NCBI RefSeq assembly: GCF_000757825.1
Contig: NZ_CP009451.1
Coordinates: 3,162,001 to 3,226,000 of the forward strand
Direction of reading: 5' to 3'
Length of the DNA stretch: 64,000 bases
Source of the DNA: Cedecea neteri
Lineage (GTDB): Bacteria; Pseudomonadota; Gammaproteobacteria; Enterobacterales; Enterobacteriaceae
Shown here: positions 1 through 64,000 of the stretch, piece by piece
Position numbering within the stretch: position 1 is the stretch's first letter
How the letters are laid out: every line of letters starts with the position of its first letter
The notes under the pieces: generated by a model
The model's database searches: none
What the model was told of the DNA's origin: nothing
What the model saw: the letters and a program-made list of their open reading frames with translations, nothing else
Program-made: the position numbers and the translations under genes

Positions 1-421
1 CGATCGTAAAAATCCGCACCGGCGTTTTTCACATCAACGACGATAGGTTTTACCGCAGTGAGCTTCCTGCCGCGTATCACGTCTGCGCTGATCAGCAGTT
101 GTGGGCCATGACAAATGGCAAACACGGGTTTTCCGGTGTTAACAAAATCGCGGGTGAAGCTGACAAACCGATCGTCGCCGCGCAGGGCGTCAGGGGAATG
201 GCCGCCAGGGAGCAACAGGGCATCAAAGTCGGCAGGGCGGACGTCGTCGATACCCTTGTCTATCTTCACTTTGGCTTCGCCTTGTTTGCCGGTAACCGTT
301 TTTCCCGCCTGCTTCTCGATAGTGATTACCTGGTGTCCGGCCTGACGAAACTCCTCAGCCGGTGAGGTGAATTCAGAGTCCTCAAACTCGTCGGTAATCA
401 GAACTGCAATTTTCTTGCTCA
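1..421 (-). CDS. yhbO: Protein deglycase YhbO (DJ-1/PfpI family), 3' end cut off by window edge
   Basis: The reverse strand from the ATG at 419-421 reads about 140 residues that match YhbO of E. coli nearly throughout; the family is about 172 residues, so roughly 30 C-terminal residues lie outside the window. The protein has the DJ-1/PfpI fold with the nucleophile elbow AICHGPQ, whose Cys is the catalytic residue. Known family role: repair of glyoxal- or methylglyoxal-glycated proteins and nucleic acids in the cytoplasm, and stress resistance. A GGAGGA-like ribosome site precedes the start. It is divergent from yraR, the same arrangement as in E. coli. There the pair lies near 71 min, so its position beside nrdG marks a rearrangement. 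Confidence 0.93.
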
Positions 422-505
422 TCTTTCCTCCGTTATGTTTGTGGCACTATTAAGCCTGGACTACCATGCTGACATTGCAAGCGCTTAGCGAGAACAGGAG
501 GCATT

Positions 506-1153
506 ATGAGTCGAATCTTAATCACCGGAGCCACGGGGCTTGTCGGCGGCCATTTACTTCGTCTGCTTAACCAGGACTCCCGGATTAGCACTATTGCTGC
601 ACCCACTCGCCGCCCGCTGCAGGTGGCCCTGAACAAAGTGGTTAATCCCCACGATCCGCAGCTTTCCGATGCGCTCGCGCAGGTCACTGAGCCGGTCGAT
701 ACCGTCTTTTGCTGCCTGGGAACGACGCTACGCGATGCGGGCAGCAAAGAAGCCTTTATCCTCGTCGATTATACGCTGGTGGTGGATACCGCACTTGCTG
801 GCCTCCGGCTGGGTGCAACACATATGCTGGTGGTCAGCGCTCTGGGGGCGAACAGCCGCTCGCCGTTCTTCTACAACCGCGTTAAGGGCGAAATGGAAGA
901 CGCGCTGATAGCGCAAAATTGGCCACGGCTGACGCTTGCCCGGCCTTCAATGCTGCTGGGAGATCGCCACGCCCGGAGGTTAAATGAAACGCTGATGGTG
1001 CCGATTTTCAAAATGCTGCCCGGCAAGCTAAAAGCTATTGAGTCAGTGGACGTGGCGAAAGCGATGCTTTCTGAAGCGTTCAATCCAGCACGGGAAGGCG
1101 TGACGATCCTCGACTCAGGTCAGCTACGGGAATTAGCTGCTAAATATTATTGA
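506..1153 (+). CDS. yraR: YraR, NAD(P)-binding epimerase-like protein
   Basis: 215 residues with an N-terminal Rossmann dinucleotide motif GATGLVGG (residues 8-15) and an NmrA/short-chain-dehydrogenase-like core. Sequence and the divergent pairing with yhbO identify it as YraR, a predicted nucleoside-diphosphate-sugar epimerase-like protein. It is most like the oxidoreductase HTATIP2/TIP30 family; substrate and physiological role are unknown. The start at 506 has the ribosome site AGGAGG about 6 bases upstream. No signal peptide or membrane span is seen, so it should be cytosolic. Confidence 0.85.
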
Positions 1154-1186
1154 GAAGATGAATACCCAGGCGGTAAAGGCTAAATA

Positions 1187-1717
1187 TTAAAAGGACTGCA
1201 GGTAATCAATATATCCTTTAGCGCTGTTTTCCAGCTGTTGGGCCGGGACTTCATATTCGGCACCGTAAAAAGCATAAAACGGCTGATAATCTGCTTCGAC
1301 ATATTTCGCCGTCATTTCAAAGGGCAGAAGTATTTCCTGAAGCGAATGGTGGTAACGCCCCTCGCGTGAGAAATCTTCTGCCTTAATCCCTGCGCTTACC
1401 GCCAGCGCAAACTTGCGGCCTCTGAGTTTATGCCCGCTGGTAGAGCCATATGCCCAGCCGTAGGTAAAGACTTCATCCAGCCACTGCTTCAATAAAGGCG
1501 GGCTATTAAACCAGTACAGTGGAAATTGCAGAATAATTTTATCGTGTTGCTCAATGAGTTTCTGTTCTCTTTCAACATCAATAGCGCCATCTTTATAAGT
1601 CTGATAAAGATTGTGCACGGTATATAACTCCGGGTATTTTTCTACTTCACTTACCCAATGCTTATTGATTTTTGACTCATCGATATTGGGGTGAATAACA
1701 ACAATTAACGTTTTCAT
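1187..1717 (-). CDS. NAD(P)H:quinone oxidoreductase, flavodoxin-like fold (paralogue 1)
   Basis: 176 residues of the flavodoxin-like-fold NAD(P)H dehydrogenase (quinone) family (KefF/MdaB/YwrO group). It starts MKTLIVVIHPN (first beta strand and flavin phosphate loop) and has the family segment FPLYWFNSPPLLKQW near residue 65, followed by YGWAYG and the downstream LRGRK. Expected reaction: two-electron reduction of quinones or related electrophiles with FMN/FAD. It is divergent from the HxlR-type regulator at 1839, so that regulator probably controls it. A second enzyme of identical length lies at 6239 beside a LysR-type regulator. The exact substrate is not readable from sequence. Confidence 0.85.
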   Translation of the reverse strand: MKTLIVVIHPNIDESKINKHWVSEVEKYPELYTVHNLYQTYKDGAIDVEREQKLIEQHDKIILQFPLYWFNSPPLLKQWLDEVFTYGWAYGSTSGHKLRGRKFALAVSAGIKAEDFSREGRYHHSLQEILLPFEMTAKYVEADYQPFYAFYGAEYEVPAQQLENSAKGYIDYLQSF

Positions 1718-1790
1718 ATCTAATTCCTTACGGAGTGGCTGACCGTCAGCGATTATTTTATGTTTTGCATCATAGGCAGCTTTAAATTAA

Positions 1791-1820
1791 AGTACAATAC
1801 TGTCATTGTTGATATGTACT
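1791..1820. promoter_or_regulatory. Inverted repeat, candidate operator of the HxlR-type regulator
   Basis: The arms AGTACA (1791-1796) and TGTACT (1815-1820) are a perfect inverted repeat with an 18-base spacer, just upstream of the regulator start at 1839 and in the shared region between the two divergent genes. HxlR/YodB-type proteins bind comparable GTAC-rich dyads. The assignment rests on position and symmetry. Confidence 0.55.
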
Positions 1821-1838
1821 ATACAAAAGGATAGTGTC

Positions 1839-2192
1839 ATGAGCGAAGAGATCGCGCCGGATTCCTGCGCATTTATGGGCGATACGGGCTTTGCCTATAC
1901 GCTGTCGCTGGTGAATGGGAAATATAAAATGATCATTCTTTATGCGCTGGCGGAGCATAAACCGGTGATCCGCTTTAACGAGCTTAAGCGCTGCATCGAT
2001 ACCATCTCATTCAGAACCCTGAGCCTGACGCTGAAAGAGCTGGAGAGCGACGGGCTGATTATCCGCAACGAATACCCGCAGATCCCGCCAAAAGTCGAGT
2101 ACAGCCTTTCCGGGCGCGGTAAGTCGCTGATCCCGGTGCTGGATATGATGTGTGAATGGGGTAACGTGCATCGCCATGATGGGCTGAAGTGA
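1839..2192 (+). CDS. HxlR-family transcriptional regulator
   Basis: 117 residues with the HxlR winged-helix domain over almost the whole length. Family hallmarks are the N-terminal Cys (EIAPDSCAF), the segment NGKYKMIILYAL where the family usually has GGKW, RFNELKRCI, and the wing KVEYSLSGRGKSL. I chose the ATG at 1839 because AAAGGAT lies about 8 bases upstream; an earlier in-frame ATG at 1806 would lie inside the presumed operator. Several HxlR members (HypR, QorR, YodB) sense quinones, diamide or hypochlorite through the N-terminal Cys. Its divergent partner is a quinone reductase, which fits an electrophile sensor; the ligand is inferred. Confidence 0.88.
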   Translation: MSEEIAPDSCAFMGDTGFAYTLSLVNGKYKMIILYALAEHKPVIRFNELKRCIDTISFRTLSLTLKELESDGLIIRNEYPQIPPKVEYSLSGRGKSLIPVLDMMCEWGNVHRHDGLK

Positions 2193-2222
2193 GGCCTCCC
2201 GCTGGCCGTCGGGAAGCCGGCT

Positions 2223-2687
2223 TTAACGCAGGTGATGCACGACCTGGTTGCTGCTGCCGCGCCAGATAAGCGCCGGGTCTTTTAAATCCTGAACAAACTT
2301 GCCGTCTACCAGTACGTTAATTAACGCAACCACTTCTTGCTGGGCAGCGTCCAGCTCATCAATCTTATACCCCGTCCAGACCCAGATATCCTTGCCGGGG
2401 CATTCGGCGCGTACGCGCTGCACCAGTTTAAGAATCTCCGGCACGTTTTGTGGGTGCAGCGGGTCACCGCCCGAAAGCGAAATACCCTGGCGCTTAACGC
2501 GGGTATCGTTGAGGTCGGCAATAATGCGGTCGGCCATTTCTGGGGTGAACGGCATACCTGAATTCAAGCGCCAGGTGCTCTTGTTGTAGCAGCCGGGGCA
2601 TTCATGCACGCAGCCTGAGACAAACAGCGTGCAGCGAGTGCCGGGGCCGTTGACGATGTCGACGGGGTAGTATTGATGATAATTCAT
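2223..2687 (-). CDS. nrdG: Anaerobic ribonucleotide reductase activating enzyme NrdG
   Basis: 154 residues, the E. coli length. This radical-SAM activase binds its [4Fe-4S] cluster through C26, C30 and C33 (CVHECPGC) and has SGGDPLHP downstream for SAM binding. It generates the glycyl radical on NrdD by reductive cleavage of S-adenosylmethionine, enabling deoxyribonucleotide synthesis without oxygen. It lies downstream of nrdD on the same strand, separated by a GC-rich inverted-repeat element at 2703-2809, and is presumably cotranscribed. Confidence 0.97.
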   Translation of the reverse strand: MNYHQYYPVDIVNGPGTRCTLFVSGCVHECPGCYNKSTWRLNSGMPFTPEMADRIIADLNDTRVKRQGISLSGGDPLHPQNVPEILKLVQRVRAECPGKDIWVWTGYKIDELDAAQQEVVALINVLVDGKFVQDLKDPALIWRGSSNQVVHHLR

Positions 2688-2702
2688 AGTATTGGCCTGA
2701 TG

Positions 2703-2809
2703 CCCTCACCCCAGCCCTCTCCCACAGGAGAGGGAGAAAACCAGCGCAGGATGTAACAACATGCTCGACGGTTCCCTCTCCCCTAAGGGGAGAGGGTTAG
2801 GGTGAGGGG
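2703..2809. repeat. GC-rich dispersed inverted-repeat element (copy 1, nrdD-nrdG)
   Basis: The element opens with CCCTCACC, includes two hairpins of the type CCCTCTCC...GGAGAGGG, and closes with GGTGAGGGG, so the outer ends are inverted copies. The same pattern recurs at 22473, 38268, 42328 and 43745. Here it fills the gap between nrdD and nrdG, inside an operon. Confidence 0.85.
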
Positions 2810-2824
2810 AAATGGCTAAATGAC

Positions 2825-4960
2825 TTAGCCGATCTGCCCGTTACCCAGGTGCTTAACGCGACGCTTAACTTCTTCCTGCTTGCCGGCGTTGAACGGACGA
2901 GCGTCCGGGCTGCCGAGGTAGCCACATACGCGACGGGTAACCGACACGCGCGCGGCGTCGTGATTGCCGCATTTCGGGCAGGTAAAGCCCTTGCTGGTAC
3001 ATTCGAACTCGCCGGTAAAACCACACTCATAGCATTCATCGATCGGCGTGTTGGTGCCGTAATACGGCACGTGCTTGTAGCTGTAATCCCACACGTCTTC
3101 GAGCGCCCGCAGGTTGTGCTGGATATTTGGGTATTCGCCGTAGCAAATGAAGCCGCCGTTAGCCAGCGGTGGGTACGGAGCCTCAAAGTCGATTTTGTCG
3201 TAAGGATTAACCTTTTTCTCCACGTCGAGGTGGAAGCTGTTGGTGTAGTAGCCTTTGTCGGTCACGCCCGGTACGACGCCGAATTCTGCGGTATCAAGGC
3301 GGCAGAAGCGGTCACACAGGTTTTCGCTTGGGGTGCTGTAGAGGCTAAAGCCGTAGCCGGTTTCTTCTTTCCAGCTGTCGGTGGCTTCGCGCAGGCGAGC
3401 CACGATAGCAACGGCTTTCTCGCGCAGGGCTTCGCTGTCGTACACATGCTGATTACCGAACAGAGCGTTAACCGTTTCATGAATGCCGATATAGCCCAGC
3501 GAAATCGACGCGCGGCCGTTTTTAAAGATCTCAGACACGTCGTCGTCGGCCTTCAGGCGGACGCCGCAGGCGCCTTCCATATAGAGGATAGGGGCCACGC
3601 GAGCTTTGACGCCTTCCAGACGGGCAATGCGGGTCATCAGCGCTTTACGCGCCAGCTGTAAACGATCGTCCAGCAGTTTCCAGAAAGCAGCTTCATCCCC
3701 TTTGGCTTCCAGCGCAATGCGCGGCAGGTTCAGGCTTATTACGCCGAGGTTGTTACGCCCGTCGTGGATTTGCTCGCCGTTTTCTTCGTACACGCCCAGG
3801 AAGCTGCGACAGCCCATTGGGGTTTTAAACGAGCCGGTCACTTTCACAACCTGGTCGTAGTTAAGAATGTCCGGATACATGCGCTTAGACGCACATTCCA
3901 GCGCCAGCTGTTTGATGTCGTAGTTGGCATCACCAAACTTGTGGTTCAGGCCGTCACGGATTGCAAAGACCAGTTTTGGGAACACCGCAGTTTTGCGGTT
4001 TTTGCCCAGGCCAGCGATGCGGTTGCGCAGAATAGACTTCTGGATCAGGCGTGATTCCCAACTGGTGCCGAGGCCAAAACCAAAGGTAACAAACGGCGTT
4101 TGCCCGTTGGCGGTATGCAGCGTATTCACTTCATATTCAAGGGACTGGAAAGCGTCGTAGCACTCTTTCTCGGTGCGGGAATGTGCATATTCCTCAGCAT
4201 TCGGGATCTGCCACTCTTCGGCGATTTTACGGTGCTTGTTAAAGCTTTCGGTCACAAACGGCGCCAGCACTTCGTCGATACGGTTGATGGTGGTGCCGCC
4301 GTAAATGTGGCTGGCAACCTGGGCAATTATCTGCGCCGTTACCGCCGTGGCCGTAGAGATAGACTTCGGTGGTTCAATCTCGGCGTTACCCATTTTGAAG
4401 CCGTGGGTCAGCATGCCTTTCAAATCGATAAGCATGCAGTTAAACATTGGGAAGAACGGAGAATAATCGAGATCGTGATAGTGGATATCACCGCGCTCGT
4501 GTGCCAGCACGACGTCACGCGGCAGCAGGTGCTGCTTGGCATAGTGCTTGGCGACGATCCCGGCCAACAGATCTCGCTGGGTTGGGATCACCTTGCTGTC
4601 TTTGTTGGCGTTCTCGTTAAGCAGGGCGGAGTTAGTCTGCTCAACCAGGCCGCGAATTTCCTGGTTCAGACGACCACGCTTCTCGCGCTCAATATCGCGG
4701 TCATGGCGGTACTCAATGTAGGCGCGCGCCAGCTGCTTGTAGTTACCGGCCATGAGCTGGTTTTCCACGGCGATCTGGATCTCGCCAATGTCTACCTGGC
4801 TGCGGCCTGCCATCTGCTGGCTGACGCTCTCTGCGACGGTGGCGCAATAGTCCGCGTCATCGACTCCCGCTGCTTTAGCTGCACGCAGAATAGCTTCTCT
4901 GATGCGCTCTGAAGTGAAAGGTACCTTGCACCCGTCTCTTTTCATCACATGCGGTGTCAT
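2825..4960 (-). CDS. nrdD: Anaerobic ribonucleoside-triphosphate reductase NrdD
   Basis: 711 residues against 712 in E. coli, with one residue fewer in the GVYEENGEQ loop. It reduces NTPs to dNTPs under anoxia using a glycyl radical and formate. The ATP-cone domain is N-terminal. The radical Gly is at about position 680 in RRVCGYLG, and a C-terminal zinc site holds two Cys pairs (CYEC and CPKC). I chose the ATG at 4960: it starts MTPHVMKRDGC as in E. coli and has GGAG 6-9 bases upstream, whereas an in-frame extension to 4990 lacks support. An FNR-like site about 200 bases upstream fits anaerobic induction. Confidence 0.98.
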   Translation of the reverse strand: MTPHVMKRDGCKVPFTSERIREAILRAAKAAGVDDADYCATVAESVSQQMAGRSQVDIGEIQIAVENQLMAGNYKQLARAYIEYRHDRDIEREKRGRLNQEIRGLVEQTNSALLNENANKDSKVIPTQRDLLAGIVAKHYAKQHLLPRDVVLAHERGDIHYHDLDYSPFFPMFNCMLIDLKGMLTHGFKMGNAEIEPPKSISTATAVTAQIIAQVASHIYGGTTINRIDEVLAPFVTESFNKHRKIAEEWQIPNAEEYAHSRTEKECYDAFQSLEYEVNTLHTANGQTPFVTFGFGLGTSWESRLIQKSILRNRIAGLGKNRKTAVFPKLVFAIRDGLNHKFGDANYDIKQLALECASKRMYPDILNYDQVVKVTGSFKTPMGCRSFLGVYEENGEQIHDGRNNLGVISLNLPRIALEAKGDEAAFWKLLDDRLQLARKALMTRIARLEGVKARVAPILYMEGACGVRLKADDDVSEIFKNGRASISLGYIGIHETVNALFGNQHVYDSEALREKAVAIVARLREATDSWKEETGYGFSLYSTPSENLCDRFCRLDTAEFGVVPGVTDKGYYTNSFHLDVEKKVNPYDKIDFEAPYPPLANGGFICYGEYPNIQHNLRALEDVWDYSYKHVPYYGTNTPIDECYECGFTGEFECTSKGFTCPKCGNHDAARVSVTRRVCGYLGSPDARPFNAGKQEEVKRRVKHLGNGQIG

Positions 4961-5161
4961 GATTTCTCCGTTTATTTTTAGGTTATCCACATAGGTAGGG
5001 GCGTATTCGGGAGCGCGTAGCCGTTTGTCCTGTCAAAACTTCCCGAAACTCGGCCCTTTTTATCCACAGATAATCCCCAAACTTATCCTGCGGACGTTGT
5101 TGTTATAATAGTCGATAGATACAACATGTAGGGCCGAGGTGCATTCTAAGGTCTATATATA

Positions 5162-5175
5162 GTGATTTGCATCAA
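5162..5175. promoter_or_regulatory. FNR-like site in the nrdD upstream region
   Basis: GTGATTTGCATCAA matches the FNR consensus TTGAT-N4-ATCAA at 9 of 10 positions. It lies in the 296-base gap (4961-5256) between nrdD and the LysR-type gene. That gap also holds an AT-rich stretch with TATATATAG (5154-5162) that could belong to NrdR boxes, but I could not align a convincing NrdR pair. Confidence 0.65.
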
Positions 5176-5256
5176 ACATGTTTGCGATTTTATTGATGCA
5201 GAACAAAGTAAATCGGGGGCGGCAGAGACGGTGGGCATCGATCAAAATGATGAGAA

Positions 5257-6138
5257 TCATCTGATTAGTTTTTCGGAGAGATACTCGACAAAAACCCGGA
5301 TTTTAGGCGGGACTTTTCCTCCGGCATATTTCACCCAGAGCTGCTGTGGTTCCGTGGTAACGTTCTGCAAAATCGGCAGCAGTTTTCCTTGCGCAATTGG
5401 CCCGGTGAGATACCAGTCGGCGAGATAAACGATCCCCATGCCGGACAGCGCCGCATCCACCAGCGAATCCGGTGAGGTAGTGATAAACCAGGCAGAGGGT
5501 TCGTCAAACAGCGCGCCGTTATCCATCCACTGCTGGAGGCGCCCGGTGCCGGAGTTGCGGTGCACGAGGCAGCGATGCTCCATGAGGTCTTCCAGCGTTT
5601 GCGGCGTGCCGAACTCGGCCAGGTAAGCCGGTGATGCCGCCATGATCATCTTTGACGTGTACAGCTCGCGGGCGACTACGCGGTTATCACGCACCGTGCG
5701 GTGGCCGATGGCCACGTCGATGCGTTCGCCAATCAAGTTCACGCTGCGGGCCTCCATCGACAGCTCAAAGCGAATCAGCGGGTAGCGCCGTTGAAACTCG
5801 GCAAGGATTGGCATCAGGCAGTGGCGGCCAAAGCCGGGGATCACGCTGACGCGCAGCAGCCCGGACGGTTCCGCGCCGGGGTTGACCAGCGCCTGGTTCA
5901 ATGCGTGCCACAGCGGCGCAACCTGTTCACGCAGCGCTGTGCCTTCCTCGGTAAGCACCACGTAGTGCGTATTACGCACGAAAAGCACGATCCCTAGCCG
6001 CTGTTCAAGCTGGCGTATGCTCTTACTCACCGCCGCAGGCGTGATGCCCAGCTGGCGCGCAGCGGCGGAAAAGCTCTCGCAGTCTGCTGCCGCGAGAAAA
6101 GCCGGAATGAGCCGATGAACGTCTGCCGAAAGCATCAT
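5257..6138 (-). CDS. LysR-family transcriptional regulator
   Basis: About 293 residues. The N-terminal winged helix-turn-helix includes SFSAAARQLGITPAAVSKSI, followed by the linker helix and the periplasmic-binding-protein-like effector domain. The start is uncertain: the ATG at 6138 has AAAGGTT upstream and gives the usual short N-terminus, whereas the ATG at 6171 has no good ribosome site. It is divergent from the quinone reductase at 6239, the classic LysR arrangement for a regulated target. The N-terminal domain resembles the group of LysR proteins controlling oxidoreductases; the effector is unknown. Confidence 0.85.
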   Translation of the reverse strand: MMLSADVHRLIPAFLAAADCESFSAAARQLGITPAAVSKSIRQLEQRLGIVLFVRNTHYVVLTEEGTALREQVAPLWHALNQALVNPGAEPSGLLRVSVIPGFGRHCLMPILAEFQRRYPLIRFELSMEARSVNLIGERIDVAIGHRTVRDNRVVARELYTSKMIMAASPAYLAEFGTPQTLEDLMEHRCLVHRNSGTGRLQQWMDNGALFDEPSAWFITTSPDSLVDAALSGMGIVYLADWYLTGPIAQGKLLPILQNVTTEPQQLWVKYAGGKVPPKIRVFVEYLSEKLIR

Positions 6139-6211
6139 GCTTGTAACCTTTGGTTGAAACAGATGTGCCATGTTATGGACTACAGGTAAGGTCTGTCATC
6201 TGAAAAGATAG

Positions 6212-6230
6212 CCTCATCCCAAAAATGAGG
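6212..6230 (+). promoter_or_regulatory. Hairpin that includes the ribosome-binding site of the 6239 gene
   Basis: CCTCAT (6212-6217) pairs perfectly with ATGAGG (6225-6230) across a 7-base loop. The GAGG of the right arm is the best ribosome-binding site for the ATG at 6239, so folding would sequester it. Direct reading of the sequence; any regulatory effect is inferred. Confidence 0.5.
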
Positions 6231-6238
6231 TCTGAAAA

Positions 6239-6769
6239 ATGAAAAAAATATTAGTGCTGGCGGCGCATCGCACGCCTGATGAATCCCGTATTAACCAAGC
6301 AGGTATTACCGCCCTGAAAGGCATTGAAGGCGTCACCGTTCATGAGCTGAAGCGTGAATACCCGGACCACCAGATTGACGTGGCGCGTGAGCAGGCGCTG
6401 CTGCTGGATCACGAGTCCATCGTGCTGATGTTCCCGTTCTGGTGGTACAGCTCTCCGGCGATCCTCAAGGACTGGCAGGATCTGGTGCTGACCTTCGGCT
6501 TTGCCTACGGCAGCAACGGCACCGCGCTGCACGGTAAAAAACTGATGGTGATGACCTCAACCGGCGGGGCGGCGGAAGCCTATCGTGCTGACGGCGCTAA
6601 CCGTTATACGGTTGAAGAGCTGCTGCTGCCGTTCCATGCGATGGCGAATAAAACCGGCATGATCTGGCAGGCACCCGCGCTGCTCCAGGGGGCAAATACG
6701 ATTACGGAAGCGCTGATCGATGAGGGCGTAAACGGCTGGCTGAGCCGGATTCAGGCGCTGAAAGGGTAA
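6239..6769 (+). CDS. NAD(P)H:quinone oxidoreductase, flavodoxin-like fold (paralogue 2)
   Basis: 176 residues, the same family and length as the protein at 1187-1717, with aligned blocks: MKKILVLAAHRTPDESRIN, FPFWWYSSPAILKDW, FAYGSNG, LHGKK and LLLPFHAMANKTGM. The expected activity is FMN/FAD-dependent quinone or nitro-compound reduction with NAD(P)H in the cytosol. It is divergent from the LysR-type regulator at 5257-6138, which probably controls it. The two enzymes flank nrdDG 4 kb apart but have different regulator families, suggesting separate inducers. Substrate not assignable. Confidence 0.86.
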   Translation: MKKILVLAAHRTPDESRINQAGITALKGIEGVTVHELKREYPDHQIDVAREQALLLDHESIVLMFPFWWYSSPAILKDWQDLVLTFGFAYGSNGTALHGKKLMVMTSTGGAAEAYRADGANRYTVEELLLPFHAMANKTGMIWQAPALLQGANTITEALIDEGVNGWLSRIQALKG

Positions 6770-6837
6770 TTTCTCCCTCACCTGAGGCTGCCTCTTAGTC
6801 ACAAATAGCGACTGTGACTTTCAGAATTGCTGCGGTT

Positions 6838-7100
6838 TTAAAGCGAGGCTCGGTTCCGGCTTAAATCGCCTCGGTTTTCTCTCCGACTGGCCAGGGTCCG
6901 GGCGTCGGGAACGGCCGGAGGCTGAGAGCGTCGGGAACGCATCTCAGCCGACCCAGGACTGGGAGATAAAACGGAGGTCTGCCGCTTCAGCGGTCGATTT
7001 ATTTGGCCGGGAGTCCGGGGTCTCGGGGGAATGACGGTGATTCTCCCGAGACGTTCACCGGTTCGATGGCGGCATGTGAAACTGTATTTGAAGTGAACGG
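6838..7100. other. Highly structured GC-rich intergenic block, candidate structured RNA or multicopy element
   Basis: The 370-base gap between 6770 and 7139 holds no credible gene but is dense in hairpins. At 6921-6950, CTGAGAGCGT pairs with ACGCATCTCAG (one bulge) around the loop CGGGA. At 6983-6994 there is a short CCGCT/AGCGG hairpin. At 7021-7051 a 12-bp stem (TCTCGGGGGAAT with ATTCTCCCGAGA, one G-U) encloses a 7-base loop. The 12-mer GCGTCGGGAACG occurs twice (6903 and 6929). It lies downstream of both flanking genes (3' to 3'), where either a transcript end or an independent RNA is possible. I do not recognise a named RNA family. Confidence 0.5.
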
Positions 7101-7139
7101 AATATTCGCCTGCTCTGCATAAATAGAGCAAGTACCAGG

Positions 7140-8798
7140 TTAACGCTTAACCCAGTACACCGCCTCAAACGGTCTCAGGCTCATCTCGCCCGGCTTAGCT
7201 GCGGCGTCAGAGTAGTTACTCATCAGCACTTCCCATTCACCGTCATGGCCTTCCAGCTGCAGCCACTGTGCTTCACCGCTGAGGTTAGCGGCAACCACCA
7301 GCGTTTGCCCTTCGTGTTGCCGGCTGTAGCTCCACACCAGCGGATGCTCCGGAAGCAGATCCTGATAGTCACCCCAGGTCAGCACCGGCTCTGCCTTACG
7401 CAGCTTGATCAGCCGCTGGTAGGTATAGAACACCGAGTCGCTGTCTTTCAGCGCCGTTTCGGCGTTGACCGTCTGGTAGTTATCGCACAGGCCAATCCAC
7501 GGCGTGCCTTCGCTAAAGCCTGCATTGTTGCCCGCATCCCACTGCATCGGCGTGCGGCTGTTGTCGCGTGACTTGCTGGCGAGAATAGCCATCAGCGTGT
7601 CGCTGTCGCGCCCAAGCGTGCGCAGCTCGGCAAACATATTGAGGCTTTCTACATCGCGATACTGATCGATGCTGGAGAAATGCGGGTTGGTCATCCCAAT
7701 CTCTTCGCCCTGGTAGATGTACGGCGTACCCTGCATGCCGTGCAGCACCATCGCCAGCATTTTCGCCGACGTTGTGCGCAGCTCGCCTTCGTGGCCGAAA
7801 CGGGAAACAATGCGTGGCTGGTCGTGGTTACACCAGAACAGCGCGTTCCAGGCCACGTTGTGCATGCCCTGCTGCCAGTGGTTGAAAATGGACTTCAGCT
7901 CCACGTAGTCTGGTTTTGCCAGCGTCCATTTCTCGCCGCCCGGATAGTCGACCTTCAGGTGGTGGAAGTTAAAGGTCATCGACAGCTCGCTGCCGTCGAG
8001 GGCGCCATATTTCTGGCAGTTATCCAGCGAAGTTGAGGACATCTCGCCGACGGTCATCAGGCCGAGTGGCTTAAAGGCATCACGGCTGAATTCCTGCAGG
8101 TACTCATGAACGCGCGGTCCGTCGGTGTAAAAACGGCGGCCATCACCTCCGTCAACGTCATTCGGGAACTGCTGATCTTTGGAGATCAGGTTAATCACGT
8201 CGAGACGCAGGCCGTCCACGCCGCGGTTGGCCCAGAACTCACAGACCTTTTTCAGCTCGGCGCGAACCTCCGGGTTCTCCCAGTTGAGATCGGCCTGCTC
8301 GGAGGCGAACAGGTGCAGGTAATACTGCCCGGTTTCCGCCTGCCACTGCCAGGCGTTGCCGCCAAACTTCGAACGCCAGTTGTTCGGCAGAACATCCGGC
8401 GTGCCGTCGCGCCAAATATAGAACTCGCGATACGGGCTGTGTTTATCCTGTGCCTGCTTAAACCAGTCGTGCTCGGTAGAGGTGTGGTTGAACACCATAT
8501 CGAGCACCAGCCGAATGCCGCGCTGGTGGGCTTCCGCGACCAGTAAGTCGAAATCTTCCAGCGTGCCGTAAGTTGGGTCGATGGCGCAGTAGTTGGCGAC
8601 GTCGTAACCGTTATCTATCTGAGGTGAGACATAAAACGGCGTAATCCAGAGGGCGTCGACGCCCAGCGTCTTGAGGTAATCCAGACGCTTAATCACGCCT
8701 TTCAGATCGCCGGTACCGCTGCCGGTCGTGTCCTGGAAACTCTTCGGGTAAATCTGATAGATGACGCCGGTCTGCCACCAAGGAGGAGTGATATTCAT
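7140..8798 (-). CDS. treC: Trehalose-6-phosphate hydrolase TreC
   Basis: 552 residues (E. coli 551). A GH13 alpha-amylase-type barrel with the expected catalytic residues: D200 (GLRLDVINL), E252 (TVGEMSS) and D326 (NHDQPR); the motif DMVFNHTS lies at 100-107. It hydrolyses trehalose 6-phosphate to glucose and glucose 6-phosphate in the cytosol. It lies 52 bases downstream of treB in the same orientation, forming the treBC operon repressed by TreR and probably activated by cAMP-CRP. Confidence 0.98.
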   Translation of the reverse strand: MNITPPWWQTGVIYQIYPKSFQDTTGSGTGDLKGVIKRLDYLKTLGVDALWITPFYVSPQIDNGYDVANYCAIDPTYGTLEDFDLLVAEAHQRGIRLVLDMVFNHTSTEHDWFKQAQDKHSPYREFYIWRDGTPDVLPNNWRSKFGGNAWQWQAETGQYYLHLFASEQADLNWENPEVRAELKKVCEFWANRGVDGLRLDVINLISKDQQFPNDVDGGDGRRFYTDGPRVHEYLQEFSRDAFKPLGLMTVGEMSSTSLDNCQKYGALDGSELSMTFNFHHLKVDYPGGEKWTLAKPDYVELKSIFNHWQQGMHNVAWNALFWCNHDQPRIVSRFGHEGELRTTSAKMLAMVLHGMQGTPYIYQGEEIGMTNPHFSSIDQYRDVESLNMFAELRTLGRDSDTLMAILASKSRDNSRTPMQWDAGNNAGFSEGTPWIGLCDNYQTVNAETALKDSDSVFYTYQRLIKLRKAEPVLTWGDYQDLLPEHPLVWSYSRQHEGQTLVVAANLSGEAQWLQLEGHDGEWEVLMSNYSDAAAKPGEMSLRPFEAVYWVKR

Positions 8799-8850
8799 AA
8801 CGAATTCCTGCTAGCTGAAGGGGGGCATTGCTGCCCCCCGGTAAATCGAA

Positions 8851-10269
8851 TTAAACCACCAACAATGTGCCCTGACGTAATTTGCGCTTATACACCACAG
8901 ATGTCAGAACAATAGGTACGATGACTGCAATAACAATCGCAATAGCGTAGATGCCCCAGAACTTAGGCTGAATGGACAGAATGCCCGGCAGGCCACCAAC
9001 GCCGATGCCGTTTGCCATGACCCCGTTCAGTCCGCACAGCAGGCCGGCCAGGCCGGAACCTACCATCGCGCACAGCATCGGGAAGTGATACTTCAGGTTG
9101 ATACCGTACATTGCCGGCTCGGTGACGCCGAGGTAGGCAGAGATAGCCGCCGGGACGGAGATTTCACGCTCGTTTTGCTTGCGGCTGCAGATAATGATGC
9201 CGACAACCGCAGAAGCCTGCGCGATGTTAGACAGCGCAATCAGCGGCCAGACCGGCGTGCCGCCCATGCTCTGAATCATCTGCATGTCGATGGCAAGCGT
9301 GGTCTGGTGAACGCCGGTGATAACCAGCGGTGCATACAGGAAGCCAAACAGCGCGGCGCCAACAGGGGCGAAGCTGCCGGTCATCAGGTGACGAACCGCG
9401 AAGGCAACGCCGTCACCGATCATGCGGCCGAATGGCCCAATCACGGTGTGCGCCAGGAATACGGCGAGGATCAGCGAGCAGACCGGCACGATAACCAGGT
9501 AAAGGTAATCCGGCACGATGCGTTTCATGCGTGTTTCAATGAAGCCGAGCGCCAGGCCCGCCAGCAGCGCAGGAATAACCTGTGCCTGGTAGCCGACTTT
9601 CTCGATGGTGAACCAGCCGAAGTTCCACACTTCCGGGATCTTGCTGCCAAGCTCATAGGCGTTCATCAGCTGAGGTGACACCAGCGTGACGCCCAGCACG
9701 ATGCCGAGGATCGGCGTCCCGCCCATTTTCTTCACCGCAGACCAGCAGATACCCACCGGCAGATAGAAGAAGATAGCCTCGCCAATCAGCCACAGGAAGT
9801 CGTACACGGTTTTCAGCGCCGGATACATCTGGGCAAGGGTTTCCCCGTTGCTCATCGGCAGGTCGCCAATCACGTTACGGAAGCCGAGGATCAAACCCCC
9901 GCTTATCAGCGCTGGCAGCAGCGGGAAGAAGATCTCCGCGAAGTGCGAGATCAGCTGTTCGTGCCATTTCATGTTTTGGCGGGCCGCCGTTTTGGCCTGC
10001 TCTTTGTCGGCGGAGTCGAGCCCGGTAGTGGCAATCAACGCTTTGTAATAATCATCCACATCGGTACCGATAACCACCTGGAACTGGCCGGCGTTGGTAA
10101 AGCAGCCTTTCACCATTGGCAGGTTTTCGATCTCTTTAGGATGGGCATTTTCGGGATGGTTCAGTACAAAACGCAGTCGGGTAATACAGTGGCTGACGGT
10201 GGCGATATTCTCGCGTCCGCCAACCAGTTCGATCAGTTTATCGATGTCTTGTTGTTTTACTTTGCTCAT
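8851..10269 (-). CDS. treB: PTS trehalose-specific enzyme IIBC, TreB
   Basis: 472 residues. The N-terminal IIB domain carries the phosphorylated Cys at position 28 (SHCITRLRF); the rest is the membrane-embedded IIC domain with about ten hydrophobic spans. It imports trehalose as trehalose 6-phosphate. It has no IIA domain, so the phosphate comes from IIA-Glc (Crr), as in E. coli. I placed the start at the ATG at 10269, matching the E. coli N-terminus (MSK), with AGGG about 11 bases upstream; an in-frame GTG at 10278 is less likely. Confidence 0.98.
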   Translation of the reverse strand: MSKVKQQDIDKLIELVGGRENIATVSHCITRLRFVLNHPENAHPKEIENLPMVKGCFTNAGQFQVVIGTDVDDYYKALIATTGLDSADKEQAKTAARQNMKWHEQLISHFAEIFFPLLPALISGGLILGFRNVIGDLPMSNGETLAQMYPALKTVYDFLWLIGEAIFFYLPVGICWSAVKKMGGTPILGIVLGVTLVSPQLMNAYELGSKIPEVWNFGWFTIEKVGYQAQVIPALLAGLALGFIETRMKRIVPDYLYLVIVPVCSLILAVFLAHTVIGPFGRMIGDGVAFAVRHLMTGSFAPVGAALFGFLYAPLVITGVHQTTLAIDMQMIQSMGGTPVWPLIALSNIAQASAVVGIIICSRKQNEREISVPAAISAYLGVTEPAMYGINLKYHFPMLCAMVGSGLAGLLCGLNGVMANGIGVGGLPGILSIQPKFWGIYAIAIVIAVIVPIVLTSVVYKRKLRQGTLLVV

Positions 10270-10336
10270 AAGTAACACCCTGGGTAGGAGGTAATGACCT
10301 GTAGTAAGGGTAGCCGGGAATCTATTTTACGAAAAT

Positions 10337-10348
10337 GGGAACGTTCCC
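10337..10348. promoter_or_regulatory. TreR operator upstream of treBC
   Basis: GGGAACGTTCCC is a perfect 12-base palindrome between treR and treB. LacI/GalR-type repressors bind such CG-centred dyads, and TreR is encoded next door. Trehalose 6-phosphate is the known inducer of TreR. Confidence 0.85.
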
Positions 10349-10389
10349 GAAATCGGGCGAAGATCACAAAATCCCGCTTAGGGGAGGTT

Positions 10390-11337
10390 TTATTGCAGGT
10401 GGCTTGGGACGACGATTTGCCGCAGCTGTTGGCCCTGGGAGATCTGCCCGATCAGCTGTAAAGCCGCGGCGCGACCGGCTTCGGCATAGCCTGGGTCGAC
10501 GGTAATAATTTCAGGATGCAGAAACTTCATCAGCGGCGTGTTGCCCACGCTCGCCAGCTTGATCTCGCTGAGGTTTTGCTGCTGGAGATACTTGCTCGCG
10601 CCCAGCGCCAGGGTGTCGGTGGCGCACAGCAGGGCGGTGGTTTTCGGGGTCAGCACTTCAACAACGTGGTCGTAACCCTGCTTCATGGCCAGGCCCGGCA
10701 GGGCGGCATTAGGGACAATATCGTGGTCACGGCAAAAAGCGAGATAAGCCTGATGACGGCGGTAGCCGGTGGTTACGTCCCCGTGGGGCACGCCGAGGAA
10801 GCTGATGTCGCGGTGGCCCTGCTGGTAAAGCGTCGACATCAGGATCTGAATGGCGCCTTCATCGTCATAACACACCGAGGCGAAGCCGCTGGCGTCTCGC
10901 GCCATCAGCACCAGCGTGGAGCGCCAGGGCTGCAGGATTTTCTCGTCGATGCCGGTGAAGCCAAACAGAATCACGCCGTCAATGTTGCGACGGCGCAGCA
11001 TGCCGAGGTGTTCTTCAACCATGTCCGGCGAAAACTGGCTTTCCATCATGATGGGATCGTAACCCTGCTCGTAAAGAGACGGCAGCATGGTTTGCACCGC
11101 CAGGTTTTCCGACAGGGAGTCCAGACGGGTGACAATAATGGCGACAACTTTATCGCTTTGCCCACGCATGGCGCGCGCCGAGCGGGAAGGGGAGAACTCG
11201 TGCTGCTGCATCACCGCTTCAACCCGTTCACGCGTGCGGGCGCTGACGCCGCTTTCATTGTTCAATACGCGAGAAACGGTAGATTTCCCAACGCCGCTGA
11301 GGCGGGCGATATCTTTAATGGTAAGGCGAGTTTGCAT
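10390..11337 (-). CDS. treR: Trehalose operon repressor TreR
   Basis: 315 residues, the E. coli length. The N-terminal LacI-type helix-turn-helix is LTIKDIARLSGVGKSTVSRV, with the hinge region and periplasmic-binding-protein-like effector domain following. It represses treBC through the palindrome at 10337; trehalose 6-phosphate is the inducer and trehalose the anti-inducer in E. coli. It is upstream of and co-oriented with treBC, with its own promoter presumably in 11338-11460. Confidence 0.97.
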   Translation of the reverse strand: MQTRLTIKDIARLSGVGKSTVSRVLNNESGVSARTRERVEAVMQQHEFSPSRSARAMRGQSDKVVAIIVTRLDSLSENLAVQTMLPSLYEQGYDPIMMESQFSPDMVEEHLGMLRRRNIDGVILFGFTGIDEKILQPWRSTLVLMARDASGFASVCYDDEGAIQILMSTLYQQGHRDISFLGVPHGDVTTGYRRHQAYLAFCRDHDIVPNAALPGLAMKQGYDHVVEVLTPKTTALLCATDTLALGASKYLQQQNLSEIKLASVGNTPLMKFLHPEIITVDPGYAEAGRAAALQLIGQISQGQQLRQIVVPSHLQ

Positions 11338-11536
11338 AGCAGTTCTTTTTCCTGGCGGTCACGGTGCAAAAAAGCTCGTTCTTCATCAGGCCTGGCGGCG
11401 AGTGCCGCTCCTTTAGGGTCACGAGCGCAGTGATTGTCACTCGTTTGCCACCAACCTGTAATCCTGATTATTTAGAATATACTTAGTAAGAGTAAAATTT
11501 TAACGCAGTATCCCGTTCCCACTATGGGCAAAATCT

Positions 11537-11571
11537 GGTTTACAAAAGGTTTAGTTTCACGGGCGTAGTAT
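11537..11571 (+). promoter_or_regulatory. PhoP box and promoter of mgtL-mgtA
   Basis: The direct repeat GGTTTA (11537-11542 and 11548-11553) has the 11-base phase of a PhoP box. A -10 hexamer TAGTAT (11566-11571) follows 12 bases later, the standard distance for PhoP-activated promoters. Transcription would start near 11578 and give a leader of about 260 bases before mgtA. The rest of the treR-mgtA gap (11338-11536) holds the treR promoter region; I see no other gene there. Confidence 0.85.
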
Positions 11572-11636
11572 ACCGGGCATTCTCATTATGCCAGAAGGCG
11601 TAATGCTATTTATCTTTCAACGCTACCGGAGATGAC

Positions 11637-11687
11637 ATGGAACCCGATCCCAGTCCTCACCCTGAAGTAACAGGAATTTTCCGGTAA
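11637..11687 (+). CDS. mgtL: mgtA leader peptide MgtL
   Basis: A 16-codon reading frame encodes MEPDPSPHPEVTGIFR, with GGAG 6-9 bases upstream. It lies in the mgtA 5' leader about 150 bases before mgtA. The E. coli and Salmonella MgtL peptides are 17 residues and also begin M-E/D-P-x-P-x-P with a run of prolines. Known mechanism: poor translation of the proline codons under low Mg2+ or low proline prevents Rho-dependent termination in the leader and allows mgtA expression. The first nine residues keep the alternating Pro pattern (positions 3, 5, 7 and 9), while the basic middle of the E. coli peptide is missing. Confidence 0.85.
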   Translation: MEPDPSPHPEVTGIFR

Positions 11688-11840
11688 GCCACAGGTTAAC
11701 GCCCGCTGCCTTACCGGTTTTGTAAGGCAGTGACGACCCCCTCTTTTACGTCCCTGCTTGTTGATGCTCTCCGGCCTGGTGCAGCTTTGTTGCGCCTGCA
11801 GGAAACTTAGGTACCGCTCATGACGGTGCTAAGGACGTTT

Positions 11841-14558
11841 ATGCAATTTAAAAACCTCACCCGTCAGCTGATGTCCCAGCTGAGCCGCCACCTGCCTCGC
11901 CGCCTGGTGCAGCGCGATCCTATGCCCGACGGCAACGTCGTGGCCAAAGCCGCAGACATTCCGGCGACGCTGACTCAGGCCTGCCTGAAATATGCCGCCG
12001 CCAGCGAAGAGCAGCTCTATATTGAGTTTGGCAGCCATCCGGAAGGGCTCAACGAGCGCGAAGTGGAAAAGGCGCGCGAAGCTCACGGTCTGAACCAGAT
12101 CCCGGCGCAGAAACCTTCCCCGTGGTTTGTGCACCTTTGGGTTTGCTACCGCAACCCGTTCAACCTGTTGCTGACGGCGCTGGGGATTTTCTCCTACGCC
12201 ACGGAAGACGACCTGTTTGGCGCAAGCGTTATCGCCCTGATGGTGGTGATTTCCACGCTGCTGAACTTCATTCAGGAAACCCGCTCCACCCGTGCGGCGG
12301 ATGCGCTCAAGGCGATGGTCAGCAACACCGCCACCGTGCTGCGCGTTATCAACGAACAGGGTGAATATGCCTACGTAGAAGTCCCGCTGGACCAGTTGGT
12401 GCCGGGGGATATCGTCAAGCTTGCCGCAGGCGACATGATCCCAGCCGACCTGCGCGTTATGCAGGCGCGTGACCTGTTTGTGGCGCAGGCTTCGCTGACC
12501 GGGGAATCGCTGCCGGTCGAGAAAGTGGCCGTCAGCCGCCAGCACGATCAGCACAACCCGTTGGAGTGCGACAACCTCTGCTTTATGGGCACCAACGTCG
12601 TCAGCGGCACGGCGCTGGCCATGATTATCGCCACCGGCGGTAACACCTGGTTCGGGCAACTGGCCGGGCGGGTCACCCAGCAGGAAAGCGAGCCTAACGC
12701 CTTCCAGCGTGGGATCAGCCGCGTAAGCTGGCTGCTGATCCGCTTTATGCTGGTAATGGTGCCGGTGGTACTACTGATCAACGGCTTCACCAAAGGCGAC
12801 TGGTGGGAAGCGGCGCTGTTCTCACTCTCCGTGGCCGTCGGCCTGACGCCGGAAATGCTGCCGATGATCGTCACCTCCACGCTGGCGCGCGGGGCGGTGA
12901 AGCTGTCGAAACAAAAAGTCATTGTGAAGCACCTCGACGCTATCCAGAACTTCGGCGCGATGGACATCCTGTGTACCGATAAAACCGGTACCCTGACCCA
13001 GGACCGCATCGTGCTGGAAACCCACACCGATATCTTCGGCGAGCAAAGCGATCGCGTGCTGCACACCGCCTGGCTGAACAGCCACTACCAAACCGGGCTC
13101 AAAAACCTGCTGGACGTGGCGGTACTTGAAGGCGTTGAGGCCGACCACGCCCGCACGGCGGTTGCCCGCTGGCACAAAATAGATGAAATCCCCTTCGACT
13201 TTGACCGCCGCCGCATGTCGGTTGTGGTCTCCGAGCAGTCAGACGTGCATCAGCTTATCTGCAAAGGCGCGCTGCAGGAGATCCTCAACGTTTGTACTCA
13301 CGTGCGCCACGGCGACGAGATTGTGCCGCTCAGCGAAGGGATGCTGAAACGCATTCGCAGCGTGACCGACTCGCTGAACAGCCAGGGCCTGCGCGTGGTT
13401 GCCGTCGCCACCAAATTCCTGCCTGCCCGCAGCGCAGACTACAGCCGCGTGGATGAGTCAGACCTGATCCTCGAAGGCTACATTGCCTTCCTCGATCCGC
13501 CGAAAGAAACCACCGCACCGGCGTTAAAAGCGCTGAAAGCCAGCGGCATTGCGGTAAAAATCCTGACCGGCGACAGCGAGCTGGTCGCGGCGAAAGTGTG
13601 CCGTGAAGTCGGGCTGGAAGTCGGCGACCTGATCGTCGGCAGCGATATCGAAGAGATGAGCGATGACGAGCTGGCGCGCGTTGCGCTGCAAACCACGCTG
13701 TTTGCCCGCCTGACGCCGATGCACAAAGAGCGCATCGTTCGCCTGCTGCGCGGTGAAGGCCACGTGGTGGGCTTTATGGGCGACGGCATTAACGATGCCC
13801 CGGCCCTGCGTGCGGCGGATATCGGTATTTCCGTAGACGGCGCGGTGGATATCGCCCGTGAAGCTGCCGATATTATTCTGCTGGAAAAAAGCCTGATGGT
13901 GCTGGAAGAGGGCGTTATCGAAGGTCGTCGTACCTTCGCCAACATGCTCAAATATATCAAAATGACCGCCAGCTCCAACTTTGGTAACGTCTTCAGCGTG
14001 CTGGTGGCCAGCGCTTTCCTGCCGTTCCTGCCGATGCTGCCGATTCACCTGCTGATCCAGAACCTGATGTACGATGTCTCTCAGGTGGCGATTCCGTTTG
14101 ATAACGTCGACGATGAGCAAATCAAACAGCCGCAGCGCTGGAACCCGGCCGACCTGGGCCGCTTTATGGTGTTCTTCGGGCCGCTCAGCTCCATCTTCGA
14201 CATCGTCACCTTCGGCGTAATGTGGTGGGTTTTCAAAGCGAATACCCCGGAGGCGCAAACGCTGTTCCAGTCCGGCTGGTTCGTGGAAGGCCTGCTGTCG
14301 CAAACCCTGATTGTGCACATGATCCGTACCCGCCGTATTCCGTTCCTGCAAAGCCGCCCGGCGTGGCCGCTAATGATGATGACGCTGCTGGTGATGGCGC
14401 TGGGGATTGCGCTGCCGTTCTCACCGCTGGCTGAGTACCTGCACCTGCAGGCGCTGCCGCTGAGCTACTTCCCGCTGCTGGTGGTTATTCTGGCGGGCTA
14501 CGTGATGCTGACCCAGGCCGTGAAAGGCTTCTACAGCCGCCGCTACGGCTGGCAGTAA
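11841..14558 (+). CDS. mgtA: Mg2+-importing P-type ATPase MgtA
   Basis: 905 residues from the ATG at 11841, which has AAGGA 6 bases upstream; an ATG at 11820 would add seven residues. Inner-membrane P3B-type ATPase with about ten spans. The phosphorylated Asp is D380 in CTDKTGTLT; the actuator-domain motif TGES and the hinge GDGINDAPALR are intact. It imports Mg2+ under limitation. The upstream leader contains mgtL and a PhoP box, so control by PhoPQ and by leader translation is expected. Confidence 0.97.
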   Translation: MQFKNLTRQLMSQLSRHLPRRLVQRDPMPDGNVVAKAADIPATLTQACLKYAAASEEQLYIEFGSHPEGLNEREVEKAREAHGLNQIPAQKPSPWFVHLWVCYRNPFNLLLTALGIFSYATEDDLFGASVIALMVVISTLLNFIQETRSTRAADALKAMVSNTATVLRVINEQGEYAYVEVPLDQLVPGDIVKLAAGDMIPADLRVMQARDLFVAQASLTGESLPVEKVAVSRQHDQHNPLECDNLCFMGTNVVSGTALAMIIATGGNTWFGQLAGRVTQQESEPNAFQRGISRVSWLLIRFMLVMVPVVLLINGFTKGDWWEAALFSLSVAVGLTPEMLPMIVTSTLARGAVKLSKQKVIVKHLDAIQNFGAMDILCTDKTGTLTQDRIVLETHTDIFGEQSDRVLHTAWLNSHYQTGLKNLLDVAVLEGVEADHARTAVARWHKIDEIPFDFDRRRMSVVVSEQSDVHQLICKGALQEILNVCTHVRHGDEIVPLSEGMLKRIRSVTDSLNSQGLRVVAVATKFLPARSADYSRVDESDLILEGYIAFLDPPKETTAPALKALKASGIAVKILTGDSELVAAKVCREVGLEVGDLIVGSDIEEMSDDELARVALQTTLFARLTPMHKERIVRLLRGEGHVVGFMGDGINDAPALRAADIGISVDGAVDIAREAADIILLEKSLMVLEEGVIEGRRTFANMLKYIKMTASSNFGNVFSVLVASAFLPFLPMLPIHLLIQNLMYDVSQVAIPFDNVDDEQIKQPQRWNPADLGRFMVFFGPLSSIFDIVTFGVMWWVFKANTPEAQTLFQSGWFVEGLLSQTLIVHMIRTRRIPFLQSRPAWPLMMMTLLVMALGIALPFSPLAEYLHLQALPLSYFPLLVVILAGYVMLTQAVKGFYSRRYGWQ

Positions 14559-14569
14559 TCTCAAAAAAT

Positions 14570-14594
14570 GGCGAGATGTGATCCACGTCTCGCC
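14570..14594. terminator. Hairpin downstream of mgtA
   Basis: GGCGAGATGTG pairs with CACGTCTCGCC (one G-U) around a 3-base loop, 11 bases after the mgtA stop. On the + strand no T-run follows; six A residues precede it, giving a T-tail only on the - strand. A transcript-end hairpin is likely; intrinsic termination in the mgtA direction is uncertain. Confidence 0.5.
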
Positions 14595-14615
14595 GCCGCC
14601 TTGCTGAAAAATCCT

Positions 14616-14662
14616 TCACGTGATAACAGATTGTTTTTGCTATTTTCTGGCCCGTCACGTGA
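14616..14662. promoter_or_regulatory. Pair of TCACGTGA palindromes upstream of the hexosaminidase gene
   Basis: The perfect 8-base palindrome TCACGTGA occurs at 14616-14623 and 14655-14662, 39 bases apart (start to start), in the 115-base gap before the gene at 14674; the second copy ends next to its ribosome site. Spacing close to four helical turns suggests cooperative binding by one regulator. The protein is unknown. Confidence 0.45.
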
Positions 14663-14673
14663 AAGGATTACTC

Positions 14674-17064
14674 ATGTTCAAATCGCTTCGTTTTAGCCTG
14701 CTGGCCGCAGGTATCGCCGTTGCCTGCCAGGCACACGCCACTCCGGCAGGGGATTTACCGCTCATGCCCTGGCCGCAGCAGGTCGAGCTTCCGGCAACGC
14801 AGGGCAGCCTGCCGCTGACTAACGCTGTTTCTATCGCCATTAGCGGCGACAAGCTGGACGGGGCCGTCGATCGCTGGCGCCAGCGCATTAGCCTGCAAAC
14901 CGGCTGGCAGCTACAGCCTGCCGTCACGCAGCCGGCGAAACCCACGATTGCCATCCAAATCAAACAAGTAGTCGATCCGCTGCCTAAAGCCGACAGCGAC
15001 GAAAGCTATGCGCTAAGCGTCACCGCAGAGGGAGTAAAGCTCACCGCGAACACGCGCTTTGGCGCGATGCGCGGCATGGAAACCGTGCTGCAGCTGATTC
15101 AAAATGGCCCGCAGAATACGTCGATTCCTTATGTAGACATTAAAGATGTGCCGCGCTTCCCCTGGCGTGGGCTGCTGCTCGACTCGGCCCGCCACTTTAT
15201 GCCGGTGAACGACATTCTGCGCCAGCTGGACGGCATGGCCGCCGCCAAGCTGAACGTTTTCCACTGGCACCTGACGGATGATCAGGGCTGGCGTTTCGCT
15301 TCCACTCATTATCCGAAGCTACAGCAGCTGGCGAGCGACGGGCAGTTCTACACTCAGGCGCAGATGAAGCAGGTTGTGCGCTATGCCACATCGCTGGGTA
15401 TCCGCGTGGTGCCGGAAATTGACTTGCCTGGGCACGGCTCAGCGCTGGCGGTGGCTTATCCGGAGCTGATGAGCGCGCCGGGGCCTTACCAGATGGAGCG
15501 CAACTGGGGCGTTCTGAAACCGCTGCTGAACCCGGCTAACGAAGCCGCCTATAAGTTTGTGGATACGCTAATTGGCGAAGTTACCGCTATTTTCCCCGAC
15601 AGTTATCTGCATATCGGCGGCGATGAGGTAGATGACAGCCAGTGGAAAGAAAACGCCGCCATCCAGCAGTTTATGAAGCAGCATAATCTGGCGGACTCCC
15701 ACGCGCTGCAAACGTATTTCAACCAGCGGCTGGAGAAGATCCTCGAGAAACATAAGCGCCAGATGATGGGCTGGGACGAGATTTACCATCCGGATCTGCC
15801 GAAAAACATTTTGATCCAGTCCTGGCAGGGGCAGGACTCGCTGGGCGCGATCGCGGCTAACGGCTACAAAGGCATTTTGTCGACGGGCTTTTATCTCGAC
15901 CAGCCTCAGTCAACCGCCTACCACTACCGCAATGAAGTGCTGCCGGTGGGGCTGAACGGCGTGGATCATATTAGCGAAGCCGACAGCGCGCAAAGCTGGT
16001 TCTTCAGCATGCCTCGCCTGAAAGGCAGCGCGGTGGAAGGCAGCTTCACGCTGGTGAAAAACGACGGCGGCTGGCGCGGGTTTATCGACTTCAAGGGCAA
16101 ATCCCGCCGCGCGGTTCACGATGTGAAATGGCTGAGCCCAACCCAGGTGACCTTCACGGTGGATACCTGGATGGGGGAAACTCGCCCGGTTGTGACGGTG
16201 GAAAACGACAAGCTTAGCGGCTACTTCCTCGTGGGCAACGTGCGCTATCCGGCCACCGGGCAGAAGCTGGAAGGTGTTCCGGACGGCAAGCAACCTGTGG
16301 TGCCGACCGAAGCGCAGATGAGCAATATTCTCGGCGGCGAAGCGGCCCTGTGGGCGGAAAACATCATTTCTCCGCTGCTGGATATCAAGCTGTGGCCGCG
16401 TACCTTTGCGGTAGCCGAGCGCCTGTGGTCGGCGAAAGACGTAACCGACGTCGACAACATGTACCAGCGTATGCAGGCGATTGACGCCTGGTCGACGGTG
16501 TCCGTTGGCCTGCGTCAGCACACCGAATCCGTCACGCAGCTGACGCGCCTTGCCGGTACGCCGGAGATCATGCCGCTGCAGATCCTCGCTCAGGCGATTG
16601 AACCCGCGCAGTATTACACGCGTCAACACCTCAAGTTCCAGGCCGGAAACTACAATCACTTTGAGCCGCTGAACCGCTTTGCCGACGCGTTGGGGGCAGA
16701 AAGCGGCCAGGTGAGGGCAATTAATAGCTGGGTGGATAAACTGATTGCCGACCCGGAAGACAGCAACAGCGCGGAGGCGCTGCGCCATATCTTCTCTCGC
16801 TGGCAAAGCAATACCCCGGACGTACTGGCGCTGATCGACGGCAATTACGTGCTGAAGCCGCTCAAGCCGGTTGCCGAAGATGTGGATAAGCTTGCCGGGC
16901 TGGGCTTAAGGCTGACGGATCTGGTAGCGAAGCAAGGATCGCTCAACGATGACGAGCTTAAGGCCATTCAGGCTCAGCTGGATGCTGCGGCGCAGACTCG
17001 AGATGAAGTGGTGATTGCGGCGGTTTATCCGCTGGAAAAACTGCTGCGGGCCGTTGTGAAGTAA
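14674..17064 (+). CDS. Exported beta-N-acetylhexosaminidase, glycoside hydrolase family 20
   Basis: 796 residues from the ATG at 14674 (AAAGGA upstream). It begins with a typical signal peptide (MFKSLRFSLLAAGIAVACQAHA, cleaved after HA). An N-terminal GH20b-like domain precedes the catalytic barrel; WHLTDDQGWR and the catalytic pair D317-E318 in HIGGDEVDD are intact. GH20 enzymes remove terminal GlcNAc or GalNAc by substrate-assisted catalysis, here probably from chitooligosaccharides or glycans in the periplasm or outside. The C-terminal ~250 residues extend beyond the barrel. The gene is not in the equivalent E. coli location (mgtA-ridA) and has no chitin-uptake genes nearby. Confidence 0.9.
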   Translation: MFKSLRFSLLAAGIAVACQAHATPAGDLPLMPWPQQVELPATQGSLPLTNAVSIAISGDKLDGAVDRWRQRISLQTGWQLQPAVTQPAKPTIAIQIKQVVDPLPKADSDESYALSVTAEGVKLTANTRFGAMRGMETVLQLIQNGPQNTSIPYVDIKDVPRFPWRGLLLDSARHFMPVNDILRQLDGMAAAKLNVFHWHLTDDQGWRFASTHYPKLQQLASDGQFYTQAQMKQVVRYATSLGIRVVPEIDLPGHGSALAVAYPELMSAPGPYQMERNWGVLKPLLNPANEAAYKFVDTLIGEVTAIFPDSYLHIGGDEVDDSQWKENAAIQQFMKQHNLADSHALQTYFNQRLEKILEKHKRQMMGWDEIYHPDLPKNILIQSWQGQDSLGAIAANGYKGILSTGFYLDQPQSTAYHYRNEVLPVGLNGVDHISEADSAQSWFFSMPRLKGSAVEGSFTLVKNDGGWRGFIDFKGKSRRAVHDVKWLSPTQVTFTVDTWMGETRPVVTVENDKLSGYFLVGNVRYPATGQKLEGVPDGKQPVVPTEAQMSNILGGEAALWAENIISPLLDIKLWPRTFAVAERLWSAKDVTDVDNMYQRMQAIDAWSTVSVGLRQHTESVTQLTRLAGTPEIMPLQILAQAIEPAQYYTRQHLKFQAGNYNHFEPLNRFADALGAESGQVRAINSWVDKLIADPEDSNSAEALRHIFSRWQSNTPDVLALIDGNYVLKPLKPVAEDVDKLAGLGLRLTDLVAKQGSLNDDELKAIQAQLDAAAQTRDEVVIAAVYPLEKLLRAVVK

Positions 17065-17076
17065 GGCAATAAAGTA

Positions 17077-17094
17077 GCCCCGCGAAAGCGGGGC
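17077..17094. terminator. Hairpin between the converging hexosaminidase and ridA genes
   Basis: GCCCCGC-GAAA-GCGGGGC, a perfect 7-bp stem with a GAAA tetraloop, lies between the two convergent stops. No long T-run follows in either direction, so it is a weak or Rho-assisted bidirectional terminator. Confidence 0.6.
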
Positions 17095-17118
17095 CAGAAG
17101 CAAAAGCGCTGCGGCGAA

Positions 17119-17505
17119 TTAGCGGCGAACGGCGATAGCTTCGATTTCGATTTTCACGTCTTTAGGCAGACGAGCCACTTCCACGCAGGAGCGAGCCGGG
17201 AAGGTCGCTTTATGCTCGTTGAAGAAGGCTTCGTAGGTAGCGTTAACGGTCGCGAAATCGTTCAGATCTTTAACGAACACGGTGGTTTTTACGATATCGC
17301 CAACTTTCAGGCCCGCGGACTCAACGATAGCCTGCACGTTTTCGAGGGACTGACGAGCCTGAGCGGCTACGTCTTCCGGCACTTCGCCGGTTTTTGGATT
17401 AACCGGGATCTGCCCGGAGGTGATGATCATGCTGCCAAGATCTACGCCCTGAACATAAGGACCGATAGCGGCCGGTGCGTTTTCCGTGCTAAGCGTACGT
17501 GACAT
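17119..17505 (-). CDS. ridA: 2-iminobutanoate/2-iminopropanoate deaminase RidA
   Basis: 128 residues, the E. coli length, of the YjgF/YER057c/UK114 family. R105 and C107 (PARSCVEV) mark the active-site pocket. It hydrolyses reactive enamine/imine intermediates such as 2-aminoacrylate released by PLP enzymes, protecting them from damage. It forms trimers in the cytosol. It sits downstream of pyrBI, as in E. coli. Confidence 0.98.
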   Translation of the reverse strand: MSRTLSTENAPAAIGPYVQGVDLGSMIITSGQIPVNPKTGEVPEDVAAQARQSLENVQAIVESAGLKVGDIVKTTVFVKDLNDFATVNATYEAFFNEHKATFPARSCVEVARLPKDVKIEIEAIAVRR

Positions 17506-17578
17506 ACTTTCTCCTTAGTATTGGATATAAACTCCCGCCCATTATAGGGATGGGAGCTTGCTTGTCATTAGCCGGTCG

Positions 17579-18040
17579 TTAATCTGCCGTCACTACGTGA
17601 CGGGCGAACTCTTTTTCGCAGTATTTGCACTTCAGGCTGATATCATCTGCGCGCTGCTTCACGGCGAACGAAGACGCTACCGGCTCGTTGTGGCTGATGC
17701 AGTTGGTGTTCGGGCAGTGAAGCACTTTCTCGATACGTTCCGGCAGGCTTGGCGTGCTTTTTCCCACCACTTCGTATTCGTCGATGCGGTTTACCGTCGC
17801 GTTAGGGGCATACAACGCCAGCTGGTTCACCTGCTCGTCGGTCAGGAAAGTGTTCTCAATTTTAATCAGGTCTTTGCGGCCCAGCTCGCGGGACGGCAGA
17901 TTCAGGCCGATGGTGATGCGCTGGTCGGTTTTGGTCAGCTGGAACAGCGTCAGCAGCTTAAAGCCAACCTGAGCCGGAATATGGTCGATAACGGTGCCGC
18001 GCTTGATGGCTTCAACCTGCAATTTATTATCGTGCGTCAT
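17579..18040 (-). CDS. pyrI: Aspartate carbamoyltransferase regulatory chain PyrI
   Basis: 153 residues. The N-terminal allosteric domain binds CTP/ATP; the C-terminal zinc domain has the four ligands C109, C114, C138 and C141 at the same numbers as E. coli. It assembles with PyrB as c6r6 and mediates feedback control of pyrimidine synthesis. It lies 16 bases downstream of pyrB in one operon. Confidence 0.98.
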
Positions 18041-18056
18041 CTTATTGTCCTCTCAC

Positions 18057-18989
18057 TTAAACCAGTTCGCGATTCAAAACCAGCGCCAGCAGCGCCTGGC
18101 GAGCAAAAATGCCGTTACCTGCCTGCTGGAAATACCAGGCGTGCGGCGTGCTGTCTACATCGGTGGTTATTTCATCCACGCGCGGCAGCGGGTGCAGCAC
18201 CTTCATGTTGCTGCGTGCGCCGGTCAGGTCGGCGGCGCGCAGGATAAACTGCGCCTTAACGTTGGCGTACTCGGACGGGTCGAGGCGCTCTTTTTGCACG
18301 CGGGTCATGTACAGAATATCCAGCTCGCCTACCACGTCGTCGATGGACTCATGGCGGCTCCAGGCAATCCCTTTCTCATCCAGCATATCGAGAATGTACT
18401 GCGGCATTGCCAGCGCGGCCGGGGCGATAAAGTAGAAGCGGTTGCCGTTGAACTTCGCCAGCGCCTGGGCCAGAGAGTGCACGGTGCGGCCATATTTCAG
18501 GTCACCGACCATGGCGATATTCAGGTTTTCCAGGCGGCCCTGGGTCTCCTGAATGGTGAACAGGTCCAGCAGGGTTTGGGTTGGGTGCTGGTTGGCACCG
18601 TCGCCTGCGTTCAGAACCGGGATCTCGCCGGAAAACTCGGTGGCCAGGCGAGCCGCACCTTCCTGCGGGTGGCGCATCACGATGGCGTCAACGTAGGTAC
18701 TGATGACGGAAATGGTATCCGCCAGCGTCTCGCCTTTCTTGCCCAGCGAAGTGTTGCTGCTGTCGGAGAAACCCACCACCGAAGCGCCCAGGCGGTGAAT
18801 GGAGGTTTCAAAAGAGAGGCGGGTGCGGGTGGATGCTTCAAAGAAGCAGCTGGCGATAACCTTATGCTTCAGCAGCTCCGGCTGCGGGTTAGCCTTCAGC
18901 TTTGCCGCGGTTGCCAGCACCAGTTCAAGTTCTTCGCGACTGAGATCATTGATGGAAATGATGTGTTTTTTATAGAGCGGGTTAGTCAT
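18057..18989 (-). CDS. pyrB: Aspartate carbamoyltransferase catalytic chain PyrB
   Basis: 310 residues from the ATG at 18989 ([12 protein letters not shown]), with the E. coli N-terminus. The carbamoyl-phosphate loop [19 protein letters not shown] and the closing [10 protein letters not shown] are intact. It joins carbamoyl phosphate and aspartate in the first committed step of UMP synthesis. An in-frame extension to 19052 crosses the attenuator and is not coding. Expression is set by UTP-sensitive attenuation through the leader at 19019-19155. Confidence 0.98.
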
Positions 18990-19018
18990 GTTTCTCTCCT
19001 GTTCTCGGTCCGACGGGC

Positions 19019-19047
19019 AAAAAAAAGGCCCCTCAACGAGGGGCCTT
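19019..19047 (-). terminator. pyrBI attenuator (intrinsic terminator)
   Basis: On the reverse strand AAGGCCCCTC and GAGGGGCCTT form a 10-bp stem with a 3-base loop, followed by eight T. The leader-peptide stop codon lies inside the stem-loop, as needed for coupling: when UTP is scarce, RNA polymerase pauses, the ribosome catches up and blocks the hairpin. Confidence 0.93.
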
Positions 19048-19155
19048 AGCAATTTGGGAGTTTAGAAATTCGACGCTGCAACGGGAAGAAAAACGCCCTG
19101 CCGCGTCTGTTTTCAGACGGCGCGCTGCGGCATTTTTTTGAACACAGTGGACCAT
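19033..19155 (-). CDS. pyrL: pyrBI operon leader peptide PyrL
   Basis: A 40-codon frame starts [20 protein letters not shown] and ends with the TGA at 19033-19035, inside the attenuator hairpin. E. coli PyrL is 44 residues and starts MVQCVRHFV, so the N-terminus is related while the rest diverges. A T-rich stretch (GTTTTTCTTCC on the reverse strand) in mid-frame supplies the UTP-sensitive pause. The peptide itself probably has no function beyond being translated. Confidence 0.85.
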
Positions 19156-19256
19156 GCTTCCTCCCGGCAAATTGTGGCGCATTATACGCGCGTACGTGTT
19201 CTCTGCAAGCGCTAAAATCACACTTTTTAGGGGGGCGGCAATCGGTTGCGGCGAGC

Positions 19257-19736
19257 CTATGCTAAACCCAGCGTGCGCATAATACGGTGATGCACCTGCG
19301 GCGTTTTGCGGATCTCACGGGGGGCAATCCACACGACGCTGCTGCCGGCGACCACGCCCAAAATCTCGGCGATGGCGTGGTGATCGAGTATTTTGGCTAT
19401 CGCTCTGCCGTAGCCGGATACCGTATGAACCATCACAAACTCGCGGTTGTGCTCAACGCTGATAACCATTTCTGCCACCGAGCGTGCCGCATTCGGCTGC
19501 GGCAGGGTCATCGGGCTGAGGGCATAGATCTTTTGTCCTTTAGCGTTACGCATTTTGATGACGCCCAGCAGCTTGAGCAGGCGGGAGACGGTGGACTGGC
19601 TGATGGCTTCAAAGCCGTGCTGCTTCAGGTCATGACGTAGCTGCTCCTGGGAGTGATAGCTCTTATGGCTGATGAGCTGCTGGCATAGCTCAAGCTGGCG
19701 CTGCTCTTTCTCGGACGAGAGTCGGGAGATCCTCAT
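19257..19736 (-). CDS. ArgR-family regulator linked to the arginine deiminase operon
   Basis: About 159 residues from the ATG at 19736 (AAGGAG 11 bases upstream). The N-terminal ArgR winged helix contains SQSTVSRLLKLLGV; the C-terminal domain has the arginine-binding, hexamer-forming type of sequence (VVAGSSVVWIA near the end). It is the last gene after arcD on the same strand. Salmonella has an ArgR paralogue in the same place that activates its arginine deiminase genes; the same role is inferred here. It is not the chromosomal argR, which lies next to mdh in enterobacteria. An ARG box occurs in the arcA upstream region. Confidence 0.85.
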   Translation of the reverse strand: MRISRLSSEKEQRQLELCQQLISHKSYHSQEQLRHDLKQHGFEAISQSTVSRLLKLLGVIKMRNAKGQKIYALSPMTLPQPNAARSVAEMVISVEHNREFVMVHTVSGYGRAIAKILDHHAIAEILGVVAGSSVVWIAPREIRKTPQVHHRIMRTLGLA

Positions 19737-19891
19737 GATATTCACCACTCCTTTGATTGCTGGCGCGTTACCAGACATGGTGGATGTCTGAAACCGTTTG
19801 ATAGAAAAGGCTTTGCCGATCTTATCGTTTAAAAATATCGTCAATTTGTTGAATTAAAGAACTTAACGCCACTAATGTGGCGTTAATGTCG

Positions 19892-21361
19892 TCAGGATAT
19901 CTGTAAATTTCCGCTTATCACCAGTTTTAATGTCCACGCGGCCAGCGCCAGGATGGCAATCGCTATGGCCAGCTCATAGCTTTTCAGCAGCGGTTGGCCC
20001 TGGGACTTTTTCTGCCACAGGAACACCAGAATCCCTGGCGTAAACAGCAGCGAGCTCAGCAGCATTGAGTCACCGGCGGCGTAACAGAGCCAGAAGCCGT
20101 AAACCGTCGCAATCAGGCCAAGCACAATGCCACCGGTGCGCGATTCGCCCTGTTTGTAGCGTTCCCCGGTCCAGGCCAGCTTTAACCCGTAGGCGGCGCT
20201 GAACAGGTAGGGCGGCAAAATGGCCGCGGTGGCGATGGAAAACAGCGCCTGATAGCCCGCGGCGTAGAACAGGGTCAGGATCAGGAAGATCTGAATTAAG
20301 CCATTGGTGATCCACAGCGAAAATGAGGGCGAATGGCGGGCATTTTCTTTCGCAAAAACTTTGGGGAAAATGCCGTCAATAGCGGCGACACGCGGTAATT
20401 CTGCGGCGAACAGCGTCCAGGCCAGCAGCGCCCCGGCAACCGAAAGAATCACCCCGCCGGCAACGAACTTAGCGCCCCACGGCCCGACCACGCTTTCCAG
20501 CACGCCGGCCATTGACGGGTTTTTCAGCCCGGCCAGGCTCGCCTGATCGAGAATGCCCATCGACAGCACGCTAACCAGCACGTAAATCGCCAGCGCGCCC
20601 AGCAGCCCAATAACCGTGGCCTTACCGATATCCTCACGTTTTGCGGCACGTGCGGAAACGACGGTCGCCCCTTCAATACCGATGAACACCCAGGTGGTCA
20701 CCAGCATGGTGTTTTTCACCTGATCGAAAATCTCCGGGCGTGACCCTTCGACCAGCATCATGCGGCCCCAGAAATCTGCCGTGAACACGCCAATCCGGAA
20801 GGCAATCAACACCGCGACGATAAACACCAGCAGGATAATGACCTTCACCACGGTAAGAATGGTGTTGATATAGGCGGCTTCACGTACCCCTCGAAGCACC
20901 AGGGCATGAACTAACCAAAGCACGATGGAGGCGCCGATAATCGACGGCAGGTTGTTTCCATCGCCAAAAACCGGGATGAAAAAGCTCATGGCGCTGAACA
21001 GCAGCACCGCATAAGAGACGTTGCCGAGCCAGGCGGAGAACCAGTAGCCCCAGGCGGACTGGAAGCCGATAAAGTCGCCAAACCCGGCGCGGGCATAGCT
21101 GTAAACGCCGCCGTCAAGATCGGGGCAACGGGCGCTGAGATTCTGATAAATAAACGCGAGGCAAAGCATGCCCACGCCGGTAATCACCCAGCCAATCAGC
21201 AGCGCGCCGGGTGAGGCTACTGAAGCAAAGTTTTGCGGCAGGCTAAATACGCCGCCGCCGATCATTGAGCCTATAACCAGCGCAACCAGCGCGCTGAGCC
21301 CGAGTTTTCTCTCACTGCTTGCGGAGGTGTCTGTGGCACCTTCATGGATAACATCGGCCAT
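19892..21361 (-). CDS. arcD: Arginine/ornithine antiporter ArcD
   Basis: 489 residues from the ATG at 21361 (AAGGA upstream); an in-frame extension to 21391 is less supported. APC-superfamily transporter with about 12-13 hydrophobic spans and the signature IGSMIGGGVFSLPQN near residue 35. It exchanges extracellular arginine for intracellular ornithine at the inner membrane, feeding the deiminase pathway at no energy cost. It is the fourth gene of arcA-arcC-arcB-arcD, as in Salmonella. Confidence 0.93.
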   Translation of the reverse strand: MADVIHEGATDTSASSERKLGLSALVALVIGSMIGGGVFSLPQNFASVASPGALLIGWVITGVGMLCLAFIYQNLSARCPDLDGGVYSYARAGFGDFIGFQSAWGYWFSAWLGNVSYAVLLFSAMSFFIPVFGDGNNLPSIIGASIVLWLVHALVLRGVREAAYINTILTVVKVIILLVFIVAVLIAFRIGVFTADFWGRMMLVEGSRPEIFDQVKNTMLVTTWVFIGIEGATVVSARAAKREDIGKATVIGLLGALAIYVLVSVLSMGILDQASLAGLKNPSMAGVLESVVGPWGAKFVAGGVILSVAGALLAWTLFAAELPRVAAIDGIFPKVFAKENARHSPSFSLWITNGLIQIFLILTLFYAAGYQALFSIATAAILPPYLFSAAYGLKLAWTGERYKQGESRTGGIVLGLIATVYGFWLCYAAGDSMLLSSLLFTPGILVFLWQKKSQGQPLLKSYELAIAIAILALAAWTLKLVISGNLQIS

Positions 21362-21434
21362 TTCCTTTTCTCCCGCTGCGCCAGGCAGCATAAGGGCAAA
21401 ACGGGCAGCGAGAGGTTCTCACTGCCCGACAGCG

Positions 21435-22439
21435 TTACGCGCCGAGCGTGGCAACCATCACGGCTTTGATGGTGTGCATACGGTTTTCGGCTTCGTCGAA
21501 GACGATGGAGTGTTTTGACTCAAAGACCTCTTCGGTCACTTCCAGCCCCTTCAGGCCATAGGTTTCTTCGATCTCTTTGCCGACTTTGGTGTGTTCGTTG
21601 TGGAAGGCGGGCAGGCAGTGCATGAACTTGACGTTCGGGTTGCCGGTCGCGTTGAGGACGTTCTGGTTAATCTGGTACGGCGTCATGATGCTCACGCGTT
21701 CGGCCCAGGCTTCTTTAGGTTCACCCATCGAAACCCAAACGTCGGTGTAGAGGAAATCTACCCCCGCGACACCTTCCGCCACGCTGTCGGTCAGCATAAT
21801 GCGCCCGCCGGTTTCTTTGGCGATGGCGCGGCATTGTTCGACCAGCGCCGCCTCAGGCCAGAAGGCTTTTGGCGCTACCAGGCGAATGTCCATGCCCATC
21901 TTGGCGGCACCCACCATCAGGGAATTGCCCATGTTGTTGCGGGCATCGCCGAGATAGGCGAAGGAGAGATCCTTCAGTTTTTTGCCCGGCGCATGCTCCA
22001 GCATGGTCATCAGGTCAGCGAGGATCTGGGTCGGGTGGAATTCATTGGTCAACCCGTTCCACACCGGCACGCCCGCGAATTCTCCCAGCTCTTCGACGAT
22101 GTCCTGGCCATAGCCGCGGTATTCAATCCCGTCGTACATGCGCCCCAGCACGCGAGCGGTGTCCTTCATCGACTCTTTATGGCCGATTTGCGATCCGCTT
22201 GGCCCGAGGTAGGTCACCAGCGCGCCCTGGTCAAACGCGCCGACCTCAAAGGCGCAGCGGGTACGGGTGGAGGTTTTTTCGAAGATCAGCGCGATGTTTT
22301 TACCGCATAGCGTTTTTTTCTCAGTACCGGCCTGTTTGGCGGCCTTCAGGTCACGAGCCAGGTCGATGAGGTACTGAATTTCTGCAGGTTTAAAGTCGAG
22401 GAGTTTCAGGAAATTACGGTTTTTTAAGTTGATAGTCAT
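21435..22439 (-). CDS. arcB: Catabolic ornithine carbamoyltransferase ArcB
   Basis: 334 residues with the carbamoyl-phosphate loop [10 protein letters not shown], the HPTQ motif and the ornithine loop HCLPAFH. In this operon it should run in the phosphorolytic direction, splitting citrulline into ornithine and carbamoyl phosphate. A second enzyme of the same length and about the same sequence is at 25372-26376 (argI). Assignment as catabolic rests on its place between arcC and arcD. A dispersed repeat separates it from arcC. Confidence 0.93.
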
Positions 22440-22472
22440 TTTCGTTATCCTTGAAGAGTAATAGTTTGCTGA

Positions 22473-22569
22473 CCCTCACCCCGGCCCTCTCCCTAAAAGG
22501 GAGAGGGGGAAGTGCAGGCGACTCTGTTTTATCCCCTCGCCCTAAAAGGGAGAGGGTTAGGGTGAGGGG
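22473..22569. repeat. GC-rich dispersed inverted-repeat element (copy 2, arcC-arcB)
   Basis: Opens CCCTCACCCC, contains two inner stems of the type CTCTCCCT...AGGGAGAG, and closes GGGTGAGGGG. It fills the gap between the arcC stop and the arcB start within the operon and ends 4 bases from the arcC stop. Confidence 0.85.
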
Positions 22570-22572
22570 TTT

Positions 22573-23487
22573 TCACCGCCCCCGAATAAGCGTGCCTTTC
22601 TCACCGGCCAGAATCGCCGGGCCATCTTCCAGCGCGCCAATCCCGGCGATGCCGTGGCAGCTGGCGACAAAGCGGCTGCAGGCGGCCACTTTGGGGCCCA
22701 TCGATCCGGCGTCAAAGCTCATCCCTTCCAGCTCAGTCGGTGTCACGCTGGTGAGCGGGCGCTGCGCCGGCGTGCCCCAGTTGAGGTAAACCGCGTCGGC
22801 GTCGGTCAGGATCAGCAGGGCGTCGGCCTCTATCTGGCGGGCCAGCAGCGCGGCGGAAAGGTCCTTATCAATGACCGCTTCAATCCCGTGGTAGCCGTCG
22901 GCTTTCTCCACCACCGGCACTCCGCCGCCGCCGTTGCAAATGACCAGATGGTCACGCTGAATCAGAGCCGTAATGGCATCGCTCTCGACGATGCGTTTGG
23001 GCTGCGGTGACGGCACCACGCGGCGGAAATACTGCCCGTCAGCTTTTACCGACCAGCCTTTGTCACGCACCAGCTCATCCGCCTGCTCTTTGCTGTACAC
23101 CGGGCCGATATACTTGGTCGGATTGTTGAAGGCCGGATCCTGCGGATCCACTTCAACCTGCGTCAGCAGCACGCTGACTTCACGGTCAGGCAGATGATTT
23201 TTCAGCGCCTGCTGCAACATGTAGCCGATCATTCCCTGGCTCTCTGCGCCAAGAACGTCCAGCGGATAAGGGCTCACGTTTTGGTAGGCGCTGTTTTGCA
23301 GGGCAAGCAGGCCAACCTGCGGGCCATTGCCGTGCACCAGCACAACGCGCCAGTCGCTGGTGAGCCGGGCGATAGTTTTCGCCGCCAGCTCGATGTTTTT
23401 GCGCTGCAGGTCGGCTTCCAGCGGTTCTCCACGTTTCAGCAGAGCATTCCCGCCGAGCGCCACAACCAGCGTGGGTTTTAGTTCCAT
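22573..23487 (-). CDS. arcC: Carbamate kinase ArcC
   Basis: 304 residues of the amino-acid-kinase fold. It starts TLVVALGGNAL, followed by VHGNGPQVG (phosphate and carbamate binding); NGGGGVPVV and LTDADAVYLN lie further on. It converts carbamoyl phosphate and ADP to ATP, CO2 and ammonia, the energy-yielding step of arginine fermentation. The start at 23487 has GGGAG upstream, 13 bases after the arcA stop. Confidence 0.95.
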   Translation of the reverse strand: MELKPTLVVALGGNALLKRGEPLEADLQRKNIELAAKTIARLTSDWRVVLVHGNGPQVGLLALQNSAYQNVSPYPLDVLGAESQGMIGYMLQQALKNHLPDREVSVLLTQVEVDPQDPAFNNPTKYIGPVYSKEQADELVRDKGWSVKADGQYFRRVVPSPQPKRIVESDAITALIQRDHLVICNGGGGVPVVEKADGYHGIEAVIDKDLSAALLARQIEADALLILTDADAVYLNWGTPAQRPLTSVTPTELEGMSFDAGSMGPKVAACSRFVASCHGIAGIGALEDGPAILAGEKGTLIRGR

Positions 23488-23500
23488 ATGCTTTGCTCCC

Positions 23501-24721
23501 TTAAATTCCGTCGCGGTCCAGCGGGCAGCTCATGCAGCGTGCGCCGCCGCGCCCGCGCCCCAGTTCATCGCCAGGAATCGGCAGAACGGTGATCCCGGCT
23601 TTGTCGTATTTCTCGTTGGTCCAGATGTTGCGTTCGTAGCCGATAACGACGCCGGGGCGAACGGTCAGCACGTTGTTGGCGTCGTTCCACTGCTCACGTT
23701 CGGCTTCAAAGGCGTCGCCGCCGGTGGTGATGAGCTTGACCTGATCGATACCCAGCGCTTTTTCGATGGCGTTTACCAGGCTGGTTTCCTGGTGGCGTTT
23801 GATGCCGCCGTGGCCGTCAGGGGTTAAGGTCCAGCACTGCACGTCTTTGCGGACGACTTCCGGGTAAACGGAGAAGGTGTCGATATCGAGATGGGTCATG
23901 ACGGTGTCGAGGTGCATGCAGGAGCGGTGTTTCGGCAGCTCGACGGCAATTACGCGGGTTGCCTGCTGGTGTTTGAATAATGATTCAGCGAGGAACTCTA
24001 TGCCCTGAGGCGTGGTGCGTTCGGACATGCCAATTAATACCGCACCGCGGCCAATGACTAATACGTCTCCGCCTTCCAGCGTGGCATGGTCGTAATTAAT
24101 ATTTTCATCGCCGTAATATTTAATGAATTTTCCGTCGGTAAATGCCGGATGCCAGCGATAAATTGCTCTTAAATTATTGGTTTCACGTTGGCGAGCCGCT
24201 TTCGCCATTGGATTAATAGAGACGCCGTTATAAATCCAGCAGGATGTATCGCGGGTAAATAAATGATTTGGCAGTGGCTTCATAATAAAATCGGTCGCGG
24301 CGTGAGTATCCACCACCATATTTTTTATGTGTGTTGGGATTTCTCCGTAGGTCAGCCCACCAGAAAGGCGGCGCGCCAGTTCACGATGTGGCATATCGGC
24401 CAGCCAGCCGCGCACATCGGAGGCGAAAGCCGGCCCCAGACGGTAGTCTGAAACCTGCGTGTTCAGCAGCCAGGCCTTGGCATCGCTGACGTCCAGCGTC
24501 TGCGTCAGCAGGTCGGTGAGCAGCAGAACCTCGACGCCTTCGCCGCGCAGGGTGTTGGCGAACACATCATGTTCTTCACCGGCACGTTCAACCGACAGCA
24601 CGTCGTCAAATAATAATTCCTGACAGTTTGAAGGGGTAAGTCTTTTCAGGCTGAGGTTTGGGCGATGCAGCATCACGCTACGTAATTGACCTATTTCGGA
24701 ACCGACATAATGTTTGTCCAT
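23501..24721 (-). CDS. arcA: Arginine deiminase ArcA
   Basis: 406 residues, the usual length. The catalytic Cys is C396 in GGARCMSCP; the His/Asp residues lie in [12 protein letters not shown] and the early FTRDTSCWI segment. It hydrolyses arginine to citrulline and ammonia in the cytosol, giving acid protection and substrate for ATP synthesis in anoxia. First gene of the operon arcA-arcC-arcB-arcD-argR-like. The 650-base upstream gap holds a CRP-like site (24843) and an ARG box (25052). Confidence 0.96.
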
Positions 24722-24842
24722 GACTATTCCTTTGCATTAATCTGGAGATAAAAGTGCCTGTGGCGCAATGAATATTGCGTCGCGATTTTAATAACCCGTT
24801 AAGTTGTCTTCGTGGCGTATCTTAATTTCTTCACAACCATTT

Positions 24843-24862
24843 AATGTGAGGTTTATCACGTG
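24843..24862. promoter_or_regulatory. CRP-like site in the arcA upstream region
   Basis: AATGTGAGGTTTATCACGTG contains TGTGA-N6-TCACG, four of five bases of each half being the CRP consensus. It lies about 125-140 bases before arcA, within the 650-base gap 24722-25371. Apart from this, the ARG box at 25052 and the argI terminator, the gap is AT-rich with no gene seen; a weak FNR half-match (TTGATGGGTGTCAG near 24896) was noted. Confidence 0.6.
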
Positions 24863-25051
24863 TTCAAGGCTGTTTTTATTTGTCTTGTTATTAATTGATG
24901 GGTGTCAGGAAATAGCAATTATACGGGTGGTGACAAATGCATAATTACTCGCTGAAGGAGTTTTAATTATTTCTTGGTGTTAAAGGGTTGTGATTTTATG
25001 CGAAAACAGGAATTTCTTAATGCATTGATTATTAATGTTATTTATTCTCAG

Positions 25052-25069
25052 TTTGAATGGTTATTCATT
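25052..25069. promoter_or_regulatory. ARG box upstream of the arc operon
   Basis: TTTGAATGGTTATTCATT fits the 18-base ArgR consensus WNTGAAT-W4-ATTCANW with both TGAAT/ATTCA halves perfect. It is about 335 bases before arcA. Only a half-site is seen next to it, unlike the paired boxes before argI. Confidence 0.7.
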
Positions 25070-25308
25070 GTGGATTTTGTTTAATGCCGTGCAGGGAAGA
25101 AAATAGAACAATAGTTATTTTCAATCTGACATGAATGCAGTGAATGGAAACTGTGAGCGGGAAGAGTTTTTTCTTATTACTTACAATAAAACAAGGTGTT
25201 GGCGGTGTGTTCAAACTGACGGTGTATGAGGTTATGCCTTTTTTGTGCATAAAAAACGCGGGTGATGCACCAGACACGCAACATCTTTAGTAATAAACAT
25301 GCGGGGGA

Positions 25309-25344
25309 AAAGAAAACCCCTCGGACGGGAAAGCCGCCGAGGGG
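25309..25344 (-). terminator. Intrinsic terminator of argI
   Basis: On the reverse strand the arms CCCCTCGG and CCGAGGGG form a stem around a 12-base loop that can itself pair, followed by TTTTCTTTT. It lies 27 bases after the argI stop and separates argI from the arc operon. Confidence 0.85.
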
Positions 25345-25371
25345 CCAGGATAAGCCCTGGGAGCGAAAAAA

Positions 25372-26376
25372 CTATTTTGCCAGCGTGGCGACCATAACGG
25401 CCTTGATGGTGTGCATACGATTTTCAGCCTGGTCGAATACGACGCTGTGGGAAGACTCAAAGACTTCGTCGGTAACCTCCATGCCGCCGTGCAGGTCAAA
25501 CTCCAGCGCCATTTGCTTGCCCAGCGTGGTTTGATCATCGTGAAACGCCGGCAGACAGTGCATGAATTTGACCTGCGGATTGCCGGTTAACGCCAGCATG
25601 GTGCTGTTAACCTGGTAAGGACGCAGCAGGGCGATACGCTCGGCCCACTTCTCTTTGGCTTCGCCCATAGAGACCCAAACGTCGGTATAGATGAAGTCCG
25701 CGCCCTTAACTCCCGCGGCAACGTCTTCGGTTAACGTGATTTTCCCACCGGTTTTTTCGGCCATGGCCTGGCATTCGGCAACGAGTTTTTCGTCCGGCCA
25801 GCAGGCCTTCGGCGCCACAAGGCGCAGATCAAGGCCGGTCAGTGCGGCGGCCTCAAGCATGGAGTTACCCATGTTGTTGCGTGCGTCCCCGGCGTACACC
25901 AGCGTCATCTCATTCAGGTTTTTGCCCGGCAACTGTTCCTGCATGGTGAGCAAATCTGCCAGCAGCTGCGTAGGGTGATACTCGTTGGTCAGCCCGTTCC
26001 ACACCGGCACGCCCGCATAGCTGGCGAGGGTTTCGACGATATCCTGACCATAGCCGCGATACTGAATGCCGTCATAAATACGGCCCAGCACGCGTGCCGT
26101 ATCCTTAATTGATTCTTTATGCCCAATCTGGCTGCCGCTTGGGCCGAGGTAAGTGACGCGCGCGCCCTGGTCGTAAGCGGCAACTTCGAAAGAGCAGCGA
26201 GTACGAGTCGAATCTTTTTCGAAGATGAGCGCAATATTCTTGCCAGTAAGCTGCTGAATCTCATTTCCTTTTTTCTTATCGCTTTTCAGCCTGGCGGAAA
26301 GGACCAGCAATTCGTTAAGTTGAGCAGGGGTAAAATCGAGCAGCTTAAGAAAATTTTTCTGATAGAAGTGACTCAT
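25372..26376 (-). CDS. argI: Anabolic ornithine carbamoyltransferase ArgI
   Basis: 334 residues from the ATG at 26376 (AGGA upstream, [15 protein letters not shown]), the E. coli length. [10 protein letters not shown] binds carbamoyl phosphate and HCLPAFH binds ornithine. It makes citrulline from ornithine and carbamoyl phosphate in arginine biosynthesis. Paired ARG boxes at 26403-26441 mark it as the biosynthetic, arginine-repressed copy. It shares extensive identity with ArcB at 21435, so mixed trimers are possible. Confidence 0.95.
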
Positions 26377-26402
26377 TTTTTCCTCGCGTGGCACAAGCCT
26401 TT

Positions 26403-26441
26403 ATTGAATTAAAATTCAATTTATATGTATGAATATTCAAT
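26403..26441. promoter_or_regulatory. Paired ARG boxes at the argI promoter
   Basis: ATTGAATTAAAATTCAAT (26403-26420) is a perfect ARG box. After the standard 3-base gap, a second, 16-of-18 box covers 26424-26441. Two boxes 3 bases apart are the normal ArgR hexamer target. Confidence 0.92.
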
Positions 26442-26539
26442 TGCAACCCCGCGAGTTAAAACTTTGCCGTGAAAGGTGGAGGCAAACCCCGGCGTGTGTG
26501 AAAATGAGAGTATCTGCCTACACATTTGAGGAAAGGGCC

Positions 26540-26968
26540 ATGGCAAATCCAGAACAGCTGGAAGAACAGCGCGAAGAAACACGTTTAATCATTGAAGAAC
26601 TGCTGGACGACGGTAGCGATCCGGACGCGTTGTACACCATCGAACACCACCTTTCTGCGGATGATTTCGAAACGCTGGAGAAAGCCGCCGTTGAAGCTTT
26701 CAAGCTGGGTTATGAAGTCACCGACCCGGAAGAGCTGGAAGTTGAAGAAGGCGATACCGTCATCTGCTGCGACATTCTGAGCGAATGCGCGCTGAACGCT
26801 GAACTGATCGGTGCCCAGGTTGAACAGCTGCTGAATCTGGCAGAGAAATTCGGCGTGGAATACGACGGCTGGGGCACCTACTTCGAAGACCCGAACGGCG
26901 AAGAGGGTGAGGAAGGCGAAGAAGGCGACGAATATCAGGACGAAGACGACGACGGCGTGCGTCACTAA
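26540..26968 (+). CDS. rraB: Regulator of ribonuclease E activity B, RraB
   Basis: 142 residues from the ATG at 26540 (GAAAGGG upstream); E. coli has 138, and the difference is in the acidic tail, where here a run of [10 protein letters not shown] precedes DEDDDGVRH. It binds the C-terminal region of RNase E and inhibits mRNA decay. It is divergent from argI with the ARG boxes between, as in E. coli and Salmonella. The first ~37 residues of the longest in-frame reading (from 26429) are not part of the conserved protein. Confidence 0.96.
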
Positions 26969-27015
26969 AAGTAAGCGGTGCAGCGGCGTTCGGCCGCTGC
27001 GCTTCAGGATACCTC

Positions 27016-27777
27016 ATGGACTACCAGCAACTCCTCTCCCCGATAAACCAATTCCTGCTGTGCCCGACGCCCGAAGCGTGGATTCAAAAAGCCCGTCGCC
27101 CGGAAAATCTGACCCTGCTGTTAACCGACCATATGATTTGCGAACTGAAAGCCGCGCAAACCGCGATGCTGTTCGTCCGTAAATACGTTGCCGATAAAGA
27201 GGGTTCGCAGGCGCTACTGGCCTGGCTGCAGCCCTATGAGGCTTTTGCTTTTCGCGACGGTGAAGAGCCCGATTTTCTGGCGCTTCATAAAGGCCTGAAC
27301 AAAAGCATCATGCCGAAAACGAAGCACGGCTGGGGGCAGCAGCTTATCGACAGCATGGTATTGCTGATCAAAGAAGAGCTGCACCATTTTTGGCAGGTGC
27401 GGGAAATCATGATTGCCCGTAACATCCCGTACGCCAAAATCACCGCCAGCCGCTACGCTAAAGGTTTACTGAGTGAAACCCGCACTCATGAACCGCTGAT
27501 GTTGGTCGATAAGCTTATCTGCGGGGCTTACATTGAAGCGCGGTCTTGTGAACGATTTGCCGCGCTGGCGCCGCACCTGGACGATGAATTACAGCGTTTT
27601 TACCTGTCGCTGCTGCGTTCCGAAGCTCGGCATTATCAGGATTATTTAACGCTGGCAGAACAGATTGCCGGGGGCGATATCAGCGAACGCGTTCGCTTTT
27701 TTGGCCACGTCGAGGCTGAACTAATCCAAAGCCACGACGACGAGTTTCGTTTTCACAGCGGCGTGCCCGCAGACTAG
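27016..27777 (+). CDS. miaE: tRNA-(ms2io6A37) hydroxylase MiaE
   Basis: 253 residues. A ferritin-like di-iron protein with the expected carboxylate/His ligand patterns: KEELHHFWQVRE, GAYIEARSCERF and RSEARHYQDYL. It hydroxylates the isopentenyl group of ms2i6A37 to ms2io6A in tRNAs reading U-starting codons, using O2. E. coli K-12 lacks it; in Salmonella it sits right after rraB, as here (47 bases). A possible link to growth on dicarboxylic acids is known for Salmonella. Confidence 0.95.
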   Translation: MDYQQLLSPINQFLLCPTPEAWIQKARRPENLTLLLTDHMICELKAAQTAMLFVRKYVADKEGSQALLAWLQPYEAFAFRDGEEPDFLALHKGLNKSIMPKTKHGWGQQLIDSMVLLIKEELHHFWQVREIMIARNIPYAKITASRYAKGLLSETRTHEPLMLVDKLICGAYIEARSCERFAALAPHLDDELQRFYLSLLRSEARHYQDYLTLAEQIAGGDISERVRFFGHVEAELIQSHDDEFRFHSGVPAD

Positions 27778-27788
27778 AAGGATGAACC

Positions 27789-28604
27789 ATGAACTGGACC
27801 CACGTCATTATTGCAGGCTATGTCGGCGCCGCGATCGCCGCAGTGGTGGCGATATTTCGAAAGAAGGGCTGGGTCGGCAAAGTGGGCGCGGTGGTTATTG
27901 CGCTGGTCGCCATCATGGCGTGGAACATCCTTGACGTAAAATATCTGATTCCACGCGACAGATCCGGGCAGGAACTGGCCGAACTTGACGATGCTATGGC
28001 CCGGATGCCGGTTTACCAGGTGCTGAAGGAACAGGAGCCCGCGCTGTGGATGTCTATTCGCCAGCAGGCGGTGGAGATGCACCGGCAGGGGAAAACCGAG
28101 CAGGAGGTTATCGACACCATCCAGCCGCAAATCCTCGCCGTGGAGACGAAGCGTCTGCAAAGCGCGACGGATGACAACGTGGTGGCGTTTATGCAGGTGA
28201 ACATGCAGCAAACGGCGATGGTGCAGAAGTCCAGCGATGACGCCTGTTTCCGTTTCCTGTTCCCGGGCGTGAAGGGCGGGATCAACTCCCCGAAAATCTT
28301 GCCTCGCGACGTGACGATGCGCCGTATGCAGGTGGATGCGGCGATGATGCGCTCCGCCTACGGCCCGGACAAACACAGCGTTACCGACGCCGAACGCGAA
28401 CAGGCACGGCAGGACATTCAGCCTATCGTCCGGCAATTGACGAAGCGCTACGGCAGCGATCTGCAGCTGATGTCCGAGCCGCACAAAGCGGTGGGCAAAG
28501 AGGGGCTGGTTTGTAATCAGGTGCAGGAACTGTGGCGCAACGTGCTGCAGCTTCCTCCGGCCCGTGCGGCCGGGATTATCCGCCTGTCGGTTGCGCTGGA
28601 GTAG
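27789..28604 (+). CDS. Protein of unknown function with two N-terminal membrane segments
   Basis: 271 residues, not recognised. Two hydrophobic segments (about 5-22 and 31-45) precede a polar, helix-rich remainder, so the bulk is probably on one side of the inner membrane. It contains a pair of Cys (SSDDACFRF and EGLVCNQV) that could form a disulphide if the domain is periplasmic. It begins 12 bases after miaE (AAGGATG ribosome site) and likely belongs to the same transcript. No enzyme motif was seen. Confidence 0.75.
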   Translation: MNWTHVIIAGYVGAAIAAVVAIFRKKGWVGKVGAVVIALVAIMAWNILDVKYLIPRDRSGQELAELDDAMARMPVYQVLKEQEPALWMSIRQQAVEMHRQGKTEQEVIDTIQPQILAVETKRLQSATDDNVVAFMQVNMQQTAMVQKSSDDACFRFLFPGVKGGINSPKILPRDVTMRRMQVDAAMMRSAYGPDKHSVTDAEREQARQDIQPIVRQLTKRYGSDLQLMSEPHKAVGKEGLVCNQVQELWRNVLQLPPARAAGIIRLSVALE

Positions 28605-28695
28605 CCCGCTGCGCAGCCTCAAAATCGCTTAAGACTTGAACAGTCACGCGCTTATCGCTAAGGTATGCGCGTTTTTTACCTTCCTGGAAAGCATC

Positions 28696-29286
28696 ATGAC
28701 CGCCATTGCCCTTATCGACGACCACCTTATCGTCCGCTCCGGCTTTGCCCAACTTCTTGGGCTCGAGGCTGATTTTCAGGTTGTGGCCGAGTTTGGTTCA
28801 GGGCGCGAGGCGCTGGCGGGATTGCCGGGGCACGGCGTGCAGGTCTGCATCTGCGATATCTCGATGCCGGATATTTCCGGGCTGGAGTTGCTTAGCCAAC
28901 TGCCGAAAGGGATGGCGATCATCATGCTGTCGGTGCACGACAGCCCGGCGCTGGTGGAGCAGGCGCTGAACGCCGGGGCGCGCGGCTTTTTATCCAAACG
29001 CTGCAGCCCGGACGAACTGATTGCTGCCGTGCGCACCGTGGCGACGGGCGGCTGCTACCTGACGCCGGATATCGCCATGAAGCTGGCGGCCGGGCGGCAG
29101 GATCCGCTGACGAAGCGCGAGCGGCAGGTCGCGGAAAAGCTGGCGCAGGGCATGGCGGTTAAAGAGATTGCTACCGAGCTGGGGCTGTCGCCGAAGACCG
29201 TGCATGTGCACCGCGCCAACCTGATGGAAAAGCTCGACGTCAGCAACGATGTGGCGCTGGCGCGACGTCTGTTTGACGGTTGGTAA
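28696..29286 (+). CDS. uhpA: Response regulator UhpA
   Basis: 196 residues, the E. coli length. The receiver domain has the phosphorylated Asp D54 (CICDISMPD) with the acidic pair D8-D9; the C-terminal LuxR-type helix-turn-helix contains [20 protein letters not shown]. When phosphorylated by UhpB it activates uhpT. I chose the ATG at 28696 (GGAAAG upstream) over an in-frame start at 28636. Its TAA overlaps the uhpB start. Confidence 0.97.
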
Positions 29287-30788
29287 TGCGGACTTTCCTC
29301 TCCCGGCTGATCGCCGTTATCGCCAGTTTCTTTATCTTCTCCGCCGGCTGGTTTTGCCTGTGGAGCATTAGCCTGCATCTGGTGGAAAGGCCCGAGCTGG
29401 CGGTGCTGCTGTTTCCCTTTGGGCTGCGTTTAGGGCTGATGCTGCAATGCCCGCGCGGCTACTGGCCGGTTCTGCTGGGTGCAGAATGGCTGATGCTGGC
29501 CTGGCTCGCGCAGGAAGTGGCCCTGGCCCATCTGCCGCTGTTGATGCTGGGAGGGGTGTTCACCGTCGTACCGGTGGCGCTGATTTCCCGCTATCGCCAT
29601 CAGCGTGACTGGCGCACCCTGCTGCGGCAAGGTGCGGCGCTTATCGCCGCCGCGCTGCTCCAGTCGCTACCTTGGCTGGGCCAGGGGCAAGAATCCCTCA
29701 ATGCGCTATTGCTGACGCTGACCGGTGGCTTAACGTTGGCGCCGACCTGCCTGGTGCTCTGGCACTATCTGACCAGCACCGTCTGGCAGCCTCTCGGTCC
29801 GGGGCTGGTTTCCCAGCCGGTCAACTGGCGCGGGCGTCACCTGATTTGGTATTTGCTGCTGTTTGCCGTCAGCCTCTGGCTACAGCTGGGTTTGCCCGCC
29901 GAACTTTCCCGTTTTACGCCGTTCTGCCTCGCGCTGCCGATTATCGCCCTCGCCTGGCACTACGGCTGGCAGGGGGCGCTGATTGCTACCCTGATGAACG
30001 CCATTGCGCTGATAGCCAGCCAGACCTGGCACGATCATCCGGTGGATCTGCTGCTGTCGCTGCTGGCACAAAGCCTGACCGGGCTGTTGCTCGGCGCGGG
30101 GATCCAGCGTCTGCGCGAGCTTAACCAGTCTCTGCAAACGGAGCTGGCGCGGAATCGCCGCCTGGCCGAACGCCTGCTGGAAACCGAAGAGAGCGTACGG
30201 CGGGAAGTGGCGCGCGAGCTGCACGACGATATCGGGCAGACGATCACGGCGATTCGCACCCAGGCCGGTATTGTCCAGCGTCAGGCGCCGGAAAACGAAG
30301 GCGTGAAGCGCAGCGGGGCGCATATCGAACAGCTTTCGCTTGGCGTTTATGACTCGGTTCGTCGCCTGCTGGGGCGCTTGCGTCCGCGCCAGCTGGATGA
30401 TTTGTCCCTTGAGCAGGCCGTACGCTCCCTGATGCGTGAAATGGAGCTCGAAAGCCGCGGCATCGTCGGCCATATCGACTGGCAAATCGATGAGCCCCTG
30501 CTTAGCGAAGGGCAGCGCGTGACGCTGTTCCGCGTTTGTCAGGAAGGGCTCAACAACATTGTGAAGCACGCCAGCGCCAGCGCGGTAACCCTGCAGGGCT
30601 GGCAGCAGGCAGAGCGGCTGATGCTGGTGATTGAAGATGACGGCAGCGGTTTGCCGCCGGGGTCCGGGCAGCAGGGCTTTGGGCTTACCGGGATGCGCGA
30701 ACGCGTCACGGCGCTGGGCGGAACGTTCGCGATTTCCTGCACTCACGGCACGCGCGTCAGCGTAAGCCTGCCATTGCGCTATCTCTAA
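29286..30788 (+). CDS. uhpB: Sensor histidine kinase UhpB
   Basis: 500 residues, the E. coli length. The N-terminal half has about eight membrane spans (MASE1-like); the C-terminal half has the HisKA_3 domain with H313 ([10 protein letters not shown]) and an HATPase_c ATP-binding domain ([27 protein letters not shown]). It receives the signal from UhpC when external glucose 6-phosphate is bound and phosphorylates UhpA. The start codon shares one base with the uhpA stop (TAATG), implying translational coupling. Confidence 0.97.
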
Positions 30789-30797
30789 GGGGCAAGC

Positions 30798-32126
30798 ATG
30801 TTCAGTTTTTTAAAAGTACCGCCCAGCGTCGCGCCGCTTAGCGACAAAAGTGAGATTGATGCCCGCTACCGCTACTGGCGCCGTCATATCCTGATAACTA
30901 TCTGGCTAGGCTACGCGCTGTTTTACTTTACCCGCAAAAGCTTTAACGCCGCCGCGCCGGAAATCCTCGCCACCGGCGTGATGGAGCGCACCGATATCGG
31001 CCTGCTGGCGACGCTGTTTTACATCACCTACGGCCTGTCGAAGTTCTTCTCCGGGATCGTCAGCGACTTCTCCAATGCCCGTTACTTTATGGGCATCGGG
31101 CTGATAGCCACCGGCATCGTGAATATCCTGTTTGGCTTCTCGACCTCGCTTTGGGCGTTTGCGCTGCTGTGGGCGCTGAACGCCTTTTTCCAGGGCTGGG
31201 GGTCGCCGGTCTGCGCCCGCCTGCTGACGGCGTGGTATTCCCGCAGCGAGCGCGGCGGCTGGTGGGCGGTATGGAACACGGCGCACAACGTGGGCGGGGC
31301 GTTAATCCCCATCATCATGGGCGCAGCGGCGTTACAGTACGGCTGGCGCGTCGGGATGATGATTGCCGGCGGGCTGGCGATTATCGCCGGGCTGTTTCTG
31401 TGCTGGCGGCTGCGCGACAGGCCGCAAACCGTGGGCTTACCGGCGGTCGGCGACTGGCAGCATGACGAGCTGGAAATCGCCCAGCAGCAGGAAGGGGCCG
31501 GGCTGACGCGCAAAGAAATCCTCTACAAGTACGTGCTGGTTAACCCTTATATCTGGCTGCTGTCCCTGTGCTACGTGCTGGTGTACGTGGTGCGAGCGGC
31601 TATCAACGACTGGGGCAATCTTTATATGTCGGAGACGCTCGGCGTCGGACTGGTTACCGCCAACTCGGCGGTGACGATGTTTGAGCTGGGCGGATTTATC
31701 GGCGCGCTGGTGGCGGGCTGGGGTTCGGACAAACTGTTCAACGGCAATCGCGGGCCGATGAACCTGATCTTCGCCGCCGGGATTCTGCTTTCCGTTGGCT
31801 CGCTGTGGCTGATGCCTTTTGCCAGCTACGTGATGCAGGCGGCCTGCTTCTTTACCACCGGCTTCTTCGTGTTTGGCCCGCAGATGTTGATTGGCATGGC
31901 GGCGGCCGAGTGCTCGCACAAAGAGGCGGCGGGGGCGGCCACGGGATTTGTCGGGCTGTTTGCCTACCTGGGGGCATCGCTTTCCGGCTGGCCGCTGGCG
32001 CGGGTGATCGACATCTGGCACTGGAACGGCTTCTTCGCGGTGATCGCGATAGCCGCCGGGATATCGGCTTTGCTGCTGCTGCCGTTTTTAAACGCCCAGG
32101 CGCCGCGCGCCGCCAGCGAAGCGTGA
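30798..32126 (+). CDS. uhpC: Hexose-phosphate sensor UhpC
   Basis: 442 residues, a 12-span major facilitator of the organophosphate:phosphate antiporter family. Close to UhpT in sequence but used as the receptor for external glucose 6-phosphate; it controls UhpB. It starts 9 bases after uhpB (AAGGGGC ribosome site). The arginine pair expected for the substrate site family and the motif YALFYFTRKSFN near residue 40 are present. Confidence 0.96.
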   Translation: MFSFLKVPPSVAPLSDKSEIDARYRYWRRHILITIWLGYALFYFTRKSFNAAAPEILATGVMERTDIGLLATLFYITYGLSKFFSGIVSDFSNARYFMGIGLIATGIVNILFGFSTSLWAFALLWALNAFFQGWGSPVCARLLTAWYSRSERGGWWAVWNTAHNVGGALIPIIMGAAALQYGWRVGMMIAGGLAIIAGLFLCWRLRDRPQTVGLPAVGDWQHDELEIAQQQEGAGLTRKEILYKYVLVNPYIWLLSLCYVLVYVVRAAINDWGNLYMSETLGVGLVTANSAVTMFELGGFIGALVAGWGSDKLFNGNRGPMNLIFAAGILLSVGSLWLMPFASYVMQAACFFTTGFFVFGPQMLIGMAAAECSHKEAAGAATGFVGLFAYLGASLSGWPLARVIDIWHWNGFFAVIAIAAGISALLLLPFLNAQAPRAASEA

Positions 32127-32138
32127 TGCATCTCACCC

Positions 32139-32160
32139 TTTTGCCCCAAGAAGGGCAAAA
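32139..32160. terminator. Hairpin after uhpC
   Basis: TTTTGCCC and GGGCAAAA form a perfect 8-bp stem with a 6-base loop, 12 bases after the uhpC stop. No T-run follows on the + strand, so it is a weak terminator or a processing hairpin. Confidence 0.5.
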
Positions 32161-32180
32161 CTAAGAAATATTCCCGGTTC

Positions 32181-32226
32181 GGCCTGGATGCTGTCTCAGG
32201 CCAGTTTGCTCGCTGATTTTTACAAT
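32181..32226 (+). promoter_or_regulatory. Candidate UhpA-controlled promoter of uhpT
   Basis: GGCCTG (32181-32186) and CAGGCC (32197-32202) form an inverted repeat. TACAAT (32221-32226) is a fair -10 hexamer, 18 bases downstream of it. The dyad overlaps the expected -35 position, where UhpA binds in E. coli. Assignment to UhpA is inferred from position. Confidence 0.6.
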
Positions 32227-32264
32227 GCCTGCCATTAAGCAGGTATTCATATCAGGAGTCATCC

Positions 32265-33656
32265 ATGCTGGCCTTTCTAAACCAGGTGCGCAAGCCCACC
32301 CTGGATCTGCCGCTCGAAGTGCGGCGCAAAATGTGGTTCAAACCGTTTATGCAGTCGTATCTGGTGGTGTTTATTGGCTACCTGACGATGTACCTGATCC
32401 GCAAAAACTTTAACATCGCCCAGAACGACATGATCTCCACCTACGGGCTGAGCATGACGCAGCTGGGGATGATCGGCCTTGGCTTCTCCATCACCTACGG
32501 CGTGGGCAAAACGCTGGTTTCGTATTACGCGGATGGGAAGAACACCAAGCAGTTCCTGCCGTTTATGCTGATCCTTTCCGCCATCTGTATGCTCGGCTTC
32601 AGCGCCAGCATGGGCGCGGGTTCGGTTAGCCTGTTCCTGATGATCGCCTTCTACGCGCTAAGCGGCTTCTTCCAGAGCACCGGCGGGTCGTGCAGCTATT
32701 CGACCATCACCAAATGGACGCCACGCCGCAAGCGCGGCAGCTACCTGGGTATGTGGAACATCTCCCACAACCTCGGCGGCGCGGGCGCGGCCGGTGTCGC
32801 CCTGTTTGGCGCGAACTACCTGTTTGACGGCCACGTCATCGGGATGTTTATCTTCCCGTCCGTTATCGCGCTGATTGTCGGTTTTATTGCCCTGCGCTAC
32901 GGCAGCGACTCCCCGGAGTCTTACGGTCTCGGCACCGCAGAAGAGCTGTTTGGCGAAGAGGTCAGCGAAGAAGATAAAGAAGCCGAAGATAACTCGATGA
33001 CCAAATGGCAGATCTTTGTTGAGTATGTGCTGAAAAACAAAGTGATCTGGCTGCTGTGCTTCTCCAACATCTTCCTGTACGTGGTGCGCATCGGCATCGA
33101 CCAGTGGTCCACCGTGTACGCCTTCCAGGAGCTGAAGCTCTCCAAAGAAGTGGCGATTCAGGGCTTCACCCTGTTTGAAGTGGGCGCGCTGGTTGGCACC
33201 CTGCTGTGGGGCTGGTTGTCTGACCTCGCCAACGGCCGCCGTGCGCTGGTGGCCTGCGTGGCGCTGGCATTGATCATTGCTACGCTGGGCGTGTATCAGC
33301 ATGCGAGCAACCAGTACGTTTACCTGGCTTCGCTGTTCGCGCTTGGTTTCCTGGTCTTCGGGCCGCAGCTGCTGATTGGCGTGGCCGCCGTGGGCTTCGT
33401 ACCTAAGAAAGCCATCGGTGCAGCAGACGGCATCAAGGGCACCTTCGCTTACCTGATTGGCGACAGCTTTGCCAAGCTGGGCCTGGGGATGATTGCCGAC
33501 GGCACGCCGATCTTCGGCCTGACCGGCTGGGCGGGCACCTTTGCCGCGCTCGATGCTGCCGCAATCGGCTGTATTGTGCTGATGGCCATCGTGGCGATAT
33601 TTGAAGAGCGTAAAATTCGCCGTGAGAAAAAAATCCAGCAGCTGAAGATAGCCTAA
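32265..33656 (+). CDS. uhpT: Hexose-phosphate:phosphate antiporter UhpT
   Basis: 463 residues, the E. coli length, with 12 membrane spans and the family signature near [18 protein letters not shown] (residues 34-51). It exchanges external sugar phosphates (and fosfomycin) for internal phosphate. Preceded by its own promoter (32181-32226) and followed by a strong terminator, so it is a separate transcript from uhpABC. AGGAG lies 8 bases before the ATG. Confidence 0.97.
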
Positions 33657-33676
33657 GCGTCCTGGTGAACGCTTCC

Positions 33677-33702
33677 AGCCCGGCATAACGCCGGGCTTTT
33701 TT
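33677..33702 (+). terminator. Intrinsic terminator of uhpT
   Basis: AGCCCGGC and GCCGGGCT form an 8-bp stem with a 5-base loop, followed by TTTTTT. Confidence 0.93.
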
Positions 33703-33812
33703 ATGCCTGCGGTTAACCCCGGCGTGAGGCATTACGGAGAAAAGTGATTGCGCTATACTGCCCGGCATTCATTGCTAGCAAATTGTCGTCAAGCTGCCGG
33801 GTATCTAACTTT

Positions 33813-34265
33813 ATGATTTGGATTATGTTGGCCACGCTATGTGTGGTGTTTGTTGTCGGCTTTCGGGTACTCACCTCTGACTCCCGACGGGCGATCCGCC
33901 GGCTGAGTGAGCGGCTGGGGATCGATGTGGTGCCGGTTGAGTCGATGATCGATCAGATGGGGAAAGCGCAGGGCGACGCGTTTTTGCAGTATCTACACCG
34001 CCCGGACGAGTCTCATCTGCAAAATGCCGCTCAGGTGCTGCTTGTCTGGCAGATGGTGATTGTGGACGGCAGCGATCAAAATCTCCAGCAGTGGTACCGG
34101 AGGCTGCAAAAGGCCCGGCTTGCCACGCCGATAACCGACGCTCAGGTTCGCCTGGCGCTGGGCTTTTTACGTGAAATGGAGCCGGATAAGTCAGATATTA
34201 GCGCCTTTCAGATGCGCTATAACGGCTACTTCCAGCCTGAAGATGGCGTCCACTGGCTGCACTGA
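33813..34265 (+). CDS. yicN: YicN, DUF1198 family membrane protein
   Basis: 150 residues from the ATG at 33813. It begins MIWIMLATLCVVFVVGFRVL, one membrane anchor, followed by a soluble helical part. It matches YicN of E. coli nearly throughout, including the end AFQMRYNGYFQPEDGVHWLH. The function is unknown. In E. coli yicN also lies next to uhpT, so the uhp block appears to have moved as a unit. The ribosome site is weak. Confidence 0.88.
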   Translation: MIWIMLATLCVVFVVGFRVLTSDSRRAIRRLSERLGIDVVPVESMIDQMGKAQGDAFLQYLHRPDESHLQNAAQVLLVWQMVIVDGSDQNLQQWYRRLQKARLATPITDAQVRLALGFLREMEPDKSDISAFQMRYNGYFQPEDGVHWLH

Positions 34266-34285
34266 GACTCGTTTTTGCGCTGTGA

Positions 34286-34807
34286 TCACAGCGCTTTGAG
34301 CATCGTGACTTCGCAATCCACGTGGCCGGTGCAGCCGAGCGGGGCAGGAATATGCTCGAAGCCAAGGTGTTCATATAAACCAACGGCCTCTTTCAGGAAC
34401 GCCGTGGTTTCCAGATAACAGCGCTTAAAGCCCTGGGCACGGGCGTGATCCAGCGCCTGCAGCGCCAGCTTTTTCGCCAGGCCTTTGCCGCGAACCACCG
34501 GCAGGAAATACATCTTCTGCAGTTCACAAATGTCCGGCTCGCTACACGATAACGGCGCCACGCCGCCGCCGCCCACCACTTCGCCATTAATTTCCACCAC
34601 CCAGTACGCATGGCCTGGCTGGCTGTAGAGCTGGTACAGCTCATCAAGGTTAGGGTCCGCGACGGTATAGCCTTTATCGGCGGTCAGGCCGTATTCGGCC
34701 GATACCTGTCGAATAACCCGGGCGATCGCCGAATTATCTTCGGCAGTAATCCGGCGCAGCTGGAGCTTCATATCAACCGGAGCAGTGGTGTTCATCATGC
34801 GACTCAT
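34286..34807 (-). CDS. yjgM: GNAT-family acetyltransferase YjgM
   Basis: 173 residues of the Gcn5-related N-acetyltransferase fold, with the acetyl-CoA motif [16 protein letters not shown] (RGKGLA) and the preceding beta strand LQKMYFLP. It lies between yicN and valS where E. coli has yjgM; the neighbour yjgN is absent. Its substrate is not certain. The start is ambiguous: ATGs at 34807, 34798, 34795 and 34771 lack a clear ribosome site, and the E. coli protein is slightly shorter. Confidence 0.85.
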
Positions 34808-34916
34808 AGGCTTAGGGAAGGATAAAAGGAGTTAATAGCACTTCATTACGGAGGGTGCAAGCTGGATAAAAAACGCCCCACACCGAAGTGCAGGGCGGAT
34901 TATGCAGTGCGACTGA

Positions 34917-37772
34917 TTACAGGGCGGCGATAACCGCCTGCTGTTCAATCAGCTTAGCTTTGGCGTCGGCAAAGCCTTCGAGACGCTCGCGCTCTTTGGC
35001 GACAACGTCAGCCGGGGCACGGGCCACAAAGCCTTCGTTGGACAGCTTGCCTTCGATCTTGCCGATTTCGATTTCGATCTTCACGACTTCTTTCGCCAGA
35101 CGCTCGATCTCCGCGGCTTTATCGACCAGGCCGGCCATCGGGATCAGCAGTTCTGCGCCATCGATAATCTTGGTCACGGAAACCGGACCTTTGTCATCGA
35201 CAGGCAGAATAGTGATGCTTTCCAGGCGAGCCAGGTTCTGCAGGAAGGTGCGGTTTTCGCTCACGCGACGAATCGCCTCTTCGCTACAGCCGCGCAGCAG
35301 CACGTCCAGACGTTTGCCTGGGGCAATGTTCATCTCGGCGCGAATGTTACGCACCGCGGTGATCACGTCCTTCAGCCACTCGGTGTCCGCGAACGCCGCT
35401 TCATCAACCTGAGACGCATCGTAGGCCGGGAATTCTTGCAGCATGATGGTGTCTGCGGTAATGCCTTTCAGCACTTTCACGCGCTGCCAGATGGTTTCGG
35501 TGATGAATGGAATGATCGGGTGCGCCAGGCGCAGCAGGCCTTCCAGCACGTTCACCAGCGTATTACGGGTGCCGCGCAGTTCCGCTTCAGTACCGCCGTT
35601 CATGACCGGCTTGGTCAGCTCCAGGTACCAGTCACAGAACTGGTTCCAGGTGAACTCGTACAGAATGTTGGCGGCGATGTCGAAGCGGTAGCTGTCCAGC
35701 GCTTCACGGTACGCTTTCACGGTACGGTTGAACTCGGCCAGAATCCAGCGATCGGCCAGAGACAGCACCATTTCACCGCCGTTGAAGCCGCAATCCTGCT
35801 CTTCGGTGTTCATCAGCACGAAGCGGCTGGCGTTCCAAAGTTTGTTACAGAAGTTACGGTAGCCTTCCAGGCGCTTCATGTCCCAGTTGATGTCGCGGCC
35901 GGTAGAGGCCAGCGCTGCCAGGGTGAAGCGCAGGGCGTCGGTACCGTGTGGCTCGATGCCGTTCGGGAACTGTTTCTCGGTGCGCTTGCGGATTTTCTCC
36001 GCGAGCTGAGGCTGCATCATGTTGCCGGTGCGTTTCTCGAGAAGATCTTCCAGAGAAATGCCGTCCACCATGTCCAGCGGGTCGATAACGTTGCCTTTGG
36101 ATTTTGACATCTTCTGGCCTTCGTCATCGCGAATAAGGCCGGTCATATAGACGGTCTTAAACGGCACCTGCGGCTTGCCGTCTTCATCTTTGATGAAGTG
36201 CATGGTCAGCATGATCATGCGGGCAATCCAGAAGAAGATGATGTCGAAGCCGCTGACCATGACGCTGGTCGGGTGGAAGGTGCGCAGCGCTTCGGTATTT
36301 TCCGGCCAGCCCAGGGTGGAGAAGGTCCACAGGCCAGAGGAGAACCAGGTGTCCAGCACGTCTTCGTCCTGGTGAAGCTCAACGTCGGCACCCAGGTTGT
36401 TTTCGGCGCGGACTTCCGCTTCATTGCGGCCAACGAACACGTTGCCTTCTGCGTCATACCAGGCCGGGATACGGTGGCCCCACCACAGCTGACGGGAGAT
36501 ACACCAGTCCTGAATATCGCGCATCCACGAGAAGTACATGTTTTCGTACTGCTTAGGCACGAACTGGATGTCGCCCTGCTCAACGGCTTCTACCGCCACT
36601 TTTGCCAGCGGCGCGGTACGCACGTACCACTGGTCGGTCAGCATTGGCTCGATAACCACGCCGCCACGGTCGCCGTAAGGGACGGTCAGGTCGTGCGGTT
36701 TGATTTCGTCTAGCAGGCCAAGTTCGTCGAACTTCGCGACCACGGCTTTACGCGCGGCAAAACGTTCCAGCTTCTGGAACTCTGCCGGGATGTCGGACGC
36801 ATAAACGTCGGATTCTTCGCCGTTGGTATCGAAGACTTCTGCCGCTTCGCGGATATCGCCGTCGAAGGTCAGAACGTTGATCATTGGCAGCTGGTGGCGG
36901 CGGCCAACTTCGTAGTCGTTGAAGTCGTGCGCAGGCGTAATTTTCACGCAGCCGGTGCCTTTTTCCATATCGGCGTGTTCGTCGCCAACGACAGGAATGC
37001 GGCGGTTAACCAGCGGCAGAACGATGAATTTGCCAATCAGGTCTTTGTAGCGCGGATCTTCCGGGTTAACGGCCACGCCGGTGTCACCGAGTACGGTTTC
37101 CGGGCGAGTGGTGGCGACCACCAGGTAATCTTTACCGTCTGCGGTTTTCGCGCCATCGGCCAGCGGGTAACGCAGGTGCCACATGGAGCCTTTGGACTCG
37201 CGGTTCTCAACTTCGAGGTCGGAAATCGCGGTGCGCAGTTTCGGGTCCCAGTTTACCAGGCGTTTGCCACGATAAATCAGGTCTTCTTTATACAGGCGGA
37301 CGAACACTTCTTTCACCGCGTTGGACAGGCCTTCGTCCATGGTGAAGCGCTCGCGCTCCCAGTCTACGGAGTTACCGAGACGACGCATCTGACGGGTAAT
37401 AGTGCCGCCGGACTCTGCCTTCCACTGCCAGATTTTGTCGATGAACGCATCACGGCCGTAATCGTGGCGGGTTTTACCTTCTTCGGCGGCGATTTTGCGT
37501 TCTACAACCATCTGGGTCGCGATACCGGCGTGGTCGGTGCCCGCCTGCCACAGGGTGTTTTTGCCCTGCATGCGCTGGTAACGGATCATGGTGTCCATAA
37601 TGGTTTGCTGGAAGGCGTGACCCATATGCAAACTGCCGGTGACGTTCGGCGGTGGGATCATGATGCAGAAGCTTTCCTGGCTGGTGTCGCCATTCGGTTT
37701 GAAGTAGCCCTGCTGTTCCCAGTGCTCGTAAAGCGGCTGTTCGATATCTTGCGGGTTATATGTCTTTTCCAT
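34917..37772 (-). CDS. valS: Valyl-tRNA synthetase ValS
   Basis: 951 residues, the E. coli length. Class I synthetase: the HIGH-type motif is H49-M-G-H52 ([11 protein letters not shown]), and KMSKS is at 554-558; the editing domain lies between, and the C-terminal ~70 residues form a coiled coil that binds tRNA. It charges tRNA-Val and removes mischarged threonine. It follows holC and pepA on the same strand, as in E. coli. Confidence 0.99.
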
Positions 37773-37778
37773 TGTCTG

Positions 37779-38237
37779 CTATGTCGTTCCCGGCGGGGTA
37801 TAGGTCGCCGTAGTCAAGTGGAAACCGGCAACGCGGTACGCTTTGTAGCGCTCGCGGGCCAGTTGTTTCTGGGATTCTTCGTAAGGTACGAAGTCTATCA
37901 CTTCCAGGAAAGCGGTGGCAAAATCTGCGAACTGCGGCAACAGGCTAATCAGAAGATCTCGAGGGGCGCTGCCGCGGCGCTGAGGCCATGCCAGCTCAAC
38001 CGGCGCGCCGTAGCGCGGGCCTTCACCTGCCAGATTGTGCGGGACGAATGCCTGGGCATCTCGCTGCCAGAGTGCTTCGTCGAGGCGAATCGCCTGCTGC
38101 TCGTTCTCACAGGCGACCAGCACCCGCTTACCTGCACGGAATCTATCCGCTGCCAGCTCGCACACCAGCTGTTCCACGGCACTGAGCCCATCGGCGTGAG
38201 TGTCGTTATCCAGCAGGTAAAACGTTGCGTTTTTCAT
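37779..38237 (-). CDS. holC: DNA polymerase III chi subunit HolC
   Basis: 152 residues; E. coli has 147. The N-terminal region MKNATFYLLDND and the block DILISLxxxFADFATAF-type (here DLLISLLPQFADFATAF) are conserved. With HolD it links the clamp loader to SSB. The C-terminal end TPPGTT extends past the E. coli terminus. The stop lies 6 bases before the valS start, so it is upstream of valS in one operon. Confidence 0.95.
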   Translation of the reverse strand: MKNATFYLLDNDTHADGLSAVEQLVCELAADRFRAGKRVLVACENEQQAIRLDEALWQRDAQAFVPHNLAGEGPRYGAPVELAWPQRRGSAPRDLLISLLPQFADFATAFLEVIDFVPYEESQKQLARERYKAYRVAGFHLTTATYTPPGTT

Positions 38238-38267
38238 GAGACCAGCTTGTTAAGTTGAATGTTGTTG

Positions 38268-38341
38268 CCCCTCACCCTAACCCTCTCCCCAAAGGGGCGA
38301 GGGAACCAAACGGAGTTTTTTACGCCCGTCCAGGGTGAGGG
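38268..38341. repeat. GC-rich dispersed inverted-repeat element (copy 3, pepA-holC)
   Basis: Starts CCCCTCACCCTAACCCTCTCC, with a hairpin CTCTCCCC-AAA-GGGGCGAG, and ends CAGGGTGAGGG. It sits between the pepA stop and the holC start, and so within the pepA-holC-valS unit. Confidence 0.85.
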
Positions 38342-38354
38342 TCAGTTTTACAAA

Positions 38355-39869
<1,515 letters not shown>

Positions 39870-40140
39870 CTACGCTCCTGAATCTTAAAGACAACGGCGG
39901 GGGCTACAGGCTAGAATTGCAAGCTTTCGTAACTCATCTCCGCTGTTGCGATGACTTCGTGTTAATCTTAACGAATGGATCTACGTTTTCTATTATGTCT
40001 GAACATCGTCCCGTTATGCGAGTTCGCCGGGCTATCTAATCTTAGCGATGTTTTCGACGATTAAAGAGAATAAATGACGTATAAGCGATGAAACAAGCAA
40101 TTTTCCTGCAAAAAGACTCGTTTTCACAGGCGTATTTAAT

Positions 40141-41241
40141 GTGATTATCATAAGATATCTGGTTCGGGAGACGCTTAAGAGCCAGCTGGCGATCCTTTTT
40201 ATCCTGCTGCTGATTTTCTTTGCTCAGAAGCTGGTAAGGATCCTGGGCGCTGCCGCCGATGGCGAAATCCCGACAAATCTGGTGCTTTCTCTGCTTGGAT
40301 TAGGGGTGCCCGAAATGGCGCAGCTAATTCTCCCCTTGAGCCTTTTCCTCGGCTTGCTGATGACGCTTGGGCGTTTGTACACCGAGAGTGAAATCACGGT
40401 AATGCATGCCTGCGGTCTGAGTAAAGCGGTACTGGTAAAAGCTGCGATGGTACTTGCACTCTTCACCGGCATTGTGGCCACCGTGAACGTCATGTGGCTG
40501 AGCCCGTGGTCCGCTCGTCATCAGGACGAAGTGCTGGCTGAAGCCAGAGCCAACCCGGGCATGGCCGCGCTGGCGCAGGGGCAGTTCCAGGTCGCGACGG
40601 ACGGTAACGCGGTGCTGTTCATCGAAAGCGCGAAGGGGAAAGAATTTAAAGATGTATTCCTTGCCCAGATGCGTCCTAAGGGCAACACGCGTCCCTCTGT
40701 CGTGGTTGCAGATTCAGGCCAAATCTTCCAGCGTCCGGACGGCACTCAGGTCGTTAAGTTAAATACCGGCACCCGCTTTGAAGGGACCTCTACCCTGCGC
40801 GACTTCCGCATTACTGATTTCAAAGATTACCAGGCCGTGATAGGCCATCAGGCGGTAATGCTGGACCCATCCGATACCAGCCAGATGAGCATGAGTGAGC
40901 TTTGGAACAGCCCTGATCCTTCCGCACGCGCCGAGCTGCACTGGCGGCTGACGCTTATCATGTCAGTGATTCTTATGGCCCTGATGGTTGTCCCACTGAG
41001 CGTGGTAAACCCGCGTCAGGGGCGTGTGTTATCTATGCTACCGGCCATGCTGTTGTATCTGGTCTTCTTCCTGCTGCAAAGCTCGTTACGCTCTAGTGGG
41101 GCAAAGGAGAAGCTGGATCCGATGATTTGGATGTGGGCAGTGAACCTGACGTATCTGGCGCTGGCTATCGTCCTGAACCTGTGGGATACGGTACCGATGC
41201 GCAAAGTGCGTGCCCGCTTTAGCTACAAAGGAGCGGCTTAA
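40141..41241 (+). CDS. lptF: LPS export permease LptF
   Basis: 366 residues with six membrane spans (three at each end) around a periplasmic beta-jellyroll domain. With LptG and LptB it extracts lipopolysaccharide from the inner membrane. The start is GTG, as in E. coli (IIIRYLVRETLKSQLAILFI follows). The ribosome site is weak. It is followed immediately by lptG. Confidence 0.98.
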   Translation: MIIIRYLVRETLKSQLAILFILLLIFFAQKLVRILGAAADGEIPTNLVLSLLGLGVPEMAQLILPLSLFLGLLMTLGRLYTESEITVMHACGLSKAVLVKAAMVLALFTGIVATVNVMWLSPWSARHQDEVLAEARANPGMAALAQGQFQVATDGNAVLFIESAKGKEFKDVFLAQMRPKGNTRPSVVVADSGQIFQRPDGTQVVKLNTGTRFEGTSTLRDFRITDFKDYQAVIGHQAVMLDPSDTSQMSMSELWNSPDPSARAELHWRLTLIMSVILMALMVVPLSVVNPRQGRVLSMLPAMLLYLVFFLLQSSLRSSGAKEKLDPMIWMWAVNLTYLALAIVLNLWDTVPMRKVRARFSYKGAA

Positions 41242-42321
41242 ATGTTTGGTGTACTTGACCGTTACATCGGTAAAACCATCCTAAACACCATCATGATGAC
41301 GCTGTTTATGCTGGTATCGCTGTCGGGGATCATTAAGTTCGTTGACCAGTTGAAGAAAACGGGGCAGGGCTCTTATTCTGCGGCGGGCGCAGGAATGTAT
41401 ACCCTGCTCAGCGTGCCGAAAGATATTCAGATTTTCTTCCCGATGGCTGCGTTATTAGGCGCGCTGCTGGGGCTGGGAATGCTGGCTCAGCGCAGCGAAC
41501 TGGTGGTGATGCAGGCTTCTGGCTTTACCCGCATGCAGATCGCCTCCTCGGTGATGAAAACGGCGATCCCGCTGGTGCTGTTGACCATGGCAATCGGCGA
41601 GTGGGTAGCTCCACAGGGTGAGCAGATGGCGCGTAACTATCGTGCCCAAATGCTGCTGGGTGGCTCTCTGCTTTCCACGACCAACGCTATTTGGGCGAAA
41701 GATGGCCACGACTTCGTTTATATCGATCATGTGAACAATGATTCTGAAATTGCCGGCATCATGATTTATCACTTCAACGGCGAGCGTCGCCTGCTTTCGG
41801 TACGTAATGCGGCGGCGGCGAAGTACGACGCTGAGCACAAAGTCTGGCGCCTGTCGCAGGTTGACGAGTCTAACCTCTCCGATCCAAAGCAGATCACCGG
41901 CTCACAAACCGTCAGCGGCGAGTGGAAAACTAACCTGACGCCGGACAAGCTTGGCGTTGTGGCGCTGGACCCGGATTCGCTGTCAATCAGCGGCCTGTAC
42001 GATTACACGAAGTACCTGAAAACCAGCGGCCAGGACTCCCGACGCTACCAACTGAATATGTGGAGCAAGATTTTCGCTCCGGTCTCGGTAGCGGTCATGA
42101 TGCTGATGGCGCTGTCGTTTATCTTTGGCCCGCTGCGTAGCGTGCCGATGGGCGTGAGGGTGGTGACGGGGATAAGCTTCGGCTTTATCTTCTACGTGCT
42201 GGACCAGGTCTTCGGCCCGCTAACGCTGGTTTACAACATCCCACCGATTGTCGGCGCGCTGCTGCCTAGCGTGACCTTCCTGCTGATCAGCCTCTGGATG
42301 CTGACGAAAAGAGCGGGATAA
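41242..42321 (+). CDS. lptG: LPS export permease LptG
   Basis: 359 residues, six membrane spans, with a periplasmic domain. Partner of LptF in LptB2FG, moving lipopolysaccharide onto the LptC-A-D bridge. Starts right after the lptF stop (TAA ATG), with AAAGGAG about 10 bases upstream in the lptF end. Essential in E. coli. Confidence 0.98.
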   Translation: MFGVLDRYIGKTILNTIMMTLFMLVSLSGIIKFVDQLKKTGQGSYSAAGAGMYTLLSVPKDIQIFFPMAALLGALLGLGMLAQRSELVVMQASGFTRMQIASSVMKTAIPLVLLTMAIGEWVAPQGEQMARNYRAQMLLGGSLLSTTNAIWAKDGHDFVYIDHVNNDSEIAGIMIYHFNGERRLLSVRNAAAAKYDAEHKVWRLSQVDESNLSDPKQITGSQTVSGEWKTNLTPDKLGVVALDPDSLSISGLYDYTKYLKTSGQDSRRYQLNMWSKIFAPVSVAVMMLMALSFIFGPLRSVPMGVRVVTGISFGFIFYVLDQVFGPLTLVYNIPPIVGALLPSVTFLLISLWMLTKRAG

Positions 42322-42327
42322 GTTTTA

Positions 42328-42382
42328 CCCTCACCTTTCTTTACCCCCCTCTCCCTTTTGGGGAGAGGGCCGGGGTGAGGGG
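42328..42382. repeat. GC-rich dispersed inverted-repeat element (copy 4, lptG-yqeG)
   Basis: CCCTCACC at one end and GGTGAGGGG at the other enclose the hairpin CTCTCCC-TTTTG-GGGAGAG. It lies between the convergent stops of lptG and the permease gene and so may act as a transcript end for both. Confidence 0.85.
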
Positions 42383-42384
42383 AA

Positions 42385-43614
42385 TCAGTGAATAAACATC
42401 ACCGACACACACAAAATCCCGACAATCAGCGTCAGCAGATTCGCCAGCGAACGCCACGGCTTAAGCGCAGGCACCAGATAAGTCGACAGGGTTGGCATAA
42501 TAAACAGAATCAGCGCGATGAGCGGCCCGCTGATGGCGTAAATCATCGCCAGCGCATTCGGGTTGATATAGCACACCACGAAGGTCAGTAGCGAAATCAG
42601 GGTAATAGAAAGCGCCCGGCAGAAAGCCCGGCTTCGGCTCATACCCGCCGCGCCCAGCGTGGACTTAACAATCGCCGTTGCCCCTTCAATCACGCCAAAA
42701 TAGGTGCCCAGGAACGACTTGGACATCGCTACTATCGCGACGATAAAGCCTGAAATGCCCAGCCATGCAGGCGTGCCCGGCACCATCGACAGGGCGGACA
42801 GAATAGTCAGGCCCTGCGCCTTCGCGGCGGTAATATCCTGAGCCGGAATCGACAGGAAGCAGCTAAAGACGAAGAACAGCACGCTGCAGCAAATCACAAA
42901 GTAGGCCACTCGCATGATTTTCTTGCTGTTATTCATCGCCCCTTCGCCATGGCTTTCGCGCTGTGCCACCGCAAAGGTAGAAATAATCGGCGTGTGGCTG
43001 AAGGCAAAGACCATCACCGGAATCGACATCCAGATCTCACCCAACGCGTGGCGGTCGAGCACCAGGCCTTCGGTCAACAACGAGGTCTGCCAGCTGCTGG
43101 TCAAATACAGCGATAAAAACAGGAAGTAAGCAATCAGCGGGAACACCAGGAACCCCATCACTTTGATGGTCACCTGCCGCCCCATCAGGAAGATCAGGTT
43201 CAGCGCCGCAACGACGCCGAGGCTCACCAGCACCCTGACCGTGGTCGTAATCGGCCCGTGTTTGGCCAGCTGCTCGATCAACGAGTTGGTAATGGCGACG
43301 GCATAAATCAGGATCACCACAAAAAACGCGACGAAGTAGAGCCCGGTTATCAGGTTACCGATGGTTTTGCCGTAGTAGTGGGTCACGGCGCTGGTGATGC
43401 CACCGCTGCCCGACGTTTTCGCCGACAGGATGAACTGGCAGAGCGCCCGGTGTGGCCAGTAGGTCAGCGGGTAGGCAATCAAGGCCGTAAGGAGGAGAAC
43501 GATAGCCCCGGCGGAGCCGAGCTGAATAGGGAGAAAAAGGGTTCCTGCGCCAACGGCAGTACCATATAAGGCGAAACTCCACAAAGTTTCTTCTTTTGTC
43601 CAGAATTTGCGCAT
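42385..43614 (-). CDS. yqeG: HAAAP-family amino acid permease YqeG
   Basis: 409 residues, the E. coli YqeG length, with the same N-terminus (WSFALYGTAVGAGTLFLPIQ) and C-terminus (LTLIVGILCVSVMF). About 11 membrane spans; member of the hydroxy/aromatic amino acid permease family with SdaC and TdcC, so probably a serine/threonine-type H+ symporter. In E. coli yqeG is elsewhere; here it sits downstream of lptG in the opposite orientation. Substrate inferred from the family. Confidence 0.9.
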   Translation of the reverse strand: MRKFWTKEETLWSFALYGTAVGAGTLFLPIQLGSAGAIVLLLTALIAYPLTYWPHRALCQFILSAKTSGSGGITSAVTHYYGKTIGNLITGLYFVAFFVVILIYAVAITNSLIEQLAKHGPITTTVRVLVSLGVVAALNLIFLMGRQVTIKVMGFLVFPLIAYFLFLSLYLTSSWQTSLLTEGLVLDRHALGEIWMSIPVMVFAFSHTPIISTFAVAQRESHGEGAMNNSKKIMRVAYFVICCSVLFFVFSCFLSIPAQDITAAKAQGLTILSALSMVPGTPAWLGISGFIVAIVAMSKSFLGTYFGVIEGATAIVKSTLGAAGMSRSRAFCRALSITLISLLTFVVCYINPNALAMIYAISGPLIALILFIMPTLSTYLVPALKPWRSLANLLTLIVGILCVSVMFIH

Positions 43615-43744
43615 TATTTAATCTTTTCTTCTGACTGATTTCTAAAAACCGGCGTAATCTAGCACAAAACTGACCTGGTGAGTCATGTGGCTGTTATTGC
43701 AGGTTTTATTACCAACTATCGGTGAAAGGGTTGAAAGGGAAAGT

Positions 43745-43781
43745 CCCCTCTCCCTGGAGGGAGAGGGGATGGGTGAGGGGG
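43745..43781. repeat. GC-rich dispersed inverted-repeat element (copy 5, short form)
   Basis: CCCCTCTCCCT-GG-AGGGAGAGGGG is a perfect 11-bp stem, followed by GGGTGAGGGG. This is a shortened copy lacking the opening CCCTCACC arm, 13 bases after the end of the ATPase gene at 43794. The 43615-43744 stretch holds no gene. Confidence 0.8.
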
Positions 43782-43793
43782 AAATGACGGAAA

Positions 43794-45296
43794 CTACCGC
43801 TTACGCCCTCCCATAATACTGCCCAGCACGCCGCGAATAATCTGGTTTGTGACCTGCCTCGCCGCGCTCTTCGCCATCGTTTGCACCACGCCGTCGCGCT
43901 TGCCGCCTCGCGGCCCGGTGCTGCCGAACAGAATATCTTTTAGCCCGCCGAGGATCCCGTCGTCCACCTCCACGCTCTGGCCTTTGGCCGGCGGCGCATC
44001 CTGCTTATCGCCCGCGGCCTGCACGCCTTTTTGCAGCATTTCGTAGGCCGATTCCCGGTCAATCACTTCGTCATATTTGCCGTACAGCGGGGAATGATTC
44101 AGCAGGCCGTTACGCTCGTCGTCCGTCACCGGCCCCATGCGCGAACAAGGGGCGATCACCATCGCGCGTTCGACCACCGTCGGGCTGCCTTTGGCGTCGA
44201 GGAAGGAAATCAGCGCCTCGCCGGTGCCCAGCTCCTGAATAGCCTTTTCGGTATCGAAAGCCGGATTCGCCCTCATGGTCTGCGCCGCCGCTTTCACCGC
44301 CTTCTGGTCTTTTGGCGTAAAGGCGCGCAGGGCATGCTGCACGCGGTTGCCGAGCTGGCCGAGGACCATGTCTGGAATATCCGCCGGGTTTTGTGTCACG
44401 AAGTACACGCCCACGCCTTTCGAGCGGATCAGGCGAATCACCTGCTCGATTTTATCCAGCAGAACCTGCGGAGCATCGCTAAACAGCAAATGCGCCTCGT
44501 CGAAGAAAAACACCAGCTTCGGCTTGTCGAGATCGCCCGCTTCCGGGAGCTGCTCGTAAAGCTCGGACAGCATCCACAGCAGGCTGGCGGCGTAAAGCTT
44601 CGGCATCTGGTAGAGCTTTTCTGCCGACAGAATATTGATGATCCCTTTGCCGTTTGAGTCGGTTCGCATCCAGTCTTTAATATCCAGCATCGGTTCGCCG
44701 AAGAAATACTCTGCGCCCTGCTGCTCAAGGGAAAGCAGCCCGCGCTGGATAGCGCCCACGGAAGCACTGCTGATATTGCCGTACTGCGTCTGGAAGGATT
44801 TGGCGTTGTCGCCGATGTACTGGGTTAAGGCGCGCAGATCTTTAAAGTCCAGCAGCAGCAGGCCCTGGTCGTCCGAGATGCGGAAGATGATTTGCAGCAC
44901 GCCGCTTTGCACGTCGTTCAGGTTCAGCAGGCGAGCTAAAAGCAGAGGCCCGAGGTCAGACACGGTGGCGCGAACCGGGTGGCCTTTCTCCCCGAAGATG
45001 TCCCACAGCACCACCGGATTGCCGTGCGGCGACCAGTCCGTTACGCCGATATTGGCCAGCCTCGCGAGAAGCTTTTCTGACTCAGCGCCTTCTTCGGCGA
45101 CGCCGGTTAAATCTCCCTTCACGTCGGCCATAAACACCGGCACGCCGATCTCCGAGAATGACTCAGCCAGCTTTTGCAGCGTCACGGTTTTGCCCGTCCC
45201 GGTCGCGCCGGTGATTAACCCGTGGCGGTTCGCCATGTTGGGCAGAATATGCAGTTCAGTCTCTTTAGTTCTGGCAATCAGCAGTGGTTCAGTCAT
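43794..45296 (-). CDS. yjgR: YjgR, HerA/VirB4-like DUF853 P-loop ATPase
   Basis: 500 residues, the E. coli YjgR length. The Walker A loop GATGTGKT is at 30-37 and the Walker [14 protein letters not shown] near 270; a third NTPase motif [11 protein letters not shown] follows. HerA-like fold; the function is unknown. The C-terminal [20 protein letters not shown] stretch is flexible. The position between lptG and ahr matches E. coli. Confidence 0.93.
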
Positions 45297-45432
45297 CAGC
45301 GTTTCCCTGTGGCAACATTTGTCTAAAGCATAGCTTTCCGCACAAATTGAGCATCAGGATCTTCCCATGTTTACCTCGTCGACCCGCCAAAGGGCTATGC
45401 TTGGCAGACTTCACACAAAACCAGGGAAAGCT

Positions 45433-47073
45433 ATGTCCAGATTCTTTTATAACGATCGTAAGCAACTGGTCAACGATGCCATCGAAGGCGTGATTGTCAG
45501 TTCCCGCTACCGCAACCTTGTGCGCCTGGATATCGATCCGGCGATTCGCGTGGTCGCTCGCAGCGACTGGGACAAAAGCAAAGTGGCGATTATCTCCGGC
45601 GGCGGCTCCGGCCACGAACCGGCGCACGTAGGCTTTGTTGGCAAAGGGATGCTGACCGCGGCGGTATGCGGCGACCTGTTTGCTTCGCCGAGCGTGGACG
45701 CGGTGCTGAACGCCATCGTGGGCGTCACCGGCGACCGTGGCTGCCTGCTGATCGTCAAAAACTACACCGGCGACAGGCTGAACTTTGGCCTTGCTGCCGA
45801 AAAAGCCAAAAAACACGGCCTGAAGGTCGAGATGGTGATCGTCGGCGACGACATCTCGCTGCCGGATAACAAACAGCCGCGCGGCATCGCCGGCACGGCA
45901 TTAGTGCATAAAATTGCGGGCTTTGCCGCAGAGCAGGGCAAATCCCTCGGCGAAGTTCGGGACATCGCGCAAAAAGCCTGCGACAGCATTGCCAGCATGG
46001 GCGTGGCGATGCAAACCTGCAACCTGCCGGGCAGCGATGATACAGAAGGGCGCATTAAGGGCGGCCACGTCGAGCTTGGGCTGGGCATTCACGGCGAGCC
46101 GGGCGCCAGCACGGTGGATAGCCAAAACAGCAAAGAGGTGATTGCCACGTTGGCTAAGCATCTGCGTAAAGCCACCGGCAAGGAGAGCGACCTGGCGGTG
46201 TTGATCAACAACCTCGGCGGCGTCTCGTCGCTGGAGATGGCGCTGCTGACCAAAGAGCTGATGCACTCGGATCTTGGCTCACAGATCAAATACCTGATCG
46301 GCCCTGCACCGCTGGTGAGCGCCCTCGATATGAAAGGTTTTTCGCTCTCCACCATTAAGCTGACCCCGGACTTTATAAAGGCGCTGGAGTCAGACGTGGA
46401 AACCGCAGGCTGGCAGCCGATGGTGAAGTACCACAAGATGCCGGAGCAGAAGCAGAGCGCCATCCGCGAAGATCGCGAAGTGAAGCCTTCCGCTAACGAC
46501 GAAGTGAAAGCCCTGGTGGCGAGCGTGACCAAAACGCTTATCGGGCAGGAAAACCACCTCAACGCGCTGGACGCCAAAGTGGGCGATGGCGATACCGGCT
46601 CAACCTTTGCCGAAGGCGCGCGCGACATTGCGAACCTGAACGACAAAGGCAAGCTGCCGCTGAACGACGCCGCCGCGCTGCTGGGGCTGGTGGGCGAGCG
46701 GCTGGCAACGGTGATGGGCGGTTCCAGCGGGGTGCTGATGTCTATCTTCTTCACCGCCGCCGGGCAGAAAGTGGGCGAGAGGCAGCCGCTGGCCGAGTCC
46801 CTGCTGTTTGGCCTGGCGCAGATGAAGCGCTACGGCGGCGCGGACCTGGGCGACAGAACGCTGATCGATGCTCTGGAACCGGCGCTGGAGGCATTGAGAG
46901 ATAAAGATCTTAAAGCCGCTGCGAAGGCAGCAGAGAAGGGCGCGGACGACACGGCGAAGATGCAAAAGGCCAACGCCGGGCGCTCGTCCTACGTGAACAG
47001 CGATAACCTGGATGGGGTGAAAGATCCGGGCGCAGTCGCCGTGGCTGCGGTATTTGCCGGGCTGGTGAAGTAA
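45433..47073 (+). CDS. dhaK: ATP-dependent dihydroxyacetone kinase
   Basis: 546 residues from the ATG at 45433 (GGGAAAG upstream), the single-chain type of Citrobacter freundii (552 residues). The N-terminal DhaK domain binds substrate covalently at H220 (LGIHGEPG); after a linker near 340-355 the C-terminal DhaL domain holds the Mg-ATP carboxylates (DAKVGDGDTGSTF). It makes dihydroxyacetone phosphate directly from ATP, unlike the PTS-dependent DhaKLM. No glycerol dehydrogenase is nearby, so its route is not clear. It is followed by a bidirectional terminator. The symbol follows C. freundii usage. Confidence 0.92.
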   Translation: MSRFFYNDRKQLVNDAIEGVIVSSRYRNLVRLDIDPAIRVVARSDWDKSKVAIISGGGSGHEPAHVGFVGKGMLTAAVCGDLFASPSVDAVLNAIVGVTGDRGCLLIVKNYTGDRLNFGLAAEKAKKHGLKVEMVIVGDDISLPDNKQPRGIAGTALVHKIAGFAAEQGKSLGEVRDIAQKACDSIASMGVAMQTCNLPGSDDTEGRIKGGHVELGLGIHGEPGASTVDSQNSKEVIATLAKHLRKATGKESDLAVLINNLGGVSSLEMALLTKELMHSDLGSQIKYLIGPAPLVSALDMKGFSLSTIKLTPDFIKALESDVETAGWQPMVKYHKMPEQKQSAIREDREVKPSANDEVKALVASVTKTLIGQENHLNALDAKVGDGDTGSTFAEGARDIANLNDKGKLPLNDAAALLGLVGERLATVMGGSSGVLMSIFFTAAGQKVGERQPLAESLLFGLAQMKRYGGADLGDRTLIDALEPALEALRDKDLKAAAKAAEKGADDTAKMQKANAGRSSYVNSDNLDGVKDPGAVAVAAVFAGLVK

Positions 47074-47075
47074 CT

Positions 47076-47102
47076 AAAAAGGCTCCCGTTTGGGAGCCTT
47101 TA
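47076..47102. terminator. Bidirectional terminator between dihydroxyacetone kinase and ahr
   Basis: GGCTCCC-GTTT-GGGAGCC (stem 7 bp) is flanked by AAAAA on the left and TTT on the right, so both convergent transcripts get a hairpin with T residues. Confidence 0.9.
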
Positions 47103-47107
47103 TCACA

Positions 47108-48127
47108 TCAGAAATCTGACTTCAGCACCACGCGGTAGCGGGCTTTGCCGTCGCGCACGTGCTGGATGGCCTCGTTGATTTTCGACATCGGGTACAGCTC
47201 GATTTGCGGCTGAACCTTCGCGCGGCCCGCCAGCTTCATAAGCGAACGCAGCTCGTGCGGGGAGCCGGTTGCCGACCCGGAGATGCTACGGTCCCCGGCA
47301 ATCAGGGTGAAGGCCGGCACCTCGAACGGCTTCATCACCGCGCCAACCGTGTGGAAGTTGCCGCCCCAGGCCAGCGCCTTGAAGTACGGCATCCAGTCCA
47401 GATCGACATTGACGGTATTAATGATCAGATCGAACTGGCCCGCCAGCGCGGTTAACGCCTCTGGATCGCGGCTGTTCACCACTTTATCCGCGCCCATCGC
47501 CAGCACTTCTTCTTTTTTGGACGGGTTAGAGCTGAACGCCGTCACCTCGCAGCCCATGGCGTGCAGCAGCTTGATGGCGATATGCCCGAGGCCGCCGATG
47601 CCGATCACGCCCACGCGGCTGGTGGCGGTGATGTGGTGCATCAGCAGCGGTTTAAACACCGTGATGCCGCCGCACAGCAGCGGCCCGGCGGATTCAGTAT
47701 CAATCGACTCCGGCAGTGGGATCGCCCATTGCCAGTCCACGCGAATTTTATCGGCGAAGCCGCCGCGGTTCACGATGGTCGGCACGCTACCTTGCTGGCA
47801 GTTGATCTGGCTGCCGCTGATACAGGCGTCGCAGTGGCCGCAGCTTCTCGCCGTCCAGCCGATGCCCACGCGTTGCCCAACTTTCAGCCCTTTACTCTGT
47901 GCCGCCGAGCCCAGCGCATGCACGCGGCCAATCACCTCATGCCCGGCGACCAGCGGATACTGCGAGAACCCCCATTCGTTGTCGATCATCGACAGATCCG
48001 AATGGCAGATACCGCAGTATTCGACCTTAACTTCGACATCTTCCGGCAGCAGATCGCCCGCGTCGAAATCCTGAAGCTCCAGCTCCGCACCGGCCTTTGG
48101 CGCGGCATAACTTTTGATGACAGACAT
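47108..48127 (-). CDS. ahr: NADPH-dependent aldehyde reductase Ahr
   Basis: 339 residues, the E. coli Ahr (YjgB) length. Medium-chain dehydrogenase: catalytic zinc ligands in YCGICHSD and GHE, structural zinc Cys in [15 protein letters not shown], and the nucleotide fold GIGGLGHIA. Reduces a broad set of aldehydes. Located next to leuX as in E. coli. Confidence 0.96.
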
Positions 48128-48208
48128 TCGCTCTTCCTCTGTGTTGGCTCTGCAACCAGTTTAGAACATTGCGCGAGACTGGAACCTGGTGGAATGTGCC
48201 CTGACGCG

Positions 48209-49264
48209 CTAAAGCGTTACCCAGCCACCGCCCTGCTCAGCCGAAGCATAAAGCGCGGCGACGATCTGCTGCACGACATAACCCTGTTCGGCATCGGCCA
48301 CCATTGCCGCCTCGCCCTGAACACGGCGCACAAAGCTCTCCATGGCGCGGAAATGACGACGGTCGTCGGCGGCTTCGCGGCGCTGGAGCGTTTCCAGCTT
48401 GCCGTCTCGATCATGGTAAATATGGGCCGGGAACAGCGTGGCACCGGCGCGTTCACCGCAGAACTCGATGTTCATTTGCGAGGTTTCTTCCACGTTGAGG
48501 ATAAAGGAGGTGTCCAGCCGCAGAATGCCGCCGCCCTCGAACTCGACCACGCCAAACAGCGCGTCTTCCACCGTATAAAGAGCCGGGTCCCACTCACCAA
48601 ACTGACCGCTGTTTTTACTGTTGCCCAGCCTGCGGAAGCTGTGGGCCATCACCCGATTCACCTTTGGGAAGCTGAGCACGTAAAGCGCGGCGTCCAGCAT
48701 ATGGATGCCGAGATCGATCAGCGGGCCGCCGCCCTGTGAATCCTTGCTGATGAAATTCCCCCACGACGGTACGCCGCTGCGGCGCAGCGCTTTGGCCGTG
48801 GTGACATAGACATCGCCCAGCTCACCGGCCTGAACCTGCTCGCGCAGCAGGGCGCTGTCTTGCGCAAAGCGATGGTGGAAGTTGTAGGCCAGCACCCGAT
48901 TCGCATTTTGCGCCGCCCGCCGCATTTCGTCGGCCTGTGCCACCGTCATCGCCGGAGGCTTCTCGCAAAGCACATGGCAACCGGCCTCCAGCGCCTGCAT
49001 CACGTGTTCGTAGTGCAGAATATTGGGCGAGCAAACGCTGACGATCTCCGGCTTCGCCTCACGCAGCATCTGCCCGACATCGTCATACGCCGCCGGAATG
49101 CCGAGCTTATCCGCAAACGCCCGAGTACGCGCCAGGTCGCGCCCGCAGGCCGCCACCAAAATCAGCAATGGATTGGTAGCGTAGTAAGCCGCGTGAACGT
49201 TCTCGGCGATCTGTCCCGGCCCGATGATGGCAACTCTGAGGGGGGACGTGGTGGGGTTGGGCAT
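48209..49264 (-). CDS. Gfo/Idh/MocA-family oxidoreductase
   Basis: 351 residues from the ATG at 49264 (GGAG upstream); an in-frame extension to 49318 starts in the intergenic gap. Rossmann fold motif VAIIGPGQIAENVHAAYY, the lysine of HVLCEKPPAM (EKP motif), and the C-terminal alpha/beta domain with DLGIHMLDAALYVL. These enzymes oxidise or reduce sugars or inositol-like alcohols with NAD(P); the substrate is not readable. It has no sugar-operon neighbours and sits between ahr and the methyltransferase gene. Confidence 0.85.
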   Translation of the reverse strand: MPNPTTSPLRVAIIGPGQIAENVHAAYYATNPLLILVAACGRDLARTRAFADKLGIPAAYDDVGQMLREAKPEIVSVCSPNILHYEHVMQALEAGCHVLCEKPPAMTVAQADEMRRAAQNANRVLAYNFHHRFAQDSALLREQVQAGELGDVYVTTAKALRRSGVPSWGNFISKDSQGGGPLIDLGIHMLDAALYVLSFPKVNRVMAHSFRRLGNSKNSGQFGEWDPALYTVEDALFGVVEFEGGGILRLDTSFILNVEETSQMNIEFCGERAGATLFPAHIYHDRDGKLETLQRREAADDRRHFRAMESFVRRVQGEAAMVADAEQGYVVQQIVAALYASAEQGGGWVTL

Positions 49265-49287
49265 GGTTGATAGCTCCGGTGAGTAGG

Positions 49288-49866
49288 TTAGCGACGAGTA
49301 AGTATCACGTTCAGCCATATCTCATCGCGATCGGGGCGAACATCGCGGGTGAGCCATTGCTCTGCTATCTCCAGATCGGGCAGATCCTTTAACAAGGCTG
49401 TTAGCCTTGCCTCGTTGATATCGGTAAAGCTGCGGCCATCCTTCTCGCGCTCGCTATCGCCATATTTAAACGAAAAGTACCAGATGCCACCGGGTTTTAA
49501 GGCCGCCGCCAGCTTCTGCATTACGCCGGGTAGCTCCGCATAAGGCAGATGCAGCAGCGAGGCGCAGCACCAGATGCCGCCGTATTCTTCACCGGCCTCT
49601 ACGTCAGCAAAAGTCATTTTCTTCACCGGCAGGCCGCTATGCTCCCGTGCCAGCGCCACCAGTTCAGAAGACGCATCGAAGGCATCGACCTGGTAGCCCA
49701 TCTGCGTGAAGGCCAGCGCGTCCCGCCCGGAGCCGCAACCTGCATCCAGCACTTTTGCGTGGGCAGGCAGGCGGCTGGTAAACGCTTCATACAGCGAGGA
49801 CATATCCACGTTTACCGTGCCTTCGAAGAACGTTTGGGCGTGAATCTGGTAATAACTGGAGTTCAT
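49288..49866 (-). CDS. Class I SAM-dependent methyltransferase, coupled to an HNH nuclease gene
   Basis: 192 residues from the ATG at 49866. The SAM-binding motif I is VLDAGCGSGRDALAF, followed by the acidic FDASSELVALA. There is no DNA-methylase catalytic motif (no D/NPPY or PCQ), so a small-molecule or protein substrate is likely. The start codon overlaps the HNH gene stop (TGATG), implying coupled translation. It lies just before leuX on the side opposite to the island. Nucleic-acid methylation is not supported. Confidence 0.85.
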   Translation of the reverse strand: MNSSYYQIHAQTFFEGTVNVDMSSLYEAFTSRLPAHAKVLDAGCGSGRDALAFTQMGYQVDAFDASSELVALAREHSGLPVKKMTFADVEAGEEYGGIWCCASLLHLPYAELPGVMQKLAAALKPGGIWYFSFKYGDSEREKDGRSFTDINEARLTALLKDLPDLEIAEQWLTRDVRPDRDEIWLNVILTRR

Positions 49867-50888
49867 CAGAGAATCAGTTCCTTCTGCACAGGCGGTTGCC
49901 AGATTTGCAGGCGGCAGGCATGCGCCTCGTTCCACCTGTCGTTTAAAAATGCTCTGCGTTTCGCCTCATTATTACCCGTCTGGTTGATGATTGCTTCATG
50001 CAGCGGCAGGCGGCTGTTAATGAAATATTCATTGCGGGCGTGGAGCCGGTACAGCAGATCGATGTGTGGCACTCTGGCAAACTTGCCTTGTTCACCCCGG
50101 TTGCAGCTCTGGCAGGCAAGAACAAGGTTCCAGACGCCGTTGAGGTTAGTCCCCGGCATACCATGCTGAGCAACCAGCGGCAGGAAATGATCGACATCCG
50201 CCAGCAGCGGGTGACCGGTTTCGAGGCTGACAGGGGCGTGGCAGTAGAAGCAATGGCCTTTCTGGTAGCAGTTCAGGCTGTTACGGCAGTTGGTTAGCGT
50301 GATGCGGCTGTTGGCTAGCTGGGTAAATAGCGTTTCCTGCTGTGGATCGAAATGCACGTCCAGCAGTTGCGCAGGCAGGCTCATCTCCCAGGCTTTCTCG
50401 ACCAGACGCCAGCGGGCATCGGTTTCATGAATCAGGCTGTGAAACTGCGATGTCTCCGTCAGCCGGTAAAAATCATCCGTCAGACGAATGCCCTGGCTGC
50501 TCCGTACCTCGTTGATAAAAAACTGCTTATCAATTTGGCTGCCGCTGACGTTATGAAAGGCGTCCAGCACCACTTTAAAGCCGTGTTTCACCGTCGCCTG
50601 AATCAGCTGGCTATGCGAAATCTCACCGTTGTTGTACTGGACGGCTGCGGTTAAAAATGGCCCCTGTTTGCTCATATTGAGCGTCTGCTTTGGCGCTAGC
50701 TTCAGATGCTCGCAGATATGTTTGCTGAACGGCACAGCTAAATCTTCCAGCATCACCAGCGTGTTATTGCGCTCGACGTCGTACAGCGCATGGGCCAGCG
50801 CAAACTTGTAGGTGGCGAAGTTGTTCCCAAAGAGGATCACGCCCCGCCAGTAGTTTTCCAGCGCAGGATCGACCTGGTAAAAACGCAT
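49866..50888 (-). CDS. HNH endonuclease domain protein
   Basis: 340 residues. The C-terminal HNH domain has the zinc Cys pairs C213-C216 (CFYC) and C259-C262 (CQSC), with D233-H234 (DVDHFLP) and N254 forming the metal-binding His-Me-finger core. The first 190 residues are helical and not recognised. It starts at 50888 (AGGA upstream), and its stop overlaps the methyltransferase start. A nuclease with a bound methyltransferase at a tRNA-adjacent site is suggestive of a defence unit, but no target is known. No promoter was traced in the 266-base gap to leuX. Confidence 0.85.
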   Translation of the reverse strand: MRFYQVDPALENYWRGVILFGNNFATYKFALAHALYDVERNNTLVMLEDLAVPFSKHICEHLKLAPKQTLNMSKQGPFLTAAVQYNNGEISHSQLIQATVKHGFKVVLDAFHNVSGSQIDKQFFINEVRSSQGIRLTDDFYRLTETSQFHSLIHETDARWRLVEKAWEMSLPAQLLDVHFDPQQETLFTQLANSRITLTNCRNSLNCYQKGHCFYCHAPVSLETGHPLLADVDHFLPLVAQHGMPGTNLNGVWNLVLACQSCNRGEQGKFARVPHIDLLYRLHARNEYFINSRLPLHEAIINQTGNNEAKRRAFLNDRWNEAHACRLQIWQPPVQKELIL

Positions 50889-51098
50889 ACGTTTTCCTGG
50901 TTACGGTTTGCTAGTGCAAAGGGAGATGGGTACGAGAACCCGTAACTGGATCACATAACAAATGAAAGATGATGTAAACCGTAGAGCGATAGATTTACTG
51001 AATATGTGAAGTGAGGGAGGGCTTGTCAGGTGGGCAGGGCAGAGCAAAGGGGAACGCTGAAAAATTCAGCACTTAACGAGACTTACGTGCAGCACTGC

Positions 51099-51126
51099 TT
51101 GCATGGCGGCCAGCGACAGGTATAAT
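51099..51126 (+). promoter_or_regulatory. Promoter of tRNA-Leu leuX
   Basis: TTGCAT (51099-51104), a 16-base spacer and a perfect TATAAT (51121-51126) lie 28 bases before the mature tRNA. Confidence 0.8.
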
Positions 51127-51154
51127 CCACAACGTTTCCGCATACCCCTTCAGT

Positions 51155-51239
51155 GCCGAAGTGGCGAAATCGGTAGACGCAGTTGATTCAAAATCAACCG
51201 TAGAGATACGTGCCGGTTCGAGTCCGGCCTTCGGCACCA
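51155..51239 (+). tRNA. leuX: tRNA-Leu (anticodon CAA)
   Basis: 85 bases including the encoded CCA. It folds as a class II tRNA: acceptor GCCGAAG/CTTCGGC, D-arm, anticodon loop TTCAAAA (CAA reads UUG codons), the extra arm TAGAGATACG and T-arm GTTCGAGTC. It matches E. coli leuX at all but one visible base. leuX is a frequent island integration site, and an integrase gene follows in the same direction. Confidence 0.99.
51218..51239 (+). other. Inferred attachment site (attL) at the 3' end of leuX
   Basis: P4-type integrases target the 3' end of tRNA genes, and a decayed P4-type integrase gene begins 187 bases downstream. The tRNA 3' end (T-arm, acceptor and CCA) is intact, as expected after recombination restores it. 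The matching repeat (attR) would be beyond the right edge. Confidence 0.6.
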
Positions 51240-51352
51240 TAAGTATGTAAATGGACCTCAACTGAGGTCTTTTTTTATGCCTGAAATCCAGTATTTACCC
51301 ATCATTCCCGCTATATTAACTCTCTCAAGGTCAACCGACTTCAACGTACATC

Positions 51353-51412
51353 TACCAACAGATGTTGGTATAGATGATGGTATTTCCGGTTCGATAATGC
51401 TTGTACCAACAG
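51353..51412. promoter_or_regulatory. Inverted and repeated TACCAACA sites before the integrase gene
   Basis: TACCAACA-GA-TGTTGGTA (51353-51370) is a perfect 8-bp-arm dyad, and a third half TACCAACAG is at 51404-51412, 14 bases before the start. Such sites in the integrase promoter are typical arm-type or self-repression sites of P4-type elements. Function inferred. The rest of 51240-51425 has no gene. Confidence 0.55.
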
Positions 51413-51425
51413 GGAGGGGATAAGC

Positions 51426-52670
51426 ATGGCGTTAACAGATATCAAGGTCAGAACAGCCAAGCCAACGGGTAAGCAATATAAGCTGACCGATGGTAGTGGT
51501 ATGCATCTGCTTGTTCATCCTAATGGTTCTAAGTATTGGCGTTTGCAGTACCGTTTTGCAGGTAAGCAAAAGATGTTGGCTTTAGGGGTATATCCTGAAG
51601 TTTCTCTTGCAGATGCCAGAGCTCGTCGTGATGAGGCTCGTAAGTTGTTGGCAAACGGCATCGATCCGGGAGACAAAAAGAAAAGCGATAAGGTTGAGCA
51701 AGAAGACGCTCGCACTTTTGAACAGCTTGCAGTTGAGTGGCATGCAACGAATAAAAAGTGGTCGGAAGAACATAGCCGACGAGTACTGAAAAGTCTGGAG
51801 GACAATCTTTTTCCAGCTATTGGCAAACGTAATATTGCCGAACTTAAAACACGGGATTTGTTAGCCCCAATAAAAGCCGTAGAGATGTCTGGACGTCTTG
51901 AGGTTGCATCACGACTGCAACAGCGAACTACCGTAATTATGCGTTATGCCGTGCAGAGCGGTTTACTTGACTACAATCCCGCGCAGGAGATGGTTGGTGC
52001 CGTTGTTTCAAGTAACCAGCAGCATCGACCTGCATTGGAGTTGAAGCGAACTCCTGAACTCCTTCAGCGTATTGATAGTTATACCGGTAGGCCTTTGACT
52101 CGTCTTGCCGTTGAACTAACGCTCCTTGTCTTCATTCGTTCCAGTGAACTGCGTTTTGCTCGTTGGTCAGAGATTGATTTTGAAACATCTATGTGAACGA
52201 TTTCAGCTGAGCGAGAAGCGATTGAAGGGGTAAAGCATTCACATCGAGGTTCGAAGATGCGGACTCCACATCTTGTTCCTTTGTCGCAGCAGGCTCTAGA
52301 CATTCTGGAAAAGATTAAAAGCATTAGTGAGAATCGAGAACTGATTTTTGTAGGTGATCATGATCCGCGTAAACCCATGAGTGAGAATACGGTGAATAAG
52401 GTTTTGCGAGTGATGGGCTATGACTCAAAAACGGAAGTTTGTGGGCATGGTTTTAGGACGATTGCATGTAGTTCATTGATAGAATCGGGATTGTGGTCGA
52501 GGGATGCAGTAGAGCGGCAGATGAGCCATATGGAGCGTAACTCAGTGCGTGCGGCTTATATTCATAAGGCTGAACATCTGGATGAGCGCAGGCTGATGCT
52601 GCAGTGGTGGGCTGATTTTTTGGATATGAATAGGGAAAGGGAAGTTAGTCCTTATGACTTTGGCAAGTAA
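51426..52670 (+). pseudogene. P4-type tyrosine integrase, interrupted by an in-frame TGA
   Basis: The reading frame runs from the ATG at 51426 (AGGGAGGGG upstream) to the TAA at 52668-52670, 414 codons, with one stop at 52194-52196. The N-terminal half (MALTDIKVRTAKPTGKQYK, DUF4102 arm-binding domain) and the core-binding domain are intact. After the stop the same frame continues into TISAEREAIEGVKH, the HGFRTI box (catalytic H and R) and the C-terminal AAYIHKAEHLDERR (catalytic Y). Relatives have Trp where the TGA is, so a TGG to TGA change explains it. The catalytic first R (FIRSSELRFARW) is before the stop. Without read-through the C-terminal catalytic half is lost. Confidence 0.92.
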
Positions 52671-52772
52671 TCTAATTCCTGATGCTTGCTATGTTCGAAT
52701 TTGAAAAGCCAGCTTGAACTATAACCCATACTTTTTTATAACTGTATTATTCTGGCGACTCAGAGGTGCACT

Positions 52773-53006
52773 ATGAAAACTTTCGATACCCAACTTGCGA
52801 TGAGCATTGTATCGCACTCAACGGGAGGTTTTAGTTATGACACTCTTGCTAGGGCCTTGATTTCTTTAAATAAAGATGAAAATTCTGATGTCCTTCTTGA
52901 GTCATGTCGAAATTTTTGTCTCTCTCTTGAGGAAAAAGGTATTCTGAGGCGATGCCAAAAATGTGCTCATTCTCAAGATGAGTATTTCGAGTATATTTCT
53001 CACTAA
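52773..53006 (+). CDS. Small protein, possible winged-helix, of unknown function
   Basis: 77 residues, not recognised. AGAGGTG lies 6-12 bases before the ATG. GGFSYDTLARALISL, followed by SLEEKGILRRC, has the spacing of a winged helix (recognition and wing), and a C-terminal CQKC pair could bind metal. It is between the broken integrase and dpdC, followed by a perfect inverted repeat, which makes a regulator of the cluster plausible. That role is inferred. Confidence 0.6.
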   Translation: MKTFDTQLAMSIVSHSTGGFSYDTLARALISLNKDENSDVLLESCRNFCLSLEEKGILRRCQKCAHSQDEYFEYISH

Positions 53007-53040
53007 CATCAGTCCCTGAAAATTTTTTCAGGGACTGATG
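53007..53040. repeat. Perfect 16-bp inverted repeat between the 77-residue gene and dpdC
   Basis: CATCAGTCCCTGAAAA (53007-53022) and TTTTCAGGGACTGATG (53025-53040) match exactly with a 2-base gap. It begins directly after the stop of the small gene. The A/T blocks meet at the top of the stem, so it resembles a terminator only on one reading; it could equally be an operator. Confidence 0.9.
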
Positions 53041-53106
53041 ACTCCGTTCTTGTCATCCCCTTTTTTCTCCTGTAGCTTGTGTAACACGATTCTGGGGGGG
53101 GCGATT

Positions 53107-54063
53107 GTGAGCAACATCAACTTAATAACAACATGTACAAACGGCAAACACTACGGTAGTAGGGATATATTGAGTCTGAGTCAATTTTCATCAGGCCGAA
53201 TCCCTTCAGATGTGCTCATGAATTCTTGGTGCAATGCTCTGAATGAAGCCATTTCTACATCTGTAACTATATGTACAGAGGATCTTTATAAAGGTGGGCA
53301 CTGGGCGACGGCTAAAGCTATTTTAGATAATTATCCTATTGATTTATGGGTTCTTTCTGCTGGTTTAGGTCTCCTTCACCATAAAGATAATGTTGTACCT
53401 TATAAAGCGACCTTTGCTGTTGGATATGACGAATCAATACCATTGTATTCTCAAGAATATGTAGGGAAAAGTTTTCATAGAACATGGTGGAAAGAAATAA
53501 CCAATAGATCTATTTTTAAATCTAAGCATCCTACATCTATTGTAGAGTTAATGAAAAAAAGAAAAAAAGACTATTATATTATTTGTGGTTCTCCAGATTA
53601 TATTAATGCAATTGAACTGGATATCATTAATGGTCTTGAGTATCTGGTTGATGCAAAAAAACAACTGATTGTTATAACTTCCAAAAAAATTAATAGTAGG
53701 CTGAATGCATACCTTTTCAAAACCAACCAAAATATAGCTCAGTGGTTGAGATGCAATATGCTTATGCTTAATATCAGCGTGGCAAAATACATTGTGAAAG
53801 AATTTACGTCAAAACAACTCAATGATTTAAATGAGTTATCTCAGAAGTTAATAGAAGAATTCAAGGCGTTACCTGAGCGTGAAGTGAAAAAAGGAATTCG
53901 TCGTAGCCCGGAGGAAGTTAAGTCTTTCATTTTAAAACTTATGGAACAAAATCCTGGTATCAGTGCAACACATGCGTTGCGTGAATTTCGTGACTCGGGA
54001 AATTCATTTGAGGAAAAACGTTTTCGGGCTGAGTTTAAGGTCCTGAGAGAGGCTAAACCTTAA
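53107..54063 (+). CDS. dpdC: DpdC-like protein of the Dpd 7-deazaguanine DNA modification system
   Basis: 318 residues from the GTG at 53107; an in-frame ATG at 53038 would add 23 residues but lies inside the inverted repeat. A run of eight G (53094-53101) sits 5-12 bases upstream and doubles as the ribosome site. The N-terminal domain has LWVLSAGLGLLHHKDNVVPYKATF near residue 80, the motif of the YaaA/DUF328-related DUF6884 group to which DpdC belongs. The last ~60 residues (RRSPEEVKSF...) resemble a helical DNA-binding domain. In Salmonella Montevideo DpdC converts preQ0 in DNA to 2'-deoxy-7-amido-7-deazaguanosine. It precedes dpdA by 52 bases. It is much more AT-rich than dpdA. Confidence 0.75.
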   Translation: MSNINLITTCTNGKHYGSRDILSLSQFSSGRIPSDVLMNSWCNALNEAISTSVTICTEDLYKGGHWATAKAILDNYPIDLWVLSAGLGLLHHKDNVVPYKATFAVGYDESIPLYSQEYVGKSFHRTWWKEITNRSIFKSKHPTSIVELMKKRKKDYYIICGSPDYINAIELDIINGLEYLVDAKKQLIVITSKKINSRLNAYLFKTNQNIAQWLRCNMLMLNISVAKYIVKEFTSKQLNDLNELSQKLIEEFKALPEREVKKGIRRSPEEVKSFILKLMEQNPGISATHALREFRDSGNSFEEKRFRAEFKVLREAKP

Positions 54064-54115
54064 TGCTACTTGCCTGGGTTTCATGGTAGAATCCCCAGCT
54101 TTTTGAGGCTTTGCA

Positions 54116-55387
54116 GTGGCGTCACAGGAGAGTAAGTTGTCGAAGCTAAAGTATTTTTTCCCTGATAGTCAGGATTTTATCGATCCCAGTTTCGACTTCC
54201 TCCGCGAAACACGTAACGAACATCGCGTGCGCCAACGTGACGATCATTATCCGCATGAGGTTTTTCCTCATCCTTACGATGGTATGCTGGTTTCTAAAGC
54301 TGTAGTCGATGGTCTTGGCGGTGGCGAGAGCAAATATACCCGTGCCCAGCGTTTGCGTTACTTCCGTAATGGAATGAAGCATTTTTTCCGCCTGCCGGAA
54401 AATATGGAAACTATGGGTGATTGCGGAGCCTTCACCTATGTTAATCAGGATGTCCCGCCATACCGTGTGGAAGAGGTGATTGAGTTCTACGAAACTTCTC
54501 GCTTTAACCATGGCGTTTCTCTCGATCATATCGTTTTTGGCTATGAGAAACCTGGTGAGGTATTCAGTGGCGAAGTGTTGGCTGAATGTCGTCGACGCCA
54601 GGATATTACGCTGACCCTGGCTCAAGAGTTTTTGAACAAGTCTCAAAAGTCCTGTTTCACTGCCTTTGGCGTTGCACATGGATGGAGCAAAACCTCCTAC
54701 CGTCAGTCTGTAGAGGCCTTGCTGGCCATGGGATACAAAAATATCACCATGGGGGGGATGGTGCCGTTGAAAACGGCGCAGATCCTTGAGACTCTCGAAG
54801 AGATTAAACCTCTGCTGAAAAGTGATACACGTGTTCACTTGCTTGGTATTGCCCGTCCAGAGAGTTTCGCCGACTTTATCAAGTTTGGTGTGACCAGTAT
54901 TGACTCGACTACACCGCTTCAGCAGGCCTTCAAAGATCGAAAAAATAACTACCATATGCCCGATGGCCCGGCCTATACCGCTGTGCGTGTCCCTCAGTTT
55001 GATGCGAATCCAAGTTTGAGTCGCAAAATAAAATCTGGCGTGATTGATCAGGATATTGCTCGGCATCTGGAAAAGGATGCCATGAATGCCCTGTTCGAAT
55101 ACGATAAAGGGGCTTTGTCCCTTGAGAAAACTCTTGGGGCAGTACTGGCTTATGAACGCCTGCATTCAGGTGAAAAAGAGGCCGATAAAATCCGTGCGGA
55201 TTATGAACGCACACTGGGTGAACGTCCCTGGAAACAGTGCCAATGCAATATTTGCCAGGCTATCGGTATCAACGTCATCATTTTCCGTGGAGCAGAACGC
55301 AACCGTCGCCGCGGTTTCCATAATATTCAGGTGTTGTACAACCGTTTACAGCACACATTGTCATTACGCTCAGAGGAACTGTCATGA
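54116..55387 (+). CDS. dpdA: DpdA, tRNA-guanine-transglycosylase-like DNA 7-deazaguanine insertase
   Basis: 423 residues from a GTG at 54116; a TTG at 54137 with the better ribosome site AGGAG would give 416. TGT-fold: D102 in MGDCGAFTYV corresponds to the first catalytic Asp region of TGT (DSGGFQ), and SLDHIVFG carries the second, nucleophilic Asp. The C-terminal zinc motif is CQCNIC with a later His. It exchanges guanine for preQ0 in DNA, as TGT does in tRNA. It overlaps dpdB by ATGA. The only enzyme in the window that defines the system. Confidence 0.93.
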   Translation: MASQESKLSKLKYFFPDSQDFIDPSFDFLRETRNEHRVRQRDDHYPHEVFPHPYDGMLVSKAVVDGLGGGESKYTRAQRLRYFRNGMKHFFRLPENMETMGDCGAFTYVNQDVPPYRVEEVIEFYETSRFNHGVSLDHIVFGYEKPGEVFSGEVLAECRRRQDITLTLAQEFLNKSQKSCFTAFGVAHGWSKTSYRQSVEALLAMGYKNITMGGMVPLKTAQILETLEEIKPLLKSDTRVHLLGIARPESFADFIKFGVTSIDSTTPLQQAFKDRKNNYHMPDGPAYTAVRVPQFDANPSLSRKIKSGVIDQDIARHLEKDAMNALFEYDKGALSLEKTLGAVLAYERLHSGEKEADKIRADYERTLGERPWKQCQCNICQAIGINVIIFRGAERNRRRGFHNIQVLYNRLQHTLSLRSEELS

Positions 55388-56511
55388 GTGAGTATCGTGT
55401 TCCCGCCCTGCGAATCCGACAGGGTGAGGAGAGGCAACTCTATAGCCTTGCGATAGAAGGTAAACAAATTAGCAAAATTGCAGCAATTTCACGTATCCGT
55501 CGTGGCGAAGAGAGTCTGGTTGGTTATCAGCGTCCAGAAGTACGTAACCATATTCGCGAAATTCAGCGCTACATTGAGAGCGCAAATCCGATGATACCAA
55601 ACCCGGTGATTATCGCTTTTGATAAGCGTGTGCGTTTTGAGCCGCTTACAGATAATGGCGATATGGGACATCTGATAATACCTTTCTCCGAAGATAAGGA
55701 TTTTGAGAAGCCAGGTTTTATTGTGGATGGTCAACAACGTACCGCTGCTTTGCGGGATGCGGAAATCGACTCATTTATGATGCCGGTCTCCGCTTTCATT
55801 GCTAATGACGCGGAAGAACAGCGTGAACAGTTCATGCTGGTTAACTCCACAAAACCGTTGCCAAAAACGTTGTTATACGAACTGGCACCGCATACCCACG
55901 GTCGTTTGCCATCCGATCTGCAAATGCGCAAGTTTCCTTCACTGCTAACTCAACGACTGAACTTCGGCGAAGGTCCACTCGCAGGGCGCATCAAAACGGC
56001 GACCAATCCTGATGGGGTTATTGCTGACAACTCGATGATCAAAATGATCGATGCTAGTCTTCGTGAGGGAGCATTGTATCGCTTCCGTGACCCTGCGACA
56101 GGGTTGGGGGATGAAGGGAAGATGGTGAAACTGCTGAATAACTTCTGGTCGGCGGTGGAAACTGTGTTTACTGATGACTGGGATAAAAAGCCTCGTTATT
56201 CCCGCTTGTTACATGGCGTTGGTATTCTTGCGCTTGGCAGCTTGATGGATGAAATCGATCAGGTTCATCAGGACTATAAAGGTGAACCAGGCTGGACTGA
56301 GATCCCTTCCTATACTCGTTTTGTCGAAGAGTTAAACCGTATTAAGCCGCTTTGTGCATGGAGTAGTGGCGTGTGGAACTTCGGCACAGATGTTGATGGT
56401 CAGCCTATTGTTCGTAAATGGAATGAACTGCAAAATCTTTCAAAAGATATATCTTTGGTTACTGATTATCTGGTAACCAATTATATTAAAGTAGCTAACG
56501 CTGACATTTAA
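55384..56511 (+). CDS. dpdB: DpdB, DGQHR-domain protein of the Dpd system
   Basis: 375 residues with the family motif at D115-G-Q-Q-R119 (FIVDGQQRTAAL), a DGQHR variant with Q in place of H. Related to ParB/Srx-fold and DndB-like proteins. In Salmonella Montevideo DpdA and DpdB together suffice for preQ0 insertion in DNA; DpdB probably uses ATP. It starts inside the dpdA stop (ATGA) and ends before a terminator, closing the modification module. Confidence 0.92.
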   Translation: MSEYRVPALRIRQGEERQLYSLAIEGKQISKIAAISRIRRGEESLVGYQRPEVRNHIREIQRYIESANPMIPNPVIIAFDKRVRFEPLTDNGDMGHLIIPFSEDKDFEKPGFIVDGQQRTAALRDAEIDSFMMPVSAFIANDAEEQREQFMLVNSTKPLPKTLLYELAPHTHGRLPSDLQMRKFPSLLTQRLNFGEGPLAGRIKTATNPDGVIADNSMIKMIDASLREGALYRFRDPATGLGDEGKMVKLLNNFWSAVETVFTDDWDKKPRYSRLLHGVGILALGSLMDEIDQVHQDYKGEPGWTEIPSYTRFVEELNRIKPLCAWSSGVWNFGTDVDGQPIVRKWNELQNLSKDISLVTDYLVTNYIKVANADI

Positions 56512-56527
56512 GATATAAGTAAAATCT

Positions 56528-56563
56528 AAAGCCTCATATTGTTAAATGGAGGCTTTATTTTTT
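56528..56563 (+). terminator. Intrinsic terminator after dpdB
   Basis: AAAGCCTC and GAGGCTTT form an 8-bp stem with a 13-base loop, followed by ATTTTTT. It separates dpdCAB from dpdEFGH. Confidence 0.88.
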
Positions 56564-56663
56564 AATGAAATAATTTCATGGTGGAATTAGTGGGGGTGTA
56601 TATAAGAATTGTTTAACTTTATTTAATATGATGGCATTAACTGATTGATTTAAATATCTAAAA

Positions 56664-56683
56664 TTTGTGATCGAGATCACCTA
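56664..56683. promoter_or_regulatory. CRP-like site upstream of dpdE
   Basis: TTTGTGATCGAGATCACCTA holds TGTGA-N6-TCACC, with an inner GTGATC/GATCAC symmetry close to the CRP ideal. It is about 130 bases before the dpdE ATG, in the 301-base gap 56512-56812, which otherwise has only the dpdB terminator and AT-rich sequence. Confidence 0.65.
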
Positions 56684-56812
56684 CCAATTTACGTAGTGGC
56701 CCGGCCTCTCCTTCCAGCAGATTTGCTTCATTGGCTCATTCGCCGTATATTCATTATAGATTTATTCGTTTTTTGCGAATTACTTTCACTTCCTGACTAC
56801 TTAAAAATCATA

Positions 56813-59800
56813 ATGACTACACATACTGGCGCGTTTTCTGAAGGTGACCTAGTAATATCGCCATTATTTGACGGTATTGCTAAAATTATTAGTATTCTCT
56901 CTACTGAGCGTGCAGAGATAGCCTGGTTCTACTCCCCTTTAGAAGAGGAGGTTAACCATCAGGAGGTGGAGGTTCGCGCGCTTACGGCAGCGACGCTATA
57001 TGAGGAAAGCACCGTTTATTTTCGCTCTCCCGATAGCGGCATCTGGTCCAGAGGCCGTTATGGCGGGCCTCGGCCCGGCAATAAGCACCTACTGATTATC
57101 CGTACGGGAGATAATGCGGTCGTTGATATGGCGGAGATGTACTACCCCAATTATGGGCAGGGGCAGGCAATGAATCCGGCTCATTTTCTGGCGGCACGTT
57201 CAAATGACGCCCCCTATTTCTACCCGCTAAGGGAGCGATTTATTAGCGCCTGGATTAATCAACGGGCGGCCTGTCGTTCAATGTCTTCTCTCATAAGCAG
57301 TCGCGTCGAGATAGAGCCGCACCAAATTGCGGTTGTCAGGCGGATTTTGCAGGATCCGAATCCTAAATATCTGCTGGCCGATGAAGTCGGACTGGGCAAA
57401 ACTATCGAAGCCGGGTTTGTAATCCGTGAACACGTGCTGGAGTGCAAACTTGATGCTCGGGTGCTGGTCGTTGTTCCTGGAGCCCTGCACGGGCAGTGGA
57501 TGCAGGAGTTGATCGACCGCTTTGCGCTGCAGGATGTGATGCGGGGTGGACGACATCATCAGATTCGTATGTGCCAGCCGGATGAGATAGACGCTCCGGA
57601 ACTGCTCGACTGGTGTCCAACGCTGGTCGTGATCGACGAAGCGCATCAGTTAGCCGCGCTCGCATGGTCCAGAGATGCTGGGGAGCGCACGCAATATAAT
57701 GCGATGGCGGCATTGTGCCATCAGGCGCACATCGTGCTGATTCTGTCCGGGACGCCGATGCACGGTAACGAGCGTAACTTCCTGGCGATGCTGCACTGTA
57801 TCAGCCCACAGGCATGGCAACTCAACCAACTGGGCATCGAGAAGTTTATACAGCGTGTGTCCGAACGTGAGCGATTAGGTGGGATCTATAGCGCCCTGAC
57901 GCCAGAAACGCCGAACATGATGCTGGAAGAAAGTCTGAATGAATTGAGTGATTTGTTCGCGGACGATGCTCGCTTGCAGGAGTTAATCGACGCGTTACGC
58001 CCACACGTGGATTTCTTTGCGACTGACGAAAGTGAAGAACGAACGGAAGGCATCCTTGCACTTCGCTACTGGATCGGGGAGCACTATCGCCTGTTTCACC
58101 GCCTGCTGCGCAATCGTCGAGAAGATCCTTCGCTCATCTGCCTGTTCCCAGGGCTGGATGGACTGGAAAAAGTCACCTGGCCGGTCAGCGCCGAGCAGAT
58201 CACGCTGGATGAAATCCTTGAAGCCTACCGCGAGGCTTCTCTGCGCAACCCTGAACGTTATCGGTATCAGAATGCGGATACGTTGACTGACTGGGTGGAT
58301 GCACTGTTCCTCAGTCCGCTGACGCTATCTCGTCGCGCCAAAGAGTGCCAGACCATTGGTGCCGGTAGCGACGAGGAATTCCGTTTCCTCGAACAAATTA
58401 TTGAAGTGGCTCAGCAGGAGCAACGCGTAAAAGATACAGTATTAATGGCGTGCTTAACCCACTGGTTTGAAACCAATCCAGAGGGTAAAGCGGTGATCTT
58501 CTGCGGTGAAAATCAGGAAGCGGCACACTTGGCCACCAAACTGGCTATCCAAGCACCCTGGCAGGTCGTCCGTCATACGCCTGAGGTGCTTATGCAAACG
58601 GAATTGCTGGATGGCACTTGGCAGGTGCTGATTTGCGATAAACGGGGTGAGGATGGACTGAACCTGCACGGCAAGCGTCGATTGGCCATTCACTACAGCC
58701 TAAGCCGCGACTTCAACCGGTTTGAGCAGCGATTGGGGCGTTTTAACCGTTACTGCGGTAACCTTCACGTTAAACCTGTGAAAAGTCTGGTGCTATTGCC
58801 GGAGCGTGAAGGTCTGACTGCCGACTGGTTGACGCTCCTGGATGAGGGGACCGGTCTGTTCAAGCGCAGCGTTGCCAGCCTGCAGTTTGTTCTGACGGAA
58901 CAACTCGATGCCGTCTGGCGAGACTACGTCAGCCAGGGGCCTGAGGTATTCCGTGAGAAAATCGCACATCTGGCTGGTGAAGACGGCTTTGTTAATCAGG
59001 AACGTAAGCGGGTATTGGCGCAGGAGAACCTGCTGTCGATGGAGCACGAGGTGATTGCGGCTCGTGAGTTCTCCGAGCAACTGGCGGGTAAAGAAGAAGA
59101 TGCCGATGCTCAGGCTGCCGATATGCTGAGGTGGATACGCAACGCGCTGGGCTTCAAACGTGAGAAATATGAAGAGGGTGGTTTCCGCCTGTGCTTTGAA
59201 CGCGGACAGAATCAGCGCCAGACGCTGGTCGATGTGAAAACCTTCATCGACAACTGCCTGATCGGGCTAGACTTTTCGGAAGGATATCCGCCATCGACAG
59301 CGATGATGAGCCTGTCGCGCACGGAGGCGAGCAGCCAAAAGCTGGTGTATCCATTACGCTATGGTCAGCCCTTCGTGGAAACGGTCTGGCAGCTAATGCA
59401 GGCCGATCCACGAGGCGCCACGATGGCGCTGCTGCGGGTGTTGACCTCGCTCCCTCTAAAGCAGCCGCGCACCTATTTCCATTTCCAGTGGTTAACTGAA
59501 GCGAAGCACGACGGGGAGGATTCTCTGACGGCGCAGCGCTGTGGCGATGAGCGCTTCAGCCCGGTGGTGAATCAATTCTGGCTGGACGACAGCGGGAACT
59601 GCGCTGAACCACAGATTGTCGTTTCCCTGCTGGATAAGCCATACGATGAGGACGGCAACGTGTTGTTTCAGGATATCAACCTGCGTGAAGAGGTGTGGAC
59701 GCAAATGCCGGACTGGTTTGAACCGTTCAACTGGAAGGCCACCGTCCTTGCCGTGAAAGAGCAGGCCTACCAGCAACTGCAGCAATCCTACGGCGATCAA

Positions 59801-59863
59801 TCCGTGCGCCATCAGTTGCTGGCCATGAAAGCGATAGTGCTGTGTACCCGGGACATGTTGTAA
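56813..59863 (+). CDS. dpdE: DpdE, SNF2/HepA-type helicase of the Dpd restriction module
   Basis: 1016 residues from the ATG at 56813; 39 codons of in-frame extension to 56696 are AT-rich and lie over the promoter region. The ribosome site is weak. Superfamily 2 helicase of SNF2/RapA type: Walker A GLGKT with K196 (LADEVGLGKTIEAG), DEAH at 275-278, LSGTPMHGNERNF (motif III), and QRLGRFNRY (motif VI). In Salmonella Montevideo dpdE is needed for the restriction-like phenotype, not for the modification. The first gene of the second operon, 12 bases before dpdF. Confidence 0.9.
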   Translation: MTTHTGAFSEGDLVISPLFDGIAKIISILSTERAEIAWFYSPLEEEVNHQEVEVRALTAATLYEESTVYFRSPDSGIWSRGRYGGPRPGNKHLLIIRTGDNAVVDMAEMYYPNYGQGQAMNPAHFLAARSNDAPYFYPLRERFISAWINQRAACRSMSSLISSRVEIEPHQIAVVRRILQDPNPKYLLADEVGLGKTIEAGFVIREHVLECKLDARVLVVVPGALHGQWMQELIDRFALQDVMRGGRHHQIRMCQPDEIDAPELLDWCPTLVVIDEAHQLAALAWSRDAGERTQYNAMAALCHQAHIVLILSGTPMHGNERNFLAMLHCISPQAWQLNQLGIEKFIQRVSERERLGGIYSALTPETPNMMLEESLNELSDLFADDARLQELIDALRPHVDFFATDESEERTEGILALRYWIGEHYRLFHRLLRNRREDPSLICLFPGLDGLEKVTWPVSAEQITLDEILEAYREASLRNPERYRYQNADTLTDWVDALFLSPLTLSRRAKECQTIGAGSDEEFRFLEQIIEVAQQEQRVKDTVLMACLTHWFETNPEGKAVIFCGENQEAAHLATKLAIQAPWQVVRHTPEVLMQTELLDGTWQVLICDKRGEDGLNLHGKRRLAIHYSLSRDFNRFEQRLGRFNRYCGNLHVKPVKSLVLLPEREGLTADWLTLLDEGTGLFKRSVASLQFVLTEQLDAVWRDYVSQGPEVFREKIAHLAGEDGFVNQERKRVLAQENLLSMEHEVIAAREFSEQLAGKEEDADAQAADMLRWIRNALGFKREKYEEGGFRLCFERGQNQRQTLVDVKTFIDNCLIGLDFSEGYPPSTAMMSLSRTEASSQKLVYPLRYGQPFVETVWQLMQADPRGATMALLRVLTSLPLKQPRTYFHFQWLTEAKHDGEDSLTAQRCGDERFSPVVNQFWLDDSGNCAEPQIVVSLLDKPYDEDGNVLFQDINLREEVWTQMPDWFEPFNWKATVLAVKEQAYQQLQQSYGDQSVRHQLLAMKAIVLCTRDML

Positions 59864-59875
59864 ACGGACGCATAA

Positions 59876-62326
59876 ATGGATACTCAGTGGCTACAACTCC
59901 GTGCGGTGCTGAACGGCGAGCACGATGAAAAAGACGGGATTAGCGGGCAATTTTTTACCCGCCTCCTGTATTGTCTGGACGATGATGAGGCTGGAGAGAG
60001 CGACCGCCTGCATGCGTTCTATGATGCTTTGCAGTGCGCTCGGGTGCATGGTCTGGTTCCGTTAATGCTTCCGTATCGGCATCTAACGGAAAATGCCGCA
60101 CTGAGCCGTTTTGGCCTGTGCCGGCATCGGGATTATCCCGGCGAACTCCTGCTGGAGCGGGGGGATGAAGCGCTGGATGCTAATTTGCTCGCGGTATGGC
60201 AGGGAGAAAAGCGCCGTTTTCTTGAGTCTCCCCCCCTGGATACTATTCTCCCCGCCGTACTCAATGATCCGCGTTACACGCACTACACCTCCGTCGGGCA
60301 GCAGCAGGCGGTGCGTACGGTACTGACCAGCCCGCAGGATAAGACGCTGTTGGTGAATCTGCCTACCGGGGCGGGGAAAACCTTTGTTATTCATGCCCAG
60401 ATGCTGACATCACCCCGTCGGCACCTGACGCTGGTGATTGTCCCCACCGTGGCGTTGGCGATTGAACAAGCGTTGCGGGCGAAAGAGGTGATGCAGCGGG
60501 CAGGTCAGGATCACGGCGGGAGTTACGTCTGGCATAGCGGGCTTGGCCTCGAGGCGCGCAGCGAAATGAAGGTGCGACTGGCCGCGGGCGAGCAGCGGGT
60601 GCTGTTTTGCTCCCCGGAAGCGGCAACCGGCGGGCTGCTGCTGCTGCTCTTTTCACTGGCCCAGCGCAGCCTGCTTGGCGCGGTGATGGTGGACGAAGCG
60701 CACCTGATCGATCAGTGGGGGGCGGAATTCCGCCCAGAGTTCCAGCTGCTGGCGCCGCTGGTTAAGTCGCTGATGGCGACCTCACCGGAACCCATTAAAG
60801 TGGTTCTGCTGTCTGCGACTTTCAGCCAAAGTACGCAAGATACATTAAAGGCGTTGTTTGCGAGTTCACGTGCGGACGCCGTTATTGATATTAACGGTAG
60901 TTTTTTGCGCCCGGAGCCCGCCTGGTTTGTCAGCGAAGCCGCGGACTATGACGATTATCTCGTTCAGGTGGAAGCGGCCATCGCTCGTCTGCCGGCACCG
61001 ATGATTATTTACACCACTGAAGTGGAGCAGGCGAAGTTCTGGCATCAGTACCTGCGTGGACGTGGCTACCGCCGCTGCGGTTTATTCCATGGCGCCACCC
61101 CAATGCACGAACGCGAAGGGCTGATTCATGCTTGGCGTGACGATGCGCTGGATATCATGATCGCTACGTCGGCCTTCGGCGTAGGGATGGACAAAAGCAA
61201 TGTCCGTACAGTGCTGCATGTGGCGGTGCCGGAGAACTTCGATCGCCTCTATCAAGAGAGTGGTCGTGGCGGGCGTGATGGCAACGCTTCTGTTGCCCAG
61301 ATTATTTTCCACCATCAGCAGTTGCGGGTGGCGCGTACCTTAAATCGCACCAAATTGATTGGTGCTGGTAAGGGTTTCTTGCGCTGGTCGAAAATGCACC
61401 AACTGCGTGAGCAGCACCGGCCAGGCCTCTTTACAGTGCCGTTATGGGCTAAGCACCACGATATCCGTATGGATTCACAGGGCAACGTCGACTGGAACCT
61501 GCGCACGCTGCTGTTGATGCAGCGAGCTGGGTTTATAGATATCGCCTATCCCGCGCCGGACTTGAGCACCATCAGTGCGGACGAGCGTGATGATGAGAAG
61601 GTACAGTCCTGGTTCGACAACTATTTCAGCCGTATTCAGGTTTCCGTTCGCCGTGACGGGCATCTCGACGAAACGCAGTGGCAAGCAAGTATTCAGGCGC
61701 ATCGTGCACATGAACTCTCCATGCGCCAGCGCGGCTTTATCGTGCTAAGCGAATGGTTAAACGATCTGTCTAACCCGCTGTGCCAGCAGTTAGCGGAGTT
61801 TTATACCCTTGACGGCTACGTTCCCGAGCAGGCGTGTGGCGGGTGCCCTGCATGTCGTGAGCAGGGGCGGCCACCGTTTACTCCAACGCTTGGGCGGGTC
61901 TCTCATGTTGTCGGCAATGCGCAGCATGCGGCAGTCGGAAATGATCGGCGCGTTCGCTATCAGACCAACCTGACCACCCGACTACTGTTGCGCCAGTGGG
62001 CTGACTGGATTGCGCGCCTGCTGGCCGGTCATCAGGTACAGGCGATCCGGGCAAGCCAGAGCACGCTGAGCCTGCTGAGCGCGGTGCTGCCCGCAGGGTT
62101 ACCGTTCTGGTGCTCGCTGGCGCCTGATGAAGAGAATAACAGCTGGCACGAACTGGTGCTGGTTCTTCCCGGGGAAGCGCTGCCTGAGCTGGATGTTTTT
62201 GCCAGCATCAACCGAATTATCGTCGCCCCTGAACAGCTGCAGGAGCCGGGCTATCGTGGTCGTCGCTGGTGGGAAGTCGATCAGGGTGCCGTGACGTTAG
62301 AACAATTTCAGAGGAACATTTTCTAG
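59876..62326 (+). CDS. dpdF: DpdF, RecQ-like DEAH helicase
   Basis: 816 residues. Walker A NLPTGAGKTFV with K168, DEAH in MVDEAHLIDQWG, LLSATF (motif III), and QESGRGGRDG (motif VI) as in RecQ. Four Cys cluster in EQACGGCPACREQG near 655, a candidate zinc site like the RecQ zinc-binding domain. ~130 residues precede the helicase core. Part of the dpd restriction side by order; its precise action is not established. It ends TAG, overlapping the GTG of dpdG. Confidence 0.9.
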   Translation: MDTQWLQLRAVLNGEHDEKDGISGQFFTRLLYCLDDDEAGESDRLHAFYDALQCARVHGLVPLMLPYRHLTENAALSRFGLCRHRDYPGELLLERGDEALDANLLAVWQGEKRRFLESPPLDTILPAVLNDPRYTHYTSVGQQQAVRTVLTSPQDKTLLVNLPTGAGKTFVIHAQMLTSPRRHLTLVIVPTVALAIEQALRAKEVMQRAGQDHGGSYVWHSGLGLEARSEMKVRLAAGEQRVLFCSPEAATGGLLLLLFSLAQRSLLGAVMVDEAHLIDQWGAEFRPEFQLLAPLVKSLMATSPEPIKVVLLSATFSQSTQDTLKALFASSRADAVIDINGSFLRPEPAWFVSEAADYDDYLVQVEAAIARLPAPMIIYTTEVEQAKFWHQYLRGRGYRRCGLFHGATPMHEREGLIHAWRDDALDIMIATSAFGVGMDKSNVRTVLHVAVPENFDRLYQESGRGGRDGNASVAQIIFHHQQLRVARTLNRTKLIGAGKGFLRWSKMHQLREQHRPGLFTVPLWAKHHDIRMDSQGNVDWNLRTLLLMQRAGFIDIAYPAPDLSTISADERDDEKVQSWFDNYFSRIQVSVRRDGHLDETQWQASIQAHRAHELSMRQRGFIVLSEWLNDLSNPLCQQLAEFYTLDGYVPEQACGGCPACREQGRPPFTPTLGRVSHVVGNAQHAAVGNDRRVRYQTNLTTRLLLRQWADWIARLLAGHQVQAIRASQSTLSLLSAVLPAGLPFWCSLAPDEENNSWHELVLVLPGEALPELDVFASINRIIVAPEQLQEPGYRGRRWWEVDQGAVTLEQFQRNIF

Positions 62327-63225
62327 TGGCAATCACAAACAACACCGGTGCAGGAAGTCAGATCCGTCTGCTGTGTATGATCGATCGTGTGTTGAACAGA
62401 CGAATGGGGGAGCCGATCGCTAAGACGGCATTGGTCGATCTGCTAAGGCCGGAGATGCTACCTGGGTCCACCGGGGCCAGAAAAAGGTTGCCGGCTGAAA
62501 TTTCGTTCTGGGCTAAAGAGGGGCTGTGGAAGGTGGAAAAAGCCGGCCTTAGCCAGCAGTCGCCGCTGTGCAGCGAACGCGACCTGCCCAGTCGTGTGCT
62601 GCGCACCTTGATCAGCTCCGTAGAAACGGAACCGCTGCTGAGTGGAACCCGCGGCCAGCCATTTTTAATGAGCGTGACCTCAGTGCTGGCGCAGGATAAA
62701 TATACCCTGCGCGGTAATGAGCCATTGACCAAAGATGCTGTACCGACGGCTGTTGGGCCAATGCTCCATAATCAAATGGCCGGCGTGGGTTGGCGCTATC
62801 TGAATTCCACTAACGAAGCGGAGCCGTTCCTCGACTACGCCTACTTCCTCGGTTTTACCGAACCGTATCTGGATGGCTGGGTGATGGACCCTACGCGTGC
62901 GATTGAAGGTGTGCTGGACAACCTACAACTGGCCTCGGCCACGCCAATTCAGCAGTTCCTTGATCGGCTGGCGGAGCATTTACCGATGCTGGACCGAGGA
63001 AAATACCGTGAGCTCGTGGAGCCGATGATTATCGCCGAAAACTGGCAGCCGCTGGAGGGGCGTATTATTAGCGCTTCGCTGAGTCAGGCGTTACTGCGCC
63101 TTGAACTGACCATGCAGTTAACTTTCAACACCCTATCTGATGATCCTTATGACTGGATACTGCAGGACACGAACGGCTCTCAGCGCCGTATTAGTACCGT
63201 TAGCGTCGGGGAGGCACGAAAATGA
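62326..63225 (+). CDS. dpdG: DpdG, protein of the Dpd restriction module
   Basis: 299 residues from the GTG at 62326, which shares one base with the dpdF stop (TAGTG); AGAGG is about 12 bases upstream. The first part (IRLLCMIDRVLNRR and AKTALVDLLRPEML) looks like a winged helix, the remainder is alpha-helical; no catalytic motif was seen. Named from its place between dpdF and dpdH; in Salmonella Montevideo dpdG contributes to restriction. Confidence 0.8.
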   Translation: MAITNNTGAGSQIRLLCMIDRVLNRRMGEPIAKTALVDLLRPEMLPGSTGARKRLPAEISFWAKEGLWKVEKAGLSQQSPLCSERDLPSRVLRTLISSVETEPLLSGTRGQPFLMSVTSVLAQDKYTLRGNEPLTKDAVPTAVGPMLHNQMAGVGWRYLNSTNEAEPFLDYAYFLGFTEPYLDGWVMDPTRAIEGVLDNLQLASATPIQQFLDRLAEHLPMLDRGKYRELVEPMIIAENWQPLEGRIISASLSQALLRLELTMQLTFNTLSDDPYDWILQDTNGSQRRISTVSVGEARK

Positions 63226-64000
63226 AGATGATGGAATACTGGCCCTCCTCGCAAAATATTATCGACTGTATCCGCACCGAGGCGGAAGAGTTGGCGGAAC
63301 ATACGCTGCTGGCCGTGCACCAGCCGGTTCGCCTGCTGCGCATGGATAAAGACGGCAACAGGCAAGGGTACGGTAAGGAAGAGGATCTGCTAAACCATTT
63401 CCTCGTCACCCCGCGCCCCATCCCTATTGTAGGCAAGGCCGGCGTCGGCAAGTCGCATATTATTCGCTGGCTCGACGCCAAGTTGCGCCTGCGTCCGGAA
63501 TATAAAAATAACCAATGGCATATTGTGCGTATTCCCAAAAGCGCCAGCCTGCGCGAAGTGCTGACGCTGATGCTCAAAGGGTTGGAAGGGCAGATTTTTG
63601 ATGAAGCCCGGGAAGACATCAATAAAGTATCGGAAAAGCGCACGCCTCGCGAGATTGCCGAGTGGCTGCTGATGCTGATGGGCCAGGAGTTGCGTAACCT
63701 CCACGAGCGCAACAAGCTGGATATGGAAGCACTCAAAAAGCGGATGCAAGGCTGTTCGCCAGAGCAGCAGCATATGATGAAGCCGGAAGCGGTCCGCCTG
63801 CAAAAAATCCACGTTCATGCGGAAGATAAAGCGCTGGCGACGCTGATCAACGACGCCTATTTCAAACAGTTTTTGCTAAAAGACGAGCACTGCCTGTTCC
63901 GTCTGGCCAGCCGTCTGACTAATGGCGCAAACAGCAACGATCTGGACGAAGGGGAGCAGCAGCTTCAGGCCAGTGATCTAGACTTCAGCTTTAATATCAA
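63222..64000 (+). CDS. dpdH: DpdH, P-loop ATPase of the Dpd system (3' end outside window)
   Basis: The frame opens at the ATG at 63222, overlapping the dpdG stop by ATGA, and stays open to the last base, 259 codons. Walker A is GKAGVGKS with K77 (IPIVGKAGVGKSHIIRWL). Further features (Walker B, sensors) are beyond the window or not obvious. It fits DpdH, the ATPase of the cluster; dpdI-K and dpdD are not reached. Start chosen by the overlap and the ribosome site GGAGGCACGA. Confidence 0.82.
   Translation, partial: MKMMEYWPSSQNIIDCIRTEAEELAEHTLLAVHQPVRLLRMDKDGNRQGYGKEEDLLNHFLVTPRPIPIVGKAGVGKSHIIRWLDAKLRLRPEYKNNQWHIVRIPKSASLREVLTLMLKGLEGQIFDEAREDINKVSEKRTPREIAEWLLMLMGQELRNLHERNKLDMEALKKRMQGCSPEQQHMMKPEAVRLQKIHVHAEDKALATLINDAYFKQFLLKDEHCLFRLASRLTNGANSNDLDEGEQQLQASDLDFSFNI

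Follow-up and report, generated by a model that had tools for sequence, protein, structure and literature searches.

A dpd island was reportedly described in Salmonella enterica Montevideo by Thiaville in 2016. In such islands, DpdC performs the amide-forming step on dPreQ0. According to PMC11888242 and PMC6159554, the Montevideo island carries dpd genes A–K and, like the locus analysed here, lies beside a tRNA-Leu; its DpdA, solved as PDB 7UI4 (excerpt of PMC12137116), is close to ours. PMC10853773 states that Dnd phosphorothioation systems commonly have a modification module (DndABCDE) uncoupled from their restriction genes (DndFGH). DpdB of our locus matches the DndB family, although Dnd differs from Dpd in its chemistry and its restriction genes. 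DISARM and Druantia contain helicases of the YprA family, to which DpdJ also belongs (excerpt of PMC12458937). Unlike these two systems and ARMADA, our cluster contains no methyltransferase, and its mark is made by base exchange according to the literature.

Here, we analysed a 64,000-nucleotide stretch of the Cedecea neteri chromosome (the window) together with the sequence to its right. We consider it highly probable (about 0.85) that the locus is a complete leuX Dpd restriction-modification island of modular build, in which a shared marking module is joined to an exchangeable restriction cassette that reads the absence of the mark. Completeness, module borders and separate histories are supported by the sequence comparisons described below.

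A Dpd island of known kind at leuX

The left end of the island is tRNA-Leu(CAA), leuX (51155..51239, forward strand, found by ARAGORN), which serves as the integration site. To its right lie dpdC, dpdA, dpdB, dpdE, dpdF, dpdG and the start of dpdH, each matching its own Dpd family model. The ORF listing of the window has reading frames at these places, an agreement far beyond chance. These searches confirmed the gene identities, order and leuX site proposed in the initial annotation, which was also correct that dpdD and dpdI–K are absent inside the window. The window edge splits the cluster, and the single 4.88-Mb contig of the host adds the rest of dpdH, dpdI, dpdJ, dpdK, dpdD and an island queD directly beyond position 64000, where the annotation had suggested searching. 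This flanking locus, L003, carries DpdH, I, J, K and D, and its base 1000 corresponds to window position 64000. The DpdD-to-DpdK restriction set is complete, with E, F and G inside the window, H over its edge and I, J, K and D just to the right. Each of the 11 dpd genes is recognised by its dedicated NCBIfam or PADLOC model. By its gene content, this is a complete Dpd island, and both its kind and its site are known already.

The host was expected to supply preQ0 through its queuosine route. The genome indeed has one folE, one queE and one queC above cut-off and a second queD; the supply is not the host's alone, as a further queD lies next to dpdD within the island (74364-74726 in window numbering, reverse strand). 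PreQ0 would be made by host FolE, QueE and QueC together with the host and island QueD. The island queD has dS values from 0.55 to saturated at 91.7–96.7% protein identity (11 printed pairs having queD), values that are rough for a gene of 120 codons. We considered queD as a recently shared right arm, comparable to dpdCAB on the left, and dropped this idea on the dS range of 0.55 to saturated. That queD follows the cassette history was ruled out by LD91-1 and Kluyvera, with a cassette dS of 0.09–0.29 and a queD dS of 2.43.

The island tyrosine integrase (51426..52670, forward strand) is split by an in-frame TGA into open pieces at 51426-52196 and 52257-52670, so the open integrase of a mobile leuX island is not found here and the enzyme is probably inactive. 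E. coli D2 and MB49 have annotated intact integrases of equal length (1245 bases). The broken integrase raises the alternative that the cluster is an immobile relic without function. The 24-base leuX end, searched with up to 3 mismatches, did not recur within 39 kb beyond the window's right edge (L003, L004), which may fit such decay. Against it, none of the 11 dpd genes is interrupted, nor is queD, and the ten with an NCBIfam model all reach their cut-off as whole proteins; we therefore regard a relic as unlikely. Plasmid spread of dpdCAB was considered as well and rejected, since only one of 72,556 plasmid records (pPOL9A) matched, indicating that in the searched set the island is not usually plasmid-borne.

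Marking module, junction and restriction cassette

The marking module consists of three forward-strand genes. dpdC (53107..54063) has a GTG start that fits the PADLOC model and scores 513 bits against PADLOC DpdC; it matched none of the NCBIfam models. dpdA (54116..55387) encodes the DNA-guanine transglycosylase and reaches 576.8 bits against NCBIfam NF041059 (cut-off 200); a TTG near 54137 is a possible alternative as its true start. Residues 5-422 match the solved DpdA 7UI4 with 898 bits. Against the tRNA-Tgt equivalog, the protein scores 26.7 bits, short of the cut-off of 306.75, and the only other TGT-like place in the genome is 23% identical. Taking these family scores in place of a tree, 576.8 against 26.7 bits, we conclude that DpdA stands apart from ordinary tRNA TGTs. 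dpdB (55384..56511) encodes the DGQHR/DndB-like partner of DpdA, with 476.6 bits against NF041060 (cut-off 300). The NCBIfam and PADLOC matches place DpdB and DpdC next to DpdA. Searches with phmmer (E up to 0.1) yielded no solved relatives of DpdB, DpdC or DpdK. Following the chemistry in the literature, DpdA with DpdB would replace chosen DNA guanines by preQ0, and DpdC would turn this preQ0 into the amide (dADG), marking self DNA.

The marking module and the cassette meet at a junction (56512..56812, forward strand), which contains the border up to which the sequence closely matches E. coli D2 and 2273-PO3 (56589) and, before dpdE, a CRP-like palindrome at 56666-56680. An order-1 Markov shuffle served as the background in the junction analysis. 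We also spotted by eye a hairpin with a T-run at 56528-56563, which is absent from the pattern-scan list.

The cassette begins with dpdE (56813..59863; SNF2-like helicase; NF041062, 971.3 bits, cut-off 500), followed by dpdF (59876..62326; RecQ-like helicase; NF041063, 787.6 bits, cut-off 550) and dpdG (62326..63225; NF041064, 261.4 bits, cut-off 80), all on the forward strand. For DpdG, phmmer gave no solved relative at E up to 1; 17 proteins were found for it, the window copy among them. An AlphaFold model from 15 sequences had a mean pLDDT of 52.8, with moderate confidence only at about residues 11-90 (gap 44-47). By eye, this modelled region of helices and a two-stranded hairpin may resemble a winged helix. 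dpdH, an AAA-type ATPase gene, starts at 63222 and is cut by the window edge at 64000, running to 66380 on the forward strand. The 259 residues encoded before the edge align to profile positions 1-235 of 1014 in NF041065 with 235.1 bits, below the cut-off of 450, which the whole protein exceeds with 674.5 bits. Further forward-strand genes, in window numbering, are dpdI (66367-67101), the helicase gene dpdJ (67098-71615), the phospholipase-D-like dpdK (71612-72157) and dpdD (72157-74328); together with dpdH they were identified by PADLOC and by the NCBIfam set NF041065, NF041066, NF041067, NF041068 and NF041061. DpdJ also gave weak DruE and DrmA matches in PADLOC. The DpdE-F-G-H-I-J-K-D cassette would attack unmarked DNA using the helicases E, F and J, the ATPase H and the phospholipase-D-like K; DpdK of the window lacks the Asp of the HxK-x4-D motif, which we count against our best explanation.

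Divergence of the marking module and the cassette

The dpdCAB genes of the window share 92–98% DNA identity with the islands of E. coli D2, Kluyvera and Pantoea ananatis at low synonymous divergence, whereas synonymous sites of the cassette (dpdE to dpdD) are at or near saturation in the same comparisons. Against E. coli D2, identity is 91.2% over 51053-56589, falls abruptly right after dpdB to 72.0% over 56797-74365, and is 84.4% in queD. The corresponding dS values are 0.14, 0.20 and 0.38 for dpdC, dpdA and dpdB, and from 1.56 to saturated for the cassette. Against Cedecea davisae, dS is 0.05, 0.32 and 0.42 for the three marking genes and 0.41 for the chromosomal ahr; the cassette there is inverted, and its proteins are only 22–52% identical, their synonymous sites being saturated or nearly so. 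Between E. coli D2 and MB49, protein identity is 98.1% in DpdA and 33.6% in DpdE. LD91-1 resembles Kluyvera closely in the marking module and the cassette alike. dpdCAB has itself diverged in some islands, namely Ca. Pantoea varia (78%), Serratia H1w (76%) and Leclercia (about 70%, in a piece extending into dpdE).

These figures come from a per-gene comparison of 15 sequences, of which E. coli SCU-109, a near-copy of LD91-1, entered neither border pairs nor trees, and Tolumonas entered neither these nor the dS table. The dS table prints 12 chosen pairs. Eight of nine loci from the genome-contig search were used (L015 excluded); L016-L022 did not enter the per-gene tables. Integrase values were excluded for Cedecea davisae and Pantoea ananatis, whose joins left of dpdC are 1 and 3 bases short.

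A single history could in principle produce the same picture if dpdCAB were under far stronger constraint than the cassette, with slow marking genes and fast cassettes. DpdA and DpdB are indeed conserved (dN 0.003-0.061 in the 12 printed pairs), and cassette gene content and order are common to the compared islands. However, synonymous sites differ as sharply as the proteins, the identity border is sharp, and cassette orientation varies among islands, one of the E. coli classes having it inverted. Moreover, E. coli MB49 and Serratia, one of the 12 printed pairs, reverse the pattern, with saturated dpdCAB synonymous sites (dpdAB DNA 78–79%) and a closer cassette (dS 0.65-1.06). We consider constraint without exchange very improbable.

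Tree tests pointed in the same direction as exchange. AU tests rejected each module's tree for the other module (p = 1.4e-45 and 1.8e-7); the cassette tree was built without dpdI, which the search did not find in Serratia. Support for the dpdCAB tree is weak (43-100), and the dpdCAB DNA alignment rejects its own protein tree (p = 0.0007), suggesting recombination or noise within this module too. With a shared history rejected, the marking and cassette parts have different histories. This is new as far as our literature searches reach; the founding Dpd papers might already mention exchange.

Under the modular reading, dpdCAB, often with leuX and the integrase on its left, would be a marking module common to several genera; tRNA-Leu(CAA) lies left of dpdC in 8 of the 12 other islands scanned. 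The eight-gene cassette behind it would be the exchangeable unit, represented elsewhere by far-diverged alleles in either orientation.

Cassette classes in E. coli and compatibility

E. coli islands of the D2, 2273-PO3, MB49 and LD91-1 kinds likewise have dpdC-A-B to the left and queD to the right of the eight-gene cassette. D2, 2273-PO3 and MB49 carry leuX and a full-length integrase; in the stretches examined, LD91-1 and SCU-109 lack a tRNA-Leu and have a fragmentary integrase. In local alignments, the window's cassette proteins are 59–78% identical to the D2 kind and 21–51% to the MB49 and LD91-1 kinds. Queries of dpdAB plus a cassette end matched 159 of 5426 E. coli genomes, with dpdAB joined to D2-, MB49- and LD91-1-kind cassettes in 46, 54 and 58 genomes and to a whole 2273-PO3 cassette in one, so that the four classes account for all 159. 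E. coli ATCC 8739 has the LD91-1 kind. dpdAB is at least 99% identical within a class and mostly 90–95% across classes. Each dpdAB allele thus goes with a single cassette allele. E. coli therefore shows no sign of a recent swap, and the island may usually move whole, as the LD91-1 and Kluyvera pair would fit.

The sequence comparisons support cassette exchange; compatibility would further mean that all cassettes read the absence of the same mark, so that a single marking module would work with several restriction machines that can replace one another. We give even odds to the proposal that the cassettes (about 18–52% protein identity between main classes, in either orientation) are interchangeable, that any dpdCAB mark is spared by all of them, and that exchange renews the attack against phage counter-measures. 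A possible but less probable alternative is that the cassettes read different DNA target sites, with specificity set by a few residue changes in DpdA, DpdB or DpdC and each pairing separate. The tie of every E. coli cassette class to its own dpdAB allele agrees with this, as does the greater variation of DpdC between classes (91–99% identical in four E. coli pairs) than of DpdA and DpdB. Yet DpdA and DpdB are still 96–98% identical across the E. coli classes, with cassettes at about 18–49% (D2, MB49, LD91-1).

Natural pairs with near-alike DpdA and DpdB but distant cassettes (D2, MB49, LD91-1) lend themselves directly to a swap experiment. Should a single mark protect against every cassette, recognition would sit in conserved cassette features; if it fails against some, specificity would lie in the few differences in DpdA, DpdB or DpdC. 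The E. coli classes indicate that the label "Dpd" alone does not reveal a strain's restriction machine.

Gene content and expected chemistry of the island

The rightmost 11 kb of the window carries dpdC, dpdA, dpdB, dpdE, dpdF and dpdG, followed by dpdH up to codon 259. All seven lie on the plus strand, to the right of tRNA-Leu(CAA). DpdA, B, E, F and G each exceeded the cut-off of their own NCBIfam equivalog model, and DpdC was identified by PADLOC. DpdH as cut by the window edge reached 235.1 of the 450 bits needed (profile positions 1-235), and the whole protein clears the NCBIfam cut-off with 674.5 bits. These models bear out the seven gene identities of the initial annotation, which had also called for a search for dpdD and dpdI-K right of position 64000. 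The source genome is a single contig of 4.88 Mb, of which the window spans bases 3162001-3226000, and the stretch continuing to the right (L003; window position = L003 position + 63000) holds the rest of dpdH followed by dpdI, dpdJ, dpdK and dpdD, each over its NCBIfam cut-off, with PADLOC as further evidence. The dpd set is thus complete, with all 11 genes open. A queD of 120 codons follows dpdD on the opposite strand, and to its right lie an IS3-type transposase sequence (rve/HTH_21 domains; L003 11949-12530) and a HipA-family gene (L003 14989-16290). One review places leuX as hotspot 37 and gives Dpd at 2% in its table; the island is a further example of a known cluster type at a known site.

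The island integrase is broken by an in-frame TGA; E. coli D2 and MB49 have unbroken copies of equal length, and E. coli LD91-1 and SCU-109 a fragment. A search of the 39 kb right of the window, allowing up to 3 mismatches, turned up no further copy of the 24-base leuX end. Of the 12 islands scanned, 8 have tRNA-Leu(CAA) left of dpdC; it was not found in the stretches of the other four (Leclercia, pPOL9A, LD91-1 and SCU-109). Just left of leuX, a small SAM methyltransferase gene (window 49288-49935, minus strand) overlaps the gene for a 340-amino acid protein (49866-50888, minus strand) whose HNH nuclease match is below threshold and whose PtuB-like matches are weak, a possible small defence pair; Enterobacter pulveris DSM 19144 shares 77% identity over positions 49418-51009.

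DpdA and DpdB are reported to put preQ0 into DNA and DpdC to make dADG; the remaining eight dpd genes, when moved, reportedly lowered transformation efficiency. The window's DpdA scored 576.8 bits against the DpdA model versus 26.7 against tRNA Tgt and closely matches the solved DpdA 7UI4 (898 bits); judged by family score, it is not a tRNA enzyme. Of 394 genomes of the order, 6 (including the window's own) have a relative at E 1e-50 or better, two of these at 97% or more and the rest at 45-53%. The expectation that the host supplies preQ0 held in part: the host encodes folE, queE and queC, each in one copy over the cut-off (the queC and queE families gave weak second matches under it), as well as another queD encoding a protein with 81% identity to the island QueD, but the island contributes its own QueD too. 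One survey (PMC11888242) detected QueD in 78% of dpd islands.

Separate histories of dpdCAB and the restriction cassette

Against E. coli D2, the window DNA is 91.2% identical over 51053-56589 (leuX, integrase and the marking module dpdCAB), 72.0% over 56797-74365 (the restriction cassette, dpdE to dpdD) and 84.4% over queD. The identity border lies 78 bases past the dpdB stop, and in comparisons across main classes the similarity breaks off within a span reaching from 10 bases ahead of the dpdB end to 3 bases beyond it. Chromosomal genes left of leuX reach only 76-78% identity between the window and D2, so dpdCAB was shared between these genera after their chromosomes split; by sequence comparison, the cassette displays no comparable recent sharing. 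Not every island fits this: over the dpdCAB region identity is 87% in Enterobacter pulveris, 78% in Ca. Pantoea varia, 76% in Serratia H1w and about 70% in Leclercia, where the piece extends into dpdE. For the chromosomal flank (43071-48192), the nearest named genome among the compared loci is Cedecea davisae DSM 4568 (86.6%).

Synonymous divergence (dS) was tabulated for 12 chosen pairs. Between the window and D2, dS was 0.14 for dpdC, 0.20 for dpdA and 0.38 for dpdB, 1.56 to saturated for the cassette and 1.60 for the chromosomal comparison gene ahr. The corresponding values with Pantoea ananatis were 0.27, 0.26 and 0.09, with a cassette at 1.73 to saturated. With Cedecea davisae they were 0.05, 0.32 and 0.42 (ahr 0.41), and for D2/MB49 0.05, 0.13 and 0.34, the cassette proteins being 22-52% and 18-39% identical, respectively. 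Both parts are close in LD91-1/Kluyvera (dpdCAB 0.17-0.27, cassette 0.09-0.29), a pattern that indicates whole-island transfer. The reversed pattern of MB49/Serratia (dpdCAB saturated, cassette 0.65-1.06) is a single case, which, on these dS values, one history with different constraint cannot give. queD (0.55 to saturated) tracks neither part.

In trees of 13 islands, AU tests rejected the cassette tree with the dpdCAB DNA alignment (p = 1.4e-45), an alignment whose tree has weak nodes and which also rejects its own protein tree (p = 0.0007). The cassette tree was rejected by the dpdCAB protein alignment as well (p = 0.0003), and the dpdCAB DNA tree by the cassette protein alignment (p = 1.8e-7).

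Cassette classes and orientation

We compared 15 sequences, the window among them. The cassette is co-directional with dpdCAB in seven: the window, E. coli D2, 2273-PO3 and MB49, Pantoea ananatis LMG 2665, a Leclercia MAG and Serratia H1w. It is inverted immediately behind dpdB in another seven (Kluyvera georgiana, Enterobacter pulveris DSM 19144, Cedecea davisae, Ca. Pantoea varia, E. coli LD91-1 and SCU-109, and Enterobacter cloacae plasmid pPOL9A), and in Tolumonas it lies upstream, pointing away. Within cassettes the order E to D is constant; dpdI was not found by search in Serratia and Tolumonas. queD is present in 12 of the 15 and was not found in the stretches examined of pPOL9A, Leclercia and Tolumonas. 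pPOL9A (L051), the only plasmid record with dpdCAB among 72,556, is 99.1% identical to Kluyvera georgiana over 21.8 kb of its inverted-kind island. The 2273-PO3 cassette (L006 23823-41370) is a mosaic: DpdJ, K and D share 89-93% identity with D2 (92.4% in dpdJKD DNA), and the far diverged E to I only 46-66%.

Window 53000-64000 as query matched 161 of 5426 E. coli genomes, and among the 20 matches listed the alignment ends at query base 3547-3590, just past dpdB. Queries of dpdA, dpdB and the adjoining cassette end matched 159 of 5426. At a query coverage of at least 80%, 46 genomes were of the D2 kind, 54 of the MB49 kind and 58 of the LD91-1 kind, and one held the whole 2273-PO3 cassette; the evidence that none of these 159 was counted twice is the matching total and the single place per genome rather than comparison accession by accession. 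Identity is 99% or more within each class and mostly 90-95% across classes: each E. coli combination is stable.

Restriction proteins, control region and implications

DEAH or DEVH boxes are intact in DpdE, F and J, and P-loops in DpdH and DpdJ. The window's DpdK (L003 8612-9157, window numbering 71612-72157) keeps H-x-K and G-S-x-N and lacks the Asp of HxK-x4-D. Among 14 sequences, an Asp five residues past the Lys occurs only in MB49 and Serratia, so the other classes may have a DpdK of altered nuclease chemistry; alternatively, another subunit may be the true nuclease.

Scanning with the CRP consensus (at most 1 mismatch over ten fixed positions) identified a CRP-like palindrome at window 56666-56680, upstream of dpdE. 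Such a site lies 144-161 bases ahead of the dpdE start in four of the five islands that make up the cassette group of the window (the window itself, D2, 2273-PO3 and Leclercia); Pantoea ananatis, the fifth, has a 2-mismatch palindrome at -143. None within 1 mismatch was found in the other 10 sequences scanned, four of which have a 2-mismatch match. When the window's region was shuffled, 0.4% of cases contained a site within 1 mismatch and 12% one within 2; exact TGTGA-N6-TCAC occurs twice in the whole window versus 0.41 expected, a number reached in 14 of 100 shuffles. The restriction operon of this cassette group may thus be under cAMP-CRP control.

The literature searched, which did not include the original papers or the principal review, yielded no prior description of cassette exchange or of the inverted class. 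GATOR-GC reports strong dpdA-C synteny and varying presence of dpdD-K. In Dnd, decoupling of the modification and restriction modules is already known (PMC10853773), a likeness to the separate histories of dpdCAB and cassette here. Gene content, module borders and these separate histories were established in this analysis. In such an arrangement, the mark would be shared across cassettes, and each cassette would read self from non-self.
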